This document shows, in pieces, positions 1 to 64,000 of a stretch of 64,000 nt of DNA; within the stretch, counting starts at the first letter, position 1, and each line of letters opens with the position of its first letter. The stretch covers positions 310,001 through 374,000 of the forward strand of contig NZ_JAOVZU010000004.1 of the NCBI RefSeq assembly GCF_025717005.1, written 5' to 3'. The position numbers were made by a program, and so were the translations under genes. The notes beneath the pieces are model-generated. The model did no database searches. It saw nothing but the letters and a program-made list of their open reading frames with translations, and was not told the DNA's origin. The stretch comes from Actinotalea endophytica (GTDB taxonomy: Bacteria; Actinomycetota; Actinomycetes; Actinomycetales; Cellulomonadaceae).

Positions 1-2
1 TG

Positions 3-392
3 CAGGAGCAGGGCAGCGGCGCGATCATCAACTTCGGCTCGGTCTCGGGCCTGCGCGCCGAACCGCGCGGAGCGATCTACTCGGCGTCGAAGGGTGCCGT
101 GCACTCCTGGACGCGCACCGTCGCGGCCGCCTGGGGCCGCTCCGGCATCCGCGTCAACGCGATCCTGCCGATCATCGCGACCCCGATGTACGAGAAGAAC
201 CGTGCGTCGATGACACCCGCCCAGCTCGAACGCTTCACCCGGGAGACCGAGCAGGCCATCCCGCTCGGCGGGAGGTACGGCGACGCGGACCGCGATCTCG
301 CGCCGGTGATGGTGTTCTTCGCCTCCGAGGCGTCGCGCTTCATCACGGGCCAGCTGATCCCGGTGGACGGCGGGCTGGCGAGCGTTCGCTGA
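3..392 (+). CDS. SDR-family oxidoreductase, C-terminal part (5' end outside window)
   Basis: The window opens inside this reading frame, so the N-terminal Rossmann glycine motif is missing. What is visible is the second half of a short-chain dehydrogenase/reductase. There is an IINFGSVSG strand with the catalytic Ser region, then YSASKGAVHSW carrying the catalytic Tyr-x3-Lys pair. GIRVNAILP follows, and the C-terminus ends FITGQLIPVDGGLA, the usual ending of classical SDRs that use NAD(P)H. About 130 residues remain of an expected ~250. It is convergent with the glycosidase operon, only 18 nt from its last stop codon. The substrate cannot be told. Confidence 0.93.
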   Translation, partial: QEQGSGAIINFGSVSGLRAEPRGAIYSASKGAVHSWTRTVAAAWGRSGIRVNAILPIIATPMYEKNRASMTPAQLERFTRETEQAIPLGGRYGDADRDLAPVMVFFASEASRFITGQLIPVDGGLASVR

Positions 393-410
393 CGCCGCCG
401 GCCCGACGGC

Positions 411-1343
411 TCAGGATCCCGCGTGCGCGGCCAGCTTGGCCACCAGGTCGCCGAACATCAGCCGCACGTCCAGGTCGGTGTAGACGCGGATCGGCCGCCC
501 GGACGGCTCGGCCCGGTAGGACCCGTCGTCGGCGATCCGCGGCGCCGGCATGGTCACGTAGCGGCTCGACGACGGGTCGGCCTCGAACGACGACTGCAGC
601 GCGGTCAGCAGCACCAGCGGGCTGTCGCCCAGGATGTAGGTCTCGCCGATGTCCAACCCGGCCGCGCCGGCCATGGTCCGCACCTGCTCGAGCGCGTCGA
701 CGAGGTGCGCACCGAGCGCACCCGCGGGCCGCACCAGGGCGTCGAGCTCGGCGAACGACATCAGGGCCTGCCGGTAGGCGTCACGCGGCACCTGCCACAG
801 CGGCAGCGTCGAGCCGAACACGACCCGGCTGGCCGCGAGGTCGATCCGCTGGTTGTACTCGGAGACCTCGGGGCCGTCGGGCCGGGGTGGTGGCACGGCC
901 AGCCCGGGATGCTCGGGCCCGCCGATCCAGACCACGGTCAGCCGCGTCGCGATCGTCGGGTCGAGCAGGAACGCCGACGCGATCTCCGTCAGCCCCGCGC
1001 CGCAGACCACGAACAGCGGTCGATCGTCGTCGCGCCGCGCCTCGGCGAGGATGAGGTCGACCGCCGCCGACGGCCGTGGCGTGGCCGCGTCCGCAAGAGC
1101 GCGCTCGCCGCCCGCGACCACCGGGACGTCGCCGCGCCCGGCCAGCTCCAGCACGCGACGGGCCGCGTCGGCGCCCCGCTCGGCGGACCTGCCGTCGGGG
1201 TTCCACGGGTCGCCCACCGCCAGGTGCGAGCCGATCACGCCGACCAGCTCGACCGAGCCGGACAGCGCGTGGTGGGCGAGCTGGACCAGGCCGTCCGGGT
1301 CGCCGGCGTAGTCGTTGTCGCTGATCACACGGATCCGGGACAT
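411..1343 (-). CDS. nucleoside-hydrolase-like protein (IunH fold), last gene of the glycosidase operon
   Basis: A 310-residue protein with the N-terminal acidic metal-site motif of inosine-uridine-preferring nucleoside hydrolases. Here it reads DNDYAGDPDG (residues 9-18), a variant of the canonical DxDxGxDD. Later motifs fit the family: a strand with a WIGG loop, and ETYILGDSPLVLLTAL near the C-terminus. The family cleaves N-glycosidic bonds with a bound Ca2+. Since the gene sits last in a glycoside hydrolase operon, a glycoside substrate other than a nucleoside is possible (inference). The ATG overlaps the GH3 stop by one base (TGATG), so the two are translationally coupled. No signal peptide is present, so it is cytoplasmic. 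Confidence 0.75.
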   Translation of the reverse strand: MSRIRVISDNDYAGDPDGLVQLAHHALSGSVELVGVIGSHLAVGDPWNPDGRSAERGADAARRVLELAGRGDVPVVAGGERALADAATPRPSAAVDLILAEARRDDDRPLFVVCGAGLTEIASAFLLDPTIATRLTVVWIGGPEHPGLAVPPPRPDGPEVSEYNQRIDLAASRVVFGSTLPLWQVPRDAYRQALMSFAELDALVRPAGALGAHLVDALEQVRTMAGAAGLDIGETYILGDSPLVLLTALQSSFEADPSSSRYVTMPAPRIADDGSYRAEPSGRPIRVYTDLDVRLMFGDLVAKLAAHAGS

Positions 1344-3814
1344 CAGACGGTGACCTCCCCGACCACCGGGAGGTCGGTCGCCGACGCGCCGGCCGCGACC
1401 ACGAACGTGCCCGGTTCGGTGACCCAGGCGTGCGCGGCGACGTCCCAGTGCTGGAACGCGCGCGGCGCGAAGGCGACCGGCACGCTCCGCTGCTCGCCCG
1501 GCTCGGCGACCACGGCCGCGAACCCGACGAGCCACCGGTGCGGTCGCTCGACCGCGGAGTCCGGGCGGGAGGCGTACACCTGCACCACCTGGCGGCCCGG
1601 GCGCGCGCCGGTGTTGGTGACCGTCACCTCGACGCCGCCGCCGGTCACCGCGAGCTCGTCGACCGACCACGTCGTGTAGCCGAGGCCGTGACCGAACGGG
1701 AACTGCATCGCCCGGTCCGGGTTCCGGTAGCCGATGCGCAGACCCTCGTCGTAGCGCAGCACGCCGTCGACCGGCGTGGCTGAGGGCAGGTTCGCCTCGT
1801 TCGCGGGCCAGCTGACCGGCAGCCGCCCGCCCGGCTCGACCGTCCCGAGCAGCACGTCGGCGAGCGCGTCGCCGAACTCCTGCCCCGGGAACCAGGCGAG
1901 CACCACGGCCGCCACCTCGTCGACCCAGGGGGTCAGGACCGGAGCGCCGGAGTTGACCACGACCACGGTGCGGGGGTTGGCCGCCGCGACGCGCGAGACC
2001 AGCTCGTCCTGACGGCCGGGAAGCGCGAGGGTCGTGCGGTCGTAGCCCTCGGACTCGACCTCCTCCGTGGTGCCGACCACGACGACCGCGACCTCGGCCT
2101 CGGCGGCCAGCGCGACCGCCCGTTCGATCTCGTCGTCGTCGCTGCTCATCGGGAGCTCGACGTTGACGTGCATCATCGTGCCGATGTCCACACCGTCCAT
2201 GGTCGGGCCCGAGCCGACCCGGTGGCGGACCACGACGGCGACGCTCTCACCGATCCCGAGGTCCACCGGCACCACGTGCTGGGGCGGGGCCATCAGGGCC
2301 TCGACCAGGTCACGCCCGGCGGCGAGCTCGAGGTGCTCGGAGACCGGCGCCGAGTCGCCGACCGTGACCTCGAAGTCGCCCAGCCCGGACCCGCCGACGT
2401 GGTGGGTCCCCGCGCGGTCGGCCACGACGGCGAACGACACCTCGACGGTGGCGACCTCGCCGTCGGCCGGGATCCCGGCCATCCAGTTGAACGCTCCCCC
2501 GCGGCGCTCCTCGCGGCCGAGCTCGGCGCCGTCGGCGGCCAGGAACCGGACGAGCAGGCCGGGCGTGCCGTCCGGGCGCTGCGTGACCTCCTCACGCGAG
2601 ACCGAGAAGCGCCCGTACGGGCGCACGCCGGGTGCGTGCGTGATCGTCGCCCCGGGCAGCGCGCGGGCGATCCCTGCGAGCGGCGAGACGGTGTGACGTG
2701 GGAAGACGGTCGCGCTGCCGCCGCCGAGCGTGCGGGACACCTCGCTGTTCGGCCCGAGCACGGCCACGCTCGCCGGGGACGCGCCGCCGGGCCCGACCAG
2801 CGGCAGCAGGCCGTCGTTGGCGACCAGGACCATGCCCGCCGCAGCATCGGAGCGGACCTGCGCGTCGACGGCCGCGTCGTCCACCGGGGCAGCCTCGGCG
2901 AAGCCGGGGATGCCGTCCAACGCACCGACCCGGGCCGCGAGCCGCAGCAGGCGCAGCACGTGGTCGTCGATCCGGGCCTCGTCGACCTCGCCCGCCCGGA
3001 CCGCGGCGAGCAGCGCGTCGCCCCACGGCCCGGCCGGCCCGGGCATGACCAGGTCCAGGCCGCCCGTGGCCGACTCGACGGTCGACCTCGCCGCGAACCA
3101 GTCCGACATGGTCAGGCCGTCGAAGCCCCACTCGTCCTGCAGGACGTCGCGCAGGAGGTCGTTCGCGGTCATGAAGGTGCCGTTGACCCGGTTGTAGGCG
3201 GCCATCACCGACCACGCACCAGCCTCGCGGACGATCGTGTCGAACGGCACGAGGTACAGCTCGCGCAGGACGCGCTCGTCGACGATCGCGTCCAGGCTCA
3301 TCCGCTCGGTCTCGGAGTCGTTGGCCACGAAGTGCTTGACGCACGCGCCGACGCCGCCGGACTGCACACCGGTGACGTACGCGGCACCGATCCGGGCGGT
3401 GAGCAGCGGGTCCTCCGAGTAGCACTCGAAGTGGCGGCCGCCGTACGGCGTGCGGTGCAGGTTGACGGTCGGTGCGAGCAGCACGTCCACGCCCTTGCGG
3501 CGGGCCTCGGCCGCGAGCAGCACGCCGACCTGCTCCACCCGGTCGGGGTCCCAGGTCGCGGCGAGCGACGTGGGCGAGGGCACGTTGGCCGACGGGTCAC
3601 GGTCGTCCCACAGCTCGCCGCGCACGCCGGCCGGGCCGTCGGAGACCACCAGGCGACGCAGACCCGCGGCGGGCTCCGGGTACAGCGACCAGAAGTCCGC
3701 GCCGGTGAGCAGACGCACCTTGCGGGGCAGGTCGAGCGCGGCGAGGCGGCGGCGCAGGTCCGCCTCGTCGACGGCGGGGGCCGCAGCGGGAGCGGCAGTC
3801 GGCTGGGTGGTCAT
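1343..3814 (-). CDS. glycoside hydrolase family 3 beta-glucosidase/beta-xylosidase
   Basis: An 823-residue intracellular GH3 enzyme that would release terminal beta-linked glucose or xylose from imported oligosaccharides. The catalytic nucleophile is Asp238 in GLTMSDWFA. The substrate-binding KHFVANDSE motif lies at 160-168, and the second (alpha/beta sandwich) domain follows. A PA14-like insert (roughly residues 430-530, GGAFNWMAGIPADGEV) and a C-terminal fibronectin-III-like domain make up the larger domain set seen in many bacterial beta-glucosidases. No signal peptide is present. ATG at 3814 begins MTTQPTAAP, a short Ala/Pro-rich leader. It is separated by 136 nt from the upstream GH42 gene and overlaps the downstream gene by one base. 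Whether glucose or xylose is preferred is not decidable from sequence. Confidence 0.93.
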   Translation of the reverse strand: MTTQPTAAPAAAPAVDEADLRRRLAALDLPRKVRLLTGADFWSLYPEPAAGLRRLVVSDGPAGVRGELWDDRDPSANVPSPTSLAATWDPDRVEQVGVLLAAEARRKGVDVLLAPTVNLHRTPYGGRHFECYSEDPLLTARIGAAYVTGVQSGGVGACVKHFVANDSETERMSLDAIVDERVLRELYLVPFDTIVREAGAWSVMAAYNRVNGTFMTANDLLRDVLQDEWGFDGLTMSDWFAARSTVESATGGLDLVMPGPAGPWGDALLAAVRAGEVDEARIDDHVLRLLRLAARVGALDGIPGFAEAAPVDDAAVDAQVRSDAAAGMVLVANDGLLPLVGPGGASPASVAVLGPNSEVSRTLGGGSATVFPRHTVSPLAGIARALPGATITHAPGVRPYGRFSVSREEVTQRPDGTPGLLVRFLAADGAELGREERRGGAFNWMAGIPADGEVATVEVSFAVVADRAGTHHVGGSGLGDFEVTVGDSAPVSEHLELAAGRDLVEALMAPPQHVVPVDLGIGESVAVVVRHRVGSGPTMDGVDIGTMMHVNVELPMSSDDDEIERAVALAAEAEVAVVVVGTTEEVESEGYDRTTLALPGRQDELVSRVAAANPRTVVVVNSGAPVLTPWVDEVAAVVLAWFPGQEFGDALADVLLGTVEPGGRLPVSWPANEANLPSATPVDGVLRYDEGLRIGYRNPDRAMQFPFGHGLGYTTWSVDELAVTGGGVEVTVTNTGARPGRQVVQVYASRPDSAVERPHRWLVGFAAVVAEPGEQRSVPVAFAPRAFQHWDVAAHAWVTEPGTFVVAAGASATDLPVVGEVTV

Positions 3815-3950
3815 GGGGTGGCTCCGGGCGTTCTCGAGTCGGTCACGTCGGTCGGGTGTGGTCGGTGTCGGTCGTCGGTCCGGTCGCTGCCCGCCGGCCG
3901 GTGTCTCGTGCTGTGTCGGTCGTGCTGCGTGCACGCAGCGGGTGCGCTGC
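3815..3950 (-). other. intercistronic spacer with a perfect palindrome
   Basis: This is the only sizeable gap (136 nt) inside the glycosidase operon. It holds GTCGGT-rich low-complexity sequence and the perfect palindrome GCTGCGTGCACGCAGC at 3924-3939, which can form a 6-bp stem. It could be an mRNA processing or stability element between the GH42 and GH3 genes. No promoter resembling those elsewhere in the window was seen. Confidence 0.3.
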
Positions 3951-6074
3951 TCAGGTGGTGGGCTCCTCGCGCAGCACGCGGACGTCCCACGGCCCCAGCC
4001 GGAGCAGGTCGCCCCGCTCAAGTCGCTCGCCGGAGAGCACGTCGACGCACGCGGTCGGAGCCTCGAGGCCGGCGTACCCCCAGTCCCAGTGGTGAACCAC
4101 GCGCCACGGTCCCCCGTCGTCAGGGTCGAGCGGGCGCATCGTGTGCACCGTGACGTCGGCGGGCCGGGCCTCGCGCCAGGCGTCGGTGGGCAGGTCGCTC
4201 GCCAGGAAGTCGCCCAGCGCCCGGCCGAGCTCGCGGTCCGGCAGGGTCCCGACCGTGGTGACACGTCCGGCGCCGTGCGCGTGGGTGACCACGGCGGCGA
4301 ACTGCCGCAGGTGCGGGTGGTCGTACCCGGCGAGCACGTCGGCGTCCTCGGGAAGCAGCCCGTCGGCCCAGCCGCGGGCGGCACCCGGCCAGCCGCTGAG
4401 CGGGACGGGACCCGCCAGGTTGGTGTACTCCAGGTAGCTGACCCCAGCGGGTCCGCGCAGCACCCCGGGTGCGACCACCGGCCGGATCACGTTCTCCTCG
4501 GTCGCGTAGCCGGTGCGCGGCGTGAGCATCAGGTGCCCGCCGGCCTCGGCGTAGGCCGCGAGCAGCTCGAGCGTGCGGTCGGAGGCGACGTACAGGGCCG
4601 GCACCACGAGCACCGGCCAGCGTGCGGCCATCGCGGCCGGGTCGTCCGGCAGCTGCCTCGGCGCCACGACGTCGACGGCCAGACCGGCGTCGAACAGCGA
4701 GCGGTAGAACGCCTCGAGGACCTGCTCGTAGGAGGTGCGGTCACCGGTCCACGAGTGCGGCGTCGCAGCCAGCGGTCCCTGGAACTCCAGGGCCCAGCGC
4801 GACTCCGGGTCCACCAGCAGGCCGACGTCGCTGTGCGTGGCCAGGCGCAGGATCTCCTCGCCGACCTCGTCCAGCTCGCGGGCGAGGCGGGAGAGCTCGT
4901 GGTACGTCCGTCCGGGCTCGAGGGAGTGGCCGAGGATGCCGCCCCAGTACGACTCGGCGCCGTAGTGCTGGGTCGCCCAGTGCCAGTACTCCAGCATCCG
5001 CGCGCCGCGCGCCACCATCAGCCAGCCGGCCTGGCGCCACTGCCCGTCGTAGCACGGCAGGTTGTCGCCGCTGCCACCGATCGAGGTGGCGTTGGACTCG
5101 GTGACCAGGAACGGCTCGTCGCGCACCGAGCGCGCGAGGTCGGCCTGCAGGGCCGGGAACGCCGGGCCGGTCCACGGCACGAAGTCCGGGTCGATGCCGG
5201 GGCGTCCGTCGCCGGGGTGGGTCAGCGCGTCCTGCGTCGCGTAGTAGATGTTCACCGCGGTGAGGTCCAGCGGCGTCGCGATGGTCGAGATGTCTTGGCC
5301 CTTGTGGTGCGGCGCGATGCACGTCATCACGAACTGGTCGGGCCGGGCGTACTCGCGCACCACGTCGGCCTGCCAGGCGATCAGGTCGTCGGCGAGGCGG
5401 GCCTGGTGGCGACGCCAGGCGAGGTCGTAGGCGGGCGTGGTGTTGAGGTCGGGCGTCCAGAGCTCGTCCCACTCGGCGATCCGGTGCGACCAGTAGGTCA
5501 GCCCCCACGCGCGGTTCAGCTCGTCGACCGTGCCGTACTGCTCCTCGAGCGACGCGACGAAGCTCGCGAAGACGTCCGGGTTGAAGAAGATCTTGTGCCC
5601 GGGCTCGTTGTCGACCTGCCAGCCGACCACGGCCGGGTGGTCGGCGTACCGCTGGACGACCGCGCGCACCACGCGCTCGGCGAGCCGGCGGAACGTCGGG
5701 TGGGCGTAGTCGACGTCCTGGCGGGCGCCGTACGGCATCGGGGCTCCGGTGGCGATGTGCGCGGTGGTCTCCGGGTACGCCTTGCGCAGCCACGGCGGCG
5801 CCGCGTAGGTCGGTGTGCCGACGATCACGGCGATCCCTCGCCGGTGCGCGGCGTCCAGCACCGGCGCGAGCCAGTCGAGCTCGAACTCGCCGTCGCGCGG
5901 CTCCCAGGTGGACCAGACGGACTCGCCGACCCGGATCACCGAGAAGCCCCCTGCGACCATGAGGTCGAGGTCGGCTTCGAGCCGCTCGTACGGCTGGTAC
6001 TCGGCGTAGTAGGCGGCACCCACCCGAATCCGTCCCGGCATCAGCGGCGGGACCTGCGACGACTCAGCGCTCAT
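3951..6074 (-). CDS. glycoside hydrolase family 42 beta-galactosidase (cytoplasmic)
   Basis: A 707-residue GH42 enzyme. The acid/base is Glu157 in GWQVDNEPG and the nucleophile Glu326 in FLVTESNATS, both in the expected (beta/alpha)8 positions. The A-beta trimerisation domain and a small C-terminal beta domain follow. Related proteins hydrolyse beta-galactosides or, in some lineages, alpha-L-arabinopyranosides. The chosen ATG (6074, MSAESSQVP) overlaps the end of the GH43 gene by 11 bp, which suggests coupling. No signal peptide is present. It is distinct from the second GH42 gene at 34409, whose start and Cys-containing loop differ, so the two probably serve different substrates. Confidence 0.93.
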   Translation of the reverse strand: MSAESSQVPPLMPGRIRVGAAYYAEYQPYERLEADLDLMVAGGFSVIRVGESVWSTWEPRDGEFELDWLAPVLDAAHRRGIAVIVGTPTYAAPPWLRKAYPETTAHIATGAPMPYGARQDVDYAHPTFRRLAERVVRAVVQRYADHPAVVGWQVDNEPGHKIFFNPDVFASFVASLEEQYGTVDELNRAWGLTYWSHRIAEWDELWTPDLNTTPAYDLAWRRHQARLADDLIAWQADVVREYARPDQFVMTCIAPHHKGQDISTIATPLDLTAVNIYYATQDALTHPGDGRPGIDPDFVPWTGPAFPALQADLARSVRDEPFLVTESNATSIGGSGDNLPCYDGQWRQAGWLMVARGARMLEYWHWATQHYGAESYWGGILGHSLEPGRTYHELSRLARELDEVGEEILRLATHSDVGLLVDPESRWALEFQGPLAATPHSWTGDRTSYEQVLEAFYRSLFDAGLAVDVVAPRQLPDDPAAMAARWPVLVVPALYVASDRTLELLAAYAEAGGHLMLTPRTGYATEENVIRPVVAPGVLRGPAGVSYLEYTNLAGPVPLSGWPGAARGWADGLLPEDADVLAGYDHPHLRQFAAVVTHAHGAGRVTTVGTLPDRELGRALGDFLASDLPTDAWREARPADVTVHTMRPLDPDDGGPWRVVHHWDWGYAGLEAPTACVDVLSGERLERGDLLRLGPWDVRVLREEPTT

Positions 6075-7557
6075 CGTTACCCCTGTAGTCGATCGATCGG
6101 AACGCCACCTCACCGGAGGCGGCATAGGGACCCCACACGCGCCCGGTGAACGAGGCACAGGTGTCCGACGTCAGGTACCGGCCGTCCATCGCCGCCACCT
6201 CGACCTCGTCGTCGTTCCCGGTGGTGAACCCGAGTCTGACGATGTCACAGCTCATCCCCTCGCTGCTGAAACCACCCTCGGTCGGGACGGCGTCGATCCA
6301 CAGCTCGACCGGGCCCGCCGGGGCGGGCGCCGACCAGAGGTGCTCGACCTGGTCGAGCCGGACGCGCGCGAGGATCACGTCACCGGCCCGCTCGACGTCG
6401 TAGTGGTGGTCCTCGTCGTAGCGCACCGACAGCCCACCCGTCCCGCGGCCGGGCTCGAGGACCGCCGAGATCCGCGCCCGCTCGTGCTGCTGGCGCCGAC
6501 CGACGAACCTCGGCCGGGGCGCGTCCATGGCGACCGGCGGGGCCTGCGGGTCCGCGGTGAGCACCATCGCGCCGTCCTCGTGGCGCAGCCAGGTCCGGTC
6601 CGCATCACGCACGGTGAGCCACTCCGGGCCGAGCGGTCCGGCGAGGTCGGTGTGGACGGTCACGGTCGGCAGGCCCTCGGTGAGCGCGAACGGCTCGACC
6701 ACGGGCCAGCCGTCCACCCACCGCACCCGGGTCTGGTACGTCTCGCGCCCCATCGGGGCGAACGCGCGGGTGGCCCCGCGCGGCCGGGTCCCGAGGCTGA
6801 CCATCACCCAGTCGTCGTCGGTCGCGACCAGGTCGGCGTGCCCGGAGTTCTGCACCGGGTGGTCGGTGGAGCGGTGCGTGTGGATCGGGTTGGCCGGGTG
6901 GCCCTCGAACGGGCCCTCCGGGCTCGGCCCACGGGCGATCGACACCGAGTGGCCACGCTCGGTCCCGCCCTCGGCGATCATCAGGTACCAGGTGCCGTCG
7001 ACCTCGTACAGGTGCGGCGCCTCCGGGAACATCTTCCCGGTGCCCGACCACAACGAGATCGGGTCGCTCAGCGCCCGCCCGGTCTCCGGATCCATCCGGA
7101 CCTGCTGGATGCCGAGGTGCTTGCTCACCTCGTCACCGGTGAGGATCAGGCCGGAGTACGTCACGTAGCAGGTGCCGTCGGCGTCCCAGGCGATGTCGTG
7201 GTCGATGCCGTCGGCGCCGACCATCACGGTGCCGTCGCTCCACGGCCCGCGCGGGTCGGTCGCCGTGAAGATCAGCCCACCGCGGCCCATGGCGTCCGCG
7301 ACCGTGACGTAGAAGAGCCCGTCGTGGTACCGGATCGTCGGCGCCCAGGCGCCGCCCCCGGTCGGCACGTGCTCGATCGCGAGCTGGCCGGGGCGGGTGA
7401 CGACGTGCCCGACGGGCTCCCAGTGCTCGGCGTCCGTCGAGTGGAAGATCGGCAGGCCGGGGAAGTACTCGAAGGTCGAGCACGCCAGCCAGTAGTCGTC
7501 GCCGACGCGACAGACGCTGGGGTCCGGGTGGAAGCCGGGGACGGCCGGGTTGAGCAC
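6064..7557 (-). CDS. glycoside hydrolase family 43 beta-xylosidase/alpha-L-arabinofuranosidase
   Basis: A 497-residue five-bladed beta-propeller enzyme starting at GTG (7557), five bases after an AAGGAG ribosome site. The catalytic base is Asp12 in GFHPDPS, the pKa-modulating Asp lies in GIDHDIAWD, and the general acid Glu lies in MFPEAPHLY. The C-terminal half (from about residue 300) is the beta-sandwich domain typical of the two-domain GH43 beta-xylosidases. No signal peptide is present, so it acts on imported xylo- or arabino-oligosaccharides. It is the first hydrolase after the transporter genes, 28 nt downstream of dppF, and overlaps the GH42 start. Confidence 0.93.
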   Translation of the reverse strand: MLNPAVPGFHPDPSVCRVGDDYWLACSTFEYFPGLPIFHSTDAEHWEPVGHVVTRPGQLAIEHVPTGGGAWAPTIRYHDGLFYVTVADAMGRGGLIFTATDPRGPWSDGTVMVGADGIDHDIAWDADGTCYVTYSGLILTGDEVSKHLGIQQVRMDPETGRALSDPISLWSGTGKMFPEAPHLYEVDGTWYLMIAEGGTERGHSVSIARGPSPEGPFEGHPANPIHTHRSTDHPVQNSGHADLVATDDDWVMVSLGTRPRGATRAFAPMGRETYQTRVRWVDGWPVVEPFALTEGLPTVTVHTDLAGPLGPEWLTVRDADRTWLRHEDGAMVLTADPQAPPVAMDAPRPRFVGRRQQHERARISAVLEPGRGTGGLSVRYDEDHHYDVERAGDVILARVRLDQVEHLWSAPAPAGPVELWIDAVPTEGGFSSEGMSCDIVRLGFTTGNDDEVEVAAMDGRYLTSDTCASFTGRVWGPYAASGEVAFRSIDYRGNDER

Positions 7558-7585
7558 GGGAACTCCTTCGTGTCCGTGTGCGGTG

Positions 7586-8479
7586 TCAGGCGGAGCGGGG
7601 CAACGCCTCGTCCGCGCCCGCTCCGGCCCCGGCCTGCTCGTCGAGCTCGGCCTGCTGGGCCAGCAGCCGCAGCCGCTGGGCGCGGCGGACCTCCTGGGCG
7701 TCGGGGTCGGGCACCGGCGCGGCCATCCAGAGCCGCTGGGTGTAGGGGTGCTCGGGCGTCGAGGTGACCTGCGCAGCGTCGCCCCACTCGACGATGTCCC
7801 CGCGGTAGAGCACCGCGACCCGGTGGGACACGTTGCGCACCACGGCGAGGTCGTGGGTGATGAACAGGTACGCCACACCGGTGCGTTCCTGGATCTCGAC
7901 GAACAGGTCGAGCACGCGCTGCTGGGTCGACAGGTCGAGGGCGGAGACCGGCTCGTCGCAGATGATCAACGACGGCTCGAGGGCGAGGGCCCGGGCGATC
8001 GCGACCCGCTGCCGCTGGCCGCCGGAGAACTCGCGGGGCAGCCGGGTCAGGGCGTCCGACGGCAGCCTGACCTGGTCGAGGAGCTCCTTCACGCGCTCGC
8101 GGGCCTGCGCCTTGGGCACGCGCCGGGCGGTGAGCGGCTCGGCGAGGATGTCGCCGATCGTCATCGACGGGTTGAGCGAGGTGTAGGGGTCCTGGAAGAC
8201 GACCTGGATCTCGCTGCCCATCGCGCGCCGCTGCGAGCGGTGCATGTGGGCGATGTCCTGACCCCGGTAGCGGATCTGGCCGCCGGTGACCGGTGCGAGC
8301 CCGAGGATCGCCCGCCCGAGCGTGGTCTTGCCGGAGCCGGACTCGCCCACCAGGCCGACGCACTCGCCCGGCCGGATGTCGAGACTGACCTCCTTGAGCA
8401 CCCGCAACGGGGCGCTGCGGCGCCCCTTGCCCGGGTACTCGACGACGAGGTCGCGGACCTCGATCAGGTTCTCGCTCAT
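7586..8479 (-). CDS. Dpp/Opp-type ABC transporter ATP-binding subunit (DppF-like)
   Basis: A 297-residue ATPase that, with the DppD half of the neighbouring fusion, powers the importer. Walker A is GESGSGKTT (45-53), the ABC signature is FSGGQRQR (151-158), and Walker B is LIICDEP (171-177). The C-terminal HPYTQRL segment is characteristic of the oligopeptide subfamily. The ATG overlaps the stop of the fused permease gene by 4 bp. Although the family is named for peptides, members of it import oligosaccharides in many cellulolytic actinobacteria and Thermotogae. The flanking GH3, GH42 and GH43 genes point to that role here. Confidence 0.92.
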   Translation of the reverse strand: MSENLIEVRDLVVEYPGKGRRSAPLRVLKEVSLDIRPGECVGLVGESGSGKTTLGRAILGLAPVTGGQIRYRGQDIAHMHRSQRRAMGSEIQVVFQDPYTSLNPSMTIGDILAEPLTARRVPKAQARERVKELLDQVRLPSDALTRLPREFSGGQRQRVAIARALALEPSLIICDEPVSALDLSTQQRVLDLFVEIQERTGVAYLFITHDLAVVRNVSHRVAVLYRGDIVEWGDAAQVTSTPEHPYTQRLWMAAPVPDPDAQEVRRAQRLRLLAQQAELDEQAGAGAGADEALPRSA

Positions 8480-10239
8480 CGGGCCATCTCCCTCGCCACG
8501 TACGCCGGGCGGACGTCGTCCTCGGACAGGATCGCGTCGAACAGCTGCCGCGTGTAGGGGTGCTGCGGGTCGGCGAACACCTCGCGGATGTCGCCGCGCT
8601 CGACGATCAGCCCCTCCTGCATGACCGCGACCCGGTCGCACAGGTCGGCGACCACACCGAAGTTGTGGGTCACCAGGATCACGCCCATCTGCAGGTCCTG
8701 CTGCAACGAACGCAGCAGCTCGAGGATGTCGGCCTGGACGGTGACGTCGAGGGCCGTCGTCGGCTCGTCGGCGATGAGCAGCTCGGGTTCGCACGAGATC
8801 GCACCCGCGATGAGCACGCGCTGGGCCATGCCACCGGAGACCTCGTGCGGGTAGGACCGCATCGTGCGCGCCGGATCGGGGATGCCGACCCTGGCGAGCA
8901 GCTCGCGCGCCCGCTCACGCGCCTGCGCCCGGGACATCCTGAGGTGCTGCCGCAGCGGCTCGACGAGCTGGTAGCCGATCGTGAACGACGGGTCGAGGTT
9001 GCTCATCGGTTCCTGCGGGATGTACGCGATCTTGTTGCCGCGCAGCGCCGCGAGCTCCTTGGCGGGCTTGCTCACGAGGTCCTCGCCGTGCCACAGCACG
9101 CGCCCGCCGGTGATGCCGCCACCCACCGGCAGCAGCCCCATGATCCCGAAGGCGGTCTGGGTCTTGCCCGAGCCGGACTCGCCGATCAGTCCGAGCACCT
9201 CACCCGCGCGGACGTCGAGATCGATGCCGTGCACGACCTCCTTGACCCCGCCGGGCACGCCGTAGGCGATCCGCAGGCCGTGGACCTCGAGCAGCGGCAC
9301 GTCCTCGACCGAGGACTGCGTGGCGCCGGGGGTGCCGGCGTGGCCGGGGGCCTTGGGCTGGGTGGCACCGGTGTTCTCCAGCGCGTCCCGCAGGGCGTTC
9401 GCGATCAGGGTCAGCGCGAGACAGGTGAGGGCGATGAGCAGTCCCGGCCAGAGCACGAGCATCGGCTGCTGGTAGATCTTGGTGAAGCCGTTGTTGAGCG
9501 CCTTGCCCCAGGACGGGATCTCCGGGTCACCCATGCCGATGAACTCCAGACCGGCCTGGACGGCGATCGCGACGGATGCGATCGAGGCGACCTGGATGAT
9601 GATCGGCGCCCGCACCACCCGCAGCACGTGCCGGAAGATGATCCGCACGTCCGACAGGCCCGAGACGCGCGCGGCGTCGACGTAGAGCTCGTTGCGCACG
9701 CCCTGCACGGCGGCCCGGACCAGGCGGAACACGGACGCCGACAGGATGACGCCGAAGATCCCCATGGCCCACCAGGCCGAGGGCCCGACCACCGAGCGCG
9801 CGGCGAGCAGCACGATCATGGCCGGCAGCGCGAGCAGGATGTTCGCCGCCCACGAGCCGAGCGAGTCGAACCACCGGCCGAAGTAGCCGGCGATCAGACC
9901 GGAGACGGCACCGAGGCCGACCGCGACGACGACGGCGAGGGCGGCGCTCGCGAGGGAGAACCGGCCGCCGTAGAGCAGGAACGACAGGACGTCGCGCCCG
10001 GCGCCGTCGGTGCCCAGCGGGTGCGTGCTGCTCGGCCCCTGGAGCGCGTCGGCCAGCACCTGGTCGTTCCACCCGTAGGGGGCGATCACGCCGGCGAAGA
10101 CCGCGGCGAGGACGACGAGCAGCAGGAACCCGAGCGCACCGACCCCGAGCGGGTCCTTGAGCAGGCGCCGGCCGAGCGACGGGACGGCGGTCTCCGGGTC
10201 GGCGGCCGGAGCGGACTGAGTGGTCAGTGCCTCGCTCAT
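8476..10239 (-). CDS. fused ABC permease-ATPase (DppC-DppD fusion)
   Basis: One 587-residue polypeptide joins two subunits. Residues ~1-290 are a DppC-type permease: a hydrophobic first segment GVGALGFLLLVVLAAVFAG, the extracellular HPLGTDGAGRD motif, and the EAA-like loop ARVSGLSDVRI. Residues ~325-587 are a DppD-type ATPase with Walker A GESGSGKTQ, signature VSGGMAQR and Walker B LLIADEP. A Pro/Ala/Gly-rich linker with APGHAGTPGA separates them. Such fusions are known among actinobacterial peptide/oligosaccharide importers. The gene overlaps both dppB and dppF by 4 bp, so the four importer proteins are likely made in fixed ratio. Confidence 0.93.
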   Translation of the reverse strand: MSEALTTQSAPAADPETAVPSLGRRLLKDPLGVGALGFLLLVVLAAVFAGVIAPYGWNDQVLADALQGPSSTHPLGTDGAGRDVLSFLLYGGRFSLASAALAVVVAVGLGAVSGLIAGYFGRWFDSLGSWAANILLALPAMIVLLAARSVVGPSAWWAMGIFGVILSASVFRLVRAAVQGVRNELYVDAARVSGLSDVRIIFRHVLRVVRAPIIIQVASIASVAIAVQAGLEFIGMGDPEIPSWGKALNNGFTKIYQQPMLVLWPGLLIALTCLALTLIANALRDALENTGATQPKAPGHAGTPGATQSSVEDVPLLEVHGLRIAYGVPGGVKEVVHGIDLDVRAGEVLGLIGESGSGKTQTAFGIMGLLPVGGGITGGRVLWHGEDLVSKPAKELAALRGNKIAYIPQEPMSNLDPSFTIGYQLVEPLRQHLRMSRAQARERARELLARVGIPDPARTMRSYPHEVSGGMAQRVLIAGAISCEPELLIADEPTTALDVTVQADILELLRSLQQDLQMGVILVTHNFGVVADLCDRVAVMQEGLIVERGDIREVFADPQHPYTRQLFDAILSEDDVRPAYVAREMAR

Positions 10240-11177
10240 GAGATGCGCACCTTCGGGTTGAACCAGCCCTGGAGGATGTCGATCACCAGGTTGACGACGA
10301 GGACGATGACGGCGATCGCGACGACGAGGCCCATCACGACGGGGATGTCGCCCTGCGAGGTGGACGAGATCGCCAGGGAGCCGGCGCCCGGGATCGCGAA
10401 GAGCTGCTCGATGATCACCGCGCCGCCGAGCAGGCCGACGAACAGCAGGGCCAGCACCGACAGGGCGGGCCCGGCCGCGTTGCGCAGCGCGTGCAGCAGG
10501 ACGACCCGCCACTCGGGCAGCCCGCGGCTGCGCAGCGTGCGCACGTAGTCCTGCCGGAGCGCGTCGATGAGCGATCCGCGCACCTGCTGGGCGACGCCCG
10601 CGACGGTGGTCACGACCAGGGCGAGCACGGGCAGGGTGATCGACATCAGCCAGCCGCTGATCGAGTCCTGCGGGCGGGTGTACCCGGTGGGCTCGAACCA
10701 CTTGAGCTGGATGGCGAGCACGATCACCAGGACGAGAGCCACGAGGTAGTTCGGGATCGCCGCGCCGACGATCGAGCCGACCTGCAGGCCGCGGTCGATC
10801 CAGCCCCGGTGGACCGCCGCGATGACGCCGACGATCACGGCGACCAGAGCGGCGAAGAACGTGGACAGGAAGACGAGGGAGAGCGTGACCCCGAGCCGCT
10901 GACCGACGAGCTCGGTGACCGGGACGCTGGAGAACCACGAGGTGCCCAGGTCGCCGTGGAGCGCTCCGCTCACCCAGTCCACGTACCGCGTGAGCAGCGG
11001 CTGGTCGAGACCGAGCTGCGCGGCGCGGGCGGCGACCGCCTCCTCCGAGGCGTTCTGCCCGAGCAGGTTGCGCGCGATGTCCGTGCCCGTCATGAACATG
11101 AGCAGGTAGGCGAGGGTCGAGATGACCGCGAGCATGGCGATGCCCGAGAGCAGACGTCGAACTAGGAAGCTGAGCAC
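10236..11177 (-). CDS. Dpp/Opp-type ABC transporter permease (DppB-like)
   Basis: A 313-residue inner-membrane subunit with about six transmembrane segments. It begins LSFLVRRLLSGIAMLAVIST, the usual DppB first helix. The cytoplasmic coupling loop YVRTLRSRGLPEWRV matches the family EAA motif. The start is GTG at 11177, preceded by GAAGGAG and a short spacer. It lies downstream of the binding-protein gene across a 67-nt gap containing a stable hairpin, and overlaps the permease-ATPase fusion by 4 bp. Confidence 0.93.
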   Translation of the reverse strand: MLSFLVRRLLSGIAMLAVISTLAYLLMFMTGTDIARNLLGQNASEEAVAARAAQLGLDQPLLTRYVDWVSGALHGDLGTSWFSSVPVTELVGQRLGVTLSLVFLSTFFAALVAVIVGVIAAVHRGWIDRGLQVGSIVGAAIPNYLVALVLVIVLAIQLKWFEPTGYTRPQDSISGWLMSITLPVLALVVTTVAGVAQQVRGSLIDALRQDYVRTLRSRGLPEWRVVLLHALRNAAGPALSVLALLFVGLLGGAVIIEQLFAIPGAGSLAISSTSQGDIPVVMGLVVAIAVIVLVVNLVIDILQGWFNPKVRIS

Positions 11178-11201
11178 GGGACTCCTTCGTCGTCCGGCCC
11201 G

Positions 11202-11235
11202 GGCCGGGGGCGGTGAGTGGCCACCACCCCCGGCC
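11202..11235 (-). terminator. intra-operon hairpin between dppA and dppB
   Basis: Perfect 9-bp arms GGCCGGGGG (11202-11210) and CCCCCGGCC (11227-11235) enclose a 16-nt loop that can itself add a GGTG/CACC pair. It follows the binding-protein stop by about 10 nt and precedes dppB. No T-tract follows. The likely role is a partial terminator or 3'-end stabiliser giving excess binding protein over membrane subunits, as in other importer operons (inference). Confidence 0.55.
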
Positions 11236-11244
11236 GTGAGGGGG

Positions 11245-12783
11245 TCAGGAAGCCGGCTGGATCAGGTAGAGGTACGGCGACGCGTTGTCGGCGGCCGGGG
11301 TGACCACCACGCTCGAGTTGCCGACGTAGAAGTTGTCGATCCGGTAGAACGGCGCGAACCAGGCGTTCTCCACCACGTAGGTGTTGACCTCCTGGGCGGC
11401 CGCCGCAGCTTCCTCGTCGGTCCCGGTCTGCATGGTCTCGAACAGGGCGTCGAGCTCGGGCGACTGCGTCCCGAACATGTTGAACGTCGCGTTCGGCACG
11501 AGCGCGAGCTGGGCGAACTGCCAGTCGTTGGCCGAGGCGAGCTGCATCCAGCTGGAGGTGAACTTCCCGCCGAGCAGGTCGGTGATGAAGTTCGCGCCGG
11601 TGTCGGTGAGGGTCACCGTGATGCCGACGTCCGCGAGCTGGGTCTGGATCGCGCTGAGCAGGTCCTGGTTCAGCGCCGAGGAGTTCGGCATGTCCAGCGA
11701 GAACCCGTCGGCGTAGCCGGCCTCGGCGAGCAGGGACGTCGCCTTCTCCGGGTCGTAGCCGTAGTAGTCGTCCAGGTCCGCCTGGTACCCGGCGGTCGCC
11801 TCGCCGAACGGCTGGCTGGTCACGGTGCCGTGGCCCAGCTGGATCACGTCGAGGATCGTCTGCTTGTCGATCGCGTAGTTGATCGCCTGACGCACCCGCA
11901 CGTCACCGAGCGGCTTGTCGACGGTGCCGTCGCGGTCGTAGAACAGCAGGCCCATCCAGTCGAGCTGCGAGGTGTAGACGGTGTAGCCGGCCGCCTCGAC
12001 CTGGTCCATCGACGTGACGTCCATGAACGTCGCGGCGTCGACCTGGTTGCCCTGGATCGCGTTGAGCAGCGCGGTCTGGGTCTCGTAGTAGTTGATGGTC
12101 AGCGTGTCGTAGACCACGTACGAGTCGTCCCAGTAGTCCGGGTTCTTGTCGAACACGTAGGTCGAGCCGGTGACCGTCTTGTCGATGTTCAGGGTGTACG
12201 GGCCGGTGCCCACCGGGTTGGTCGCCACGTCCGGGTTGGCGAACGAGTCCGGTGCAGCCATGAAGCCGAACGACCCGGTCAGCCACGTCGTGAGCATCGG
12301 GTCGGGAGCGGAGAGGTGGTAGGCGACGTGCGTGTCGTCGACGGCCTCGACGGACTCGACGTACTGCGCGTTCGACAGGTCCGGGGTCGAGGACGCCTGG
12401 AAGTTCTCGACGTTCGCGACGACGGCGTCCGCGTTGAACGGCGACCCGTCGGTGAAGGTGATGCCGTCCTGCAGCGTCAGCGTCAGGGTGGTCCGCGCGT
12501 CGTCGTAGGTCCACTCGGTCGCGAGGCCCGGGACCAGGTTGCCGTCGCCGTCCTGACGGATCAGCGTGTCGAACACGGCGTTGAAGTACTGGACGTAGTG
12601 GGCGATCGAGTAGCCGTTGACGTCGAACCCGGTCGGGTACGACAGCTCGCCGATGACCAGGCTCGCGTGGTCGGACGCCGCCGTGCTGGTGTCCTCGCTC
12701 GACGTGGTGCCTCCGCCACCGCCACAGGCCGCCAGGCCCAGCGTGAGTGCGGCCGCTCCGACCGCTGCGACGATCCTGCGCAT
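11245..12783 (-). CDS. Dpp/Opp-family solute-binding lipoprotein (SBP family 5)
   Basis: A 512-residue extracytoplasmic binding protein and first gene of the importer-glycosidase operon. A lipoprotein signal peptide ends in LAAC with the lipidated Cys at 20, followed by a flexible Gly/Ser/Thr linker. The family 5 fold shows in QYFNAVFDTLI, DGITFTDGSPFNADAV, NPVGTGPYTL and VRQAINYAIDK. In this context the ligand is probably a beta-linked oligosaccharide and not a peptide, but that is inference. The ATG (12783) has a GGAGAG ribosome site. Two or three LacI-type operator repeats lie 25-60 nt upstream. Confidence 0.93.
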   Translation of the reverse strand: MRRIVAAVGAAALTLGLAACGGGGGTTSSEDTSTAASDHASLVIGELSYPTGFDVNGYSIAHYVQYFNAVFDTLIRQDGDGNLVPGLATEWTYDDARTTLTLTLQDGITFTDGSPFNADAVVANVENFQASSTPDLSNAQYVESVEAVDDTHVAYHLSAPDPMLTTWLTGSFGFMAAPDSFANPDVATNPVGTGPYTLNIDKTVTGSTYVFDKNPDYWDDSYVVYDTLTINYYETQTALLNAIQGNQVDAATFMDVTSMDQVEAAGYTVYTSQLDWMGLLFYDRDGTVDKPLGDVRVRQAINYAIDKQTILDVIQLGHGTVTSQPFGEATAGYQADLDDYYGYDPEKATSLLAEAGYADGFSLDMPNSSALNQDLLSAIQTQLADVGITVTLTDTGANFITDLLGGKFTSSWMQLASANDWQFAQLALVPNATFNMFGTQSPELDALFETMQTGTDEEAAAAAQEVNTYVVENAWFAPFYRIDNFYVGNSSVVVTPAADNASPYLYLIQPAS

Positions 12784-12806
12784 GACTCTCCTTCGAGTTG
12801 AGGCTG

Positions 12807-12848
12807 CTGATGCGTCTACTGATACGTCTAACTGAGACGTGTAAGCAA
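12807..12848 (-). promoter_or_regulatory. promoter-operator of the dpp-glycosidase operon
   Basis: On the plus strand, two direct copies of CTGATRCGTCT lie 12 nt apart (12807-12817 and 12819-12829). The second forms an inverted repeat ACGTCT (12824-12829) with AGACGT (12835-12840). The same element, CTGATACGTCA, recurs at 13980-13990 in front of the LacI gene. On the minus strand a -35-like TTGCTT (12843-12848) is 18 nt from TATCAG, so a bound repressor would cover the promoter. The start site is inferred. Confidence 0.6.
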
Positions 12849-12979
12849 CATACGCCCGAGCCGTCCGGCGAAGCAAGGGGCCGAGACGCGATCGTTACGT
12901 CACGAGGCCGAGGACGGGCCTGCCACGCCACCGCACCGGGCGCACGGGCGCCCCGCCGCCAGGCGCGTGGACGCCACCG

Positions 12980-13963
12980 TCAGGCGGACTCGCGGACCAC
13001 CAGCGTGAGCGTGTCCTCGCCGTTCGACACCGGCTCGGGTCCGTTGCCGAGCAGGAACTGCACGTACGCGGCGATCCGGGCGGCGAGGAGCTCGACGTTC
13101 TGGTCGATCGTGGTCAGCGGCGGGCTGGCGAGCGCGCCGAGCGGGACGTTGTCCACGCCGATCACCGCGAAGTCGTCCGGTGCGCTCAGGCCGAGCCGGT
13201 GCATGCCGGCGAGCAGCGCGAAGGCGACGTCGTCGTTGTAGGCGCAGATCGCGGTGATCGGCTCGGACCCGTCCTGCCAGGCGCGCACCGCTGCGGCGCC
13301 GGCGTCGGCGGACAGCTCGACGGGGACCACGACGGGCTGGGCCAGTCCGAGGTCCAGGCACGCCTCGCGGACACCCTCGAGCCGCAGCCTCAGGAACTCC
13401 GACACCCGGTCGTCCTGCGGGGCTGCGTAGCCGAGCACGCGGTGCCCCCGCGCAGCGAGGTGCTCCACCTGCAGCTGCCCGATGGTGTCCTGCGGCACGG
13501 TGAGCGCCCCGACGTCCGACGTGGGCGCCAGCACCGAGCTGGAGATCGGGATGCCGGACCGGCGGATCTCGTCGTGCTCCGCCTCGGTCAGCGCGGCGAC
13601 GTCGATGACGGCGATCGGCCGGAGCTGGCGGACCGCGTTGAGGGCCTGGCCGGGTTCCCGGATCCGGCGGGTGACCAGGGTCAGCCCGATGGCCTCGAGG
13701 TCGTCCGTGAGCTGCTCGATGATGTGCGCCACCGTGTGTCCGAACGGGATGTTCGGCAGCACCAGGAGCACGGCGTCCGACGTGCCCAGCCGCAACGCCC
13801 GCGCGGCCGCCGACGGTGCGTAGCCGAGCGCGGCGGCGGCGTCGAGCACGCGCCGGCGGGTCGGCTCGGAGATGCGTTGGTTGGGGTTGGCGTTGATCAC
13901 GTAGCTGACGGTGGCCTGGGAGACCCCGGCAGCCCGCGCGACGTCCTTCGCCGTGACGACCAT
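12980..13963 (-). CDS. LacI-family transcriptional regulator of the oligosaccharide operon
   Basis: A 327-residue repressor. Residues 4-25 form the LacI helix-turn-helix (TAKDVARAAGVSQATVSYVI), followed by the hinge helix with RRRVLDAAAALGYAPSAAARAL. The periplasmic-binding-like core ends with the usual VIGVDNVPLGALASPPLTTIDQ stretch. It lies just upstream of, and in the same orientation as, the importer-glycosidase genes. The shared CTGATACGTC element upstream of both genes makes it the probable autoregulated repressor of that operon. The inducer is likely an imported oligosaccharide or its hydrolysis product. Confidence 0.93.
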   Translation of the reverse strand: MVVTAKDVARAAGVSQATVSYVINANPNQRISEPTRRRVLDAAAALGYAPSAAARALRLGTSDAVLLVLPNIPFGHTVAHIIEQLTDDLEAIGLTLVTRRIREPGQALNAVRQLRPIAVIDVAALTEAEHDEIRRSGIPISSSVLAPTSDVGALTVPQDTIGQLQVEHLAARGHRVLGYAAPQDDRVSEFLRLRLEGVREACLDLGLAQPVVVPVELSADAGAAAVRAWQDGSEPITAICAYNDDVAFALLAGMHRLGLSAPDDFAVIGVDNVPLGALASPPLTTIDQNVELLAARIAAYVQFLLGNGPEPVSNGEDTLTLVVRESA

Positions 13964-13979
13964 GTGCCACCCCCGGTTG

Positions 13980-13990
13980 CTGATACGTCA
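13980..13990 (-). promoter_or_regulatory. LacI operator in front of its own gene
   Basis: CTGATACGTCA, containing the half-palindrome TGA-N4-TCA, lies 17 nt upstream of the LacI start codon. It matches the two repeats in the dppA promoter at 10 of 11 or 9 of 11 positions. This supports autoregulation. Its function is inferred from position and repetition only. Confidence 0.5.
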
Positions 13991-14197
13991 CAGTACCCCG
14001 CTGGGCGAACGCGGGGCACCCCGCGGGCGGGCTCACGGACGGACGCGCTCCGTGCCGAACGCGACGCTCAAGGCTAGTCGGCCGACGGTCGGGCGGTGAA
14101 CAGCGACGAAGCCCCTCCCCGAAGGCGAACCTGGCCCCGCTCGGGCACCTCGTCGCTCAGGCCGACGCCGCCGCACACCCGCACGCCGGACCGCAGG
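13991..14197. other. spacer between LacI gene and PTS operon end
   Basis: About 200 nt upstream of the LacI gene and downstream of the antiterminator stop. Apart from the operator described, I see only GC-rich sequence with short self-complementary stretches. No convincing open frame and no T-rich terminator tail were seen. Confidence 0.3.
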
Positions 14198-15103
14198 TCA
14201 CACCGTGCGCCGCCCCGACGCCCGGAGCCGCGCGACGTGCAGCGTGAGGTAGAGCGTCTCCTCGTCGGTCGCCGGCCAGCCGAACCGGTCCTGCAGCAGC
14301 CGGGCGATGCCGACCGCCGCGGCATGCTCCAGGGGCTGTGCGCTGCGGACCGCCTCGACCACGCCCGGAGGCGTCGCGGCCAGCTCCGCGCCGGTCCGGC
14401 CGCGCATGAACAGGTAGCGCAGGTGGGAGACGAACCGCGCGACGTCGAGCGAGTCCTCGTCGACCTCGACGCCGAGCTCCGTGGCGAGCTGACCGAGGAT
14501 CTCGGCGAGCACCTCGGTCATTCGGATCGTCCCGCCGATGTCGGTCGAGCCGAACTGGGCGTTGACGAAGTGCAGGGCCATCGGGACGGCCTCGGCATCG
14601 GGCAGCCGCACGCCCAGCCGCTCGTGGATGAGGTCCAGCGCACGCCGGCTGAACTCGACCTCCGCGGGGTACAGGTGCTGCACCTCCCAGCGCAGCTGGT
14701 AGTCGATCGCCGGCTGACCGTCCCGGGCCCGACGGACCGCGTACACGACGTGGTCGGCGAGCGGCAGGAACACGTGGTCGCTGATGTGGTCGCCGAGGGC
14801 CTCCCGGGCCTCGCGGAGCACCTCCTGGGCGGCCTCGATCTCCACGAGCGAGAGATCGGACAGCAGGGCCGCGAGCCGCTCGGCGCTCCCCCGTTCCTGG
14901 AGCACGAAGACCTTGTCCACCAGCGTCGGGTCGACCGGCTCGCCCGGGCGCACGTGGAAGCCGATCCCCCGACCCAGCAGCACCTGCTCGGCCCCGGTCG
15001 GGTCCGCCGCGAGGACGACGCTGTTGTTGAAGACGCGCTTCACGACGAAGCGCAGGTCGCCGCCGACGTCCGGCGGGCTGAGGTCGCTCCGCGCCGCGCT
15101 CAT
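14198..15103 (-). CDS. BglG/LicT-family transcriptional antiterminator (PRD protein)
   Basis: A 301-residue RNA-binding regulator. The N-terminal CAT domain (from RFVVKRVFNNSVVLA, about residues 18-75) binds a RAT hairpin in nascent mRNA. Two PTS-regulation domains follow (about 80-190 and 195-295), with conserved His residues in LGDHISDHVF, MALHFVNAQFG and YLTLHVARL. Phosphorylation by HPr and the IIB domain normally controls dimerisation. It is the last gene of the PTS operon, with its ATG overlapping the IIA stop by one base. A RAT-like sequence in the operon leader (19223-19253) is its obvious target, giving substrate-induced read-through. Confidence 0.92.
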   Translation of the reverse strand: MSAARSDLSPPDVGGDLRFVVKRVFNNSVVLAADPTGAEQVLLGRGIGFHVRPGEPVDPTLVDKVFVLQERGSAERLAALLSDLSLVEIEAAQEVLREAREALGDHISDHVFLPLADHVVYAVRRARDGQPAIDYQLRWEVQHLYPAEVEFSRRALDLIHERLGVRLPDAEAVPMALHFVNAQFGSTDIGGTIRMTEVLAEILGQLATELGVEVDEDSLDVARFVSHLRYLFMRGRTGAELAATPPGVVEAVRSAQPLEHAAAVGIARLLQDRFGWPATDEETLYLTLHVARLRASGRRTV

Positions 15104-15573
15104 CACACCACCACCGTCACGAGGACGTCGCCGCTGGCCACCGCGTCCGCGGGCAGGACGACCACGTCCCGGGCGCTCTTCCAGCCGGTCACCACGACGA
15201 TGGTCGTCGTGTCGTACCCCGCCCCGGCGACCGCATCCATGTCCACGGTAGCCAGCAGGGTGCCGGCAGCAACCCGGTCCCCCTGCTCCACGCGCGGCAC
15301 GAAGTGCTCGCCCTCCAGCCGGACGGTGTCCAGTCCGATGTGCACCAGCACCTCGACGCCGGCGTCCGTCATGAGCCCGTAGGCGTGCGGCATCGCCACG
15401 ACGACGGTGCCGCTGACGGGTGCGACCACCGCGCCGTCGTCGGGGATGACGGCGATGCCCGGACCGAGCGCACCCGAGGAGAACGCGGGGTCGGCGACCG
15501 CCGACAGCGGCACGGCGCGCCCACTGACGGGTGCGACGAGGTCGATGGCGGTACTGCCCTGGGTGGTTGTCAC
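15103..15573 (-). CDS. PTS glucose-family EIIA protein
   Basis: A 156-residue free-standing IIA of the Glc/Crr type. The phosphorylated His is His78 in VEVLVHIGLDTVRL and the assisting His is His63 in MPHAYGL, the 15-residue spacing seen in Crr. It passes phosphate from HPr to the IIB domain of the IIBC protein, which lacks its own IIA. The start is GTG at 15573, seven bases after CAGGAG. It is 14 nt downstream of the flavin oxidoreductase gene and coupled to the antiterminator. Confidence 0.93.
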   Translation of the reverse strand: MTTTQGSTAIDLVAPVSGRAVPLSAVADPAFSSGALGPGIAVIPDDGAVVAPVSGTVVVAMPHAYGLMTDAGVEVLVHIGLDTVRLEGEHFVPRVEQGDRVAAGTLLATVDMDAVAGAGYDTTTIVVVTGWKSARDVVVLPADAVASGDVLVTVVV

Positions 15574-15587
15574 TGTCGTTCTCCTGG

Positions 15588-17477
15588 TCAGAGGTTCATG
15601 GCGTACGTGTACGCCTCGAAGACCGCGTCCTGGATGATCCGCGGCTGGACGCAGTCCCCGACCATCACGGTCTCGGGGGTGATGCCGTACAGGGCGTGCG
15701 CCTGCTCGCGGCGGGGACGCATGCCGACGCTGATGACCACGTCGTCGGCCGGGATCGAACGCACGGCGCCATCGCTGGTGACGACGTCGACGCTGCCCGA
15801 GCCGATCGACGCGCAGGTGGTCTCGAACAGGAACTCGAGCGTGACAGCCTTCTCGAGCTTCTGCCGCAGACCCTCGCGATACAGGGAGTTGCCCTGCGGG
15901 GCCCACCGTGTGCCCAGCTCGATCATCGTCACGTCCCGTCCGGAGAGCGTCGCGAGCTCGAGCCCGATCTCGGTCCCGATGGACCCGGCGCCGACGATCG
16001 CCACCTGCTTGCCGAGCACGGCCTCGCGATCGATCGCCCCGGTCCCGGTGTGGACGTGCGGCAGGTCGGCACCGGGGATGGGCGGCACGTGCTCGGTGGC
16101 GCCGAGCGCGAGGACCAGGGCGTCGGGCCGCAGCGAGCGGACCACGTCGGGCGTCGCCTCGCATCCCAGACGGACGTCCACGACGCTCCGCTCGACCGTG
16201 CGCCGCAGATACTCCAGGTAGGCGCGGATGTCCTGCTTGTAGTGCTCCTTGGCCACCCACCGCAGCTGGCCGCCCAGCTCGTCGGCCTGCTCGAGCAGGA
16301 CGACGTCGTGCCCGCGCTCGGCGGCGGTGACCGCGGCGACGATCCCGGCGGGACCACCGCCCACCACGACCACTCGCTTCGCGTCCGGCGCCGGGGTCAG
16401 CCGCCGCGGCACGAACGACTCGTTCCAGAACCGCGCGTTGACCGAGCAGCCGACCTTCTTGCGCTCGGTGGAGATGTGGTAGCACTGCAGGCACCGGATG
16501 CACGGGACGATCTCGTCCGCGCGGCCCTCCTGGGCCTTGCGCGGCCAGTCGGGATCCGCGACGAGCGGGCGGCCGAGCGCGACCAGGTCCACGACGCCCG
16601 AGGCCAGCAGGTCCTCGGCCTCGTCGGGGTTCATGATCGCGCCCACCACGGCAACCGGGATGCCCACCCGCTGCCGGACCGCGGCCGCCCACGGCGCGTT
16701 CGGCATGTGGTCCTCGAAGTTGGTGGTGGCCATGTGCACGTTGCCCTGGATGCCGATGTCCACCCCTGCGCTGATCTGCACGGCGTCGATGAACGGCTCG
16801 GCCATCACGATGAACTCGAGCACGTCGGCGAACTCGATCGAGTTGTCCATGAACTCGTAGGCGCTGATCCGCATGTCGACGGGGAACCGCGGGCCGACGG
16901 CCTCCCGCACGGCCTGCAGGATCTGCAGCGGGAACCGGGCCCGATTCGCCAGCGACCCCCCGTACCGGTCGGTGCGGTGGTTCGTGCGCGGCGACAGGAA
17001 CTGCGCCGGCAGCCACCCGTGCCCGAAGTGCAGGAACACCATGTCGAACCCGAGCTCCTGGGCCTCCCGGGCACGTTCGCCGAACATCCCGGCCACCGCG
17101 GCCATGTCGTCCTCGGTCATGCCGCGCACCGGCAACCCGTCGGCGCGGACCAGGTCGACCGGCCCGCGCGCGAACTCGTGCGCACGGGCGTGCTGTCCGC
17201 CGTGGAAGATCTCGATCGACGCGCGGGCACCCGCCTGGTGCACCTTGAGCACGCGACGGCGGGTCTCCTCGCGCTGGTACTTCGCGAACGCGTCGGCCTC
17301 GTCCGCGCTCGCGTAGCTCGAGTGACCAGGCTCGACGATCGCGTGCCCCGCGATGACGATCCCGGCGCCGCCGAGCGCCTTGTCCTCGAAGAAGTCGCCG
17401 GTCGGCGTGGCGACGATGCGGTTCTTGGTGATCATCCCGTTGATCGTCAGCGGGCTGAAGAGTGTCGGGTACTGCAC
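15588..17477 (-). CDS. Old-Yellow-Enzyme-family FMN/FAD/4Fe-4S oxidoreductase (2,4-dienoyl-CoA-reductase-like)
   Basis: A 629-residue multidomain flavoenzyme. Residues 1-~340 form the FMN-binding TIM barrel with HFGHGWLPAQFLSP and TDRYGGSLANR. A 4Fe-4S site follows with Cys326, Cys329, Cys332 and Cys344 (CIRCLQC then VGCS). The FAD/NAD(P)H domains carry VVVGGGPAG (from 370) and a second VAIVGAGSIGTE. Relatives reduce activated C=C bonds or take part in bile-acid, flavonoid or C-glycoside conversions. It sits between the PTS IIBC and IIA genes. It may therefore act on the aglycone or on an oxidised sugar derivative of the PTS substrate (inference). The start is GTG with an AGGAGG ribosome site. 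Confidence 0.9.
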   Translation of the reverse strand: MQYPTLFSPLTINGMITKNRIVATPTGDFFEDKALGGAGIVIAGHAIVEPGHSSYASADEADAFAKYQREETRRRVLKVHQAGARASIEIFHGGQHARAHEFARGPVDLVRADGLPVRGMTEDDMAAVAGMFGERAREAQELGFDMVFLHFGHGWLPAQFLSPRTNHRTDRYGGSLANRARFPLQILQAVREAVGPRFPVDMRISAYEFMDNSIEFADVLEFIVMAEPFIDAVQISAGVDIGIQGNVHMATTNFEDHMPNAPWAAAVRQRVGIPVAVVGAIMNPDEAEDLLASGVVDLVALGRPLVADPDWPRKAQEGRADEIVPCIRCLQCYHISTERKKVGCSVNARFWNESFVPRRLTPAPDAKRVVVVGGGPAGIVAAVTAAERGHDVVLLEQADELGGQLRWVAKEHYKQDIRAYLEYLRRTVERSVVDVRLGCEATPDVVRSLRPDALVLALGATEHVPPIPGADLPHVHTGTGAIDREAVLGKQVAIVGAGSIGTEIGLELATLSGRDVTMIELGTRWAPQGNSLYREGLRQKLEKAVTLEFLFETTCASIGSGSVDVVTSDGAVRSIPADDVVISVGMRPRREQAHALYGITPETVMVGDCVQPRIIQDAVFEAYTYAMNL

Positions 17478-17500
17478 GGGTCCTCCTGGCACCGGGCGGG

Positions 17501-17534
17501 CCGGGAGGGGCCGCCGCCGGGCGGCCCCTCCCGG
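17501..17534 (-). terminator. strong hairpin between PTS IIBC and the flavin reductase gene
   Basis: A perfect 15-bp stem: CCGGGAGGGGCCGCC at 17501-17515 pairs with its complement at 17520-17534 around a 4-nt loop. It starts 5 nt after the IIBC stop codon and has no T-tract. It may act as an intrinsic attenuator or mRNA 3' stabiliser, lowering expression of the downstream reductase, IIA and antiterminator genes relative to IIBC. Confidence 0.65.
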
Positions 17535-17539
17535 TGCGG

Positions 17540-18961
17540 TCACGACTGGGTCACCAGCTCCCGTTCGACCGGCTCGACCCGCGACCGCCTGCGGCGCGCG
17601 CCGAGCTCGGTGAGATAGGTGACGGCGAACGCCGTCGCGATCGTGACGGCGACCGCGAGGAAGTACGGCGCCGCCTTCGGCGAGGACAGGAACGCGGGCG
17701 ACCCGATCAGACCGGTGAACGCGAACGCCGTGATGTAGACGTTGAAGATGCCGCAGACCAGGCCGCCGGCGAGACCACCGACGGTCACCGCGATGAAGTA
17801 CCGCTTCGCCTTGACGATCACACCGAAGATGCCCGGCTCGGTGATGCCGGCCACGGCGTTGACGAACGCGGCTGAGCCGGCGACCGTGCGGGTCGGGCGG
17901 TCACGCGAGATCAGGAAGACCGCGAGCAGCACGCCGAGCACGGCGTAGTTGCCCATCCCACCGGCGGCGAGCGAGTACTCCTTGCCCTGGTCGGCGAGGA
18001 TCGCGAGCTGGATCGGCAGCACCAGCCAGTGCACGCCGAACATGATCACGTAGATGAAGAAGCCGCCGAAGAGCAGGCTCAGCAGGATCGGGTAGTCGAC
18101 CAGCCAGTTGTAGGCGTTCGCGATGCCGTCGGCGAACCAGAAGCCGATCGGGCCGAACACCAGCAGCGTGGCCGGCACCATGACCAGCAGTGAGATGACC
18201 GGGACGAGGAGCAGCTGGGTCATCTGCGGCAGGACCTTCTTCAGGCCGCGCTCGAGGTAGCCGAACACCCACATCGCCACGAGGATCGGCACGACGGTGC
18301 CGCCGAACGCCTGACCGATGAACGGGATCCCGAGGAAGTCGAGGTGCTCACCGGTCACGTTGATCGCGGTGAGGTTCGGCTCGAGCAGGGCGGCACCGAT
18401 CGTGGCACCCACGTAGGGGTTGGCCCCGAACCGCTTGGCGGCCGTGAACGCGAGCAGGATCGGGAAGAAGTAGATCACCGCGTTGCCGGCCGCGGCGAGG
18501 ATCGCGTAGGTGTTCGAGTCCGTGGCGATCCAGCCGTAGTTGGCCGAGATCGCGAGCAGGCCCTTGATGATGCCGACCGACGCGAGCAGCGGGATGTACG
18601 GGGTGAAGATCGCGGAGATCGTGGCCAGGAGCCGGTCGAGGAGGGATGCCTTGACGGTGACCGGCTCGACCGGCGCAGCCGCGACATCCGCGTCGTCGTC
18701 GGCCTGTCCGCCTCCGGGCACACCGGGAACCGCGACCACGGCGTCGTAGACCTTGGGCACGTGCGTGCCGATGATCACCTGGAACAGGCCCTGCGCCTCG
18801 AAGGCGCCGACCGCGCCGTCCAGACCTTGGACCACGTCCTTGTCGGCCTTGGCCGGGTCCCGCAGCTGGAACCTGAGCCGCGTCGCGCAGTGCGTCACCG
18901 ACGCGATGTTCTCGGGGCCACCGACCGCGGCGACCACCTGCTCGGCGAAGTTGTCGTTCAT
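17540..18961 (-). CDS. PTS beta-glucoside/sucrose-type EIIBC permease
   Basis: A 473-residue sugar phosphotransferase permease. The IIB domain occupies about residues 1-85, with phospho-Cys25 in SVTHCATRLRF. The IIC domain has about ten membrane segments and includes the conserved AGITEPGIFGV motif of the glucose/sucrose/beta-glucoside family. It imports and phosphorylates a sugar or glycoside using phosphate from the separate IIA. It is the first gene of its operon, behind a 320-nt leader with an antiterminator site, which indicates control by the BglG/LicT protein. No phospho-beta-glucosidase (GH1 or GH4) gene accompanies it in the operon, which is unusual. Confidence 0.93.
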   Translation of the reverse strand: MNDNFAEQVVAAVGGPENIASVTHCATRLRFQLRDPAKADKDVVQGLDGAVGAFEAQGLFQVIIGTHVPKVYDAVVAVPGVPGGGQADDDADVAAAPVEPVTVKASLLDRLLATISAIFTPYIPLLASVGIIKGLLAISANYGWIATDSNTYAILAAAGNAVIYFFPILLAFTAAKRFGANPYVGATIGAALLEPNLTAINVTGEHLDFLGIPFIGQAFGGTVVPILVAMWVFGYLERGLKKVLPQMTQLLLVPVISLLVMVPATLLVFGPIGFWFADGIANAYNWLVDYPILLSLLFGGFFIYVIMFGVHWLVLPIQLAILADQGKEYSLAAGGMGNYAVLGVLLAVFLISRDRPTRTVAGSAAFVNAVAGITEPGIFGVIVKAKRYFIAVTVGGLAGGLVCGIFNVYITAFAFTGLIGSPAFLSSPKAAPYFLAVAVTIATAFAVTYLTELGARRRRSRVEPVERELVTQS

Positions 18962-19196
18962 GACCGTCCCTTCTCGGCCGGGAACGTCGGCGTCCCGGCG
19001 GCGGAAAGTGCTGGCGGTGCTGGACGGCGTCCGCGTCCCCGGCAGGGTGCCGAGGGCGCGCGGCGCCGCACCGGACGATCGGTCGACATGCCGCGGGCGC
19101 AGCGGAGCAGCGGGGCTGCTGAGATTCCTGCCACCTGGCACTCTCCCGTTCCTGGACCGCCGCGGTCTCAGGAGGGGGGATACCCGAACCCGCGCG

Positions 19197-19210
19197 ACGG
19201 ACACGTCCGT
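19197..19210 (-). terminator. candidate leader terminator hairpin downstream of the RAT
   Basis: A palindromic ACGGAC-N2-GTCCGT element, flanked on the minus strand by CCCG and CGGG arms, lies 13 nt downstream of the RAT end. In the LicT/SacY paradigm the RAT overlaps and competes with such a terminator. There is no T-run here, so if it terminates it is the GC-rich actinobacterial kind. Exact alternative pairing needs a folding calculation. Confidence 0.4.
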
Positions 19211-19222
19211 GCACCGGGCCCC

Positions 19223-19253
19223 AGGTCTAGCCTCGTCTGCGAGTCACTTCCCC
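19223..19253 (-). promoter_or_regulatory. RAT (ribonucleic antiterminator) for the BglG/LicT protein
   Basis: Read on the minus strand, this 31-nt element starts GG, has GTGACT at positions 7-12, and ends AGGCTAGACCT. I align it with the recalled sacB-type RAT of the same length. The key blocks match without gaps: GG, then GTxACT, then AGGCxAGACCT. The 5' GG and 3' CC are placed to pair as the stem base. It lies 27-57 nt downstream of the predicted transcription start and upstream of IIBC. Confidence 0.75.
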
Positions 19254-19264
19254 AGATGGCCAAG

Positions 19265-19279
19265 CGAAGCTGTGCTTCG
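19265..19279 (-). other. small leader hairpin
   Basis: CGAAGC and GCTTCG arms (6 bp, perfect) around a 3-nt loop lie immediately after the predicted transcription start and before the RAT. It may stabilise the 5' end of the leader RNA. Confidence 0.35.
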
Positions 19280-19286
19280 GCGAGGG

Positions 19287-19315
19287 ATTATTCGCGGGAT
19301 CGGCGGCGGCGTCAA
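19287..19315 (-). promoter_or_regulatory. near-consensus promoter of the PTS operon
   Basis: On the minus strand, TTGACG (19310-19315) and AATAAT (19287-19292) are separated by exactly 17 nt. This is the best -35/-10 match in the region and an AT-rich island in very GC-rich DNA. Transcription would start near 19280 and run through the RAT into IIBC. Confidence 0.7.
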
Positions 19316-19390
19316 GGATCGGCACTGACACGTCGCGTCGTTCGGCACGGAACGACCACCACCGACGACCCCGAGGTGCCGGGCGTCCGG

Positions 19391-19690
19391 TCACCCGTAG
19401 CGGTACTCGACGCCCATCGTCGGCCGCGGGTACGCCCAGGTCGCGACCGCGCGGCCACCCGCCACGATCCGGCAGGTGCCGCACTCGAGGCAGCCGGCGT
19501 AGTCGAACGTGGGTTCGCCGGCCTCGTCGACCTTGTACAGCGCGGCGGGGCAGACCCTGACGAGCTCGGCGAACTCGATCGGGTCGGGGTGCTCGGCGAT
19601 CGTGATGTGGGCGTGCTCCTCGTCCACCTCGTACCGGTTCCGGCCGAGGTACTCCTCGATGCTGACGGTGGTCGGACGCGGAGTGCTCAC
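19391..19690 (-). CDS. fixX: ferredoxin-like protein FixX
   Basis: A 99-residue ferredoxin-like protein. It has the VCPAALYK motif and then a GCLECGTCR cluster, and ends WAYPRPTMGVEYRYG, which closely matches my recollection of FixX of the E. coli carnitine system. It takes electrons from the FixAB flavoprotein via FixC and hands them on to CaiA. The GTG start (19690) overlaps the fixC stop by 4 bp (GTGA). It is the last gene of the cai/fix-like operon. The first cluster is reduced to a single visible Cys (VCP), as is usual for FixX, so it probably holds one Fe-S centre. Confidence 0.92.
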   Translation of the reverse strand: MSTPRPTTVSIEEYLGRNRYEVDEEHAHITIAEHPDPIEFAELVRVCPAALYKVDEAGEPTFDYAGCLECGTCRIVAGGRAVATWAYPRPTMGVEYRYG

Positions 19691-20973
19691 AGCGATCTCA
19701 TCCCCTTGACCAGGTCCTTCGCGACGTTCAGGTAGCCGGTGCGCTTGACGATCGGTGGGACCGCCTTCGCCAGCGGCCGCATCGGGGTGCCGTCGACCAG
19801 GAACAGCTCGCGCATCACGTCGCGCGCGAGGTCCGGGTAGTCGCGGAAGACCCGTGGCGTGCTCTCCATGAAGTGCGGGAACCGGCGCAGCGTGCGCAGG
19901 TCCCGCAGCACGAAGCTGTCCTCGAGCGCTGCCCGATAGCCCGCCAGGCCCTCGGCCGAGGTGTCCCCCGCGTCCAGCGCGGCGGCGGCGCTGCGTCCGG
20001 CCTGCTGCCCGGCCGCGAGCGCGAGGTCCATCCCGCGCACGGTGTACCCGGCGTTGACGCACATCAACGCGGACTCGCCGGCGAGCAGCACGCCGTCGCC
20101 GACCAGCGGCGGCAGCGCGTCGTAGCCGCCCTCGGCCACGAGGTGGCCGGAGTGCTCGACGACGGTCCCGCCCTCGAGGATCGGCGCGACGGCGGGGTGC
20201 CGCGTGAACTCCTCGAGCAGCTGGTAGATGGGTGTCTCGGACTCCATCAGGTCGCTGACCGTCGCGACGATGCCGACCGAGATCGTGTCCCGGTTCGTGT
20301 AGAGGAAGCCGCCGCCCACCCGTCCGTGGGTCGCGTCCCCGACGAAGAGCCAGGCCATGCCGTCGCCGTCGGCGCACATCGCCCGGTCGGAGATCACCGT
20401 CTCCGGGAGCTCGACGACGTGCTTGACGCCGACCGCGACCTGGTCCGGGCGGGGCCTGGGCGCGCCGACGGCCTGCGGCACGAGCAACGAGTTGACCCCG
20501 TCGCAGAGCAGCACGACGTCCGCGGTGATCTCGTCGTCACCGGCGCGGACACCGGTCACCCGGTCGCCGTCCTTGAGCAGCTCCTCGACCGCGATGCCGT
20601 TGATGTACTCGGCACCGGCGCCCTCGGCCTGCTCGGCCAGCCAGGGGTCGAACCGGGCACGCAGGACCGACCAGGACTCGTACCGCTCGTCGCGCATCAG
20701 CTCGTCGGTGACGTCGAGGGTCGTCGCGGAGTCGGCGGAGAGCAGGGAGACCCGCTCCCGCACGATCCGGCGCTCGAGCGGTGCGGACCCGGCGTCGTCC
20801 GGGAACAGCGCGCGCAGGGCGTGCAGGTAGAGCCGGCCGCCCGAGACGTTCTTCGCCCCGCTGGTGGTACCGCGCTCGATCACGAGCACGCTCTTGCCGG
20901 CCTTCGCCAGCTCGTAGGCGGCCGCCGGTCCGGCGCAGCCCGAGCCGACGACGATGGCGTCGAAGTCAGCCAC
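19687..20973 (-). CDS. fixC: electron-transfer flavoprotein-quinone oxidoreductase FixC
   Basis: A 428-residue FAD protein, the same length as E. coli FixC as I recall it. The N-terminal FAD-binding motif is VVGSGCAGPAAAYELAKAG (8-26). GLAYxNRDTISVGIV-like and ALMCVNAGYTVRGMDLALA blocks (the second near residue 310) are typical of ETF-QO relatives. It links ETF (FixAB) to FixX and possibly to the quinone pool. The gene is 48 nt downstream of an MFS gene and is coupled to fixX. The operon context with caiA/B/C homologues supports a role in reducing an enoyl-CoA. Confidence 0.92.
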   Translation of the reverse strand: MADFDAIVVGSGCAGPAAAYELAKAGKSVLVIERGTTSGAKNVSGGRLYLHALRALFPDDAGSAPLERRIVRERVSLLSADSATTLDVTDELMRDERYESWSVLRARFDPWLAEQAEGAGAEYINGIAVEELLKDGDRVTGVRAGDDEITADVVLLCDGVNSLLVPQAVGAPRPRPDQVAVGVKHVVELPETVISDRAMCADGDGMAWLFVGDATHGRVGGGFLYTNRDTISVGIVATVSDLMESETPIYQLLEEFTRHPAVAPILEGGTVVEHSGHLVAEGGYDALPPLVGDGVLLAGESALMCVNAGYTVRGMDLALAAGQQAGRSAAAALDAGDTSAEGLAGYRAALEDSFVLRDLRTLRRFPHFMESTPRVFRDYPDLARDVMRELFLVDGTPMRPLAKAVPPIVKRTGYLNVAKDLVKGMRSL

Positions 20974-20990
20974 GACGCTCCTTTCTGTGC

Positions 20991-21008
20991 GCAGGTCCGC
21001 TGACCTGC
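20991..21008 (-). other. small hairpin between MFS gene and fixC
   Basis: GCAGGTC (20991-20997) and GACCTGC (21002-21008) form a perfect 7-bp stem with a 4-nt loop in the 48-nt gap ahead of fixC. It is too weak to be called a terminator and could modulate mRNA decay. Confidence 0.3.
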
Positions 21009-21021
21009 TCTCGGTGGTGGG

Positions 21022-22356
21022 TCAGCCGGCGCGCAGCGAGCTCGCCTCGGCCAGCGTGAGCCCGCGGGTCTCGGGGGCCATCGCGATCGACAGGACCAGG
21101 CATGCGACCAGCAGCCCCGCGCCGACGAGCATGGTCGGGCCGATCCCGTAGGCGGCCAGGAAGAGCGGCAACCCGTAGGTCGAGACCACGACGCCGATCC
21201 GGCTGATCGCGATCGCCACCCCGACCGCGGTGGCACGCACCTCGGTCGGGAACATCTCGTTCGGGTAGAGCCACTGCAGGATCCCGGGACCGCCGGAGAA
21301 GAACGCGTAGACGCCGAACGCGAGGATGATCACGACGATGCTCGCGCCCGGCCAGATCCCGGGGACGAGCAGACCGAGCGCCATCAGGGCGAGCGAGCCG
21401 ATCAGCAGCGGGCGCCGGCCCATCGAGTTCAGCCAGTACATCGCGGGGACGGTCCCGATCAGGAAGAACAGGCTGACGGCCGCCTCGCCGAGCACCGACA
21501 GGCTCCCCTCGCCCAACCCGAACGCCGCGATGATCGACGGCCCGAAGGTGTACATCGCGTACATCGGGACCACCTGGCACAGGATCAGCAGCCCGAGGTA
21601 GACGATCCGGCCGAGGTAGCCCTGCCGGAACACCGCACCGAAGCCGGCCGGAGCAGGCTCCGGCGCGTCCAGCTCGACGTGCTCGCCGAAGACCTTCGCC
21701 ATGACCTCGCGGGCCTTGTCGACCTGCCCGCGCTGGGCGAGCCAGCGCGGGGACTCCGGGATGTCGTGCCGGCCGATGAGCAGAGCGACGCACGGCACCA
21801 GCGCGCTGCCGAGCATCCACCGCCACCCGCCGTCGACCGAGTACAGGGCGAAGCCCACGAAGGCGGCCGCCGTCGCGCCGAGGTACCAGGCCGCGGAGAC
21901 CACGCCCATCGCGATCGCCCGCTCGCTGCGCGGTGAGAACTCCGCGATCAGCGACGTCGCGATCGGGTAGTCCGCGCCGATGAAGAAGCCGAGCAGCAGC
22001 CGCAGCACGATCAGCTGCCACGCCGCGCCGACGAAGCACGCGGCGAGCGAGACCACGCCGATCGCCGACACGTCGAGGATGAACATGGTCCGCCGACCGA
22101 GCGCATCGGTGAGCCGACCCCCGACGAGCGAGCCGAAGAAGATGCCCGCGAGTGCCGCCGCACCGGTCGCCGCGGTCTGCGCGTCGGTCAGCCCGAGCGC
22201 CGGGGTGAGCTGCACGAGCGCGACGCCGATGATCGACAGCACGTACCCGTCGAGGAACGCCCCGCCGCTGGAGAAGAGGACGATCTTCTTCACGAAGCGG
22301 GTGGTCTGCGCGTCGTCGATGAGACGGCGCGTCGCCGCCCGGTCGGCTACTTCCAT
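21022..22356 (-). CDS. MFS transporter, sugar/organic-acid porter type (first of two in the cai/fix operon)
   Basis: A 444-residue, 12-helix major facilitator. Loop 2-3 reads GGRLTDALGRRTMFI and the central loop RHDIPESPRWLAQRGQVDKA, both signatures of the sugar/aromatic-acid porter groups. WLYPNEMFPTEVRATAVG precedes helix 11. In this operon it probably carries the unsaturated acid, carnitine-like substrate or product, standing in for CaiT (inference). The chosen ATG 22356 overlaps the MaoC-like gene by 10 bp. Upstream in-frame sequence is the end of that gene, so an earlier start is unlikely. Confidence 0.9.
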   Translation of the reverse strand: MEVADRAATRRLIDDAQTTRFVKKIVLFSSGGAFLDGYVLSIIGVALVQLTPALGLTDAQTAATGAAALAGIFFGSLVGGRLTDALGRRTMFILDVSAIGVVSLAACFVGAAWQLIVLRLLLGFFIGADYPIATSLIAEFSPRSERAIAMGVVSAAWYLGATAAAFVGFALYSVDGGWRWMLGSALVPCVALLIGRHDIPESPRWLAQRGQVDKAREVMAKVFGEHVELDAPEPAPAGFGAVFRQGYLGRIVYLGLLILCQVVPMYAMYTFGPSIIAAFGLGEGSLSVLGEAAVSLFFLIGTVPAMYWLNSMGRRPLLIGSLALMALGLLVPGIWPGASIVVIILAFGVYAFFSGGPGILQWLYPNEMFPTEVRATAVGVAIAISRIGVVVSTYGLPLFLAAYGIGPTMLVGAGLLVACLVLSIAMAPETRGLTLAEASSLRAG

Positions 22357-23219
22357 TCGATGACGCCCCAGTTGAGGTGCGGCTTGGCGGCCGGCGCGTC
22401 GGTGTCGACGAGGCGGAAGCGGGCCTCGTGGTCGCCGACCTGCCACAGCTGGGTGGACAGCGTCGAGCCGGGGTGCACGGGCGAGGTGATCCGGGTCTTG
22501 AACCGGGTCAGCCGCTCGGGCTCGCCCGGGATGAAGGTGCGGATGAAGTGGCGCATGACCACGCCCGCGTAGCTGATCGCGTGCAGGATGGGCCGCGGCT
22601 CGCCGTTCTCGGCGGCGTAGTCCCAGTCGATGTGCTGCGGGTGGAAGTCGCCGGACAGGCGGTAGATGAGGGCCTGGTTCTCCGGGATGGTCTCGACGAC
22701 CTCCGCGTCGGGCTCGCGGTCGGGCATCTCGACGACGTCCTTGGGCGCGGCCGGGCCGCCCCAGCCGCCGTCGTAGATCAGGCAGTCCCAGGACTCGTTG
22801 GTCAGCAGCAGGGTGCCGTCGGAGTCGTAGGTGTCGCCGATGTGCTGGGCGAGCAGGCCCTTGCCCTCGCCGCGGTCGTACAGCCCCTCGAGCCGGACCA
22901 TGGTCGAGACGCGGTCGCTGAGCCGGGTGATCGGCTGGTGGAACCGGAGGTCGAAGCCCCAGTGCAGCGAGCCGGCGTAGTTGTAGCCGTAGTCGATGGT
23001 CCGGGTGACCTCGGAGTCGACGATGAGCATCGCGCCGAACATCGGCAGCACCTTCAGGCTCGGGTCCCGCTCGTCGTGCTCGTTGAGGTAGACGAGGTCG
23101 TCCTTGCCGTCGATGCCGGCCCCGCAGCCGAGCGCGAACAGCTCGAGGTCGCGGAACGTGTAGTCCCGCACGAACGGGCCGAAGGTCTGGCCCACCATCT
23201 CGGTCTGGATCCTGCCCAT
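22347..23219 (-). CDS. MaoC-like (hot-dog) enoyl-CoA hydratase
   Basis: A 290-residue double hot-dog protein. The hydratase-2 active-site motif is visible as RLSGDFHPQHIDWDYA (roughly residues 204-219), with the catalytic Asp and His in SGDxxPxH. PRPILHAISYAGVVMRH follows. The N-terminal half is the non-catalytic FAS1_DH-like domain. Such enzymes add water to trans-2-enoyl-CoA. Lying in a cai/fix operon that lacks a crotonase-type CaiD, it may hydrate the enoyl-CoA intermediate (inference). The ATG overlaps nothing upstream; it follows caiC by 44 nt. Confidence 0.88.
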   Translation of the reverse strand: MGRIQTEMVGQTFGPFVRDYTFRDLELFALGCGAGIDGKDDLVYLNEHDERDPSLKVLPMFGAMLIVDSEVTRTIDYGYNYAGSLHWGFDLRFHQPITRLSDRVSTMVRLEGLYDRGEGKGLLAQHIGDTYDSDGTLLLTNESWDCLIYDGGWGGPAAPKDVVEMPDREPDAEVVETIPENQALIYRLSGDFHPQHIDWDYAAENGEPRPILHAISYAGVVMRHFIRTFIPGEPERLTRFKTRITSPVHPGSTLSTQLWQVGDHEARFRLVDTDAPAAKPHLNWGVIEWK

Positions 23220-23263
23220 CTCGTTGTCTTTCCCTTCATCGGGTCCGCAGCCGTGCGGACGGT

Positions 23264-24841
23264 TCAGTGCAGGAGCCGCTTCTCGATCTTCATCGACTCG
23301 GTCCGCGGGAAGTCGTCGACGATCTCGACGAGCTCGGGGACCTTGTACGGCGCGAGCCGCTCGCGGCAGTGCTGGGTGAGGTCCGTGGGGCTGAGCGCGG
23401 CGCCCGGGTCCAGCCGGACGAACGCCTTGACCGCGCGGTCGCGCACCGGGTCGGGGACCCCGACGACGGCGGCCTCGGCGACGAGCGGGTGCGACGTGAG
23501 GACGCACTCGACCTCGGTGGCCGAGACGTTCTCGCCCGCCCGCTTGATCACGTTGATGCTGCGGTCGACGAAGTAGAACCAGCCGTCCTCGTCCCGGTAG
23601 CCCTGGTCGTGCGTGCGCAGCCAGCCGTCGGCGCCGAGCGCCGCGGCGGTGGCAGCGGGGTCGTCGTGGTACCCGAGCATGAGCGAACGCCCGGGCACCC
23701 CCTTGATCCGGAACTCCCCCACCCGGCCGGCGGGCAGCTCGCGCCCGGCCTCGTCGAAGATCCCGACCTCGTAGCCGAGCCCGGCACGCCCCACCGAGGG
23801 CCACCGCCGCTCGCCCTGCGGCGGGTCGGTGACGGCCCACCCGATCGACTCGGTCGAGCCGTAGCTGTTCAGCAGCCGGATCCGGAACCGGCGCTCGAAC
23901 TCGGCCTTCTCGGCGTCGGACAGCGGCATGAAGTAGAGCGCCTCGCGCACCTCGTGCACGCCGTCGTCCGGTGAGGGCGGCTGGAGCATCAGGGTGCGCG
24001 CCATCATGGCGATGAGCTGGACGACCGTGGCGCGCTCGGCACGGACCTGCTGCCAGAAGTGGCTGGCCGAGTAGCGGTCCACCACGATCAGCGCGGCCCC
24101 GGCGACGAGCACCGGCGTCAGCGCGGCGAGCTGGAAGTTCGAGTGGCAGGACGGCATGGTCGTGAGCAGCCGGTCGTCGCTGCGCAGCGAGGTCTGCCAC
24201 ACGCCGTAGTGGCCGGAGAACACGACGTTCGCGTGCGTGACCATGACGCCCTTCGGCGCCGCCGTGGTGCCCGACGTGTAGAGCAGCTCGAGCACGGTCT
24301 CGTCGCTGATCTGCGCATCGGTCACCGGCGCGGCCGGCTGACGGCGGCACAGCTCGGCGTAGGACTGGACGCCCGGCTCCGCGGTCCTGGAGTCGTGCGC
24401 ACTCTCGTGCGACACGTCGCCCCCGGCGAGCACCCGCAGCTCCGTCAGCCCCTCCTCACGGAGTGCGAGGTGGTCGCCCACCCGGGTGGCGTCGACCACG
24501 GCCCACCGTGCCCCGCACGCCCGGTAGGCGCGCAGCAGCTCAGCCGGGGTCGCGCCGAGCCCGGTCGGCACCGCGATCGCACCGATCTCGGCCAGGCCGA
24601 ACAGCGCGGAGAGCACCTCGGACCCGTTGCCGAGCTGGAGGATCACCGTGTCGCCCGGCCCGACCCCGACGGCGCGGAACGCGTGAGCCGCCTGGTGCAC
24701 CAGCGCCGCGAACTGGGCATAGCTGAACTCGCTGCGGCGCCCGGCCGGACCGAGGTGGACCAGGAACGGACGGTCGCCGAAGCGACGGCACGCCGTGTCC
24801 CACAGGTGTGTCGTCGTCTGACCCGTCGCGATGTCGGCCAC
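23264..24841 (-). CDS. caiC: CaiC-like acyl-CoA ligase (crotonobetaine/carnitine-CoA ligase family)
   Basis: A 525-residue ANL-superfamily AMP-forming ligase. The P-loop is LLYTSGTTAAPKGVMVTH (around 170-187), then NSYGSTESIGW and GWLRTHDQGYRDEDGWFYFVDR, with the C-terminal Lys in RTESMKIEKRLL. Many blocks resemble recalled E. coli CaiC (SARAFW/SASHFW, MMxRTLMxQPPS, RRWPSxGR, IKRxGENVS). It would activate a carboxylate such as a trimethylammonio acid to its CoA thioester using ATP. The start is GTG at 24841, 22 nt after the ETF alpha stop. Confidence 0.9.
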   Translation of the reverse strand: MADIATGQTTTHLWDTACRRFGDRPFLVHLGPAGRRSEFSYAQFAALVHQAAHAFRAVGVGPGDTVILQLGNGSEVLSALFGLAEIGAIAVPTGLGATPAELLRAYRACGARWAVVDATRVGDHLALREEGLTELRVLAGGDVSHESAHDSRTAEPGVQSYAELCRRQPAAPVTDAQISDETVLELLYTSGTTAAPKGVMVTHANVVFSGHYGVWQTSLRSDDRLLTTMPSCHSNFQLAALTPVLVAGAALIVVDRYSASHFWQQVRAERATVVQLIAMMARTLMLQPPSPDDGVHEVREALYFMPLSDAEKAEFERRFRIRLLNSYGSTESIGWAVTDPPQGERRWPSVGRAGLGYEVGIFDEAGRELPAGRVGEFRIKGVPGRSLMLGYHDDPAATAAALGADGWLRTHDQGYRDEDGWFYFVDRSINVIKRAGENVSATEVECVLTSHPLVAEAAVVGVPDPVRDRAVKAFVRLDPGAALSPTDLTQHCRERLAPYKVPELVEIVDDFPRTESMKIEKRLLH

Positions 24842-24863
24842 CGCCCGCTCCGTCGCCGCTGCC

Positions 24864-25754
24864 TCAGAGCGCGTCGACCAGCGCGGGCAGCACCTGGTAC
24901 AGGTCGCCGACCACGCCGAAGTCGGCCTGCTGGAAGATCGGGGCGTTCTTGTCCTTGTTGATCGCGACGATCACCTTGGCGTGGTTGACGCCGACCAGGT
25001 GCTGGATCTGGCCCGAGATCCCGATCGCGAGGTAGACGTCGGGCTTGATCGTCGCCCCGGACACGCCGAGGTAGCGCTCCGCGGGCATCCAGCCGACGCC
25101 CTCCGAGATGGGCCGGCTGCAGGCCAGCTCGGCGCCGAGCCGGTTCGCGACGGCGCGTGCGAGGTCGAGGTCCGCCTCGGCGGCGAAGCCCCGCCCGACA
25201 CCGACGACGCGCTTGGCGGCGGTCAGATCGACCTGCTCGCCGCCCTTGGGGCGGGTCTCGACCAGCGTGAGCCCGGCGGTCGGCGTGGCGTCGACAGGTT
25301 CGACCGCACCCTGCCCGGCGACGTCCGACGGCGTCACCGCGCCGGGTTCGAGCACCAGCACCGCGACGGGTGCGGTGATCTCGTCGGTGGCCACCGCGAG
25401 GCCGCCGTAGGCCAGCCGCGTGACCACCAGCGGAGCGGTCGACACGACGCCGGCGACGTTGGTCGGGCCGACGCCGAGGTGGGCGGCGACCTGGCCGGCG
25501 AGCAGCCGGCTGCGCACGTCGCCCGCGAAGGCGACGACCGTGGCCCCGCGCGCCGCGAGCAGTGCGGCGACCGGCTGCGCGTAGGCCTCGACCAGGGCGC
25601 CGGGGGCCGCGTCGACGGTGAGCGTGAGGTCCGCGTCGGCCAGGCCACCGGCGCCGACGCTGACCGCCACGACCCGCTCGGCGAGCGCGCGGGCCGAGCG
25701 GGCCAGGGCGTTGCCGCCGTCCAGGTCGTGGACGACGATCCAGGCTTCAGTCAT
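24864..25754 (-). CDS. fixB: electron transfer flavoprotein alpha subunit FixB
   Basis: A 296-residue ETF alpha protein. The C-terminal FAD domain shows GRGFAAEADLDLARAVANRLGAE, SRPISEGVGWMPAERYLGVSGATIKPDVYLAIGISG and a QHLVGVNHAKVIVAINKDKNAPIF block, the family hallmark. With FixA it carries electrons to FixC/FixX and, in caiTABCDE-type systems, to CaiA; bifurcation is possible. It is 12 nt after fixA and 22 nt before caiC. Confidence 0.94.
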   Translation of the reverse strand: MTEAWIVVHDLDGGNALARSARALAERVVAVSVGAGGLADADLTLTVDAAPGALVEAYAQPVAALLAARGATVVAFAGDVRSRLLAGQVAAHLGVGPTNVAGVVSTAPLVVTRLAYGGLAVATDEITAPVAVLVLEPGAVTPSDVAGQGAVEPVDATPTAGLTLVETRPKGGEQVDLTAAKRVVGVGRGFAAEADLDLARAVANRLGAELACSRPISEGVGWMPAERYLGVSGATIKPDVYLAIGISGQIQHLVGVNHAKVIVAINKDKNAPIFQQADFGVVGDLYQVLPALVDAL

Positions 25755-25766
25755 GATTCCGTGCTC

Positions 25767-26510
25767 CTAGAGGGTCGTGAGGAACTGGGCGAGCTGCTGC
25801 GCGGTCTCGGCGGGGTCGCCCTCGACGACGACGCGTCCGCGGTCGACCTGCTCGGGGGCGAGCAACGACGCGACCCGGGCCGAGGCGCCGGGCATCGCGG
25901 CGGCGACCTCGGAGACCGGCTTCTTGCCCGCGGCGAGGATGTCCTTCATCCCGGCGATGCGTGGGGTGTTGATGCCCGAGGTGAGGCTCAGCACCGCGGG
26001 CAACGGCACGTCGACGACCTGCACCCCGTCCTCGAGCAGCCGCTCGACCCGCACGTGGTCCCCGTCGACCGTGATGGCGTCGACCTGGTTCAGCGTCGGC
26101 CGGCCGAGCAGCGCGCCGAGCTGGTTGCCGACCTGCTGGGCGTAGCGGTCGGAGCTGCCGGCACCGAGCAGCACCAGGTCGCAGCCGCCGAGCTCGCCGA
26201 CCGCCGCGGCGAGCGCGCTCGCGGTCTGGAAGCTGTCCGCGTCGGGGTCACCGGGAACGACGACCAGGCTGTCCAGCCCGCGCGAGAGCACGTCCTTGCG
26301 CAGCTTCGAGCCGGACCACCCCTCGCTGCCGACGCTGAGGCCGATCACCTCGCCGCCGACCTGGTCGGCGACCTGGCGGGCGGCCTCGACGGCGTTGAGG
26401 TCGTAGCTGCCGACCTTCCACTGCGCACGGGACAGGTCCAGGGTGCGGTCGGGCTTGACCGCGATGTCCGAGTCCTCCGGTGCGGCCTTGACGCACGCGA
26501 CGATTCGCAT
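25767..26510 (-). CDS. fixA: electron transfer flavoprotein beta subunit FixA
   Basis: A 247-residue ETF beta protein. The N-terminus MRIVACVKAAPEDSDI resembles other FixA proteins. AVEAARQVADQVGGEVIGLSVG is followed by the nucleotide-binding DLVLLGAGSSDRYAQQVGNQLGALLGRP stretch. It pairs with FixB. It lies 21 nt downstream of caiB and 12 nt upstream of fixB, so the operon interleaves cai and fix genes instead of keeping them as two divergent operons as in E. coli. Confidence 0.94.
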   Translation of the reverse strand: MRIVACVKAAPEDSDIAVKPDRTLDLSRAQWKVGSYDLNAVEAARQVADQVGGEVIGLSVGSEGWSGSKLRKDVLSRGLDSLVVVPGDPDADSFQTASALAAAVGELGGCDLVLLGAGSSDRYAQQVGNQLGALLGRPTLNQVDAITVDGDHVRVERLLEDGVQVVDVPLPAVLSLTSGINTPRIAGMKDILAAGKKPVSEVAAAMPGASARVASLLAPEQVDRGRVVVEGDPAETAQQLAQFLTTL

Positions 26511-26531
26511 CGAGTTGTCCTCTCTCGGGGT

Positions 26532-27746
26532 CTAGGCGGGTCGCTTGACGACGCCGGCGGCGACGAGGCGGTCGACCTCGTCGGGCGAGTAGCCGAGCTT
26601 GGCGAGCACGTCGACCGTGTCGTGCCCCTGGTCCGGCATCGGCCGCCAGACCTGCCCGGGGTGCTGGTCGAAGCGCGGGAACACACCCAGCCCCTTGAAG
26701 GTCTCCCCGTCCGTGGTCGGCCAGTCCTGCCAGACCCCGCGGGCCTCGAGGTGCTTCTCGGCGACGAGGTCGGAGAACTCCATGACCTTCTGGGCCGCGA
26801 TCCGGTGCGCGGAGAAGTCGGCCTCGACGTCGGCGACGGTGCGGGTCGCGAGATGGGCCTCGAGGTGCTCCTCGATCTGCCGGGCGTGGGAGCTGGACAG
26901 CCAGAGCGCGCTGCAGTCCTCGGGGTAGTCCCCCGTGCCCCACAGGTGCCCGAGCCCGATCGTCTCGAGGAGGTACTTGTTCTGCGGGACGCCGTACACG
27001 CACAGACCGATGAAGCCGTCCGCGCAGCGGTACTCGCCGATCGCGCAGAGGTTCTGGTTGCGCGCGCCGGGCCTCGGCCAGCTGATCCCGGCGTTGAGGT
27101 AGTCGACCAGGTAGTACTGGCCGATGGACAGCAGGGTCTCGAACATGGCGAGGTCGATCGACTCGCCCTTGCCGGTCCGGCCCGTCTTGTGCAGCGCGGC
27201 GAGCGTCGCGCCGACGATCATCAGCGAGTTGAAGTAGTCGCCGGCGTACGGCCCGGGGTTCATCGGCTGGTCCGGCGTGCCGTTCTGGCTCATGTAGCCC
27301 GAGTAGGCCATCACGGTGAGGTCGTAGGCGGCCCGCGTCACCATCTCCGGCACACCGGTCTGGCCGAAGCCGGAGACGTGCACGATGACGAGCTCGGGGT
27401 TGGCCTCACGGAGCACCTCGTCGGTCAGCCCGCGCTTGGACCAGGTGCCGCCCTTGCTCGACTCGATGAACACGTCGGCGTCGGCGAGCATCCGCAGCAG
27501 GACCTCCCGCCCCTCGGCGGAGAAGAAGTCGAGCGCCACGGACCGCTGGTTGCGGCGCTCGGCCTGCTTGATCCACGGGGTGTCGCGGATGGTGTCACCC
27601 GCGCCGGTGTTCTCCAGCCAGGTCACGTCGGCGCCCCAGTCGGCCATCAGGCTGGCGGCCTTGGGCACCGCGAGCTCCATCGCGGAATAGACGACCTTGA
27701 CGTCGTCAAGAACACCGAAGGACGGCTTCTCGGTTGCGATATCCAT
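26532..27746 (-). CDS. caiB: CaiB-like class III CoA-transferase
   Basis: A 404-residue family III CoA transferase, one residue off the E. coli CaiB length as I recall it. Asp170 in YAGDYF aligns with the catalytic Asp169 of CaiB. Shared blocks include SKGGTWSKRGLTDEVL, VHVSGFGQTG, KTGRTGKGESIDLAM and the C-terminal HPGQVWRPMPDQGHDT. It would move CoA between the product and incoming substrate acids. I start at ATG 27746, because TGAGGA lies nine bases upstream. The ATG at 27755 directly abuts that site and would leave it no spacing. Confidence 0.93.
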   Translation of the reverse strand: MDIATEKPSFGVLDDVKVVYSAMELAVPKAASLMADWGADVTWLENTGAGDTIRDTPWIKQAERRNQRSVALDFFSAEGREVLLRMLADADVFIESSKGGTWSKRGLTDEVLREANPELVIVHVSGFGQTGVPEMVTRAAYDLTVMAYSGYMSQNGTPDQPMNPGPYAGDYFNSLMIVGATLAALHKTGRTGKGESIDLAMFETLLSIGQYYLVDYLNAGISWPRPGARNQNLCAIGEYRCADGFIGLCVYGVPQNKYLLETIGLGHLWGTGDYPEDCSALWLSSSHARQIEEHLEAHLATRTVADVEADFSAHRIAAQKVMEFSDLVAEKHLEARGVWQDWPTTDGETFKGLGVFPRFDQHPGQVWRPMPDQGHDTVDVLAKLGYSPDEVDRLVAAGVVKRPA

Positions 27747-27758
27747 GGGATTCATTCC

Positions 27759-28895
27759 TCAATTCGCGTACGCGCGCAGCACGCCCTTGGCCACGGTGAG
27801 AATCATCATTTCGTCGGTGCCGCCGCTGATCCGGTCCACCCGCAGGTCACGCCAGATCCGCTGGATCCGGTGGTCGCCGGCGACCGAGATCCCGCCCATG
27901 ACCTGCATCGCGTCGTCCACGACGGCGAACGCGGCGTTGACGCAGTAGTACTTGCACATCGCCGCCTGGGCGGACGTCATTCCGTCGTTGTCGTAGTGCC
28001 ACGCGGCCTCGTAGAGCATGTTCTTCATCGCGTCGAGCTTGATCGCCATCTCGCAGAACTTGAGCTGGTTGAGCTGGAACCGCCCGATCGGCTTGCCGAA
28101 CTGCACCCGGGCGTTGGCATAGCGCGCGGCGTCCTCGAACGCGGACAGCGCCACGGCGTAGTCGCTCAGGCCCACCAGGAACCGCTCGAAGTCGAAGTCC
28201 TTGACGCCACGGCGGAACCCGTTGCCCTCGGTGCCGAACATGTCGTCCTCGGTCAGCTCGACGTCCTCGAGGTAGACGTCGGAGCAGCTGTCCATCCGCA
28301 GGCCGAGCTTGTCCAGCGGCTCGATCCGCACACCGGGCAGGCTCATGTCGAGGAACCACTCGGTGAAGACCTCGGGGTCGTCGGCGTTGCGCGCCATGAC
28401 CACCAGGTACGGCACGTGCGCGGACGACGTGATGAACGTCTTGTGCCCGTTGAGGTAGACCTTCCCGTCCCGGCGCGTGTACGTGGTCTGCAGGCTGCCG
28501 ACGTCGGAGCCCGCGCCGGGCTCGGTGCACGCGGAGTTCCAGATCTGCTTGCCGGTCCCGACGTACGACAGCACCGTCTCGACCTGGTGGGGCGTGCCCT
28601 CGCGCAGGATCGTGTCGAAGCACGGGAGCTGGTAGAGCACATAGGTCGGGGCGCCCCAGCGCCCGAGCTCCTCGTAGACGGCGGTCAGGGTGACCAGGCC
28701 GAGGTCGAGGCCGCCGTGCTCCTCGGGCAGCATGATCAGGTCGAAGCCGAGGTCGCACAGGTCCTTGACCCAGCGCTCGGGGTAGGTGTGGGTCCGGTCG
28801 CACTCCGCGAAGTACGCCTCCCAGTTCTCCCTGGCCATCAGGTCTCGGACGTTCTCGACGAGCAGCTCCTGCTCGTCGCTGAGGCGGAAGTCCAT
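27759..28895 (-). CDS. caiA: CaiA-like acyl-CoA dehydrogenase (crotonobetainyl-CoA reductase)
   Basis: A 378-residue flavoenzyme that resembles recalled E. coli CaiA from the first residues (MDFxLxDEQEL, [33 protein letters not shown]) to the end ([15 protein letters not shown]). CaiA reduces crotonobetainyl-CoA to gamma-butyrobetainyl-CoA with electrons from FixABCX. At the position of the catalytic Glu of medium-chain dehydrogenases this protein has Gly (SGGTDEM), as CaiA does. The stop codon overlaps the caiB ribosome site. The closeness to CaiA suggests a small betaine-like or similar enoyl-CoA. Confidence 0.94.
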
Positions 28896-28911
28896 CTGCG
28901 GGTTCTCCTTG

Positions 28912-29972
28912 TCAGTGGGTGGTCTCGAAGGCTCGCCGCAGGAAGGCCCCGCCGCGCTGCAGCGCGACGACGGCGTCGTCGAGCATCCGGGAGTGGTGCA
29001 GGAAGCCGTGCAGCACGCCGTCGAACACGTCGTGCACGTGGCGCACGCCGCGCACGGCGAGCATCTGGGCGAGCGCAGCCGTGTCGTCGCGCAGCGGGTC
29101 GAGCTCGGCTGCGGCGAGGTAGCAGGGCGGGACCCCGCTGCCGAGGTCGGCGCCCAGGCAGTCCAGGTACGGGCTTCGGGCGTCGGCCGGATCGGCCAGG
29201 TAGCACTCGCTGTAGTACTCGAGGTCGGCCTCGGTCAGCCCGTCCCACGGTCCGCCGAGCAGCCGTCGGCTCGCCGAGTCCCGCAGGCCGTACAGGCCGT
29301 AGTAGAGCGCCAGCGCCGTCACCGCGACGGGCGGCCGGCCCTCGGCCGCCTCGTCGCGCAGCAGCAGCGTCGTGGCCAGCGCCATGTTCGCGCCCCCGCT
29401 GTCGCCGGCGAGCGCCAGTCGGCTGCCGTCGACCGGGAGGCCGCCCGCGCCGTCGAGCAGGTGCCGCGCGACCGCGGCGCACTGCGCGACGGCGACCGGG
29501 CGCGGGGCGGCCCCCCCGCCCCCGCCCGCGGGGGGGGCGCCCCCCCCCCCCCCCCCCCCCCCGCGACCGGGAACTTCGCCTCGGGCGACAGCGCGTAGTC
29601 GACGCCCACGACGGCCGCGCCCGACTCGTGGGCGAGCCCACGCATGATCCGGTCGTGGGTGTTGAGGTCGCCGACCACCCAGCCACCGCCGTGGACGTAG
29701 ACGACGACCGGGAGGCCGTCGGCGTCCACCGGCAGGTGGCAGCGGATCGCCACGTCACCGTGCGGGGTCGCGACGGTGGCGTCGATCGTGCGCGCCATCG
29801 TCGGACCGCCCTCGTTCCAGAACCGGCGCTCCAGGGCGTAGGCCGTCCGCAGCTCGGCGGTGCCGGCGTCGGTCGCGTAGGCGTCGGGTGCGAGCTCGGC
29901 CGACGTGCTCAGCACGGCCCGCATCTGGTCGGAGATCCGGTCGAGGACCGGCAGCTTGGTGACGTTGCTCAT
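28912..29972 (-). pseudogene. HSL-type alpha/beta-hydrolase (esterase), frame broken by a 71-nt insert
   Basis: Two frames together make one hormone-sensitive-lipase-like esterase. The N-terminal frame (29972 down to about 29560) has the oxyanion motif HGGGW (94-98) and DYALSPEAKFPVA. The C-terminal frame (ending at 28912) has GDSGGAN with the nucleophile Ser, RDDTAALAQ with the Asp, and LHGFLHH with the His. Between them lies a G/C homopolymer-rich stretch. Removing 71 nt (29501-29571) restores a 990-nt, 329-residue open frame reading KFPVAVAQCAAVARHLL, with the Ser at 168. The product may cleave an ester precursor such as an acyl-carnitine (inference). The break is likely a sequencing or assembly artefact and not real decay. 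Confidence 0.85.
29501..29571. repeat. 71-nt low-complexity insert with 9-bp duplication
   Basis: The plus strand has GCGACCGGG at 29492-29500 and again at 29563-29571. Between them are runs of C7, G8 and an uninterrupted C23 (29540-29562). Nothing like it occurs elsewhere in the window. The direct repeat and the exact restoration of the hydrolase frame on its removal point to a mis-assembly or polymerase artefact, or less likely a recent slippage insertion. Confidence 0.8.
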
Positions 29973-30002
29973 GGTTCGGTCCGTTGCGTTCCGCGGGCCG
30001 GT

Positions 30003-31328
30003 TCAGACCGTCGCCGTGACGCTCTCGCGCTCCGCCACCTGGTCGCGGGACCGCGTCCTGCGCAGGTAGAAGAACAGCGCGAGCGAGGCGATCGCGGCGA
30101 GCACGGCCGAGCCGACCAGGATCATGAAGATCTGCTGGTACGCACCGGCCGCGACGTTCCCGTCGGCATCGGTCTGCGCGTCGAGGATCGAACCGAACCA
30201 GGTGCTCGAGAAGGTGTCCGGCAGGAAGCCGATGATCGAGAGCAGACCGGTGGCCGCACCGAAGTAGGTCAGCGGCACCTTGCCCTCGGTGAGCTGGGCG
30301 GAGACCACGCCGAACGAGCCGTTGGCGATGAACCCGAGCACCACGACCAGCGTGCAGGCCAGGACCACGATGCCCGCGGAGGCAGGCAGCGCCATCATCG
30401 TGAGCAGCGCGACGCAGAACAGGACGGAGCCGGCGGCGATCACGACGGACGGCCGGAACTTGTTCGCGATCCAGCCGAACGCGGGGCCGGACAGCAGCGT
30501 GATCCCGTAGTTGCGGATGTTCGCGACGATCGTGGCGGCGGCGAGCGAGACGCCCAGGACACCGGTCATGTACGGGGTCGTGTAGGTCACGCCGGTGTAG
30601 AAGAAGTAGACGAAGAACAGCGAGACCGCGGCGATCCAGACCACCGGGTCACGCAGCGCCCGGCCGAACTCCGCGAGGCTGAAGGTGCTCTCGCCCTTGA
30701 TCTCACCGGCGAACTTCGGGATGAACAGCCACGACAGGATGCCCAGGACCAGGATCAGACCGCCGAGGAAGAACAGGTAGATCGAGACGCCCAGACCGAG
30801 GTTCTCGCCGACCGCGGCGACGATCCAGGTCGAGATCAGGCCGATCACCAGGCCGGCCACGCCGTAGATGCCGTACGAGATGCCGATCCGCTTCGGGTAC
30901 TCGTCCTCCTTGGAGACCAGGCGGACGAGCTTGTAGCGCACGCCCCACCAGATCAGGATCGTCGTGACGCCCATCAGGATGAACACCGCGTACAGCACCG
31001 CGAGGCTCGGCAGCATCGCGTAGACGAAGGTCAGCAGGGCCGTCGAGACGAACCCGACCGACGAGAGCGTCCGCATCCGGACCTTGTCCGCGAGGATGCC
31101 GGACGGCAGGTAGCAGATCAGCGCGGTGATCGCGTAGGCGCTGAAGACTGCGCCGAGCTGGGTGTTCGTGACGCCGAGCGCCTCGCGCAGCGGGTCGTAG
31201 AACACGGCCTTGAGGTAGGCGGGCGCGTAGATGATCGAGCTGCCCATGCTCGCCAGTGCGAGCAGGAACCAACGCCGACCTGAGCTCAGGTCCGCGTAGC
31301 TCTTCTCGTCACCCAATGAGTTCACCAT
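30003..31328 (-). CDS. MFS transporter (second of the cai/fix operon, first gene)
   Basis: A 441-residue, 12-helix major facilitator starting MVNSLGDEKSYADLSSGRRW. It has few of the sugar-porter signatures and looks more like the oxalate/formate or phosphate-ester antiporter groups. It contains YLPSGILADKVRMRTL after helix 2 and repeated aromatic-rich helices such as FFVYFFYTGVTYTTPYMTG. Its place as first gene of the operon, behind the LuxR-shared intergenic region, suggests it is a main substrate carrier or substrate/product antiporter. AGGGAG lies seven bases before ATG 31328. The substrate is unknown. Confidence 0.88.
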   Translation of the reverse strand: MVNSLGDEKSYADLSSGRRWFLLALASMGSSIIYAPAYLKAVFYDPLREALGVTNTQLGAVFSAYAITALICYLPSGILADKVRMRTLSSVGFVSTALLTFVYAMLPSLAVLYAVFILMGVTTILIWWGVRYKLVRLVSKEDEYPKRIGISYGIYGVAGLVIGLISTWIVAAVGENLGLGVSIYLFFLGGLILVLGILSWLFIPKFAGEIKGESTFSLAEFGRALRDPVVWIAAVSLFFVYFFYTGVTYTTPYMTGVLGVSLAAATIVANIRNYGITLLSGPAFGWIANKFRPSVVIAAGSVLFCVALLTMMALPASAGIVVLACTLVVVLGFIANGSFGVVSAQLTEGKVPLTYFGAATGLLSIIGFLPDTFSSTWFGSILDAQTDADGNVAAGAYQQIFMILVGSAVLAAIASLALFFYLRRTRSRDQVAERESVTATV

Positions 31329-31628
31329 CGAGACTCCCTAGCGGTGGATGCGGGCCGCTTCGGGGACTCCGGAGGTGAGCGGCCAGGGCGCTTTCGGCCC
31401 GGCCGGAAGTGTTGCGGGCGCCGGGGCCCGCAAGGCCGCTGAGGCATCGACAGATCGGCGTGAATCGCAGGTCCATCAGTTTCCGCGACCCGGATAGTCA
31501 ACTTCTCGCGATGGGGGTCCCAGGTCGCTGATGGGACACTACGTAGCGGCGCAGCGGGACCCCGAGCGCCGGCGGTCAGCCCCCGACCGTCGGAGGTCCC
31601 GCACGTCGGGAGCCCCGGAGAGGGAGTC
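31329..31628. promoter_or_regulatory. divergent control region between the cai/fix-like operon and luxR
   Basis: A 300-nt gene-free region. It holds a TTGACT box on the minus strand (31496-31501) that could be the -35 of the operon, with no good -10 behind it, as expected of an activated promoter. It also has the near-palindrome CACTACGTAGCG at 31537-31548 (core CTACGTAG perfect), a plausible site for the LuxR-type regulator. Short repeats of GGGTCCC/GGGAC surround it. The assignments are tentative. Confidence 0.4.
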
Positions 31629-33071
31629 ATGACCACCAGTGGGCTTCTGGCCCAAGAAGCGCCCGCATCGACGCGGATCGTCCTCGGCCCGAGGCTGAAG
31701 TACCTCGGCCTCACCCTTGTCCTGGCGTGGCACTACTGCCTGTGGTTCGTCCCGGGCTCGTTCCCGTCGCAGTTCCTGCTCGACGACCGGATCACGTTCG
31801 CCTGGCTGATCGCCCTGACCGCCGGCGGCGTGGTCCCGCTGCTGCTGGCGTGGTGGCTGGGTCGCCGGCGCCACCTCGAGGCGAGCGCGCCGCTGGTCTG
31901 GTCGGTCTCGGTGCTCGGCAGCGCCGCGACCGTGGCCCTGACCACGGTCGGGATGAGCTCGGCGTCACTGGCACCCGCGTACCTGTCGGCCGTCGTCATC
32001 GGCGCGAGCAGCGGGGTGCTCTGGGTGCTGTGGGGCGAGGGCCTGGCCCTGCACCGGGCGCGGTTCACGCTCGGTCGCGTCGCGCCCGCCTACGGCGTGG
32101 TCATGCTGGTCGTGGTCGGGGGGGTCTACCTGCTGCCCGGCTGGGGCGCGCCGGCCGTCGACGCACTCCTGCCGCTCGCCTCGGCGTTCCTGCTGCGCTC
32201 GCACGTCCGCGCGCTGCCGGACGGGCAGTACCCGCGGCTCCTGCCGGTCAAGGCCGCGGCCGTCGGCATCCGGACGATCGCGATCGTCGCCGGCATCTCG
32301 TTCGCCGCAGCGGCGGTCTCCTACTACACCGTCGCGATCGTGCCCTGGGAGGCGCTCGGGCACGTGCAGGACTACTTCACCTACGGGATCCTGCTGGGCG
32401 CCGCGATGTTCCTGCTCCTCGCGGTGGTCCAGGCCGTGCCGCTGTGGCACCAGTCGACCTACGGCGCCTACCCGTGGCTCCTGCTGTTCAGCATCGCCGC
32501 GTGCGTCCTGTACCTGTCCGACAGCGGGTTCGAGGCGCCCGCCTTCCTCCTGGCGCTGGCCGTCTCCTCGCTGTTCGAGATCCTGCTCACGATGTACATG
32601 GGCGTCCTCACCCGGCGCGGGTACGTCCCCCCGGCCACCGCGTTCGCGCTGTCCGGCGGGGCGATCCGGCTCGGGATCCTGGTCGGCAACGGCACCGCCC
32701 TGACCTTCGAGCGGGTGCCGGGGCTCGAGGACACCCTCGTGCGCCCGACCTTCGCGCTGCTGGTGGTGATGCTCACGGCGCTGCTGATCTCGATGGTGCG
32801 CCAGGAGTACGCGATCGACGCCCTGACGCGCAACCCGCACTCGGACTCCGAGCTCGCGCTCGTGGTCGAGTCGGTGGCGGAGGAGTTCCGGCTGTCCGGG
32901 CGCGAGCGCGAGATCCTCGAGCTCATCGGCCACGGCTACACGGCGTCGGGCGTGGCCGAGACGCTGGTGATCTCGCCGCACACGGTGAACACCCACGTCC
33001 AGCACATCTACGCGAAGCTCGGCATCCACAAGCGCTCGGAGCTGATCAGCTACCTGCACCGGCGGGGGTAG
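31629..33071 (+). CDS. membrane-anchored LuxR-family transcriptional regulator
   Basis: A 480-residue protein of two parts. Residues ~25-385 contain roughly ten to twelve hydrophobic segments (for example YLGLTLVLAWHYCLWFV and IAIVAGISFAAAAVSYYTVAIV). Residues ~412-480 are a LuxR/GerE helix-turn-helix: LSGREREILELIGHGYTASG, then ISPHTVNTHVQHIYAKLGIHKRSELI. Proteins of this architecture abound in Eggerthellaceae beside specialised reductase operons. It is divergent from the cai/fix-like operon and is its probable substrate-sensing activator, in the place of CaiF (inference). The ribosome site is GGAGAGGGAG. Confidence 0.9.
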   Translation: MTTSGLLAQEAPASTRIVLGPRLKYLGLTLVLAWHYCLWFVPGSFPSQFLLDDRITFAWLIALTAGGVVPLLLAWWLGRRRHLEASAPLVWSVSVLGSAATVALTTVGMSSASLAPAYLSAVVIGASSGVLWVLWGEGLALHRARFTLGRVAPAYGVVMLVVVGGVYLLPGWGAPAVDALLPLASAFLLRSHVRALPDGQYPRLLPVKAAAVGIRTIAIVAGISFAAAAVSYYTVAIVPWEALGHVQDYFTYGILLGAAMFLLLAVVQAVPLWHQSTYGAYPWLLLFSIAACVLYLSDSGFEAPAFLLALAVSSLFEILLTMYMGVLTRRGYVPPATAFALSGGAIRLGILVGNGTALTFERVPGLEDTLVRPTFALLVVMLTALLISMVRQEYAIDALTRNPHSDSELALVVESVAEEFRLSGREREILELIGHGYTASGVAETLVISPHTVNTHVQHIYAKLGIHKRSELISYLHRRG

Positions 33072-33101
33072 GGCGGGGCGCCACGTCGAGGTCGGTGGCG
33101 A

Positions 33102-33123
33102 TTTTGTTGCGTAGAGAGCAAAA
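33102..33123 (+). promoter_or_regulatory. ROK-family operator overlapping the rok start codon
   Basis: An inverted repeat TTTTG (33102-33106) and CAAAA (33119-33123) around a TTGCGTAG core, the last A being the first base of the rok ATG. The same core pattern (TTTGTTGCRTAG, then CAAA) occurs at 37518-37538 in the sugar ABC promoter. Placement over the ribosome site and start codon suggests tight autorepression. Confidence 0.6.
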
Positions 33124-34340
33124 TGACCCGCGTGACCCCTCCCCGGCGCTCGAACGAGCAGGTAACGTCCGGGAACGTGACGATCGACGAGGCCGCGGAC
33201 AGCACCGCCCGGCGACCCGCCGACGCCCCGTTCGCCTGGCCGAGCCTGAGCCAGGGCCAGCGCGCGGTGCTGCTCGACCTGATCCTGCACGGGCCACGGT
33301 CCCGGGCGGAGCTGACCCGGCGCACCGAGCTCTCCCGGGCGACGCTCTCCCGCGTCACGCGTGACCTGGTCAAGCACGGGCTGATCGAGGAGCGCGGGCT
33401 CCAGAACTCCGGACGCGGACGCCCGTCCGACGTCGTCGCGCTGCGACCCGAGGCCGCACTGGTGATGGGCATCGAGCTGACCGGTGAGACGGTCGCGCTC
33501 GCCGTGTGCGACCTGCAGGGCCGCGTGCTCGAGACCAGCGACCGGCCCTTCACGTCGCACGACGTCGACACCGTGCTGCACGAGCTCACCGGCATGGTCG
33601 AGGAGACCCGCGGACGGCACCCCCGACTCACCGCCGTGGGCGTGTGCCTCGGGGCCGACGTGCGGATGGACCGCGGCTCCGCCGTCGTGGTCGACGCGGA
33701 CGGTCTGGGCTGGGACGAGGTCCCCCTCGAGCGGCTGCTGAGCCGCGCCGTCCGGCTGCCGGTCGCGGTCACCAACAACGTGCAGGCCCTGACGATCGCG
33801 CACCACTGGTTCGGCGTCGGTGAGCAGACCCCGTCGTTGGCCGTGATCGCCGTCGGGCTCGGCATCGGCGCGGGGATCGTGCTGGACGGGGAGCTGCTGC
33901 ACGGCTCGCGCGGGCACCCGGGCAAGGTGAGCCACGTCAGGGTCTTCGGAGATGGCCGCACGTGCGATCACGGTCACGTCGGCTGCGCCTCCGCCTACGT
34001 GACGATGCGCGCCATGCAGCGCAACACCGGCCACGCCTCGTTCGACGACCTCGTGCTCGACGTCGCAGCGCACGACGCCGCGGCCCTGGCCGCCGTCCGC
34101 CAGGCGGCCACCGCGCTCGGTGTGGTGATCGCCCAGGTGGTCAACCTCGTCGACGTGAACCGGGTGGTGCTCACCGGGCAGGCCCGGGTGATCTGGGACG
34201 TGGCCGACGAGGCGCTGCGTGCCGCGCTGCTCGAACGCCTCGACCCGGCCGCCGAGCCACCCGAGCTGCTCGTGCACCCGTTCGCCACGACCGACTACGC
34301 GTGGGGTGCCGCGGTCTCGGCGATCCGGCACCTCGTCTAG
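33123..34340 (+). CDS. ROK-family transcriptional repressor
   Basis: A 405-residue NagC/XylR-type regulator. A winged helix occupies about residues 45-100 (ILHGPRSRAELTRRTELSRATLSR), followed by the ROK sugar-kinase-like fold with GLGIGAGIVLDGELLHGSRGHPG. The usual catalytic Asp region reads VTNNVQA, with Asn for Asp. The zinc motif CxCGxxGC is altered to CDHGHVGC. It therefore probably senses a sugar without phosphorylating it. The ATG at 33123 lies inside its own operator with only a weak GAGAG ribosome site. A GTG at 33177 is a possible alternative start. It likely controls the GH42, esterase, ABC and GH95 genes. Confidence 0.9.
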   Translation: MTRVTPPRRSNEQVTSGNVTIDEAADSTARRPADAPFAWPSLSQGQRAVLLDLILHGPRSRAELTRRTELSRATLSRVTRDLVKHGLIEERGLQNSGRGRPSDVVALRPEAALVMGIELTGETVALAVCDLQGRVLETSDRPFTSHDVDTVLHELTGMVEETRGRHPRLTAVGVCLGADVRMDRGSAVVVDADGLGWDEVPLERLLSRAVRLPVAVTNNVQALTIAHHWFGVGEQTPSLAVIAVGLGIGAGIVLDGELLHGSRGHPGKVSHVRVFGDGRTCDHGHVGCASAYVTMRAMQRNTGHASFDDLVLDVAAHDAAALAAVRQAATALGVVIAQVVNLVDVNRVVLTGQARVIWDVADEALRAALLERLDPAAEPPELLVHPFATTDYAWGAAVSAIRHLV

Positions 34341-34360
34341 CCGCTCGACCGATCGCCGCC

Positions 34361-34397
34361 GACCCGACCCGCCCCGACCCGCCCCGACCCGACCCGA
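34361..34397 (+). repeat. CCGACCC simple repeat ahead of GH42
   Basis: A C-rich run of GACCC/GCCCC pentamers, with GCCCCGACCC duplicated in tandem (34371-34380 and 34381-34390), fills most of the 68-nt gap between rok and the GH42 gene. It ends just before the AGGAG ribosome site. It lacks purine-pyrimidine symmetry and does not form a hairpin. It is probably a slippage-prone spacer. Confidence 0.5.
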
Positions 34398-34408
34398 GGA
34401 GCATCCGC

Positions 34409-36463
34409 GTGCCGTTGGATCTGCCCGACCGCCGAGCCACCCGGCGCGACCTGCCCTGGCCGACCCGCGGGCTCGCCTACGGCGGGGACTACAACCCCGA
34501 GCAGTGGCCCGAGTCCGTGCAGCGCGAGGACGTCGCCCTGATGCGCGAGGCAGGCGTGAACCTGGTCACGCTCGGCGTGTTCTCGTGGGGACACCTCGAG
34601 GTCGCGGACGGCGAGTGGGAGCTCGGCTGGCTGGACCGCGTGCTCGACCGGTTGCACGAGAACGAGATCATGGTCGACCTCGCGACCCCGAGCGCCGCAC
34701 CGCCGATCTGGCTGCACCGGGCGCACCCCGAGATCCTGCCGGTGTCGCGGACCGGCGTGCGGTACGCGCAGGGCGGCCGGCTCGGCTGGTGCCCGAGCAG
34801 CCCGGTGTTCCGCCGCTACGCGGTCCGGATGGCATCGGTGCTCGCGGCACGCTACGGCGACCACCCGGCCGTGCGGATGTGGCACGTCGGCAACGAGTTC
34901 GGCGGTGGCAACCGGCACTGCTACTGCGACGTCTCGGCCGCCCACTTCCGTTCGTGGCTCACCGACCGCTACGGCGACGTCACCACGCTCAATGCGGCCT
35001 GGGGCACCGCGTTCTGGGGTCACCGGTACGGGTCGATCGACGAGGTGCTCCCCCCGCGGGACAGCGAGTCCGCCGCGAACCCGTCCCTCCTGCTGGACTT
35101 CGACAGGTTCTCCTCCGACGCCCTGCTCGCCGACTACCAGGCCGAGCGGGACGCGGTGCGCGAGCACGTCCGCGACCGGCCCGTGACCACGAACTTCATG
35201 GTGCAGGAGGGGCCCGGGGTCGTCGACCACGCAGCGTGGTCCGAGCATGTCGACATCCGCGCCAACGACCACTACCTGATCGCCGACGACCCGCTGCCCG
35301 AGGAGGAGTGGGCGTTCGGCGCCGACCGGATGCGCGGTCTCGACCCGAGCCGGCCGTGGCTGCTCATGGAGCACTCGACGAGCGCCGTGAACTGGCAGCC
35401 GCGCAACCGCTCGAAGGCGCCCGGTGAGCTGATGCGCCACTCCCTGACGCACGTCGCCCGCGGGGCCGACGGCGCCCTGTTCTTCCAGTGGCGCCAGTCG
35501 GTGCAGGGCGCCGAGCAGTTCCACTCCGCGATGCTGCCGCACGCCGGCACGCGCACGAAGGTCTGGCAGGAGGTGGTCGAGCTCGGGCAGGCGATGCGCG
35601 CGCTCGGTGAGGTCGCCGGCTCCACGGTCGCACCCGCACCCGTCGCGTTGCTCTACGACGACGTCGCGGGGTGGGCCTGGCAGCGTGGCCAGAAGCCGCA
35701 CCACGACCTGTCCGCCGCGCACGCGGCCCGCGACCTGCACCGGGCCCTGTGGCGCCGCGGGGTGACGTGCGACATCGTGCCTCCGCACGCCGACCTCAGC
35801 GGCCGTGCCGTGGTGCTCGTGCCCGCGCTGTACCTGACCGACGACGCGACGGCGGCGGCGGTCGCGTCGGCGGCGGCCTCGGGAGCCCGGGTCCTGGTCA
35901 CGTATCTCTCGGGCACGGTCGACCCGGACGACCGCGTCCGCACCGGCGGGTACGCCGGAGCGTTCGCCGCGCTGTGCGGCGTCTACGTCGAGGAGTTCTT
36001 CGTCCTGCAGCACCACGAGACGGTCGCCGTGCGCACGGCCGACGGCCACGCGGGAACCGCGCGCGACTGGACCGAGCGCGTGCACGCCGACGACGCCACG
36101 GTGCTCGGCACGTATGCCGAGGGGCACCTGGCGGGCCTCCCGGCGTGGACGCGCCGCGCGGTGGGCGCGGGTGCCGCGTGGTACCTGTCGGCCCGGCTGG
36201 CCGAGTCGACCCTGACCCGTGTCGTCGACGACGTGCTGGCCGACGCGGGGCTGACCGCGCCGGCGCAGGCGGCCCCGGGGATCGAGGTCGTCCGCCGGGT
36301 CGGCGAGGGTCGCTCGTGGATGTTCCTGATCAACCACACCGACCGGGACGTGCCGGTCGCCGCGACCGGCCACGAGCTGCTCACCCGGCAGGACGTGGCC
36401 GGGTCGCTGACGATCCCGGCCGGCGCGGTCCGGGCCGTCCGGGAGGCGGACCGCGCCGGTTGA
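34409..36463 (+). CDS. glycoside hydrolase family 42 beta-galactosidase (second copy)
   Basis: A 684-residue GH42 enzyme beginning at GTG with an AGGAG ribosome site eight bases upstream. The classic N-terminal YGGDYNPEQWP is present. The acid/base is Glu163 in WHVGNEFGG, and the nucleophile Glu321 in LLMEHSTSAVNWQ. Cys128 and the CYC pair near 171-173 recall the zinc-site cysteines of some GH42 members. No signal peptide is present. It follows rok by 68 nt in the same direction. Expected role: removing terminal galactose from imported glycans, for example xyloglucan or arabinogalactan pieces. Confidence 0.94.
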   Translation: MPLDLPDRRATRRDLPWPTRGLAYGGDYNPEQWPESVQREDVALMREAGVNLVTLGVFSWGHLEVADGEWELGWLDRVLDRLHENEIMVDLATPSAAPPIWLHRAHPEILPVSRTGVRYAQGGRLGWCPSSPVFRRYAVRMASVLAARYGDHPAVRMWHVGNEFGGGNRHCYCDVSAAHFRSWLTDRYGDVTTLNAAWGTAFWGHRYGSIDEVLPPRDSESAANPSLLLDFDRFSSDALLADYQAERDAVREHVRDRPVTTNFMVQEGPGVVDHAAWSEHVDIRANDHYLIADDPLPEEEWAFGADRMRGLDPSRPWLLMEHSTSAVNWQPRNRSKAPGELMRHSLTHVARGADGALFFQWRQSVQGAEQFHSAMLPHAGTRTKVWQEVVELGQAMRALGEVAGSTVAPAPVALLYDDVAGWAWQRGQKPHHDLSAAHAARDLHRALWRRGVTCDIVPPHADLSGRAVVLVPALYLTDDATAAAVASAAASGARVLVTYLSGTVDPDDRVRTGGYAGAFAALCGVYVEEFFVLQHHETVAVRTADGHAGTARDWTERVHADDATVLGTYAEGHLAGLPAWTRRAVGAGAAWYLSARLAESTLTRVVDDVLADAGLTAPAQAAPGIEVVRRVGEGRSWMFLINHTDRDVPVAATGHELLTRQDVAGSLTIPAGAVRAVREADRAG

Positions 36464-36504
36464 GCCGGGTCAGACCGGGCGGTGTGCGAGCCGGTCCGCC
36501 ACCC

Positions 36505-37491
36505 TCACGACAGGACGCCGCGCAACCACTCGACCTGGCGCTCCCAGTGGAACCACTGGCCACCCTCGTGCCCGTTGTGCGGGTAGACCGCGATCTCGGC
36601 CGGCGGTCGGACAGCGGCCCGCTCACCCCACGCGTGGTAGGCCGCGAACACGGTCGACGGGAGCACCTTGCCGTCCATCAGGGCCACCGAGAACAGCGCC
36701 GGGACCTGGGCCCTGCGCCCGAGCGCAGCGGCGTCGAAGCCGCTCAGCGTCGCCAGGACGGCGTCGGCCCGGCCGCGGTGGACCGCGAGGTAGCTCGTGA
36801 TCTCGGTGAACGGAGCTTCCGGGGTCATCTCGACCGATCGGCGGAAGTCGCACAGGAAGGGCACGTCGGGCAGGCACGCGCGCACCGCCGGCCCGGTGAG
36901 CCCGGCCACCGCGATCGCGATGCCGCCGCCCTGGCTGCCCCCCGTCACGGCGACGCGCTCCGCGTCGACGAAGGGGAGGTCGCGGACTGCGTCGACCAGG
37001 CGCACGCCGTCGGTGTACAGGCGCCGGAAGTAGTAGGTCTCGCGGCTCTCGATGCCGCGGGTCATGAATCCGGGGAAGGACGGACCGGACCCGTGCGGGT
37101 CGGGGGTGTCGCCGCCGCCGCCCCATCCACTGCCCTGGCCGCGGTTGTCCATGAAGACGTGCACGAAGCCGGCCGCCGCCCAGAGCATGCGCTCGCCGGG
37201 CCGCCCGCGACCCCCGTTGTACCCGTTGTACTCGATCACGGTCGGCAGCGGTTCGTCGGTGCGTGGGCGGGTGACCCACGCCCGGACCGGCTCGCCCCCG
37301 AAGCCCGGGAAGGTGAGGTCGAGCACCTCGAGGGCCGTGATCGGGGTCGGCGCCGCCTCGAGGACGATGTCGCCCCCGGCGTCCCGGGCCTGCGCCAGCG
37401 TGCTCGCCCAGAAGTCGTCCAGGTCGGACGGCTCGGGCAGGTCGGGCCGGTAGCGGCGCAGCTCCTCGAGGGGCATGTCGGTCAACGGCAC
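36505..37491 (-). CDS. acetyl xylan esterase / cephalosporin-C deacetylase family (AXE1, CE7)
   Basis: A 328-residue CE7 esterase. The N-terminus PLTDMPLEELRRYRPDL is the family signature and decides the GTG start at 37491, which has AGGGA six bases upstream. Catalytic Ser186 lies in VTGGSQGGG, with RGQGSGWGG at 117-125. The late Asp (ALMDGKVLPST) and His (PHNGHEGG) complete the triad. It removes O-acetyl groups from small sugars inside the cell. It is divergent from the sugar ABC operon and shares its operator, so it belongs to the ROK regulon. It is convergent with GH42. Confidence 0.93.
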   Translation of the reverse strand: MPLTDMPLEELRRYRPDLPEPSDLDDFWASTLAQARDAGGDIVLEAAPTPITALEVLDLTFPGFGGEPVRAWVTRPRTDEPLPTVIEYNGYNGGRGRPGERMLWAAAGFVHVFMDNRGQGSGWGGGGDTPDPHGSGPSFPGFMTRGIESRETYYFRRLYTDGVRLVDAVRDLPFVDAERVAVTGGSQGGGIAIAVAGLTGPAVRACLPDVPFLCDFRRSVEMTPEAPFTEITSYLAVHRGRADAVLATLSGFDAAALGRRAQVPALFSVALMDGKVLPSTVFAAYHAWGERAAVRPPAEIAVYPHNGHEGGQWFHWERQVEWLRGVLS

Positions 37492-37510
37492 GGCGATCCC
37501 TGCTTCCCTG

Positions 37511-37539
37511 TTGACAGTTTGTTGCATAGCGCTACAAAC
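37511..37539 (+). promoter_or_regulatory. promoter with ROK operator of the sugar ABC operon
   Basis: The -35 TTGACA (37511-37516, exact consensus) is followed after 16 nt by TACAAA (37533-37538). An inverted repeat GTTTGT (37517-37522) with ACAAAC (37534-37539) fills the spacer and -10, with the same TTGCATAG core as the site at rok. A repressor bound here would block this promoter and also the divergent esterase gene, whose start lies 20 nt away. Confidence 0.7.
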
Positions 37540-37596
37540 TCTACAAGGCTGCTGGCACTGGCCACTAGCGACACAGGCGTCGAAGGGACTGATCTC

Positions 37597-38934
37597 GTGG
37601 CAGCAAGGACCACCACCCCTCTGGGATGGCGACGGACAACGGCCGCGGTCGCCGCCGCGGCGAGCATCGCCGCACTCGCGGCCTGCGGCTCGACCGGCGA
37701 CAACACCGCATCCGGCGAGTCCGGTGGTGCGGCCGACGCGGGCTCCGACCCCACCACCGTCGAGTTCTGGGGCTGGGTTCCCGGCCTGGAGGACCTCGTC
37801 GCGCAGTGGAACGACGAGAACCCGGACATCCAGGTCAACTTCCACCGGATGACCGGTGACGACGGCCAGAAGGTCGAGGCCGCGGTCGACGCGGGCGCCG
37901 GCCCCGACCTCGTCCAGCTCAGCACCCACTCGCTGCCCGACTACGTCATCCAGAAGCGCGTGCAGGACATCACCGAGTACGTCTCGGGCGACGAGGCGAA
38001 CTACACCCCCGCGGCATGGGCCTCGGTCACGTTCGACGGCCACGTGTACGGCGTCCCGCAGGGCATCGGGCCCACCGGGATGATGTACCGGCAGGACATC
38101 CTCGACCAGTACGGCATCCCGGTCCCGACCACCTGGGACGAGTACCTGCAGGCGGCCCGCGACCTGCACGCGGCCAACCCCGACGTCTACATCGCGAACC
38201 TCTCCCCCGGTGAGATCGGCCAGTGGATGCAGGAGGTCCAGCAGGCCGAGGGCAGCTGGTACGGCATCGACGGAGACTCCTGGACGGTGGGCGTGAACGA
38301 CGCGGCGAGCAAGCAGGTCGCCGAGCGCTGGCAGACGCTCCTCGACGAGGGGCTCGTCACGACCGAGCTGATGTGGACCCCGGAGTACTGGTCGCTGGTG
38401 AACGCCGGCACCATCGCGACGATCAGCTACGCGGCCTGGTTCCCGAACGCGCTGGTCGAGAACGCCGCCGACACCTCCGGACTGTGGCGGGTCGCCCCGA
38501 TGCCCACACCGGCCGGGTCGGACAACCAGGGCGACTCGGGTGGCGCGGCGGTGGTCGTGCTGGCCGGCGCCGAGCAGCCCGCCGCGGCTGCGGCGTTCGC
38601 GTCCTGGCTGAACGGCTCCGACGAGACCCAGGAGGCGCTGATCGTGGACGGCGGTCTCTTCCCGTCGACGATCAACGGCCTGGCGAACCCCGCCCTGATG
38701 GAGGCGAGCGACTTCTTCGGTGGGCAGGTCATCAACGAGGTGTTCGCCGAGTCCGCCGCCAAGACCCCGGCCACGTGGGTGGACGGCCCGGACTACGGCA
38801 CGGCCCAGACCGCGGTGCTCGACGAGTTCGCCAAGGTCGTCGCGGGTTCGGAGACCTTCGTCGAGGCGCTGGACAACGCCCAGGCAGCGGTCGTGGCCGA
38901 CCTCGAGGCGCGCGGCCTGTCCGTGAGCGAATGA
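37597..38934 (+). CDS. carbohydrate ABC transporter solute-binding lipoprotein (SBP family 1)
   Basis: A 445-residue lipoprotein, first gene of a four-gene sugar operon. The signal peptide ends LAAC with lipidated Cys30. The mature part begins with a Ser/Gly-rich linker, then VEFWGWVPGLEDLVAQWNDENPDIQV, a typical family 1 start. IGPTGMMYRQDILDQYGIPVPTTWDEYLQAA and GGAAVVVLAGAEQ blocks follow. The start is GTG at 37597, chosen because AAGGGA lies upstream and the lipobox then falls at the normal distance. Its stop overlaps the first permease (ATGA). Confidence 0.93.
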   Translation: MAARTTTPLGWRRTTAAVAAAASIAALAACGSTGDNTASGESGGAADAGSDPTTVEFWGWVPGLEDLVAQWNDENPDIQVNFHRMTGDDGQKVEAAVDAGAGPDLVQLSTHSLPDYVIQKRVQDITEYVSGDEANYTPAAWASVTFDGHVYGVPQGIGPTGMMYRQDILDQYGIPVPTTWDEYLQAARDLHAANPDVYIANLSPGEIGQWMQEVQQAEGSWYGIDGDSWTVGVNDAASKQVAERWQTLLDEGLVTTELMWTPEYWSLVNAGTIATISYAAWFPNALVENAADTSGLWRVAPMPTPAGSDNQGDSGGAAVVVLAGAEQPAAAAAFASWLNGSDETQEALIVDGGLFPSTINGLANPALMEASDFFGGQVINEVFAESAAKTPATWVDGPDYGTAQTAVLDEFAKVVAGSETFVEALDNAQAAVVADLEARGLSVSE

Positions 38935-39920
38935 GCACCATGCCGACGGGCCGGACGGTGCAGGCGTCGCGCGAGCGAGACCGACCTGCACCGTCCGACC
39001 AGGCCCCCGCCCTCCCCCGCCGCCGCCGGGTCGGCGGGGGAGGCGCCGCCCCCTACCTCTTCGTCCTGCCGTTCGTCGTGCTGTTCGTCGTCTTCATGGT
39101 CGCGCCGATCGTCATCGCGATCGTGAACAGCACGTTCTCGAGCCAGTCGTCCGGGCTCGGCTTCGGCGGCGCGAGCACGGTCTTCGTGGGGGTGCAGAAC
39201 TACCTGCGGGCGTTCGGTGACCGCGACTTCCTGGCGAGCTTCGGCCGCGTGCTGCTGTACGGCGTGGTCCAGGTGCCGCTCATGATGGTCATCGCAGCCA
39301 CCCTCGCGCTGCTGTTCGACTCGGCCCTGGTGCGCGCCAAGCGTGCCTTCCAGTTCGCGGTCTTCCTGCCGTACGCGGTCCCCGGCGTGATCGCCGCACT
39401 GCTGTGGGGCTTCTTCTACCAACCCTCGGTGAGCCCGCTCGTGCAGGGCCTGCAGTCGCTCGGCATCGATGCGGACCTGCTCGCGCCGGGGACGATCCTC
39501 TGGTCGGTCGCGAACGTCGGCATCTGGTCCTACGCGGGGATCAACATGATCATCCTGTTCTCCGCACTGCAGGCCGTGCCGAGCGAGGTGTTCGAGGCCG
39601 CCCGGCTGGACGGCGCAGGCGACCTGCGGATCGCCCTGAGCATCAAGCTGCCGATGATCGCCCCGGCGGTGCTCCTCACCACGCTGTCGACCGTGATCGG
39701 CACCCTGCAGCTGTTCAACGAGCCGCAGGTGCTGCAGTCCATCACCCCGAACATCTCCAGCGACTGGACGCCCAACATGGCCGTGTACGCGGCGTCGACC
39801 CTGGGGCGGGACGCTCACCTCGGGTCGGCGATGGCCGTGATCCTCGGCGTCGTCACGCTCGCGGTGTCGCTGCTGCTGGTCCGCGCGACCAACGTCCGAG
39901 AAGGAGGGAACGGCCGATGA
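38931..39920 (+). CDS. carbohydrate ABC transporter permease (MalF-type)
   Basis: A 329-residue inner-membrane protein with six helices after a ~35-residue Arg/Pro-rich cytoplasmic tail. The EAA loop EVFEAARLDGAGDLRIALSIKLPM contacts the ATPase. FLPYAVPGVIAALLWGFFYQP is typical of the first permease of CUT1 sugar importers. It overlaps the binding-protein stop and the next permease start by 4 bp each. No ATPase gene is in the operon, so a shared MsiK-like ATPase elsewhere in the genome probably energises it. Confidence 0.93.
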   Translation: MSTMPTGRTVQASRERDRPAPSDQAPALPRRRRVGGGGAAPYLFVLPFVVLFVVFMVAPIVIAIVNSTFSSQSSGLGFGGASTVFVGVQNYLRAFGDRDFLASFGRVLLYGVVQVPLMMVIAATLALLFDSALVRAKRAFQFAVFLPYAVPGVIAALLWGFFYQPSVSPLVQGLQSLGIDADLLAPGTILWSVANVGIWSYAGINMIILFSALQAVPSEVFEAARLDGAGDLRIALSIKLPMIAPAVLLTTLSTVIGTLQLFNEPQVLQSITPNISSDWTPNMAVYAASTLGRDAHLGSAMAVILGVVTLAVSLLLVRATNVREGGNGR

Positions 39921-40837
39921 GCGTCGTGGACCAGGTGCGCGAGGCCTCGGCGCCGAGCAGCGGCACCCGCCGCCGCACCGTCGGCTCGGGCGTCGACCAG
40001 GTGAGCCTCGGCTGGACGATCGCCGCGACGGCCGGCGTGGTCGTCGCGTCGATCTACTTCCTCGCCCCCGTGGTCTGGCTCGCGATCGCCAGCACGAAGT
40101 CGGGTTCGCAGCTGTTCACGACCCCCGGCTTCGCGCTGGCCGACTGGAACCTGTGGACCAACCTCGAGAACCTCTCCGCCTACGACGGCGGGATCTTCTG
40201 GCGATGGGCGATGAACTCGGTCATCTACTCGGTGGTCGGGTCGATCCTGACCACCCTGGTGTGCGCGGTGACCGGGTACGCGCTCGCGGTCTACCGGTTC
40301 CGCGGCCGGAAGGTGCTCATCGCGGTGGTGCTCGCCAGCATGCTCGTGCCGACCACCGTGCTGGCCCAGCCCACGTACGTGCTGCTGGTCAACCTCGGCC
40401 TGAACAACACGTACTGGGGCGTGCTGCTCCCGACCCTCACCTACCCGTTCGGGGTGCTGCTCGCCTGGATCTTCGCCCAGGACGCCGTGCCGCTCGAGCT
40501 CGTCGAGGCCGCCCGACTGGACGGCGCCGGCGAGGTGCGGATCTTCGCGACGCTCGGTCTGCGCCTGATGAGCAGCGGCCTGGTGACGATCCTGCTGTTC
40601 GCCTTCCTGGGCAGCTGGAACAACTACATGCTGCCGCTGCTGGTCCTCACCGACGCCGAACTGATGCCGCTCACGGTGGGCCTCACCGGATGGAACCAGG
40701 CGTCGATCACGATCCCGTCCCTGCAGATCCTCACCGTGGTCGGGTCGCTCCTGTCGATCGTCCCGATCGCTATCGTCTTCCTCACCCTCCAGCGCTTCTG
40801 GAGGTCCGGCCTGACCGCAGGCGGCCTGCGCGGGTGA
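39917..40837 (+). CDS. carbohydrate ABC transporter permease (MalG-type)
   Basis: A 306-residue second CUT1 permease. The EAA loop is ELVEAARLDGAGEVRIFATLGLRLM, and the C-terminus ends LQRFWRSGLTAGGLRG, the standard MalG-type ending. A GGAGGG ribosome site lies inside the end of the previous gene. It is followed after 10 nt by the GH95 gene, so import and fucosidase activity are co-expressed. Confidence 0.93.
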   Translation: MSVVDQVREASAPSSGTRRRTVGSGVDQVSLGWTIAATAGVVVASIYFLAPVVWLAIASTKSGSQLFTTPGFALADWNLWTNLENLSAYDGGIFWRWAMNSVIYSVVGSILTTLVCAVTGYALAVYRFRGRKVLIAVVLASMLVPTTVLAQPTYVLLVNLGLNNTYWGVLLPTLTYPFGVLLAWIFAQDAVPLELVEAARLDGAGEVRIFATLGLRLMSSGLVTILLFAFLGSWNNYMLPLLVLTDAELMPLTVGLTGWNQASITIPSLQILTVVGSLLSIVPIAIVFLTLQRFWRSGLTAGGLRG

Positions 40838-40847
40838 GGGCGATCGG

Positions 40848-43199
40848 TTGAGCACACTCGAGTACGACGGCGCCGCCGAGGAGTGGCTGCAGGCCCTTCC
40901 GCTGGGCAACGGCCGCCTCGGCGCGATGTGCTGGGGTGGCTCGCCGGCCCGCTTCGACCTCAACCACGAGGGCGTCTGGTCGGGGTCACCGCGCAGCGAG
41001 CGCCGTGGATCCGTGGTGAGCGCCGAACGAGCCCACGACCTGCTGGGCCGGGCGCGCCGGGCCGTCCTCGACCACCGACCGGCCGACGCGGTCGCGCCGC
41101 TCCAGGCCATGCAGTCCCGGTGGTCGCAGGCGTTCCTGCCGCTCGCCACGCTCTGGGTCGAGGACGACGGGCCGGACGTCGGCAGCCGGAGCCTCGACCT
41201 CGCGACCGGGCTGCACACCTGGGTGGCGAGCACGTCGCGGCACACGACCGCGGTACTCGACACAGCGGTGCTCGACACAGCGGTGCTCGACACAGCGGTG
41301 CTCGACACAGCAGCGTTCGACACAGCAGTGCTCGCCACCGGTGAGCACGATCACGGCGTGCTGGACGGCGGCGTGCTCGTCCACCGGGTGTGGGGCCCGG
41401 CCCGCGCACCCCGGCTCCACCTGGTGAGCCCACTGGTCGAGCTCGCCCGCCACGACGAGGCCGACGGCACGACGCTCGTGCTACGGGCGCCGAGCGACGT
41501 GGCCCCCGGCCACGAGCCGGAGGCGCCGGCCACGGAGCTCGGCGAGGACGCCGTCGTGGCCGCCGTCGTGGTGCGCCGGCGGCCGCTGCCCGACGGGTAC
41601 GTCGTCGTGCTCGCGGCCGAGACCACGTTCGCCGGCCCGGGGCGCCCGCTCGGCTCCGCGGACGACGCGCGGCGACGCGCCGCCCGGCGCGCCGCGGCAG
41701 CCCTGCGCGCCGACCCCGACGACCTGCTCCGCGAGCACGCGTCCCGGCACGCCGACGCGCTCGGCCGCAGCGGGATCGAGATCGGCCCACCGGTCGAGGG
41801 CACCGTCCCGGCACGCCTCGACCGCGCCCGGTCGGACGGACGCGGCGTGCCGACCGCCGACCCCGGTCTGGTCGCACTCCTCGTCCAGCACGCGCGCTAC
41901 CTGCTGTGGTCCTCGTCGAGGGACTGCCTGCTCCCCGCGACCCTCCAGGGCCTGTGGAACGACGACCTCAGACCGCCGTGGAGCTCGGCGTACACGCTGA
42001 ACATCAACCTCGAGATGGCGTACTGGCCCGCCGAGGTGCTCGGGCTGCCGACGACTCTCGCGCCGCTCGTCGAGCTGGTCCGCGCCCTCGCGGAGCACGG
42101 CCGCGACACCGCCCGGCGGCTCTACGACGCGCCCGGCTGGGTGGCGCACCACAACTCCGACGCGTGGGCGATGACCACGCCGGTCGGTGCCGGTCACGGT
42201 GATCCGAGCTGGGCGTTCTGGCCGTTCGGTGGCGTGTGGCTGCTGCGCGCGCTCGTGGAGCACGTGCGCTTCGGGTCGGCCGACGAGGACTTCGTCCCGA
42301 CCGTCCTGTGGCCGTTGCTGAGCGGTGCGGCGGAGTTCGTGCTCGCCTGGCTCGTGCCGCTGCCCGACGGAACCCTCGGCACCGTCCCGTCGACGTCGCC
42401 GGAGAACACCTACCGCGCGCCCGACGGCTCGGAGCAGTCCCTCACGGTGTCCTCCGCGCTCGATCTCGCCCTGACCAGGGACGTCCTCGGCTGGGTGGTC
42501 GAGCTCGGCGCCGACGACCCGATCACGGAACGAGCGCGCGCAGCGCTCACCCGGCTCCCGGCCCCGGGTCCGACCTCGGACGGTCGGATCCGCGAATGGC
42601 TCGAGGACGTCACCGAGGCCGACCCGCACCATCGCCACGTGAGCCACCTCTACCCGCTCTACCCCGGCGACACCGAGGTCGACGAGGACGCCGCGACGCG
42701 CACGCTCGAGGCACGCGGTGACGACTCGACCGGCTGGTCGCTCGCCTGGAAGATCGCGCTGTGGGCACGGCTGCACCGTCCGGACCGGGTCGATGCCCTG
42801 CTCGATCTCGTCTTCCGCGACGCGACGGCACTCGCGGGGCAGCACGCCGGCGGCCTGTACCCGAACCTCTTCGCGGCACACCCCCCGTTCCAGGTCGACG
42901 GCAACCTCGGGGTGGCCGCAGCGCTCGCGGAGTGCCTCGTGCAGAGCCACCGGGGTGAGATCGAGCTGTTGCCGGCGCTGCCGACGGCCCTGCGGGAGCG
43001 CGGGCGTGCCTGGGGCCTCGTGGCCCGACCGGGCATCGAGGTGGACCTCGAGTGGGTCGACGGCAGGCCCGCCTCGGTGTCCTTGCGGCCACGCCCCGGC
43101 GTCACCGGGCCGGTCAGGGTCCGGTTCGGCGGGACGACGGTCGTCGTGCGGCCCGACGCCGAGCTCCGGGGCCCAGGCCTGACCGTGACGGGACGCTGA
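40848..43199 (+). CDS. glycoside hydrolase family 95 alpha-L-fucosidase-type enzyme
   Basis: A 783-residue GH95 protein. It opens AAEEWLQALPLGNGRLGAM, the family N-terminal motif. The (alpha/alpha)6 barrel carries LQGLWNDDLRPPWSSAYTLNINLEMAYWP and HVSHLYPLYPGD; WKIALWARLH and FQVDGNLGVAAALAE follow. The family inverts alpha-1,2-fucosyl or in some members alpha-galactosyl links. No signal peptide is present, so it acts on imported material. The start is TTG at 40848 with GAGGG eight bases upstream. Residues ~135-164 are six tandem copies of a five-residue repeat (TAVLD-like), an unusual insert in the N-terminal beta-sandwich domain. Confidence 0.92.
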   Translation: MSTLEYDGAAEEWLQALPLGNGRLGAMCWGGSPARFDLNHEGVWSGSPRSERRGSVVSAERAHDLLGRARRAVLDHRPADAVAPLQAMQSRWSQAFLPLATLWVEDDGPDVGSRSLDLATGLHTWVASTSRHTTAVLDTAVLDTAVLDTAVLDTAAFDTAVLATGEHDHGVLDGGVLVHRVWGPARAPRLHLVSPLVELARHDEADGTTLVLRAPSDVAPGHEPEAPATELGEDAVVAAVVVRRRPLPDGYVVVLAAETTFAGPGRPLGSADDARRRAARRAAAALRADPDDLLREHASRHADALGRSGIEIGPPVEGTVPARLDRARSDGRGVPTADPGLVALLVQHARYLLWSSSRDCLLPATLQGLWNDDLRPPWSSAYTLNINLEMAYWPAEVLGLPTTLAPLVELVRALAEHGRDTARRLYDAPGWVAHHNSDAWAMTTPVGAGHGDPSWAFWPFGGVWLLRALVEHVRFGSADEDFVPTVLWPLLSGAAEFVLAWLVPLPDGTLGTVPSTSPENTYRAPDGSEQSLTVSSALDLALTRDVLGWVVELGADDPITERARAALTRLPAPGPTSDGRIREWLEDVTEADPHHRHVSHLYPLYPGDTEVDEDAATRTLEARGDDSTGWSLAWKIALWARLHRPDRVDALLDLVFRDATALAGQHAGGLYPNLFAAHPPFQVDGNLGVAAALAECLVQSHRGEIELLPALPTALRERGRAWGLVARPGIEVDLEWVDGRPASVSLRPRPGVTGPVRVRFGGTTVVVRPDAELRGPGLTVTGR
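41250..41339 (+). repeat. in-frame 15-bp minisatellite inside the GH95 gene
   Basis: Six head-to-tail 15-nt units (41250-41339). Units 2-4 are identical (GCGGTGCTCGACACA), unit 1 differs at one base, and units 5 and 6 are more diverged. They encode repeated AVLDT. Because 15 is divisible by three, copy-number change keeps the frame open. Confidence 0.95.
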
Positions 43200-43263
43200 T
43201 CCCGGCTCCGGGTTCGGCGGCGCCGTCGTGCCACGCGCAGCACCTCGCGGGTCGGGCTCGAGG

Positions 43264-44649
43264 TCAGGTCAGCGAGCCCAGAGCGGCGCGCAGCACCTCG
43301 CGTTCGTGCCACACGGGCAGGCGGAGGTGGTCGCGGTAGCCGCCGTAGGTGGAGAACCCCGGCCCCGCGACGAGCTTGATCCCGGCCCGCTTGGCCCGTT
43401 CGACCAGCGCCACGGCGTCGCCGCCGATGTCCACCCACAGGCCCGAGCCGCCGGCGATCGGCTCCCAGGTCCAGTCCGGCACCATCTCGCGGAGCGTGGC
43501 CGTGGTGCCCGCGAGCGCCTCGGTGAGCAGCGCCCGTCGCTGCGTCCGGGCGACCTCCGTCCGGGCGATCAGGTCGACCGCGAGCACCTGGTCCACCACC
43601 GAGGTGGCCAGGTCCACCGGCTTGCGCAGCTCGACCAGGCCGTGGATCCGGTCCGCGCTGGCCCTGATCCAGCCGATCCGGATCCCGCCCCAGAACAGCT
43701 TCGAGGCGCTGCCGATCGTGACGAGCAGCTCGGGGTCGACCAGGCGGGCCAGCGTCGGCGCCGCACTCCGGCCGGCGAGCGTCAGGTCGGAGGAGCACGC
43801 GTCCTCGATCGTCATCAGGCCGACGTCGTTGATCACCTCGGCCAGCCCGCGGCGCGCGGCCGAGGTCATCGTCCCGCCGGTGGGGTTGTGGATCGAGGTC
43901 TGGCAGTAGAGCAGCTCGGGCCCGTGGGTCGCGGCGCGGCGTACCCGGTCGGGGTCGAGGCCCCCGTCGACCATCGGCATCCCCTCGACGCGAGCGCCGG
44001 CGCCCCGCAGGGCCTCGAGCGCGCCACGGTACGTCGGCTCCTCGGTGAGCACCAGGTCGCCCGGACCGGCGAGACCGGTGATCGCGAGCCAGGTGGCCTC
44101 CTGGGCGCCGGAGGTCACCAGGATCTGGTCGGCCGACGTCGGCGTCCCGTCGGCGGTGAACCGATCGGCGATCGCCTGCCGCAACGCCGGAAGCCCGGCC
44201 GGGAAGTACCCGTCGGTGAGGAGGTAGCTGCCCATCCGATCGGTGATCGGGCGGGCCAGCACGTCGTACGTCACCGGCGACGCCGGCAGCGCCCCGGTCG
44301 ACAGGTCGATCACGCCCGTCGGTGTGTCGGTGAACGAGAAGAACCGCCCGCTCAGCTCCCGGTGCAGCCAGTGATGGGCCGACCTCACCCGTGAGCCGGA
44401 GCCGCGGTCGGTGGCCAGGTAGCCCTCGGCGGTCAGCGCCTCGTACGCGGCCGTCACGGTCCCCCGCGAGACGGTGAGCGCCTCGGCGAGGGTGCGCTGC
44501 GCGGGCAGCCCGGCACCGGGCGGGATCAGTCCGGCCCGGATCAGCTCGACCAGCGACCCCGACAGGTCACGGGCGAGCGTGCCGTCACCGGTGGCCCACT
44601 GCCCCAGGAGTCGGCTCAGCTCGCTCGCCGCGATCGTCGGGGCCGCCAC
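43264..44649 (-). CDS. MocR-type GntR regulator with PLP aminotransferase-like domain
   Basis: A 461-residue regulator. A GntR winged helix occupies about residues 28-95 (GLPAQRTLAEALTVSRGTVTAAYEALTAEGYL). It is fused to a fold-type I aminotransferase domain with HNPTGGTM, SSDLTLAG and the PLP lysine in GSASKLFWGGIRIGW. MocR proteins sense an amino compound or PLP itself and usually control a divergent gene, here the UPF0261/TIM-barrel pair. The GTG 44649 start follows AAGGTGGGG. The gene is convergent with GH95. Confidence 0.92.
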   Translation of the reverse strand: MAAPTIAASELSRLLGQWATGDGTLARDLSGSLVELIRAGLIPPGAGLPAQRTLAEALTVSRGTVTAAYEALTAEGYLATDRGSGSRVRSAHHWLHRELSGRFFSFTDTPTGVIDLSTGALPASPVTYDVLARPITDRMGSYLLTDGYFPAGLPALRQAIADRFTADGTPTSADQILVTSGAQEATWLAITGLAGPGDLVLTEEPTYRGALEALRGAGARVEGMPMVDGGLDPDRVRRAATHGPELLYCQTSIHNPTGGTMTSAARRGLAEVINDVGLMTIEDACSSDLTLAGRSAAPTLARLVDPELLVTIGSASKLFWGGIRIGWIRASADRIHGLVELRKPVDLATSVVDQVLAVDLIARTEVARTQRRALLTEALAGTTATLREMVPDWTWEPIAGGSGLWVDIGGDAVALVERAKRAGIKLVAGPGFSTYGGYRDHLRLPVWHEREVLRAALGSLT

Positions 44650-44792
44650 GGCCCCACCTTCGCAGCAACGCCGGGCGAGGAGAAGGGCCACCCTGGCCGG
44701 ATTGGCCCAGACGCGTCCCGGCGCACGTTCCTAGGGTCGGGGCATCGGGCCCCGATCCGGGGTCCGGCATCGACCGGACAAGGGTGAGGTCA
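44650..44792. promoter_or_regulatory. divergent MocR/UPF0261 control region
   Basis: 143 nt between the two starts. The GGCC-rich stretch around 44686-44708 contains the repeated element TGGCC/TTGGCC three times in both orientations. This is a candidate MocR site because these regulators bind short direct and inverted repeats. A TAGGGT box near 44732 could be a -10 for the plus-strand operon, but no matching -35 is evident. Confidence 0.35.
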
Positions 44793-46028
44793 ATGGCGAC
44801 CGTGGTTCTCCTGGGCACACTGGACACCAAGGGGACGGAGTACGGCTGGCTCAAGGAGCGGCTCGTCGAGGACGGCGTCGACGTGCTCGCCGTGGACGTC
44901 GGCTCCTTCTCCACGAGCCCGATGGCGGACGTGACCTCCGACGAGGTCATCGCGGCCGCCGGTGCCGACGCCGCGGGCCTGCGCGAGCGCCGCGACCGCG
45001 GCGAGATGATGGCCGTGATGGGCGCCGGCGCCGCCGTGGTCGTGCACCGGCTGCTCGACGAGGGTCGGCTGCACGGCCTGCTCGCGGTGGGCGGGTCGGG
45101 GGGCTCCTCGGTCGCCGCGCCGGCCATGCAGGCGCTGCCGATCGGCGTGCCGAAGGTGCTCGTGTCCACGATGGCCAGCGGTGACGTGAAGCCGTACGTC
45201 GGCGAGGTCGACGCGACGCTGATGTACTCGGTGGTCGACGTCGCGGGCATCAACTCCGTGTCCGCCGTGGTGCTGGGCAACGCCGCAGCCGCGGCCGCCG
45301 GGATGGCCAAGGCCTACCAGGACCGGGCCGCCGCTGCCGACGAGGCCGAGCACAAGCCCCTGATCGGCCTGACGATGTTCGGCGTCACGACCCCGGCCGC
45401 CAACGAGGCCCGCGAGCGGCTGACCGACCTCGGCTACGAGGTCCTGGTGTTCCACGCCACCGGCACCGGCGGGCGCGCGATGGAGAAGCTCGTGGCCTCC
45501 GGGATGCTCGCCGGCGTGTGCGACCTCACCACCACGGAGCTGTGCGACGACCTGGTGGGCGGCGTGCTGTCCGCCGGCCCGGACCGGCTGGAGATCGCCG
45601 GGACGCTCGGGCTGCCGCAGGTGGTCAGCCTCGGCGCGCTCGACATGGTCAACTTCGGCCCGCGGGACACCGTGCCGCCGCAGTTCGAGAGCCGGAACCT
45701 GTTCGTGCACAACCCCACGGTCACCCTGATGCGCACCACGACCGAGGAGATGGCCGAGCTCGGGCGCCGGATCGCGCGCAAGCTGGCCGCCGCGACCGGC
45801 CCGACGGAGCTGTTCGTCCCGCTGCGCGGGGTGAGCGCGATCGACGTCGACGGCGCGCCGTTCCGCGACGCCGACGCGGACGAGGCCCTGTTCGCGGCGC
45901 TCCGTGACGGCCTGGCCGGCACCGCCGTCGTGGTGCACGAGCTCGACCAGGCGATCAACGACCCCGGCTTCGGCACGAGCATGGCCGACGCCCTCGACCA
46001 CCACATCCGCAGTGTGAAGGAGAGCTGA
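44793..46028 (+). CDS. UPF0261 / Tm-1-like ATP-binding protein
   Basis: A 411-residue member of the UPF0261 family, homologous to the N-terminal ATP-binding half of the plant Tm-1 antiviral protein. Family blocks visible are [66 protein letters not shown] and [18 protein letters not shown]. The bacterial function is not established. The start is ATG 44793 with GAGG five bases before. It is immediately followed by the TIM-barrel gene (1 nt gap), so the pair represents the two Tm-1 domains as separate proteins, presumably forming a complex. Confidence 0.92.
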
Positions 46029-46029
46029 G

Positions 46030-46851
46030 ATGAGCAGGCAAGAGATCCTCGCGCGGTTCCGCGCCCAGGTGGCGGCAGGCAAGCCGATCATCGGCGGCGG
46101 GGCCGGCACCGGGATCACGGCGAAGTCCGCGGAGGCCGGAGGCATCGACCTGCTGGTCATCTACAACTCGGGCCGGTTCCGGATGGCCGGGCGCGGGTCG
46201 CTGTCCGGCCTGCTCGCCTACGGCGACGCGAACGCGATCGTGATGGAGATGGCCAACGAGGTGCTGCCGGTGGTCAAGCACACCCCTGTGGTCGCCGGCG
46301 TGAACGGCACCGACCCGTTCCGGGTGATGCCGGTGTTCCTGCAGCAGGTGAAGGCCGCCGGGTTCGCGGGCGTGCAGAACTTCCCGACCGTCGGTCTCAT
46401 CGACGGTGTCTTCCGGGCGAACCTCGAGGAGACCGGGATGGGCTTCGGCCTCGAGATCGACATGATCCGGATGGCCCACGAGATGGACCTGCTGACCACG
46501 CCGTACGCGTTCGACCCCGAGCAGGGCGCCGAGCTGGCCGCGGCCGGCGCGGACATCCTGGTCCCGCACATGGGCCTGACCACGGCGGGCACCATCGGCG
46601 CCCACACGGCGCTGACCCTCGAGCAGGCTGCGGCCAAGGTCCAGGAGATCGCCGACGCGGCGAAGAAGGTCAACCCCGACATCCTGTGCCTGTGCCACGG
46701 CGGCCCGATCGCCGAGCCGCCCGACGCCCAGTACATCCTCGACCACACCGAGGGCATCGTCGGGTTCTACGGCGCGTCCTCGATCGAGCGGCTGCCCACC
46801 GAGGTCGGCATCCGCAAGCAGACCGAGGACTTCAAGGCCATCACGTTCTGA
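46030..46851 (+). CDS. TIM-barrel protein, PEP-hydrolase/phosphomutase-like (Tm-1 C-terminal domain type)
   Basis: A 273-residue protein with no signal peptide. It contains [76 protein letters not shown] and [11 protein letters not shown]. This is the set found in the TIM-barrel family annotated as phosphoenolpyruvate hydrolase-like and in the C-terminal half of Tm-1. The reaction is unknown. Gly-rich loops and a C-terminal [12 protein letters not shown] phosphate-grip loop suggest binding of a phosphorylated small acid. It is the second gene of the MocR-divergent operon. Confidence 0.88.
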
Positions 46852-46897
46852 CCGACCGGCGCTGCTGACCGGCCGCCCGTCCCGGGCGACGGTCTCA

Positions 46898-46938
46898 CGG
46901 CACGCGGGGGCCTGGCTTCGGACCGCCCCCGCGTGCCG
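46898..46938 (+). terminator. strong terminator hairpin after the UPF0261/TIM-barrel operon
   Basis: A perfect 14-bp stem: CGGCACGCGGGGGC at 46898-46911 pairs with GCCCCCGCGTGCCG at 46925-46938 across a 13-nt loop. It lies 47 nt after the TIM-barrel stop. There is no T-tract; this form is common in high-GC actinobacteria. Confidence 0.7.
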
Positions 46939-47068
46939 CACCCCACCGAGCCGTACCGCGCCCCACCGAGCCCCGAGAGGCCGCGCGCCTCACCGGGCCG
47001 CCCAGCCCTGCCCGCGCGACGACAGGTCGCCCGGGGTCGATCCGCCCCGCTCCGAGGAAGGCACGTCC

Positions 47069-47638
47069 ATGTCCGACACCTCCGTCAAGCCCGACGCCGT
47101 GCAGATGAAGGAGACCATCCCGCTCTGGATCGCGATCACGATCACCGTCCTGCTGTCCGTGCCGTTCACGCTCTGGCTCGGCGAGTGGAACATGGCCGTC
47201 TGGGTCTCGTTCATCGTCTGGGCGGAGTACTTCGCCCTGGGCGCGAAGCCGTCGGCGGCGAAGACGATCCTGCCGGCGTTCGGCTACTCCGCCCTGCTCA
47301 CCGGCCTGTCCCTGGCGCTGATCCCCTACCTGGACTTCCTGCCGAGCATCCACACCCCCGGTGACCTCGCGGTCATGGTCGCCCTCGTGATCGGGGTCGG
47401 CTTCATGGTCTACTCGATGCGCTGGGCGAAGGTCTTCCAGGACGGCTCGCTGCCGTTCTTCAACGGCATCTCGATGGTGCTCGCCGTCTACTTCACCGGC
47501 AGCTACCCGCCGATCGTCGACGGCGCCGCAGCCGCCGTCTGGGCTGCCGTGTGGGTCGTCGTTCTCGGCGCGTTCGGCGTGCTGCTCGCGCTGTTCAACC
47601 TCTGGATCACGTTCCCGCGCGCGGTCCCGGCGGACTGA
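47069..47638 (+). CDS. DUF1097-like small membrane protein
   Basis: A 189-residue protein with about five or six transmembrane segments (for example IPLWIAITITVLLSVPFTLWLG and AAAAVWAAVWVVVLGAFGVLLALFNLWITFP). It resembles the DUF1097 membrane family, whose function is not known. It has its own GAGGAAGG ribosome site. It lies 130 nt after the terminator hairpin, so it is probably transcribed separately from the MocR-controlled pair, though in the same direction. A channel or carrier role is possible but unsupported. Confidence 0.75.
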   Translation: MSDTSVKPDAVQMKETIPLWIAITITVLLSVPFTLWLGEWNMAVWVSFIVWAEYFALGAKPSAAKTILPAFGYSALLTGLSLALIPYLDFLPSIHTPGDLAVMVALVIGVGFMVYSMRWAKVFQDGSLPFFNGISMVLAVYFTGSYPPIVDGAAAAVWAAVWVVVLGAFGVLLALFNLWITFPRAVPAD

Positions 47639-47646
47639 CGCACGCG

Positions 47647-47679
47647 GGCCCGGGCCGCGCCGTCGGCGTGGCCCGGGCC
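47647..47679. terminator. bidirectional terminator between convergent genes
   Basis: Two copies of the self-complementary GGCCCGGGCC (47647-47656 and 47670-47679) form a 10-bp stem around 13 nt. They sit between the stops of the DUF1097-like gene and the exporter gene. It can serve both strands. Confidence 0.65.
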
Positions 47680-47693
47680 GGTCCGTCCGCGCG

Positions 47694-49277
47694 TCACACC
47701 GTGGTGTCGACCAGCTCCGGGTTCCGGATCCCCGCCGGGGCGGTGTCCGACAGCGGCCGTGCCTGGATGAACAGCGCGAGCACCGCCCCGGCGAGCACGA
47801 TCGGCACCGCGTACAGGTAGATCGGCGGCAGCGCGCCGGCGAAGGCGTCGGCGATCGCCGACTGCACCGGCGCGGGCAGGCCGGCGAGCACCTCGGGCGT
47901 GAGCGAGCTGACCCCGCCGCCCGCGCCGACGGACTGCCCGCCGAGCGGCCCCTCGGCCACCTGGGTGGTGAGCCGGTTGACGAAGATCGAACCGAACACC
48001 GCGATGCCGAGCGAGGCGCCGATCTGCCGGAAGTAGTTCTGCGCCGACGTCGCCGCGCCCATCACGGCGTGCGGGACGCTGTTCTGCACGATCAGCGTGA
48101 GGTTCTGCATCGCGCCACCGACACCCATGCCGAGCACGAGCATCGCGAGGGCCAGCATCCAGTACGGCGTGCCGACCCCGATCCGGGACAGGAGCGCGAG
48201 GCCGGCCGCGGCCACCACCGCGCCGACCACCGGGTAGATGCGGTAGCGGCCGGTGCTGGTGATCAGCCGCCCGGTGATGATCGAGGTGGTCAGCATGCCG
48301 ACGACCATCGGGATCATCATCAGGCCGGACATCGTCGCGTTCACCTGCTCGACCATCTGCAGGTAGGTGGGCAGGTAGGCGACGGTGGCGAACATACCGA
48401 TGCCGATCGTCACGCCGGCCGCGGCCGGGAAGACGAAGTTGCGTTCGCGGAACAGCGCCAGCGGGATGATCGGGTGCTCGGCACGGCGCTCGACCTGAAC
48501 GAAGGCATAGCCCGTCACGACGATCAGGGCGGCGAGCGCGAGGATCTGCGGGCTCGCCCAGTCGTAGGTCGTGCCGGCCCAGCTGGTGAGCAGCACGGCG
48601 GCGGAGGAGAACAGGGCGAGCAGGGTCGTGCCCGCGTAGTCCAGCCGCGGGCGGGCGCCGGTCGGCTTGTGCAGGTGCAGGGTCACCAGCACCGTGGCGA
48701 ACGCGGCGAGGCCGAGCGGCAGGTTGATGTAGAACACCCAGCGCCAGCCGATGTTGTCGGTCAGGTACCCGCCGATCAGCGGCCCGGCGATCGAGGCGAG
48801 GCCGAAGACGCTGCCCATCAGGCCGGCGTACCGACCTCGCTGCCGCGGCGGGATGATGTCGCCGACGATGGCCTGGGCGCCGATCATCAGCCCGCCGCCG
48901 CCGATGCCCTGCAGGGCGCGGAACGCGATCAGCTCGCCCATCGACTGCGCGGCACCCGACAGGGCCGAGCCGACCAGGAACACCGCGATCGCGAACAGGA
49001 AGATCGGCTTGCGGCCGAACAGGTCGCCGATCTTGCCGTAGATGGGCAGGCCGATCGTGCTCGCCAGCAGGTAGGCGGTGACGACCCAGGACAGGTGCTC
49101 GAGCCCGTTGAGCTCGCCGACGATGGTCGGCAGCGCGGTCGCGACGATGGTCTGGTCCAGCGCGGCGAGCAGCATCGCGAGCATGAGACCGACGAAGGTC
49201 CAGGCGAACTGCCGCTTGTTGCGGGCGACGTCCTCGGGGTCGGGGAACGCGCCCGGGCCCTGGTTGGGCTGACTCAT
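47694..49277 (-). CDS. DHA2-family MFS drug exporter (EmrB/QacA type, 14 TM)
   Basis: A 527-residue proton-driven exporter. Motif A GKIGDLFGRKPIF follows helix 2. Motif C-like GPLIGGYLTDNIGWRWVFYINLPLG around helix 5 marks drug/H+ antiporters, and LDQTIVATALPTIVGEL in helix 1 is the DHA2 signature. A GGAGGAG ribosome site precedes ATG 49277. It is divergent from a MarR repressor with an inverted-repeat operator between them, the usual arrangement for drug-induced efflux. The substrate spectrum cannot be told. Confidence 0.93.
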   Translation of the reverse strand: MSQPNQGPGAFPDPEDVARNKRQFAWTFVGLMLAMLLAALDQTIVATALPTIVGELNGLEHLSWVVTAYLLASTIGLPIYGKIGDLFGRKPIFLFAIAVFLVGSALSGAAQSMGELIAFRALQGIGGGGLMIGAQAIVGDIIPPRQRGRYAGLMGSVFGLASIAGPLIGGYLTDNIGWRWVFYINLPLGLAAFATVLVTLHLHKPTGARPRLDYAGTTLLALFSSAAVLLTSWAGTTYDWASPQILALAALIVVTGYAFVQVERRAEHPIIPLALFRERNFVFPAAAGVTIGIGMFATVAYLPTYLQMVEQVNATMSGLMMIPMVVGMLTTSIITGRLITSTGRYRIYPVVGAVVAAAGLALLSRIGVGTPYWMLALAMLVLGMGVGGAMQNLTLIVQNSVPHAVMGAATSAQNYFRQIGASLGIAVFGSIFVNRLTTQVAEGPLGGQSVGAGGGVSSLTPEVLAGLPAPVQSAIADAFAGALPPIYLYAVPIVLAGAVLALFIQARPLSDTAPAGIRNPELVDTTV

Positions 49278-49314
49278 GGATGGGACTCCTCCGGGGGCGG
49301 CAACCCGCCTCATC

Positions 49315-49355
49315 GATTACTTGACTGAGTCTACTATTGACTGAGTGAGGTAATC
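49315..49355. promoter_or_regulatory. MarR operator between exporter and marR
   Basis: Imperfect inverted repeat: the 17-nt arm GATTACTTGACTGAGTC (49315-49331) and the arm GACTGAGTGAGGTAATC (49339-49355) match at 13 of 17 positions across a 7-nt spacer. It also contains TTGACTGAGT twice as direct repeats 16 nt apart (49321 and 49337). It is the most AT-rich patch in this intergenic region and overlaps any promoter for either gene. Confidence 0.75.
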
Positions 49356-49365
49356 TACCCGAGTG

Positions 49366-49827
49366 ATGACCGACGAGCGCGCCACAGTGGTGTCCCGACG
49401 GCTGGCGCGGACGCTCATCCTGGTGGGCGAGCAGATCAAGGCGTCGTTCGCCGAGTCCGTGGAGTCCCTCGGGATGCCCGTCCCCCTCGCTCGCACCCTG
49501 CTGGCGCTCGGCGCGCCGGAACCGATGCGTGACCTCGCGGACCACCTCTCGTGCGATCCGTCGCACATCACCGGGATCGCCGACCGGCTCGAGGAGCGTG
49601 GCCTGGCCCGCCGGGTGGCCGGTCAGGACCGCCGGGTCAAGCTGCTCGAGATCACCGACGAGGGCAGGGCCATGCGCGACCGGATCATCGCGGTCGCGAC
49701 CGCCGGCTCGCCGACCACCCGGCTCGACCCGAAGGACCGGGAGCTGCTGCTCTCGCTGCTCGAACGACTGCTGGACGACGGGGCCGACGAGAGCGCGCGG
49801 CCCGTCGAGGTGAGCGCAGGGCGCTGA
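49366..49827 (+). CDS. MarR-family transcriptional repressor
   Basis: A 153-residue winged-helix dimeric repressor. The recognition region is MRDLADHLSCDPSHITGIADRLEERGLARRVAGQDRRVKLLEITDEGRAM, with the conserved wing DxRVKLLxIT. It begins at ATG 49366 (a GTG three bases earlier is possible) only 11 nt after the operator, with no clear ribosome site, so the transcript may be leaderless. TAATCT at 49351-49356 could be its -10. It presumably represses itself and the divergent DHA2 exporter until a phenolic or drug ligand binds. Confidence 0.92.
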   Translation: MTDERATVVSRRLARTLILVGEQIKASFAESVESLGMPVPLARTLLALGAPEPMRDLADHLSCDPSHITGIADRLEERGLARRVAGQDRRVKLLEITDEGRAMRDRIIAVATAGSPTTRLDPKDRELLLSLLERLLDDGADESARPVEVSAGR

Positions 49828-50118
49828 GCCCGTCGAGGTGAGCGCTGGGCGCTCGGCCGGCGCCGTCGTCGGCTGCCGGTGACTCGCGACGCGCTCTCCG
49901 CGACCCCTGGAGGGAGCTCGGCGGCCCGGCCCGCGGCGCCGGCGCGGCCACGCCCCCGCCGCGTGAACCGAGTGTTGTCCCGCTGGTCACGGCGACTCCA
50001 CGGGCCATTCTCGATCGACCTATAGACAACGGGTGTCCACGAGTTGGAGAGACCCGTTCGCTCGCTCCTCCCGGTGTGTCGACGGGTGTCCCCGAGACGA
50101 CCAGAGGAGTCGTTGATC
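49828..50118. other. intergenic region before the metallophosphoesterase gene
   Basis: 291 nt. After the marR stop there is a duplicated phrase, GTCGAGGTGAGCGC (49804-49817 and 49832-49845), flanking the stop codon. Further on an AT-richer patch, CCTATAGACAAC (near 50020), could be a -10 region for the downstream gene, without a convincing -35. A GAGGAG ribosome site ends the region. Confidence 0.35.
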
Positions 50119-51513
50119 ATGGTTGGTGGCACCGAACGAGTCGAGCTCGACTCGATGCACGACCTCACTGCCGCTCCCCCACGACCGATGCGACGCGTCG
50201 GGACCGTGGCCGCCCTGGCCGCGGCGGGGACCCTGGCGGTCGCGGCCGCCGTCTCGACGATCATGCTCGCCGCGGCCTCGTCCGCCGCGACCGACACCCA
50301 CGCGCACACCGCCGCCGAGAACGCGGTGGCCATCACGCCTCAGGCCGCCGACGGCGCTCGGGCGCAGGACGTCACCGGCCCCGGCGGCGCGGCCCCGGCC
50401 GCCGACCTCGGCTCCCGCTTCACTCTCGCGGTCCTGCCGGACACGCAGTTCTACTCGCGCTACGACGCGGACTTCCAGGGCACGTACTCCGACAACCCGT
50501 TCGACGTGCAGACGCGGTTCATCGCCGACCACGCCGACGAGCTGAACATCGCGTTCGTCACACACCTCGGCGACGTCGTCGACCAGGAGCGCCACCCCGA
50601 GCAGTGGCAGGCGGCGGACCGCGCGATGTCGATCCTCGAGGCCGCGAACGTGCCGTACTCCATCGCACCCGGCAACCACGACGTGCTGGAGCCCGACGAG
50701 GCCGTGGTCGACACCGACTACGACCTGACCGCCGAACCCTTCCTGCAGACCTTCGGCCCGACGCGGGCCGCAGCCGAGAACGCCTCGACCTACCGGGGCA
50801 GCGACCCGACCGGCCTGAGCCAGTACCACGTCTTCTCCGCGGAGGGTCAGCAGTTCCTGGTCCTCGCCCTGACCTGGCGGGCGTCGGACGCCACGATCGC
50901 CTGGGCGAACGACGTGATCGCCGCGCACCCGACCCTCCCGGTGATCCTGACCACGCACCAGCTGATCGACATCCGCGCCGAGGGCTCCGACTCCCTCGAG
51001 ACCGACTACGGCCTCAAGCTCTGGGACGAGCTGATCGCGCCGAACGACCAGGTCTTCCTCACCCTCAACGGGCACTTCCACGGCACGGCCAACCAGACCA
51101 AGCTCAACGAGGCCGGGCACCCGGTCACCCAGGTCGTCATCGACTGGCAGCTCGCGGACGACGGCGGCGACGGCTACCTGGGCCTGTACGAGTTCGACCT
51201 GGGCGAGGACCGCATCCGGGTGCAGACCCCGTCGCCCTGGGTCGCGTGGAAGCAGGCCGAGGGCCTGACCGGCGCCGGACCGGCCTTCCTGACCGGCGCC
51301 GACGAGGACTTCACGATCCCGCTCGACTTCGCGGACCGGTTCGCCGGCTTCGACCCCGACTGGGCCGGCCGCACCGTGAGCCCGACCGAACCGGATCTCT
51401 ACCTCGCGGCGAAGGACGTCGTGGCCGAGATGGCCGGTGCGCAGCTGCGCGAGGGCGGCCGGCTCGTCGTGGTCGGGAGCGCGGTGCGGGAGGGCGCGAC
51501 GTCGACCGTGTGA
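50119..51513 (+). CDS. exported calcineurin-like metallophosphoesterase
   Basis: A 464-residue protein with an N-terminal membrane/signal segment (residues ~25-55, VAALAAAGTLAVAAAVSTIML) and a possible cleavage near AASSA. The metallophosphoesterase motifs are VLPDTQFYS (105-113), THLGDVVDQ, APGNHD, LTTHQ and NGHFHG. Motif I carries Gln where most members have His (DTQ for DxH), as in a secreted subgroup. It would hydrolyse a phosphomono- or diester outside the membrane using a dinuclear metal site. No obvious LPxTG or repeat anchor is seen. It is monocistronic or co-transcribed with the next membrane protein 47 nt downstream. Confidence 0.87.
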   Translation: MVGGTERVELDSMHDLTAAPPRPMRRVGTVAALAAAGTLAVAAAVSTIMLAAASSAATDTHAHTAAENAVAITPQAADGARAQDVTGPGGAAPAADLGSRFTLAVLPDTQFYSRYDADFQGTYSDNPFDVQTRFIADHADELNIAFVTHLGDVVDQERHPEQWQAADRAMSILEAANVPYSIAPGNHDVLEPDEAVVDTDYDLTAEPFLQTFGPTRAAAENASTYRGSDPTGLSQYHVFSAEGQQFLVLALTWRASDATIAWANDVIAAHPTLPVILTTHQLIDIRAEGSDSLETDYGLKLWDELIAPNDQVFLTLNGHFHGTANQTKLNEAGHPVTQVVIDWQLADDGGDGYLGLYEFDLGEDRIRVQTPSPWVAWKQAEGLTGAGPAFLTGADEDFTIPLDFADRFAGFDPDWAGRTVSPTEPDLYLAAKDVVAEMAGAQLREGGRLVVVGSAVREGATSTV

Positions 51514-51560
51514 GGCCGTCGGGACCTGGGGGCGCCGGTCCACGGAGGCTAACGTGGACA

Positions 51561-52796
51561 GTGCAGGGAGGGGGCGCCGCGCGCCGCACGAGGTGGCTCG
51601 GGGCCGCCGCACCGGGCATGCTCGCCGTCGTCGAGTCGCTGAGCGGGAGGACCAGGCACCACGTCTGGCGCTTCCTGGCCGTCCTCGTCGGCCTGGTGTG
51701 CGTGGTCGTCGCCTACATCGCCGGCATGGCGGTCATGACCGTGGTGGCGATGGGCGGAGTCCTGGCGATCGCGTCCGGCGATCCGCTGCCGGACGAGCCT
51801 CCCGACCTCGAGACGATCGCGGTGCTCCTGGGCTGCCTCCTGGTCTTCTTCCTGATGTGGCGGCTCGGGGTGCGGCTGCTCCGCGGCCACCGGCACCTGG
51901 TGCTCTACCTGCGCAAGTTCGGGTTCACGGGTGCGTCGGCCGCGATGAGCACGGCGATCGGCTCGGGTCTGGGCCGTCGCTGGCGGCTCGTCACGCTCGA
52001 CGACCACGACACCGCACCCCTGGGGGTCGGCGGCGGACGCCGGTGGCTGATCGGGCTGGTCTGGCTCGCGCTCGTCGTGCTGACGGGCTGGGCGGTGATC
52101 GGCGCGGTGCGGTGGCTCTCGAGCGGTCCGGCGGACGAAGCGATGCAGTCAGCGATGGAGTCGGCGTACGACCAGGTGATCGCGGAGGGAGGCGACGAGC
52201 TCACGGCCACCTTGTCCATGATCATCGTCGGGCCGGTCGTGGCGCTGATGGTCGGCTTCCTGATCCTGTTCTTCGGTGTGTTCTTCTTCAGCCTCCTCAT
52301 CTCCGTGGCCGCCACGGGCGGAGCGATGCTCACGATGGTGATCCGGTCGGCGGGCAGCGCGGAGCACGCCAAGGCCCTCGTGATCACCCGGGAGGCCGAG
52401 GTCCATCGGACCTGCACCCGGCTGAGGCGACGTACCCGGCGCGTGCTGGCACCCCGGATCACCATCGCGAGGGTCGCCGACCGGCTGTGGCAGCTCACGG
52501 TGCTGCAGCTGGCCGCCGTGTGCGACGCCGTGATCGTCGACGTGTCCTACCCCACCGACAACCTGGTGTGGGAGATCAGCTCGATGCTCCGGGCACGCAC
52601 GCGGGTTCTCCCGGTCGGACGGTACGACCGGCTCAGGGCAGTCGCCGCCGACCCCTCCCCTGCTGCGGTGGAGGTCCGCAGGCTGCTCGGCGACCGCGAG
52701 GTCGTCGGCTACGACCCCGCTCGGCTCGACGATTTCAGCGACGGCCTGCGGCACTCGTTCCGGGTGCTCGCGGACCGGCGCCGGAGCCCCCGGTGA
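51561..52796 (+). CDS. unknown membrane protein with C-terminal Rossmann/TIR-like segment
   Basis: About 411 residues. Hydrophobic segments lie at roughly 35-65, 85-105, 170-195 and 215-265. The soluble parts are unusual. After the second membrane pair there is LVLYLRKFGFTGASAAMSTAIGSGLGRRWRLVTLDD. Near the C-terminus is AVCDAVIVDVSYPTDNLVWEI, then ARTRVLPVGRYDRL. The VIVDVS-P-x-N-WEI pattern resembles nucleotide-binding or TIR-like alpha/beta folds, but I do not recognise the family. The start is uncertain: GTG 51561 is taken because GGAGG lies upstream, and ATG 51618 is the alternative. Function unknown. Confidence 0.7.
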   Translation: MQGGGAARRTRWLGAAAPGMLAVVESLSGRTRHHVWRFLAVLVGLVCVVVAYIAGMAVMTVVAMGGVLAIASGDPLPDEPPDLETIAVLLGCLLVFFLMWRLGVRLLRGHRHLVLYLRKFGFTGASAAMSTAIGSGLGRRWRLVTLDDHDTAPLGVGGGRRWLIGLVWLALVVLTGWAVIGAVRWLSSGPADEAMQSAMESAYDQVIAEGGDELTATLSMIIVGPVVALMVGFLILFFGVFFFSLLISVAATGGAMLTMVIRSAGSAEHAKALVITREAEVHRTCTRLRRRTRRVLAPRITIARVADRLWQLTVLQLAAVCDAVIVDVSYPTDNLVWEISSMLRARTRVLPVGRYDRLRAVAADPSPAAVEVRRLLGDREVVGYDPARLDDFSDGLRHSFRVLADRRRSPR

Positions 52797-52872
52797 GGAG
52801 GCACACCCCTCCCCCTCGGCCCGCCGAGCGCCCGGACCGGATGGGACCGCGCCCGCTCGCACGGCGGGCGCC

Positions 52873-53841
52873 TCACGACGGCTCGGCGACCTCCCACGCG
52901 AGGTCGCCGGCGCCGTCCCGCGCCAGGTCCCGCCACGCGGTCACGGCCAGGCGCTCGAGGACGGCGACCCACGCGTCGACCGCGCGCCGGGAGAAGCCGG
53001 CCTCGGGCACCTCGTACTCGAAGCCGTGGTAGCCACCGGGCTCGAAGACCACCTCGACCGGGACACCGGCAGCCGCCAGCCGGGTCGCGAAGCGCCAGGC
53101 GTCGAGCCGCAACGGGTCGGAGGACGTCGTGAACGCATAGGTCCGCGGCAGACCGGTGAGGTCGTCGCTGCGAGCCGGGGCGAAGGACGCGTCGGGCACG
53201 GCGTCACCGAGGTAGGCCGCCCAGAACTCGTCCATCACGGCCCGGGTCAGAGGTCCGGCGTCCTCGTCCGTGCCGCGATCGTCGAGCGCCGGGCAGACCA
53301 GGAACTGCGCCGCGGGCAGCGGTCCCCCGGCGTCCCGCAAGCGCAGCGACAGGCCGACGGCCAGGTTCGCGCCCGCGCTCGCGCCCCCGACCAGCACCGG
53401 CAGGTCCGCCTGCGCCACCAGGGCGAGGTGGACCGCCTCGGCGTCCTCGAGCGCGGCCGGGAACGGGTGCTCCGGCGCCAAGCGGTAGTCCACGGCCACC
53501 ACGTCGATGCCGGCCTCGGCGGCGAACCGGGCGAGCATCGCGTCGTCGCCCCTGGCCTCGCCGTAGACCCACCCGCCGCCGTGCAGCCAGACGAGAGTGG
53601 CCCGCGGCGAGGTTCGTGCGGCGTAGCGCCGGCACACCACGCCCGCGTACTCCTGCGACGTCACCTCGACCGGTAGCGGCGCGGAGCGCTCGTCGTGCCA
53701 CGTCCGCCGGCGCCGGCGCTCCACCTCGACCGCGGGCTCGTCCGGTGCCGGTTCGACCGTGAACGGTCGAGCGAGGTACCGAGCGAGCTCGGGGTCCAGC
53801 GGCACCGGAACCAGCCCCCCGACGGCATGATCGACCGTCAC
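52873..53841 (-). CDS. HSL-family alpha/beta-hydrolase (esterase)
   Basis: A 322-residue esterase. The oxyanion motif is VWLHGGGWVYGE (~93-104), the nucleophile lies in GGASAGANLA, the acid in TSSDPLRLDAW and the His in GGYHGFEYEVP. No signal peptide is present. The GTG start (53841) overlaps the ribose-type permease stop by 4 bp (GTGA), so it is the last gene of the ABC operon and would act on an imported ester. Together with the CocE-like hydrolase under the same LacI regulator it suggests an acylated substrate (inference). Confidence 0.92.
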   Translation of the reverse strand: MTVDHAVGGLVPVPLDPELARYLARPFTVEPAPDEPAVEVERRRRRTWHDERSAPLPVEVTSQEYAGVVCRRYAARTSPRATLVWLHGGGWVYGEARGDDAMLARFAAEAGIDVVAVDYRLAPEHPFPAALEDAEAVHLALVAQADLPVLVGGASAGANLAVGLSLRLRDAGGPLPAAQFLVCPALDDRGTDEDAGPLTRAVMDEFWAAYLGDAVPDASFAPARSDDLTGLPRTYAFTTSSDPLRLDAWRFATRLAAAGVPVEVVFEPGGYHGFEYEVPEAGFSRRAVDAWVAVLERLAVTAWRDLARDGAGDLAWEVAEPS

Positions 53842-54830
53842 CGTTCCGCCATCCTGGCGCGGAGCCGGTCGAAGGAGACCGCGAGGATGAGCAACGCACC
53901 GGTGGCGACCTGCTGCCACGAGGAGTCGATCCGCATCAGGGTCAGGCCGTTGCCGAGCACCGCCACGATGAGCAGGCCCACGACCGTCCCCCCGACCGAA
54001 CCCACGCCGCCGGACAGGCTCGTGCCGCCCAGGATCACCGCGGTGATGGCGGCCAGCTCGAGCCCCACCCCGGTGGTGCCCGAGGTCGCACCGAGCTGGG
54101 ACGCGGAGGTCAGCCCGGCCATCGCCATGCACAACCCGGAGATGAGGAAGGCGACGAACACGTTGCGCCGGGTGGGCAGGCCGACCAGCCGCGCGGCGTC
54201 GGGGTTCGCGCCGATCGCGTAGATGCTGCGCCCGTAGATCGTGTTCTGCAGCAGCAGGCCCACGCCGACGAGGACGACCACCACCACGATCACCGGCAGC
54301 GGCACGTTCGCCACGGGCCGGATCAGCGCCCAGTCGAACCCGGACACCCCGATGCTCTGCCCCTCGCCGACCGAGATCGTCAGGCCGCGGAAGATCGCCA
54401 GCGTGCCCAGCGTGGTGATCAGTGCGTTCACGCCGACCACCGTCACGATCAGCCCGTTGAGCAGCCCGACGCCGAGACCGGCGAGCACCGCCAGGGGCAC
54501 CGCGAGCGCGGTGCCGATGGTCGGCTGGGTGAGCGCGAAGACCAGCCCGACCCAGGCCACGCCGGAGCCGACCGACAGGTCGACCTGGCCGCTGATCAGC
54601 AGGATCGTGGCCCCTGCGGCGACGGTGCCGGTCACGGCGAGCGCCGAGAAGATGTTGACGAAGTTGTCCCAGCTGAAGAAGTACGGCGAGCTCAGCGAGA
54701 AGACCAGGACCTCCAGGCCGAGGAACACGACGAGGGCTGCGACGTCGGGGATCCGCAGCCGCCGCTTGGTCGTGGGCGTCGCGGCCGTGGCGGCCGGAGC
54801 ACCGGAACGGGTCGCGGTGTACTCAGACAT
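53838..54830 (-). CDS. ribose-type (CUT2) ABC transporter permease
   Basis: A 330-residue RbsC-like membrane subunit. The blocks ILLISGQVDLSVGSGVAWVGLVFA, NALITTLGTLAIFRGL, YAIGANPDAARLVGLP and LAAITAVILGGTSLSGGVGSVGGTVVG are diagnostic. About eight to ten helices follow a 25-residue cytoplasmic tail. It is coupled to the ATPase gene by an 8-bp overlap and to the esterase gene by GTGA. The substrate is a monosaccharide, polyol or small sugar derivative. Confidence 0.94.
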   Translation of the reverse strand: MSEYTATRSGAPAATAATPTTKRRLRIPDVAALVVFLGLEVLVFSLSSPYFFSWDNFVNIFSALAVTGTVAAGATILLISGQVDLSVGSGVAWVGLVFALTQPTIGTALAVPLAVLAGLGVGLLNGLIVTVVGVNALITTLGTLAIFRGLTISVGEGQSIGVSGFDWALIRPVANVPLPVIVVVVVLVGVGLLLQNTIYGRSIYAIGANPDAARLVGLPTRRNVFVAFLISGLCMAMAGLTSASQLGATSGTTGVGLELAAITAVILGGTSLSGGVGSVGGTVVGLLIVAVLGNGLTLMRIDSSWQQVATGALLILAVSFDRLRARMAER

Positions 54831-56325
54831 GGATGGCGCCTCCTGCGGCCTCGGTCAGAGCGCTGACCGTGATGTCGTGGTGCGGGATGGTGGCCGCGAC
54901 CCTGCCGCGGACCATGACGATGGCGGTGTCGGCCACCGCGACGATGTCCTCGTAGTCGGAGCTGGCGACGACGAGCGTGGTGCCCTGCGCCGCGAGCTCG
55001 CGCAGCACCGCGTAGATCTCCTCGCGGGCGCCGACGTCGACGCCACGGGTGGGCTCGCTGAGCACGAGGATCCGCGAGCCTGCCTCCAGCCAGCGGCCGA
55101 GCAGCACCTTCTGCTGGTTGCCGCCGGACAGCGTGCCGAGGAGCTGGGTGGCGTCGCCGGTGGAGCGCACGTGCAGCTCGTCGTGCCAGCGGCGGTAGGC
55201 GTTCGTCTCGACCGCGCGGGTGATCCAGCCGCGCCACCTGGCCAGCCGGCGCCAGCTCGGTGCGGCGAGGTTCTCCGCGACCGAACGCAGCACGAACGCG
55301 GCCTGCCGCGCGCGATCGGGCGGGAGGAACCCGATCCCGTGGCCGATCGCATCCTGCGGGTCCCGGAGCCGGGCCGGCGTTCCGTCGAGCGCCAGCGAGC
55401 CGGCCTCCAGGTGCCGGATCGCGAACAGCGCCTCGGCGACCTCGGCGACGCCGGAACCGACCTTGCCGTACAGCCCGAGGATCTCCCCGCGCCGGGCGGC
55501 CAGGTTCACCCCGCCGAAGCCGGGCGCGGACGCGTCGGTGAGCTCGAGCACGACGGGCGCGTCGGCCAGAGACCGCTGCGCACCGCGGGTGCGCTCGACC
55601 GAGTGCCCGACCATCGAGGCGACGACCTCGGCGGCCGACGTCCGGGCGACGTCGGTCACCAGGGCGACCTTGCCGTCCCGCAGCACGCACACCCGGTCCG
55701 CGATCGCGAACACCTCGTCCAGGCGGTGGGTGATGTAGAGCACCGCGACACCGCGCGTCGTCAGCGACTCGATCACCCCGTACAGCCGCTTGGCCTCGGC
55801 GTCGGAGAGCGAGGCGGTCGGTTCGTCGAAGATCACCAGTCGGCTCTCGCCGCGCAGTGCCCGGGCGACCTCGACGATCTGCCGCTCCCCGAGCCGCAGC
55901 GAGTCCTGCCGGGCGTCCAGGTCGAGCTCGGTGCCGAGCGCCTGCAAAGCCTCGCTGGCCTCGCGACGCATCGCCGACCGGTCGACCCGCATGCCGCGTT
56001 GCGGCCAGGCGCCGAGCACGACGTTCTCGGCGACGGACAGCGTCGGGGCGTCGCTGATCTCCTGGGAGATCAGCCGGATGCCGCGGCGCCGCGCCTGGGC
56101 CACCGAGTAGCTGTCGACCACGGTGCCGTCGATCGCGATCTCGCCGCCGTCGCAGTGATGATCCCCGGCGATGATCCGCACCAGGGTCGACTTGCCCGCG
56201 CCGTTCTCCCCCAGCAGGGCGGTCACCGTGCCGGGGGCCAGGTCGAGGTCCACGCCGTGCAGGACCTCGACCTGGCCGAACGACTTCCGCAGGCCACGGG
56301 CGCGCAGGAAGGTGTCGTTCGTCAC
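54823..56325 (-). CDS. ribose-type (CUT2) ABC transporter ATPase, two ABC domains
   Basis: A 500-residue RbsA-like protein with tandem ABC cassettes. The first has Walker A GENGAGKST (38-46), signature LRLGERQIVEVARAL and Walker B LVIFDEPTASL. The second has the degenerate P-loop GKVGSGVAE, which is normal for this family, signature LSGGNQQKVLLGRWL and RILVLSEPTRGVDVGA. The second Walker B Asp reads Ser (LSEP for LDEP), a small deviation. The start is GTG at 56325, overlapping the binding-protein stop by 4 bp. Confidence 0.93.
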   Translation of the reverse strand: MTNDTFLRARGLRKSFGQVEVLHGVDLDLAPGTVTALLGENGAGKSTLVRIIAGDHHCDGGEIAIDGTVVDSYSVAQARRRGIRLISQEISDAPTLSVAENVVLGAWPQRGMRVDRSAMRREASEALQALGTELDLDARQDSLRLGERQIVEVARALRGESRLVIFDEPTASLSDAEAKRLYGVIESLTTRGVAVLYITHRLDEVFAIADRVCVLRDGKVALVTDVARTSAAEVVASMVGHSVERTRGAQRSLADAPVVLELTDASAPGFGGVNLAARRGEILGLYGKVGSGVAEVAEALFAIRHLEAGSLALDGTPARLRDPQDAIGHGIGFLPPDRARQAAFVLRSVAENLAAPSWRRLARWRGWITRAVETNAYRRWHDELHVRSTGDATQLLGTLSGGNQQKVLLGRWLEAGSRILVLSEPTRGVDVGAREEIYAVLRELAAQGTTLVVASSDYEDIVAVADTAIVMVRGRVAATIPHHDITVSALTEAAGGAIHV

Positions 56326-57401
56326 GAGCAGCTGTACTCCGGGTAGTAGTCGGTCAGCGTGTCCTTGGTGATGAACTCGTGCGGCACCAGGATCTGGTCC
56401 GGCACGTCCTCACCGTTGATCAGGTCGATCACGGCGGGCAGGACGAGCTGGGCGTACTTCTCGGGGAAGTAGGCGGCGCTGCCGATCCAGTGGTCGAAGG
56501 TGAGGATCGCGCAGTTGTCGGGGTCGAGGTTCTGCACGCCGATGTAGAGGTCCTCGGTGCGGTCCTGGGCCCGCGCGGCGGCGAGCGCGCCGAGGATGAC
56601 GTCCTCGTTGATGCCGACGACCACGATCTTGTCCGCACCCGGCAGCGAGGTCAGGGTGTCGGTGAACAGACGCTGCGCGACGTCGGTCTGACCGCCCGCG
56701 CCGGTGTCCAGGATGATCTCGTCGTGGATCGGGCCGCAGACGCTCTCGAAGCCCTCCTCGGTGCCGTCCATCCGCATGTCGTTGACCACGCCGACCGCGG
56801 TGGACTCGAGCGAGATGTAGGCGTCGTAGTCGCACTGGAAGTTCTCGCCGAAGTACTTTGCGACGTTGTAACCGATCAGCTGACCGGCGTACTCGTTCGC
56901 CGCGCCGACGAAGGTCTTCTGGCAGGGCTCCTGGTTGATGTCGATGGCCGCGGCCGGGACGTCGGGCCCCTCGTCGCAGATCGACTCCGAGGCGGCGGCG
57001 TCGGCCTGGAAGATCACCAGGCCGTCGACGTCCTGGGTCTTGAACTGACGCGCGCAGTCCAGCGCGGTCGCGGTGTCGAACTTGGAGTCGCAGGTGACGA
57101 GGTCGACGCCGGCGGTGGCGGCGGCTTCCTCCATGCCCGACTGCAGGGCCTGCGGGAACGCAGCGGCCAGGGTCAGCTGGGTGAAGCCGATCTTGAGCCC
57201 CTCACCCGAGCCCGGCTCGATCGGCTCGAAGGCCGCGACGCCGTCCGGAGGCGTCGGGGCGGGGGCGTCGAGATTCATCGAGCTGCCACCGCCCGAGTCC
57301 GAGCCCGTGTCGGTCGCGGTGGCCGCACTGCACCCTGCGAGGGCCAGGGAGAGGGCGGCAAGGACGAGCGTCGCGCGTCCTGGAAGGCTGAGTCGTCGCA
57401 T
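56322..57401 (-). CDS. ribose-type (CUT2) solute-binding lipoprotein
   Basis: A 359-residue binding protein of the periplasmic-binding-protein-4 type. The lipobox is LAGC with Cys24, then a Ser/Gly/Asp-rich linker. The fold is seen in LKIGFTQLTLAAAFPQALQSGMEEAAATAGVDLVTCDSKFD, DVDGLVIFQAD and DKIVVVGINEDVILGALAAA. It has several Cys pairs, unusual for the family (for example the Cys in CDSKFD, in LDCARQ, in ESICDEG and in EPCQK), which could form disulfides outside the cell. It is the first gene of its operon, behind a good promoter and a LacI operator. Confidence 0.92.
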   Translation of the reverse strand: MRRLSLPGRATLVLAALSLALAGCSAATATDTGSDSGGGSSMNLDAPAPTPPDGVAAFEPIEPGSGEGLKIGFTQLTLAAAFPQALQSGMEEAAATAGVDLVTCDSKFDTATALDCARQFKTQDVDGLVIFQADAAASESICDEGPDVPAAAIDINQEPCQKTFVGAANEYAGQLIGYNVAKYFGENFQCDYDAYISLESTAVGVVNDMRMDGTEEGFESVCGPIHDEIILDTGAGGQTDVAQRLFTDTLTSLPGADKIVVVGINEDVILGALAAARAQDRTEDLYIGVQNLDPDNCAILTFDHWIGSAAYFPEKYAQLVLPAVIDLINGEDVPDQILVPHEFITKDTLTDYYPEYSCS

Positions 57402-57431
57402 AGTGTCGGGACCTCCTTGACCCGTCGGCGA

Positions 57432-57487
57432 TTGCAACGTTACAACGCCAATGCGCCCACAGTAGGAGCCAAGCGGCCCCACGTCAA
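57432..57487 (-). promoter_or_regulatory. promoter and LacI operator of the ribose-type ABC operon
   Basis: On the minus strand, TTGACG (57482-57487) is 17 nt from TACTGT (57459-57464). About 13 nt downstream of the -10 lies the operator: TTGCAACGTTACAA on the plus strand at 57432-57445, near-palindromic around AACGTT. The same operator with the same promoter geometry precedes the CocE-like gene. Confidence 0.8.
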
Positions 57488-57535
57488 TGGTTCGGGCTGG
57501 GCTGCCTAGGACGCCCGCAGGGCCGGGGCGACGGC

Positions 57536-58558
57536 TCAGTGCCGGACGATGGATGTCGCGCGCACGACGAGCTCGGGCGAGAACAGGGTCTGCTCGTGGG
57601 TGTGGTCCCCCGACCCGTCCATCTCGGCCATCAGGAGGGCCGCGCCCCGGGCGCCGATGTCACGCGCCGGCTGGCGCACCGTGGTCAGCGGACGGCGTGC
57701 CGCGGCGGCCACCGAGATGTCGTCGTAGCCCACCAGGGCCACGTCCTCGGGCACACCGATCCCGCGGTCGATCAGCGCGGTGAGCGTTCCCATCGCGAGC
57801 AGGTCGTTGACCGCGAAGAGCGCGTCGGGCCGGTCGCCCGCGGACCGGCTGGCGATCACCGCCGCAGCCTCCGAGCCCGCCTGGACGAAGTAGGACGAGG
57901 TCGTGATGACCTCGAACCGTGCCCCGGCGGCTTCGGCGGCCGCGCGAGCACCACGGGAACGCTCCCGGATCTGGGGCAGGTCCCGGGGGCCGCGCACCAG
58001 CGCGATGTGGCTCCGACCCTGTGCGAGCAGGTGCTCGACCGCGATCGCGCCACCCCGGGCGTCGTCGACGGCGACCGAGCAGTGGTCCCGGTCCGGCGCC
58101 GGGACGTCGAGGAACACGACCGGCACACCCCGCTTCTCGAACGACGCGAGCCCTGCAGGCACGTCACTGCTCGGCGCGATCAGCAGCCCGCGGACGCGCT
58201 GGGACTCGAAGAGCTCGATGAGGCTGCTCTCGACGTCCACGTCCTGCGTGGCGTTGCCGAGGAGGGTGGAGTACCCGCCACCGGCGAGCACGGCGCTGGC
58301 CCCCTGCATGACGTCGGCGAAGAACGGGCTGGTCGCCTCGCTGACGATCATGCCCACGGCCCGGCTCTGGCCGAGGCGCAGCGCGCGCGCCGCGTCGTTG
58401 CGTACGTAGCCGAGCTCGTTGATCGCGGCCGTCACCCGGGCGAGGGTCTCCGGCGCCACCACCTGCGGGCGGTTGAGCACGTTCGAGACCGTGCTCAGCG
58501 CGACGCCGGCGCGAGCGGCGACGTCGCGGACCGTCACGGCCCCGGGGCGTTCGCGCAT
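57536..58558 (-). CDS. LacI-family transcriptional regulator of the ABC/CocE regulon
   Basis: A 340-residue repressor. The helix-turn-helix lies at about residues 8-30 (VTVRDVAARAGVALSTVSNVLNRP), the hinge with AARALRLGQSRAVG, and the C-terminal core with LVGYDDISVAAAARRPLTTVRQPARDIGARGAALL. It lies between the CocE-like gene and the ABC operon, all on the minus strand. Operators of the form TTGCAACGTTACAA precede both neighbours, and a weaker copy precedes this gene, so it is the likely shared repressor. The inducer is unknown. Confidence 0.93.
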   Translation of the reverse strand: MRERPGAVTVRDVAARAGVALSTVSNVLNRPQVVAPETLARVTAAINELGYVRNDAARALRLGQSRAVGMIVSEATSPFFADVMQGASAVLAGGGYSTLLGNATQDVDVESSLIELFESQRVRGLLIAPSSDVPAGLASFEKRGVPVVFLDVPAPDRDHCSVAVDDARGGAIAVEHLLAQGRSHIALVRGPRDLPQIRERSRGARAAAEAAGARFEVITTSSYFVQAGSEAAAVIASRSAGDRPDALFAVNDLLAMGTLTALIDRGIGVPEDVALVGYDDISVAAAARRPLTTVRQPARDIGARGAALLMAEMDGSGDHTHEQTLFSPELVVRATSIVRH

Positions 58559-58612
58559 GCTCGTATCCTGTCACCTCACCGCACCCGGACCGCGCAGCGC
58601 GGCGGAACCGGT

Positions 58613-58626
58613 TTGCGACGTTGCAC
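58613..58626 (-). promoter_or_regulatory. weaker LacI operator upstream of the lacI-type gene
   Basis: TTGCGACGTTGCAC matches the strong operator TTGCAACGTTACAA at 11 of 14 positions. It lies 55 nt upstream of the regulator start codon, between that gene and the CocE-like gene. This suggests autoregulation with lower affinity. Confidence 0.5.
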
Positions 58627-58644
58627 AGCGATTCGCACGCCCGG

Positions 58645-58667
58645 GACACCGCCTCCCCCTGGGTGTC
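58645..58667 (-). terminator. hairpin just after the CocE-like stop codon
   Basis: GACACC (58645-58650) and GGTGTC (58662-58667) form a perfect 6-bp stem with an 11-nt loop, immediately next to the stop codon at 58670. A short stem without a T-tract, it may be a weak terminator or stability element. Confidence 0.35.
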
Positions 58668-58669
58668 GC

Positions 58670-60391
58670 TCACCCCGGAGGCGCCACCGGCAGCACGAGG
58701 CTGCTGGGGTGCGCCGGACCCCAGACCACCGTCTGGCGGGCCGGTACGGCATCCTCGGGCGTCGAGGTCGCCACCGGGACCATCCGGTGCGGGTTGCGGT
58801 CGAACCGTGGGAAGTTCGACCCGGCCACCTGGACTCGCACCCGGTGGCCGGCGCGGAACAGGTGGCTCGTCGACCCCACCGTGACCACGAACCGGGTGAC
58901 CTCGTCCGGCACCAGCGGCGACGCGGCCCCATCCCGGTACCGGGCACGGAGGATCCCGTCGGTCACACCGAGGCTCAGCCCGTCGGCGTCGACGTCGCAC
59001 AGCCGCACGGTCCAGTCGCAGTCCTCCTGGTCGCACCGCCCCCACAGCTCGGCCTCGACGGTACCGGCGACGTGCAGGTCCTCGACGAGCGGCGGCGACG
59101 TCCAGACCAGCACGTCGTCGCGCGCCTCCACCTCGGCCTGGTCCTTGGCGCCGGAGTTGGTCGCCATGAGCAGGCCCGGCAGGAACGACGGACCGCCCAC
59201 GGTCGGCACGGGGTCGTCGGGATCCGCGACGAAGGAGCACTCGCCGGCGACCCCGGCCTCCTCCCCGAGCACTCCGTCCTGACGGAGGTGCCATCGCTGC
59301 GGCGCCACACCCGGCAGCGGCCAGCGGTCGGCGGTCCGCCACACGTCGATGCCGCCGGTGAAGTAGCGGACCTTGGGCAGGTCCGGCTCCCGGCCGTCGA
59401 GCACCGCGCGGAACAGCTCGAGCTGCTGGCCCTGGATGTCGATGCCCCACGCGGACGCGTCGTAGCCGAGCCAGCCGTCGCCCTGCCAGTCGCTCATGTT
59501 GCCGTGCGACCAGGGCCCGGCCAGCAGGTACTGCCGGTCGGCCGCCGGGGCCCCCGGGTCCACCGCCCGGCGGTAGGCCTGCAGCCCGCCCTCGCAGAAG
59601 ATGTCGTGCCAGCCGACCACGTGCAGCGCGGGCACCTCGAGCCGGGGCATGAGCTGCGAGACGTCGACGGCGTCCCACTCCGCGTCCTCCTCGGGCCGGG
59701 CGAGCCAGCTCGCCGTGTACGGCGCGATGAGGGCGAGGTCCTCGTCGAGCACGGGCCGGCGGGCCAGCGTCGCGGGCGGGTCGTGCTGGAGCCGGGCGAG
59801 CACCTCGGTCGCGCGCGCGAGGTCCTCGGGTGCGTCGGCGTGCCGGCGCGGCACGTCGGCGGCGCCCAAGGACTCCAGCACCCACAACACCTCCAGGCCG
59901 AGCTGGAGCGCCCCGCCCTGGTAGGTCCAGTCGGCCCGGTAGTGGTCCATGCTCAGCTGAGGCGCGATCGCGACCAGAGCCTCGGGACGGCCGCTCGCGG
60001 CCAACCACTGCGTGGCTCCGACGTAGGACGCGCCGTACATGGCGACCCGGCCGTCGCAGAAGTCCTGCGCGGCGAGCCAGTCGACGGTGTCCGCACCGTC
60101 GCTCCGCTCGGCCGCGAACGGCCAGAAGCTCCCCTCCGAGCCGTTGCGACCGCGGGTGTCCTGGATCGCCACCGCGAACCCGGCCGCGACCGCGTGGGGC
60201 GGCTCGAGGTTGAGGATGAACTGGCTCTGGAAGGCCGACTCCTTGCCGTAGGGCGTCCTGGCCAGCAGCACCGGCCACGGTCCAGGTCCGTCCGGGACGT
60301 AGAGGTCCGTCGCGAGCCGGACGCCGTCACGCATCGGCACCGCCACGTCGCGCCGGACGAGGAAGCTCGGTGCCGGCCGGTGGACGCTCAT
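58670..60391 (-). CDS. CocE/NonD-family hydrolase (X-Pro dipeptidyl-peptidase S15-like esterase)
   Basis: A 573-residue alpha/beta-hydrolase of the CocE type. It starts with the family entry VRRDVAVPMRDGVRLATDLYVP, and the nucleophile Ser lies in VAMYGASYVGATQW (~115-128). The acid and His fall in VVGWHDIF and LLAGPWSHGNM. The C-terminal jelly-roll domain contains RLCDVDADGLSLGVTDGILRARYRDG and GHRVRVQVAGSNFPRFDRNPH. No signal peptide is present. It cleaves esters or amides, with cocaine esterase and acyl-amino-acid hydrolases as relatives. It shares a LacI operator with the ABC importer and so likely acts on the imported compound. Confidence 0.92.
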   Translation of the reverse strand: MSVHRPAPSFLVRRDVAVPMRDGVRLATDLYVPDGPGPWPVLLARTPYGKESAFQSQFILNLEPPHAVAAGFAVAIQDTRGRNGSEGSFWPFAAERSDGADTVDWLAAQDFCDGRVAMYGASYVGATQWLAASGRPEALVAIAPQLSMDHYRADWTYQGGALQLGLEVLWVLESLGAADVPRRHADAPEDLARATEVLARLQHDPPATLARRPVLDEDLALIAPYTASWLARPEEDAEWDAVDVSQLMPRLEVPALHVVGWHDIFCEGGLQAYRRAVDPGAPAADRQYLLAGPWSHGNMSDWQGDGWLGYDASAWGIDIQGQQLELFRAVLDGREPDLPKVRYFTGGIDVWRTADRWPLPGVAPQRWHLRQDGVLGEEAGVAGECSFVADPDDPVPTVGGPSFLPGLLMATNSGAKDQAEVEARDDVLVWTSPPLVEDLHVAGTVEAELWGRCDQEDCDWTVRLCDVDADGLSLGVTDGILRARYRDGAASPLVPDEVTRFVVTVGSTSHLFRAGHRVRVQVAGSNFPRFDRNPHRMVPVATSTPEDAVPARQTVVWGPAHPSSLVLPVAPPG

Positions 60392-60405
60392 CGCGCAGCT
60401 CCTAT

Positions 60406-60457
60406 CGTTGCAACGTTACAACGATGTCAAGGTAGGGCCACGCCGGGTCCGCGTCAA
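60406..60457 (-). promoter_or_regulatory. promoter and LacI operator of the CocE-like gene
   Basis: On the minus strand, TTGACG (60452-60457) is exactly 17 nt from TACCTT (60429-60434). The operator CGTTGCAACGTTACAACG (60406-60423, 16 of 18 positions palindromic) lies directly downstream, overlapping the expected transcription start. A ribosome site GGAG follows. The operator core is identical to the one at 57432. Confidence 0.8.
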
Positions 60458-60562
60458 GGCGCCCTCAGCCAACGCTTGTCGAAGATGCCCTTCGGGCGCT
60501 GTCCGGTCAGGCCCGTGCGGGGTCGCGGACCGGATGCGCCGTGGCATCAACCCTGGCTCGCG

Positions 60563-61264
60563 TCAGCCGCGCAGCTCGCGCAGCTCGATCTCCGTTCCGT
60601 TCTGGGTTGCCGCGAGCTTGCCCTTCCACGGCCCCTTGGCGGGGTAGATGCCGCTGAAGACCCCCACGAACTCGTCGCCCTGGCTCTGCAGGATCGTCGC
60701 GATCGGCAGGAGTGCCGCTGTCGCCGCTCGAAGGACTTCGTCGACCACGGTGGACGTGGGGTTCTTGATCAGAGCCATCAACGTGTCGGTGAGCGACCCG
60801 CCCTTGGTCAGGTCCGCGTGCACCTTGGCCATGACCTCACCCACGTGGCGGGTCCCCTGGTCGGCGTCGCAGACGACGAGGTAGACCATCAGGCCGCCCT
60901 TGAGCACGTGAGGTGGGTAGACCGGCGAACCGTCGCCAAGCGTGAACGAGATCGTCTCCCCGCGGCGCACGCGGTAGATCGCCTGATCCGGGACCTGCTC
61001 GGGCGGCAGGACTATCGGTGCCCGGCCGCTCAGGTCGAACGCCACCGTCATGAAGTAGATCTGGTCGCGCCTGCCGAGCAGCCCCCACAGCCCGTCCCAG
61101 TTGCGTGTGACCCGTAGCGAGATCAGAGAGAGCCCGCGTGGCCTTCCGGACGACGGGAACACCGCCTCGGCTGGTGCTTCGTCCTCGGTGACGGCAGTGC
61201 GCCTGCGTTCGACGAGCAACTCAGGGCCGCCAACGTGGATCGCCTCGGCGAACATCGAGGTCAC
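60563..61264 (-). CDS. unknown protein divergent from the CHAT protease gene
   Basis: A 233-residue protein that I do not recognise. It has no signal peptide and no clear membrane helix, though GGLMVYLVVCDAD is hydrophobic. Its first ~130 residues look beta-rich (LSLISLRVTRNWDGLWGLLG, IYFMTVAFDLSGRAPIVLP, YRVRRGETISFTLGDG). Its last 100 are alpha-helical then beta (VVDEVLRAATAALLPIATILQ, DEFVGVFSGIYPAKGPW). This could be a sandwich-plus-helix fold. The start is GTG at 61264 with GAGGTG upstream; ATG 61255 is the alternative. Being divergent from a CHAT protease by 109 nt, it could be its substrate, sensor or toxin partner (inference). Confidence 0.72.
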   Translation of the reverse strand: MTSMFAEAIHVGGPELLVERRRTAVTEDEAPAEAVFPSSGRPRGLSLISLRVTRNWDGLWGLLGRRDQIYFMTVAFDLSGRAPIVLPPEQVPDQAIYRVRRGETISFTLGDGSPVYPPHVLKGGLMVYLVVCDADQGTRHVGEVMAKVHADLTKGGSLTDTLMALIKNPTSTVVDEVLRAATAALLPIATILQSQGDEFVGVFSGIYPAKGPWKGKLAATQNGTEIELRELRG

Positions 61265-61373
61265 GGCTTCACCTCACCGCCCGTAGGAGGAGTGCGCCTA
61301 GCTGCGACTCTAGCGCCGGGCGGGACCGCTGAGTACCGTCCAAGCCGGGAGTACTTCCGCAGAGGGCGCGCTG
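61265..61373. promoter_or_regulatory. divergent region between the orphan gene and the CHAT gene
   Basis: 109 nt containing the start region of both genes. The sequence is GC-rich. There is no evident operator, but the arrangement suggests common control. A weak GAGGGC element precedes the CHAT ATG. Confidence 0.35.
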
Positions 61374-64000
61374 ATGGACGCACCGACTCACCAGACGGAC
61401 GTAGGTGACCCGTCCGAACGGAGCGGCCTGCTCGCGAGCCTGCGCGAGTCGATCGCCCGGCTGTCGCCCGACGAGAGCCCCCGCGGCATGGCGGCGATGG
61501 ACCTGGGGATCGCGCTCGGCCTCGAGTGGGTGGCCGACCCACACGAGGACCGGTGGGCGGCCGCTCTCGCCGAGCTCGACCGGATCCGGGAGCCGGTGGC
61601 GCGCACGAGTCACATGCTGCCGCTCTACGAGCTGGCGCTCGGTCAGCTCTGGTACATCCGGGCGGACGCCACCGAGGACCCCGACGACGAGGCCGCCGCG
61701 ATCGATCAGCTCGAGGTCGCGCGACGAAGCGTGCGCCCGGGCGCCGGGGTCCACCTGACCGCCTCCACCCATCTGGGGACGTTGCGGCTGCGGATCGCCG
61801 ACCGCACCGGCGACCCGGTGGCGCTCGCAGGAGCGATCCAGGACTTCGAGGACGTGGTACCGGCTCCTCGCGCACGGGATTGGGAGAGGGCTCGCAGCCT
61901 CGAGCTCCTGGCGCGCGCGTTGTGGTCGCGGTACCGACGGGCCCGCGACCGCGAGGACATCGCAGCCGCGATCGGTCTCGCGGTCGCGGCTCTTGAGGCG
62001 CCCGTCGAGGGGCTGGACAACGTGCCCCAGCTCCACGCCCTCCTGGGGAGCCTCTTCGGAGAGGCCTACGAGCTCACGAAGGACCCAGCGCACGCCGATC
62101 GGTCGGTAGCGGAGTACGAGCAACGTCTCGCCGTGACGTCGGATGACCTCGAGGACGAAGCCGTCGCGCACGACAACGCCAGCAACGCGTATGCCCGGCG
62201 CTACGAGGCCCGTCGCGACGTGCGCGACCTCGTGCGAGCAGAGGAGGAGTCCGCGGCTGCCCTCGCCCTCGCTCCGCCGTCGACGGGGAGTCGCGGCCGG
62301 ATGTGGATCAATCGATCGATCTCGCTGGTCGAGCGAGGCGTGCGTGAACGCGACGGGACAGCGCTCGACGAGGCCGTCCAGGCGGCGCGCACGGGCCTCG
62401 CGGACGCCTTCGATGCCCCTGACGTGCGCCCCCGCCTGCACTACCAGCTGGCCAACGCGCTGTTGTGTCGCCAGGCACTCTGGGGCAAGGCCTCCGGTAC
62501 CGGCGTGCACGACGAAGCGACGTCGCACCTCGAGGAAGCGCTGCGCGAGCTCCTGGCCGACAACGCCTCACTGCCGGTGCGCCAACGACTCGGCACCCGT
62601 AGCATCGCCGCTCGCGCGCAGTCGATGCTGGTCGGCCTGCACCTCAGCCGCAGCCGCGAGCTCGGTGGCGCCGACGCGGGTCCTCACCTCGACCTGGCGT
62701 TCGCGTCCGCCGAGGCAGGCAAGGCCCCGCTGCTGATCCAGGAGATCCTGCGACGTGGACTCGAACCACCGCCCGAGCTCGACGAAGGAGTCGCTCGGTG
62801 GGAGTCACAGCTGCTGGGTGACGCAGCCGCCCTCGACCTGCGCGAACTCCTCGAGGCCACTGACGACCCAGCTCTCGAGCTGCGTCACCTGCACAGGCGC
62901 CAGAGCGTGCACCGCGAGCTTGACCGACTGTGGGACGAGATGTCGCGGCACGGGCCGGGGTCGGTACGCCGGTACGCCCGGTTCAGGCGGGACGTCCTGG
63001 CAGCGCTCTTGGACTCACTCCCGTCACGCTCACCTGGGTGCGACCTGGTTTCACTGGCAGTGCCGCGGTACGTGGACGCCTCCGGGCAGCAACAAGCCCG
63101 GATGTGCTTCCTGCTCCTGCGAGATGGGGCGCAGCACGCCGAGATCATGTGCGAGGTCGCCGAGGAGGTCCTGGCGCAGGCGGTCAACGGCCTGCCGTTG
63201 ACGGGCGACGACCGAGCCGACGATGGCGCCGCGACCCCGGCGGCCTTGCAGCCCCTGGTGGACGCACTGGCCGCCGCCCCGCACCCGGTCTCGAGGTGCC
63301 TGGCGATCTCGCCGACCACGGACACGTTCACCCTCCCGTGGCAGCTGCTCTTCCTGCGCGCCGGTTGGTGCACGGAGCTCGGCCGGCCAACGCCCGTGCT
63401 CGTCCTGCCCAACCAGGCTCTCATGATGACCCCGCTGGAGGGGAACAGCTACACCTGGAGTGAGGACCTCAACGTCGCCGAGCGGATGGGCATCGAGGAC
63501 CCGGACAACGTGGCGCAGTACGTCCGGGTCAGCTTCCCCGACGCGGCCCGGGAGACCTCGGGTGCCGCCGTCCTGGGGGATCCCACCGGCGATCTGCCCA
63601 GCGCCGCCGACGAGGCGCGCCACGTCGCCGAGCTCCTTGCCGTTCAGCCCCTGCTCGGCGCAGCAGCGACCCGCGACGCCGTCCTTCGTGCGGTGGAGGG
63701 GGCCACCGTCGTGCACGTGGCAGCGCACGCACAGATCGACCCCGACCAGCCGCTGAGCAGCCGAGTCAGGCTCGCCGACGGGTCGCTACCTGCCGGTGCG
63801 CTCCTTGGTAGCCGAGGAGGAGCACGGCTGGTCGTGCTCTCGGCCTGCCACAGCGGCTACGGCGAGTCGCTGGGAGGTGGCGAGCTCGCCGGCCTCAGCA
63901 CCGCCTTGCTGCGGGCCGGCTGCCACGCCGTGGTCGCGAGCTCCTGGGACGTCGATGACGCCGCCACGGACTACCTCATGACCGAGTTCCACGCGCGACG
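61374..64000 (+). CDS. TPR-CHAT caspase-like protease (3' end outside window)
   Basis: An open frame of at least 875 codons from ATG 61374 that runs off the window. Residues ~20-480 are alpha-helical repeats of TPR character (for example LPLYELALGQLWYIRADATEDPDDEAAAIDQLEVARR). From about 560 the chain enters a CHAT protease domain. The catalytic His is His785 in VVHVAAHAQ and the Cys is Cys825 in VVLSACHSGYGE, followed by LSTALLRAGCHAVVASSWDVDDAATD, the classic CHAT ending. CHAT proteins are caspase-related peptidases found in defence and stress systems. The orphan protein divergent to it may be the partner. The promoter was not identified. Confidence 0.88.
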   Translation, partial: MDAPTHQTDVGDPSERSGLLASLRESIARLSPDESPRGMAAMDLGIALGLEWVADPHEDRWAAALAELDRIREPVARTSHMLPLYELALGQLWYIRADATEDPDDEAAAIDQLEVARRSVRPGAGVHLTASTHLGTLRLRIADRTGDPVALAGAIQDFEDVVPAPRARDWERARSLELLARALWSRYRRARDREDIAAAIGLAVAALEAPVEGLDNVPQLHALLGSLFGEAYELTKDPAHADRSVAEYEQRLAVTSDDLEDEAVAHDNASNAYARRYEARRDVRDLVRAEEESAAALALAPPSTGSRGRMWINRSISLVERGVRERDGTALDEAVQAARTGLADAFDAPDVRPRLHYQLANALLCRQALWGKASGTGVHDEATSHLEEALRELLADNASLPVRQRLGTRSIAARAQSMLVGLHLSRSRELGGADAGPHLDLAFASAEAGKAPLLIQEILRRGLEPPPELDEGVARWESQLLGDAAALDLRELLEATDDPALELRHLHRRQSVHRELDRLWDEMSRHGPGSVRRYARFRRDVLAALLDSLPSRSPGCDLVSLAVPRYVDASGQQQARMCFLLLRDGAQHAEIMCEVAEEVLAQAVNGLPLTGDDRADDGAATPAALQPLVDALAAAPHPVSRCLAISPTTDTFTLPWQLLFLRAGWCTELGRPTPVLVLPNQALMMTPLEGNSYTWSEDLNVAERMGIEDPDNVAQYVRVSFPDAARETSGAAVLGDPTGDLPSAADEARHVAELLAVQPLLGAAATRDAVLRAVEGATVVHVAAHAQIDPDQPLSSRVRLADGSLPAGALLGSRGGARLVVLSACHSGYGESLGGGELAGLSTALLRAGCHAVVASSWDVDDAATDYLMTEFHAR

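Follow-up and report, generated by a model that had tools for sequence, protein, structure and literature searches.

In 2024, the cheese bacterium Propionibacterium freudenreichii was described as having a gene cluster that lacks CaiT and CaiD but includes major facilitator (MFS) carriers, an enoyl-CoA hydratase and an alpha/beta hydrolase (PMC11007987). Strains that carried the MFS and hydrolase genes depleted octanoylcarnitine and decanoylcarnitine and had raised carnitine and putative gamma-butyrobetaine; that yogurt work marks the latter compound as putative, and it links genes to metabolites by association across strains (PMC11007987). Formation of gamma-butyrobetaine with caiABC/fixABCX had earlier been proposed for both P. 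freudenreichii and P. acnes (PMC7650540).

The window, by which we mean the whole 64-kb stretch of the Actinotalea endophytica genome analysed here, holds eleven genes, all on the minus strand (19391-31328), in the order MFS1, esterase, CaiA, CaiB, FixA, FixB, CaiC, MaoC, MFS2, FixC, FixX. Gene calls and family matches confirmed this single-strand run as an earlier note on this DNA had set it out. From the encoded proteins we predict, with a probability of about 0.85, a carnitine-to-gamma-butyrobetaine reduction operon of the P. freudenreichii type, whose products probably take up carnitine together with its fatty esters and, in the absence of oxygen, turn carnitine into gamma-butyrobetaine by reduction.

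Comparison with described clusters

The window has the P. freudenreichii-type layout, with an MFS and a hydrolase gene by caiABC and a hydratase and a second MFS gene before the fix genes at the end. Both clusters comprise MFS, alpha/beta hydrolase, caiA, caiB, caiC, hydratase, MFS and fixABCX, and both lack CaiT and CaiD; they differ in that fixAB sits between caiB and caiC in the window, in that a LuxR-type gene adjoins the window operon, and in that the window proteins are 40-80% identical to those of a genome assigned to P. freudenreichii, in which we found the same cluster. Because this cluster is already in print (PMC11007987; PMC7650540), the proposal that the fused operon form would be a novel kind of system was rejected, and the window operon is, on sequence comparison, a further copy of the described cluster. 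What is new here is the assignment of the hydratase to the MaoC/hydratase-2 proteins, with HPQH as its motif, together with its 77 loci and the intermediate forms that combine CaiT with MaoC or CaiD with MaoC.

Relative to caiTABCDE and fixABCX-yaaU of E. coli, the window has homologues of CaiA, CaiB, CaiC, FixA, FixB, FixC, FixX and YaaU, but in one gene run rather than two divergent runs, and with MFS1, an esterase and MaoC as additions. Comparisons with E. coli queries bore out the reported lack of CaiT, CaiD and CaiE, without which the operon falls outside the canonical six-gene caiTABCDE set. CaiE had no match within the operon, PF02028 (BCCT transporters) gave 0 matches across the whole genome, and no CaiD orthologue was found genome-wide, the best crotonase being 36% identical to E. 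coli CaiD; in the positive control for this search a Shewanella crotonase was 84% identical. An overlooked CaiT or CaiD elsewhere in the Actinotalea genome, which the earlier note had named as a ground for doubt, was thereby rejected.

The predicted reductase, transferase, ligase and Fix proteins

The predicted crotonobetainyl-CoA reductase CaiA, a flavoprotein (27759..28895), is 67% identical to E. coli CaiA and scored 695 bits against the NCBIfam family NF002885 (crotonobetainyl-CoA dehydrogenase; cut-off 540), compared with 199 bits against the acryloyl-CoA reductase family and 156 bits for CarC, a caffeyl-CoA reductase subunit that is a distant relative. It carries Glu237 at the base position of the isovaleryl-CoA dehydrogenase type and Gly358 at the usual one, as does E. 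coli CaiA. In the tree that the earlier note had proposed as a check, CaiA grouped with E. coli CaiA in a 71-row clade (support 100/99), outside which fell the YdiO clade, three acyl-CoA dehydrogenases of solved structure and two further dehydrogenases from the Actinotalea genome. The rows were CaiA proteins from MaoC loci or family loci plus outgroups, with 84 of 107 kept once 19 duplicates, the rows from loci L013 and L052 and the second row from each of loci L083 and L101 had been removed; the tree program warned that long outgroup branches meet. An ordinary beta-oxidation operon was rejected on the position of CaiA outside the other dehydrogenases.

CaiB, a class III betainyl-CoA transferase by prediction (26532..27755), scored 641 bits against NF002914 (L-carnitine CoA-transferase; cut-off 413) and keeps the aspartate aligned with Asp169 of E. 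coli CaiB, which we take to be the catalytic residue. The CaiC-like putative betaine:CoA ligase (23264..24841) reached 598 bits against NF005947, under the cut-off of 651, this being the top match among 107 families. All four Fix proteins are encoded in the operon alongside the cai genes: FixA, an ETF beta-type subunit (25767..26510; PF01012; 44% identical to its E. coli counterpart); FixB, an ETF alpha-type subunit (24864..25754; PF00766 and PF01012; 42%); FixC, a flavoprotein resembling ETF:quinone oxidoreductase (19687..20973; 48%); and the ferredoxin-like FixX (19391..19690; 53%). FixC gave 462 bits against NF007450 (cut-off 466) and 432 bits against NF007542 (FixC; cut-off 610), and FixX gave 103 bits against NF011993, under the cut-off of 166. 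The close match to E. coli that had been claimed throughout thus holds for CaiA, and less so for CaiB (43%), CaiC (42%) and FixX.

Each of the four Fix proteins scored slightly higher against its Ydi counterpart in E. coli (YdiQ for FixA, YdiR for FixB, YdiS for FixC, YdiT for FixX) than against the E. coli Fix protein, and the Fix proteins alone are therefore no pointer to carnitine. The E. coli ydiO-ydiQRST-fadK region encodes a related dehydrogenase, but YdiO forms a clade separate from the window CaiA; the Actinotalea genome carries its own YdiO-type operon elsewhere. The CaiA tree and the family cut-offs passed by CaiA and CaiB support the carnitine-type enoyl-CoA reduction first suggested for this DNA, and we regard carnitine-type chemistry as well supported by these protein comparisons.

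Carriers, candidate regulator and candidate esterase

MFS1 (30003..31328; PF07690), a candidate importer of carnitine and acylcarnitines, is 57% identical to the cluster's MFS1 in the genome assigned to P. freudenreichii, and its positional counterpart in the published P. freudenreichii cluster has been associated with the loss of acylcarnitines (PMC11007987). MFS2 (21022..22356; PF00083, Sugar_tr superfamily) is 52% identical to part of E. coli YaaU, whose gene follows fixX in E. coli, which argues that MFS2 is no substitute for CaiT. The view that both MFS carriers replace CaiT was consequently rejected. YaaU itself is annotated in E. coli merely as a putative transporter; the conserved neighbourhood gives it a likely pathway, and our search of the open-access literature found no paper tying yaaU to carnitine. 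On the plus strand, divergent from the operon, lies a LuxR-type gene (31629..33071; PF00196) whose product has a hydrophobic N-terminal part as judged by eye. It is a candidate regulator of the operon, with homologues (at least 60 bits) in 10 of 53 Actinomycetota loci.

The alpha/beta hydrolase, an HSL-type protein (28912..29972; PF07859 on its first half) and candidate acylcarnitine esterase, is divided between two reading frames (29319-29972 and 28912-29385). The break coincides with a G/C-only stretch containing a homopolymer of 23 bases (29540-29562), and no other run in the 64-kb window reaches 9; the frame is open in the five relatives shown, and a fault of assembly or sequencing is probably responsible. 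If the gene were truly broken, the operon would be decayed or partly used, with only free carnitine or crotonobetaine as substrate. Consistent with such decay, the esterase halves lie in different frames, in the genome assigned to P. freudenreichii CaiB is interrupted by a stop, MFS2 by a frame break and the esterase by one of each, and many P. freudenreichii isolates have been published as carrying a decayed cluster (PMC11007987). However, the break falls at that single homopolymer and the other ten genes are open, so that we consider decay unlikely; it would concern one gene and be compatible with carnitine reduction as the main explanation. The proposal of an entry route for ester precursors gains support from the acylcarnitine loss published for P. 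freudenreichii (PMC11007987).

A MaoC protein as a proposed stand-in for CaiD

The remaining gene encodes a MaoC/hydratase-2 double-hotdog protein (22347..23219; PF01575 and PF22622), which we propose, from its gene position and the absence of CaiD, as a crotonobetainyl-CoA hydratase (carnitinyl-CoA dehydratase). Its clade carries the motif SGDxHPQH, with HPQH at the site where all three relatives shown have NPLH, and its nearest solved structures by sequence are 3khp and 1s9c. MaoC-type hydratases as a rule yield D-3-hydroxyacyl-CoA, and by our reasoning L-carnitine shares the spatial arrangement of the L-3-hydroxyacyl form; MaoC must therefore either bind its substrate differently or serve D-carnitine. 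The open-access literature yielded no paper pairing crotonobetainyl-CoA with MaoC.

Of 221 genomes searched in the family, 14 had CaiA above the cut-off, and in 13 of these (window included) MaoC lay in the same cluster, the contig of the fourteenth stopping before the point of MaoC; these counts argue that the gene order is not due to chance. Among 394 genomes drawn from the class, MaoC (E 1e-60 or better) turned up once, in the Actinotalea genome itself, so that this sample shows only patchiness. HPQH-type MaoC occurs at no fewer than 77 loci from five phyla, a lower bound in that the loci were chosen by two short MaoC peptide patterns that did not return the P. freudenreichii locus, and a selection that cannot give the frequency of CaiA without MaoC. 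A length of at least 20 kb was available for 57 of the 77, some of the rest being short contigs, and the Dormiibacterota locus, which belongs to a metagenome bin, may have been assigned wrongly. At 75 loci caiA, caiB or caiC adjoins MaoC; the other two are contigs of 3.0 and 4.3 kb holding MFS2-FixC and CaiD-CaiE-esterase. In other phyla there are operons that combine MaoC with CaiT, and others that combine it with both CaiT and CaiD. CaiT and MaoC without CaiD were found in three of four Bacillota loci, both Campylobacterota loci, Endozoicomonas and Enterobacillus tribolii, and in the last of these the order CaiT-A-B-C-MaoC, with no crotonase in the genome more than 35% identical to CaiD, supports the idea of MaoC in the place of CaiD. 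In Shewanella and Ferrimonas, MaoC and mostly also an esterase homologue lie inside cai clusters that, unlike the window, retain CaiT and CaiD and, in most, CaiE. No paper on caiA/caiB and crotonobetaine in actinobacteria was found in the open-access literature.

These distributions also bear on a different role, in which MaoC would be no stand-in for CaiD but a D-carnitinyl-CoA dehydratase that admits D-carnitine or D-acylcarnitine and, with CaiD, racemises carnitine via crotonobetainyl-CoA. Known hydratase-2 members are D-specific, domain matches and the nearest structures place MaoC in this fold, and 14 of 17 Pseudomonadota loci hold both CaiD and MaoC, for which pure redundancy is no explanation. 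However, MaoC stands without CaiD in 45 of the 57 loci of at least 20 kb, nine genomes with such MaoC-only loci, checked whole, had no crotonase more than 40% identical to E. coli CaiD, HPQH in place of NPLH may alter orientation, and D-carnitine is not known to be a common natural substrate. E. coli CaiD is itself reported to contribute to carnitine racemase activity (PMC2131755), so that racemisation would need no MaoC. We consider this role quite improbable, and equally doubtful the wider proposal that HPQH-type MaoC is a second, unrelated carnitinyl-CoA dehydration family acting on the D isomer, that CaiD and MaoC form a racemase, and that E. coli YaaU is an unrecognised betaine carrier; if true, MaoC loci would open the pathway to D-carnitine.

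Proposed pathway and its meaning

In the predicted carnitine pathway, MFS1 would take up carnitine and O-acylcarnitines and the esterase would free carnitine from the latter, as the metabolomics of P. freudenreichii strains suggest (PMC11007987). By homology to the E. coli enzymes, CaiC would prime and CaiB recycle the CoA thioesters; MaoC, in CaiD's stead, may convert carnitinyl-CoA to crotonobetainyl-CoA, which CaiA would reduce to gamma-butyrobetainyl-CoA, FixAB and FixCX supplying the electrons. CaiB would then move CoA onto new carnitine, gamma-butyrobetaine could exit via MFS1 or the YaaU-like MFS2, and the net outcome would be an electron sink under low oxygen. Cellulomonadaceae degrade plant polymers, and reduction of another enoyl-CoA, such as that of a hydroxycinnamate freed from plant esters by the esterase (compare caffeyl-CoA reductase of Acetobacterium), might draw on this habit, on the sub-cut-off match of MFS2 to the aromatic acid symporter family (147 bits, cut-off 419) and on the distant kinship of CarC to CaiA, but was rejected as very improbable given the CaiA scores (695 bits against 199 and 156), the CaiB score above the carnitine transferase cut-off and the tie of the same gene set to acylcarnitines in P. 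freudenreichii (PMC11007987).

Gamma-butyrobetaine made by gut microbes is a source for trimethylamine formation, and at least one published screen, that of the gammaBMGC database, counts solely genomes with all six caiTABCDE genes (PMC11857547). The full set is absent from all 53 Actinomycetota and all 4 Bacillota loci, so that the six-gene rule would miss carriers in Schaalia, Actinomyces and Varibaculum unless the absent genes sit elsewhere in their genomes. For the missing hydratase, MaoC is a candidate that can be checked, and finding its motif next to CaiA would offer a simple marker.

The operon and its E. coli counterparts

The operon comprises eleven minus-strand genes read from 31328 down to 19391, whose Pfam and NCBIfam names give the order MFS carrier, alpha/beta hydrolase, CaiA, CaiB, FixA, FixB (FixA and FixB being ETF subunits), CaiC-like ligase, MaoC, MFS carrier, FixC and FixX, bearing out the gene content and order that the earlier note had described. 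Against the NCBIfam models, CaiA (695 bits, cut-off 540) and CaiB (641, cut-off 413) scored above their cut-offs, and CaiC (598 versus 651), FixC (432 versus 610 on the FixC model, 462 versus 466 on a sister model) and FixX (103 versus 166) scored below. When the window proteins were compared by BLAST with the K-12 cai/fix and ydi regions, CaiA was 67% identical to E. coli CaiA and 44% to YdiO, and CaiB and CaiC were 43% and 42% identical to their counterparts. Identities to E. coli FixABCX and to YdiQRST, respectively, were 44% and 43% for FixA, 42% and 48% for FixB, 48% and 47% for FixC and 53% and 51% for FixX; the bit scores put all four slightly closer to the Ydi set. A carnitine-type reading of the operon is well supported at the level of sequence comparison.

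With fourteen matches to ETF domains, or about seven ETF pairs, the window genome (4.25 Mb, 20 contigs) is rich in flavoprotein electron transfer. A second reductive operon lies on its contig 15 at about 101-120 kb (L058, 605-19899), with a YdiO-type dehydrogenase (657 bits, cut-off 537), FixABCX, a CaiC-like ligase, a crotonase, an NADH:flavin oxidoreductase (Oxidored_FMN), two CaiB-type transferases and two MFS carriers; loci L059 and L060 hold the shared genes in the same order at BLAST level.

Phylogeny and catalytic-base residues of CaiA

A maximum-likelihood tree was built on 84 rows, with a program warning of long outgroup branches. One clade (support 100/99) united 71 CaiA rows, the E. 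coli protein among them, and the window protein does not fall among ordinary acyl-CoA dehydrogenases, the placement that the earlier note had named as refuting its reading. The sister clade consists of YdiO-type proteins, including the window genome's own, and outside both fall two further dehydrogenases of the window genome (L011, L012) and three acyl-CoA dehydrogenases of solved structure. At window residues 237 and 358, which we take to be the isovaleryl-type and usual catalytic-base places of the acyl-CoA dehydrogenases, 101 of 107 rows carry glutamate and glycine, respectively; the exceptions are three solved chains, two distant matches and one gapped row. Because the YdiO rows, L011 and L012 share this pair, it is compatible with CaiA function and not specific for it.

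Candidate replacements for CaiD and CaiT

The MaoC protein (22347..23219) is of the hydratase-2 double-hotdog kind, with 3khp and 1s9c as its best solved relatives by sequence. The motif SGDxNPLH of three aligned relatives reads SGDxHPQH in 73 of 79 MaoC stretches, retaining the aspartate and histidine. The remaining six comprise three serine-only changes (QGD or NGD), one cut-off fragment and two second copies (L120, L122; 44-46% identical), which lack the catalytic motif and share their locus with an HPQH copy. Position and the absence of CaiD support MaoC as a candidate replacement for CaiD, as had been proposed; an open-access literature search for MaoC together with crotonobetainyl-CoA gave no paper. 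Hydratase 2 is as a rule D-specific, and the configuration of L-carnitine matches that of an L-3-hydroxyacyl group, since nitrogen alters the naming priority. MaoC would therefore either seat its substrate differently or handle the D isomer.

The companion proposal, that MFS carriers replace CaiT, may hold for only one of the two. The second carrier (MFS2, 21022..22356) is 52% identical to a fetched stretch of E. coli YaaU, whose gene follows fixX in K-12; the E. coli set thus contains its counterpart, leaving the first carrier (MFS1, 30003..31328) as the candidate. The same type of search found no paper linking yaaU with carnitine.

Distribution and intermediate forms

CaiA scored above the cut-off in 14 of 221 genomes of the family, the window genome counted. 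MaoC lies within the cluster in 12 of the 13 other loci, the thirteenth being on a 6-kb contig that stops inside FixB, and the esterase is likewise present in 12 of 13 (absent from L048). In family loci that extend over both positions, fixAB is found next to fixCX downstream of MFS2 or, as in the window, inserted between caiB and caiC.

Scanned with the MaoC alignment, the genome collection yielded 77 loci (53 Actinomycetota, 17 Pseudomonadota, 4 Bacillota, 2 Campylobacterota, 1 Dormiibacterota), in which gene presence was scored at 60 bits. CaiA was present in 71, CaiB in 71 and CaiC in 75, and all three in each of the 57 loci of at least 20 kb. CaiT occurred in 21 loci (16 Pseudomonadota, 3 Bacillota, 2 Campylobacterota), CaiD in 14, exclusively Pseudomonadota, and CaiE in 16; at this threshold none of the three was found in the 53 Actinomycetota loci. 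YaaU/MFS2 was present in 47 of these 53 and in all four Bacillota loci.

Intermediate arrangements accompany this spread. Three of the four Bacillota loci read CaiT-CaiA-CaiB-FixABCX-CaiC-MaoC-YaaU. Enterobacillus tribolii resembles E. coli in its CaiT-A-B-C series and divergent fixABCX-yaaU, with MaoC where E. coli has CaiD. In Shewanella and Ferrimonas loci, CaiD and MaoC occur together, followed in most by CaiE and an esterase homologue. No crotonase more than 40% identical to E. coli CaiD was found in nine whole genomes with MaoC and a CaiD-free locus, the window genome included; the positive control, a Shewanella crotonase, was 84% identical.

Several loci show further features. Most Actinomycetaceae loci have a gap of 0.8-2.1 kb upstream of FixA, filled in L079 (12358-13655) by a metallo-beta-lactamase-fold hydrolase and a TetR-type regulator. 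In the Endozoicomonas locus L119, FixB and FixC are separated by an extra membrane protein of 532 aa (12994-14592) that looks by eye like a carrier, and FixB gives two separate matches. In L083 the MFS1-esterase-CaiA stretch occurs twice in tandem, which may be an assembly effect.

The break in the window esterase

The esterase gene (28912..29972) changes frame between its two halves at 29540-29562, where 23 consecutive C residues on the plus strand are embedded in G/C-only sequence. No other homopolymer of at least 9 is found in the 64-kb window. Among 162 loci, G or C runs of more than 7 occur in three: L009, which covers this site, and L112 and L057, which judged by length are a single contig with a 13-base run. 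The break is probably a sequencing or assembly fault, with a real break in the window strain as the alternative.

Precedent in Propionibacterium freudenreichii

On the basis of caiABC and fixABCX, both P. freudenreichii and P. acnes had been proposed to convert carnitine to gamma-butyrobetaine (PMC7650540). PMC11007987 describes a P. freudenreichii cluster bounded by an MFS transporter and fixX; alongside an alpha/beta hydrolase it contains caiABC, another MFS transporter, an enoyl-CoA hydratase and fixABCX, and it is stated to lack CaiD and CaiT. In that study, strains with the first MFS transporter and the hydrolase depleted octanoyl- and decanoylcarnitine and raised carnitine and putative gamma-butyrobetaine. 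Because this cluster is in print, the earlier note's claim of a new version of the system falls.

In our data, MaoC was found in 14 of 198 genomes of the family of a Propionibacteriaceae genome. One MaoC-bearing genome (a contig of 2,649,166 bases), whose methylmalonyl-CoA mutase stretch matches 1req along all 519 residues, is taken on that match as P. freudenreichii. It has the same cluster, with identities to the window of 57% for MFS1, 61% for CaiA, 61% for CaiB, 44% for CaiC and 80% for MaoC; its CaiB contains a stop, its MFS2 a frame break, and its esterase both. To this precedent the present analysis adds the family and motif of the hydratase, the homology of MFS2 to YaaU, and a distribution across five phyla that includes intermediate forms.
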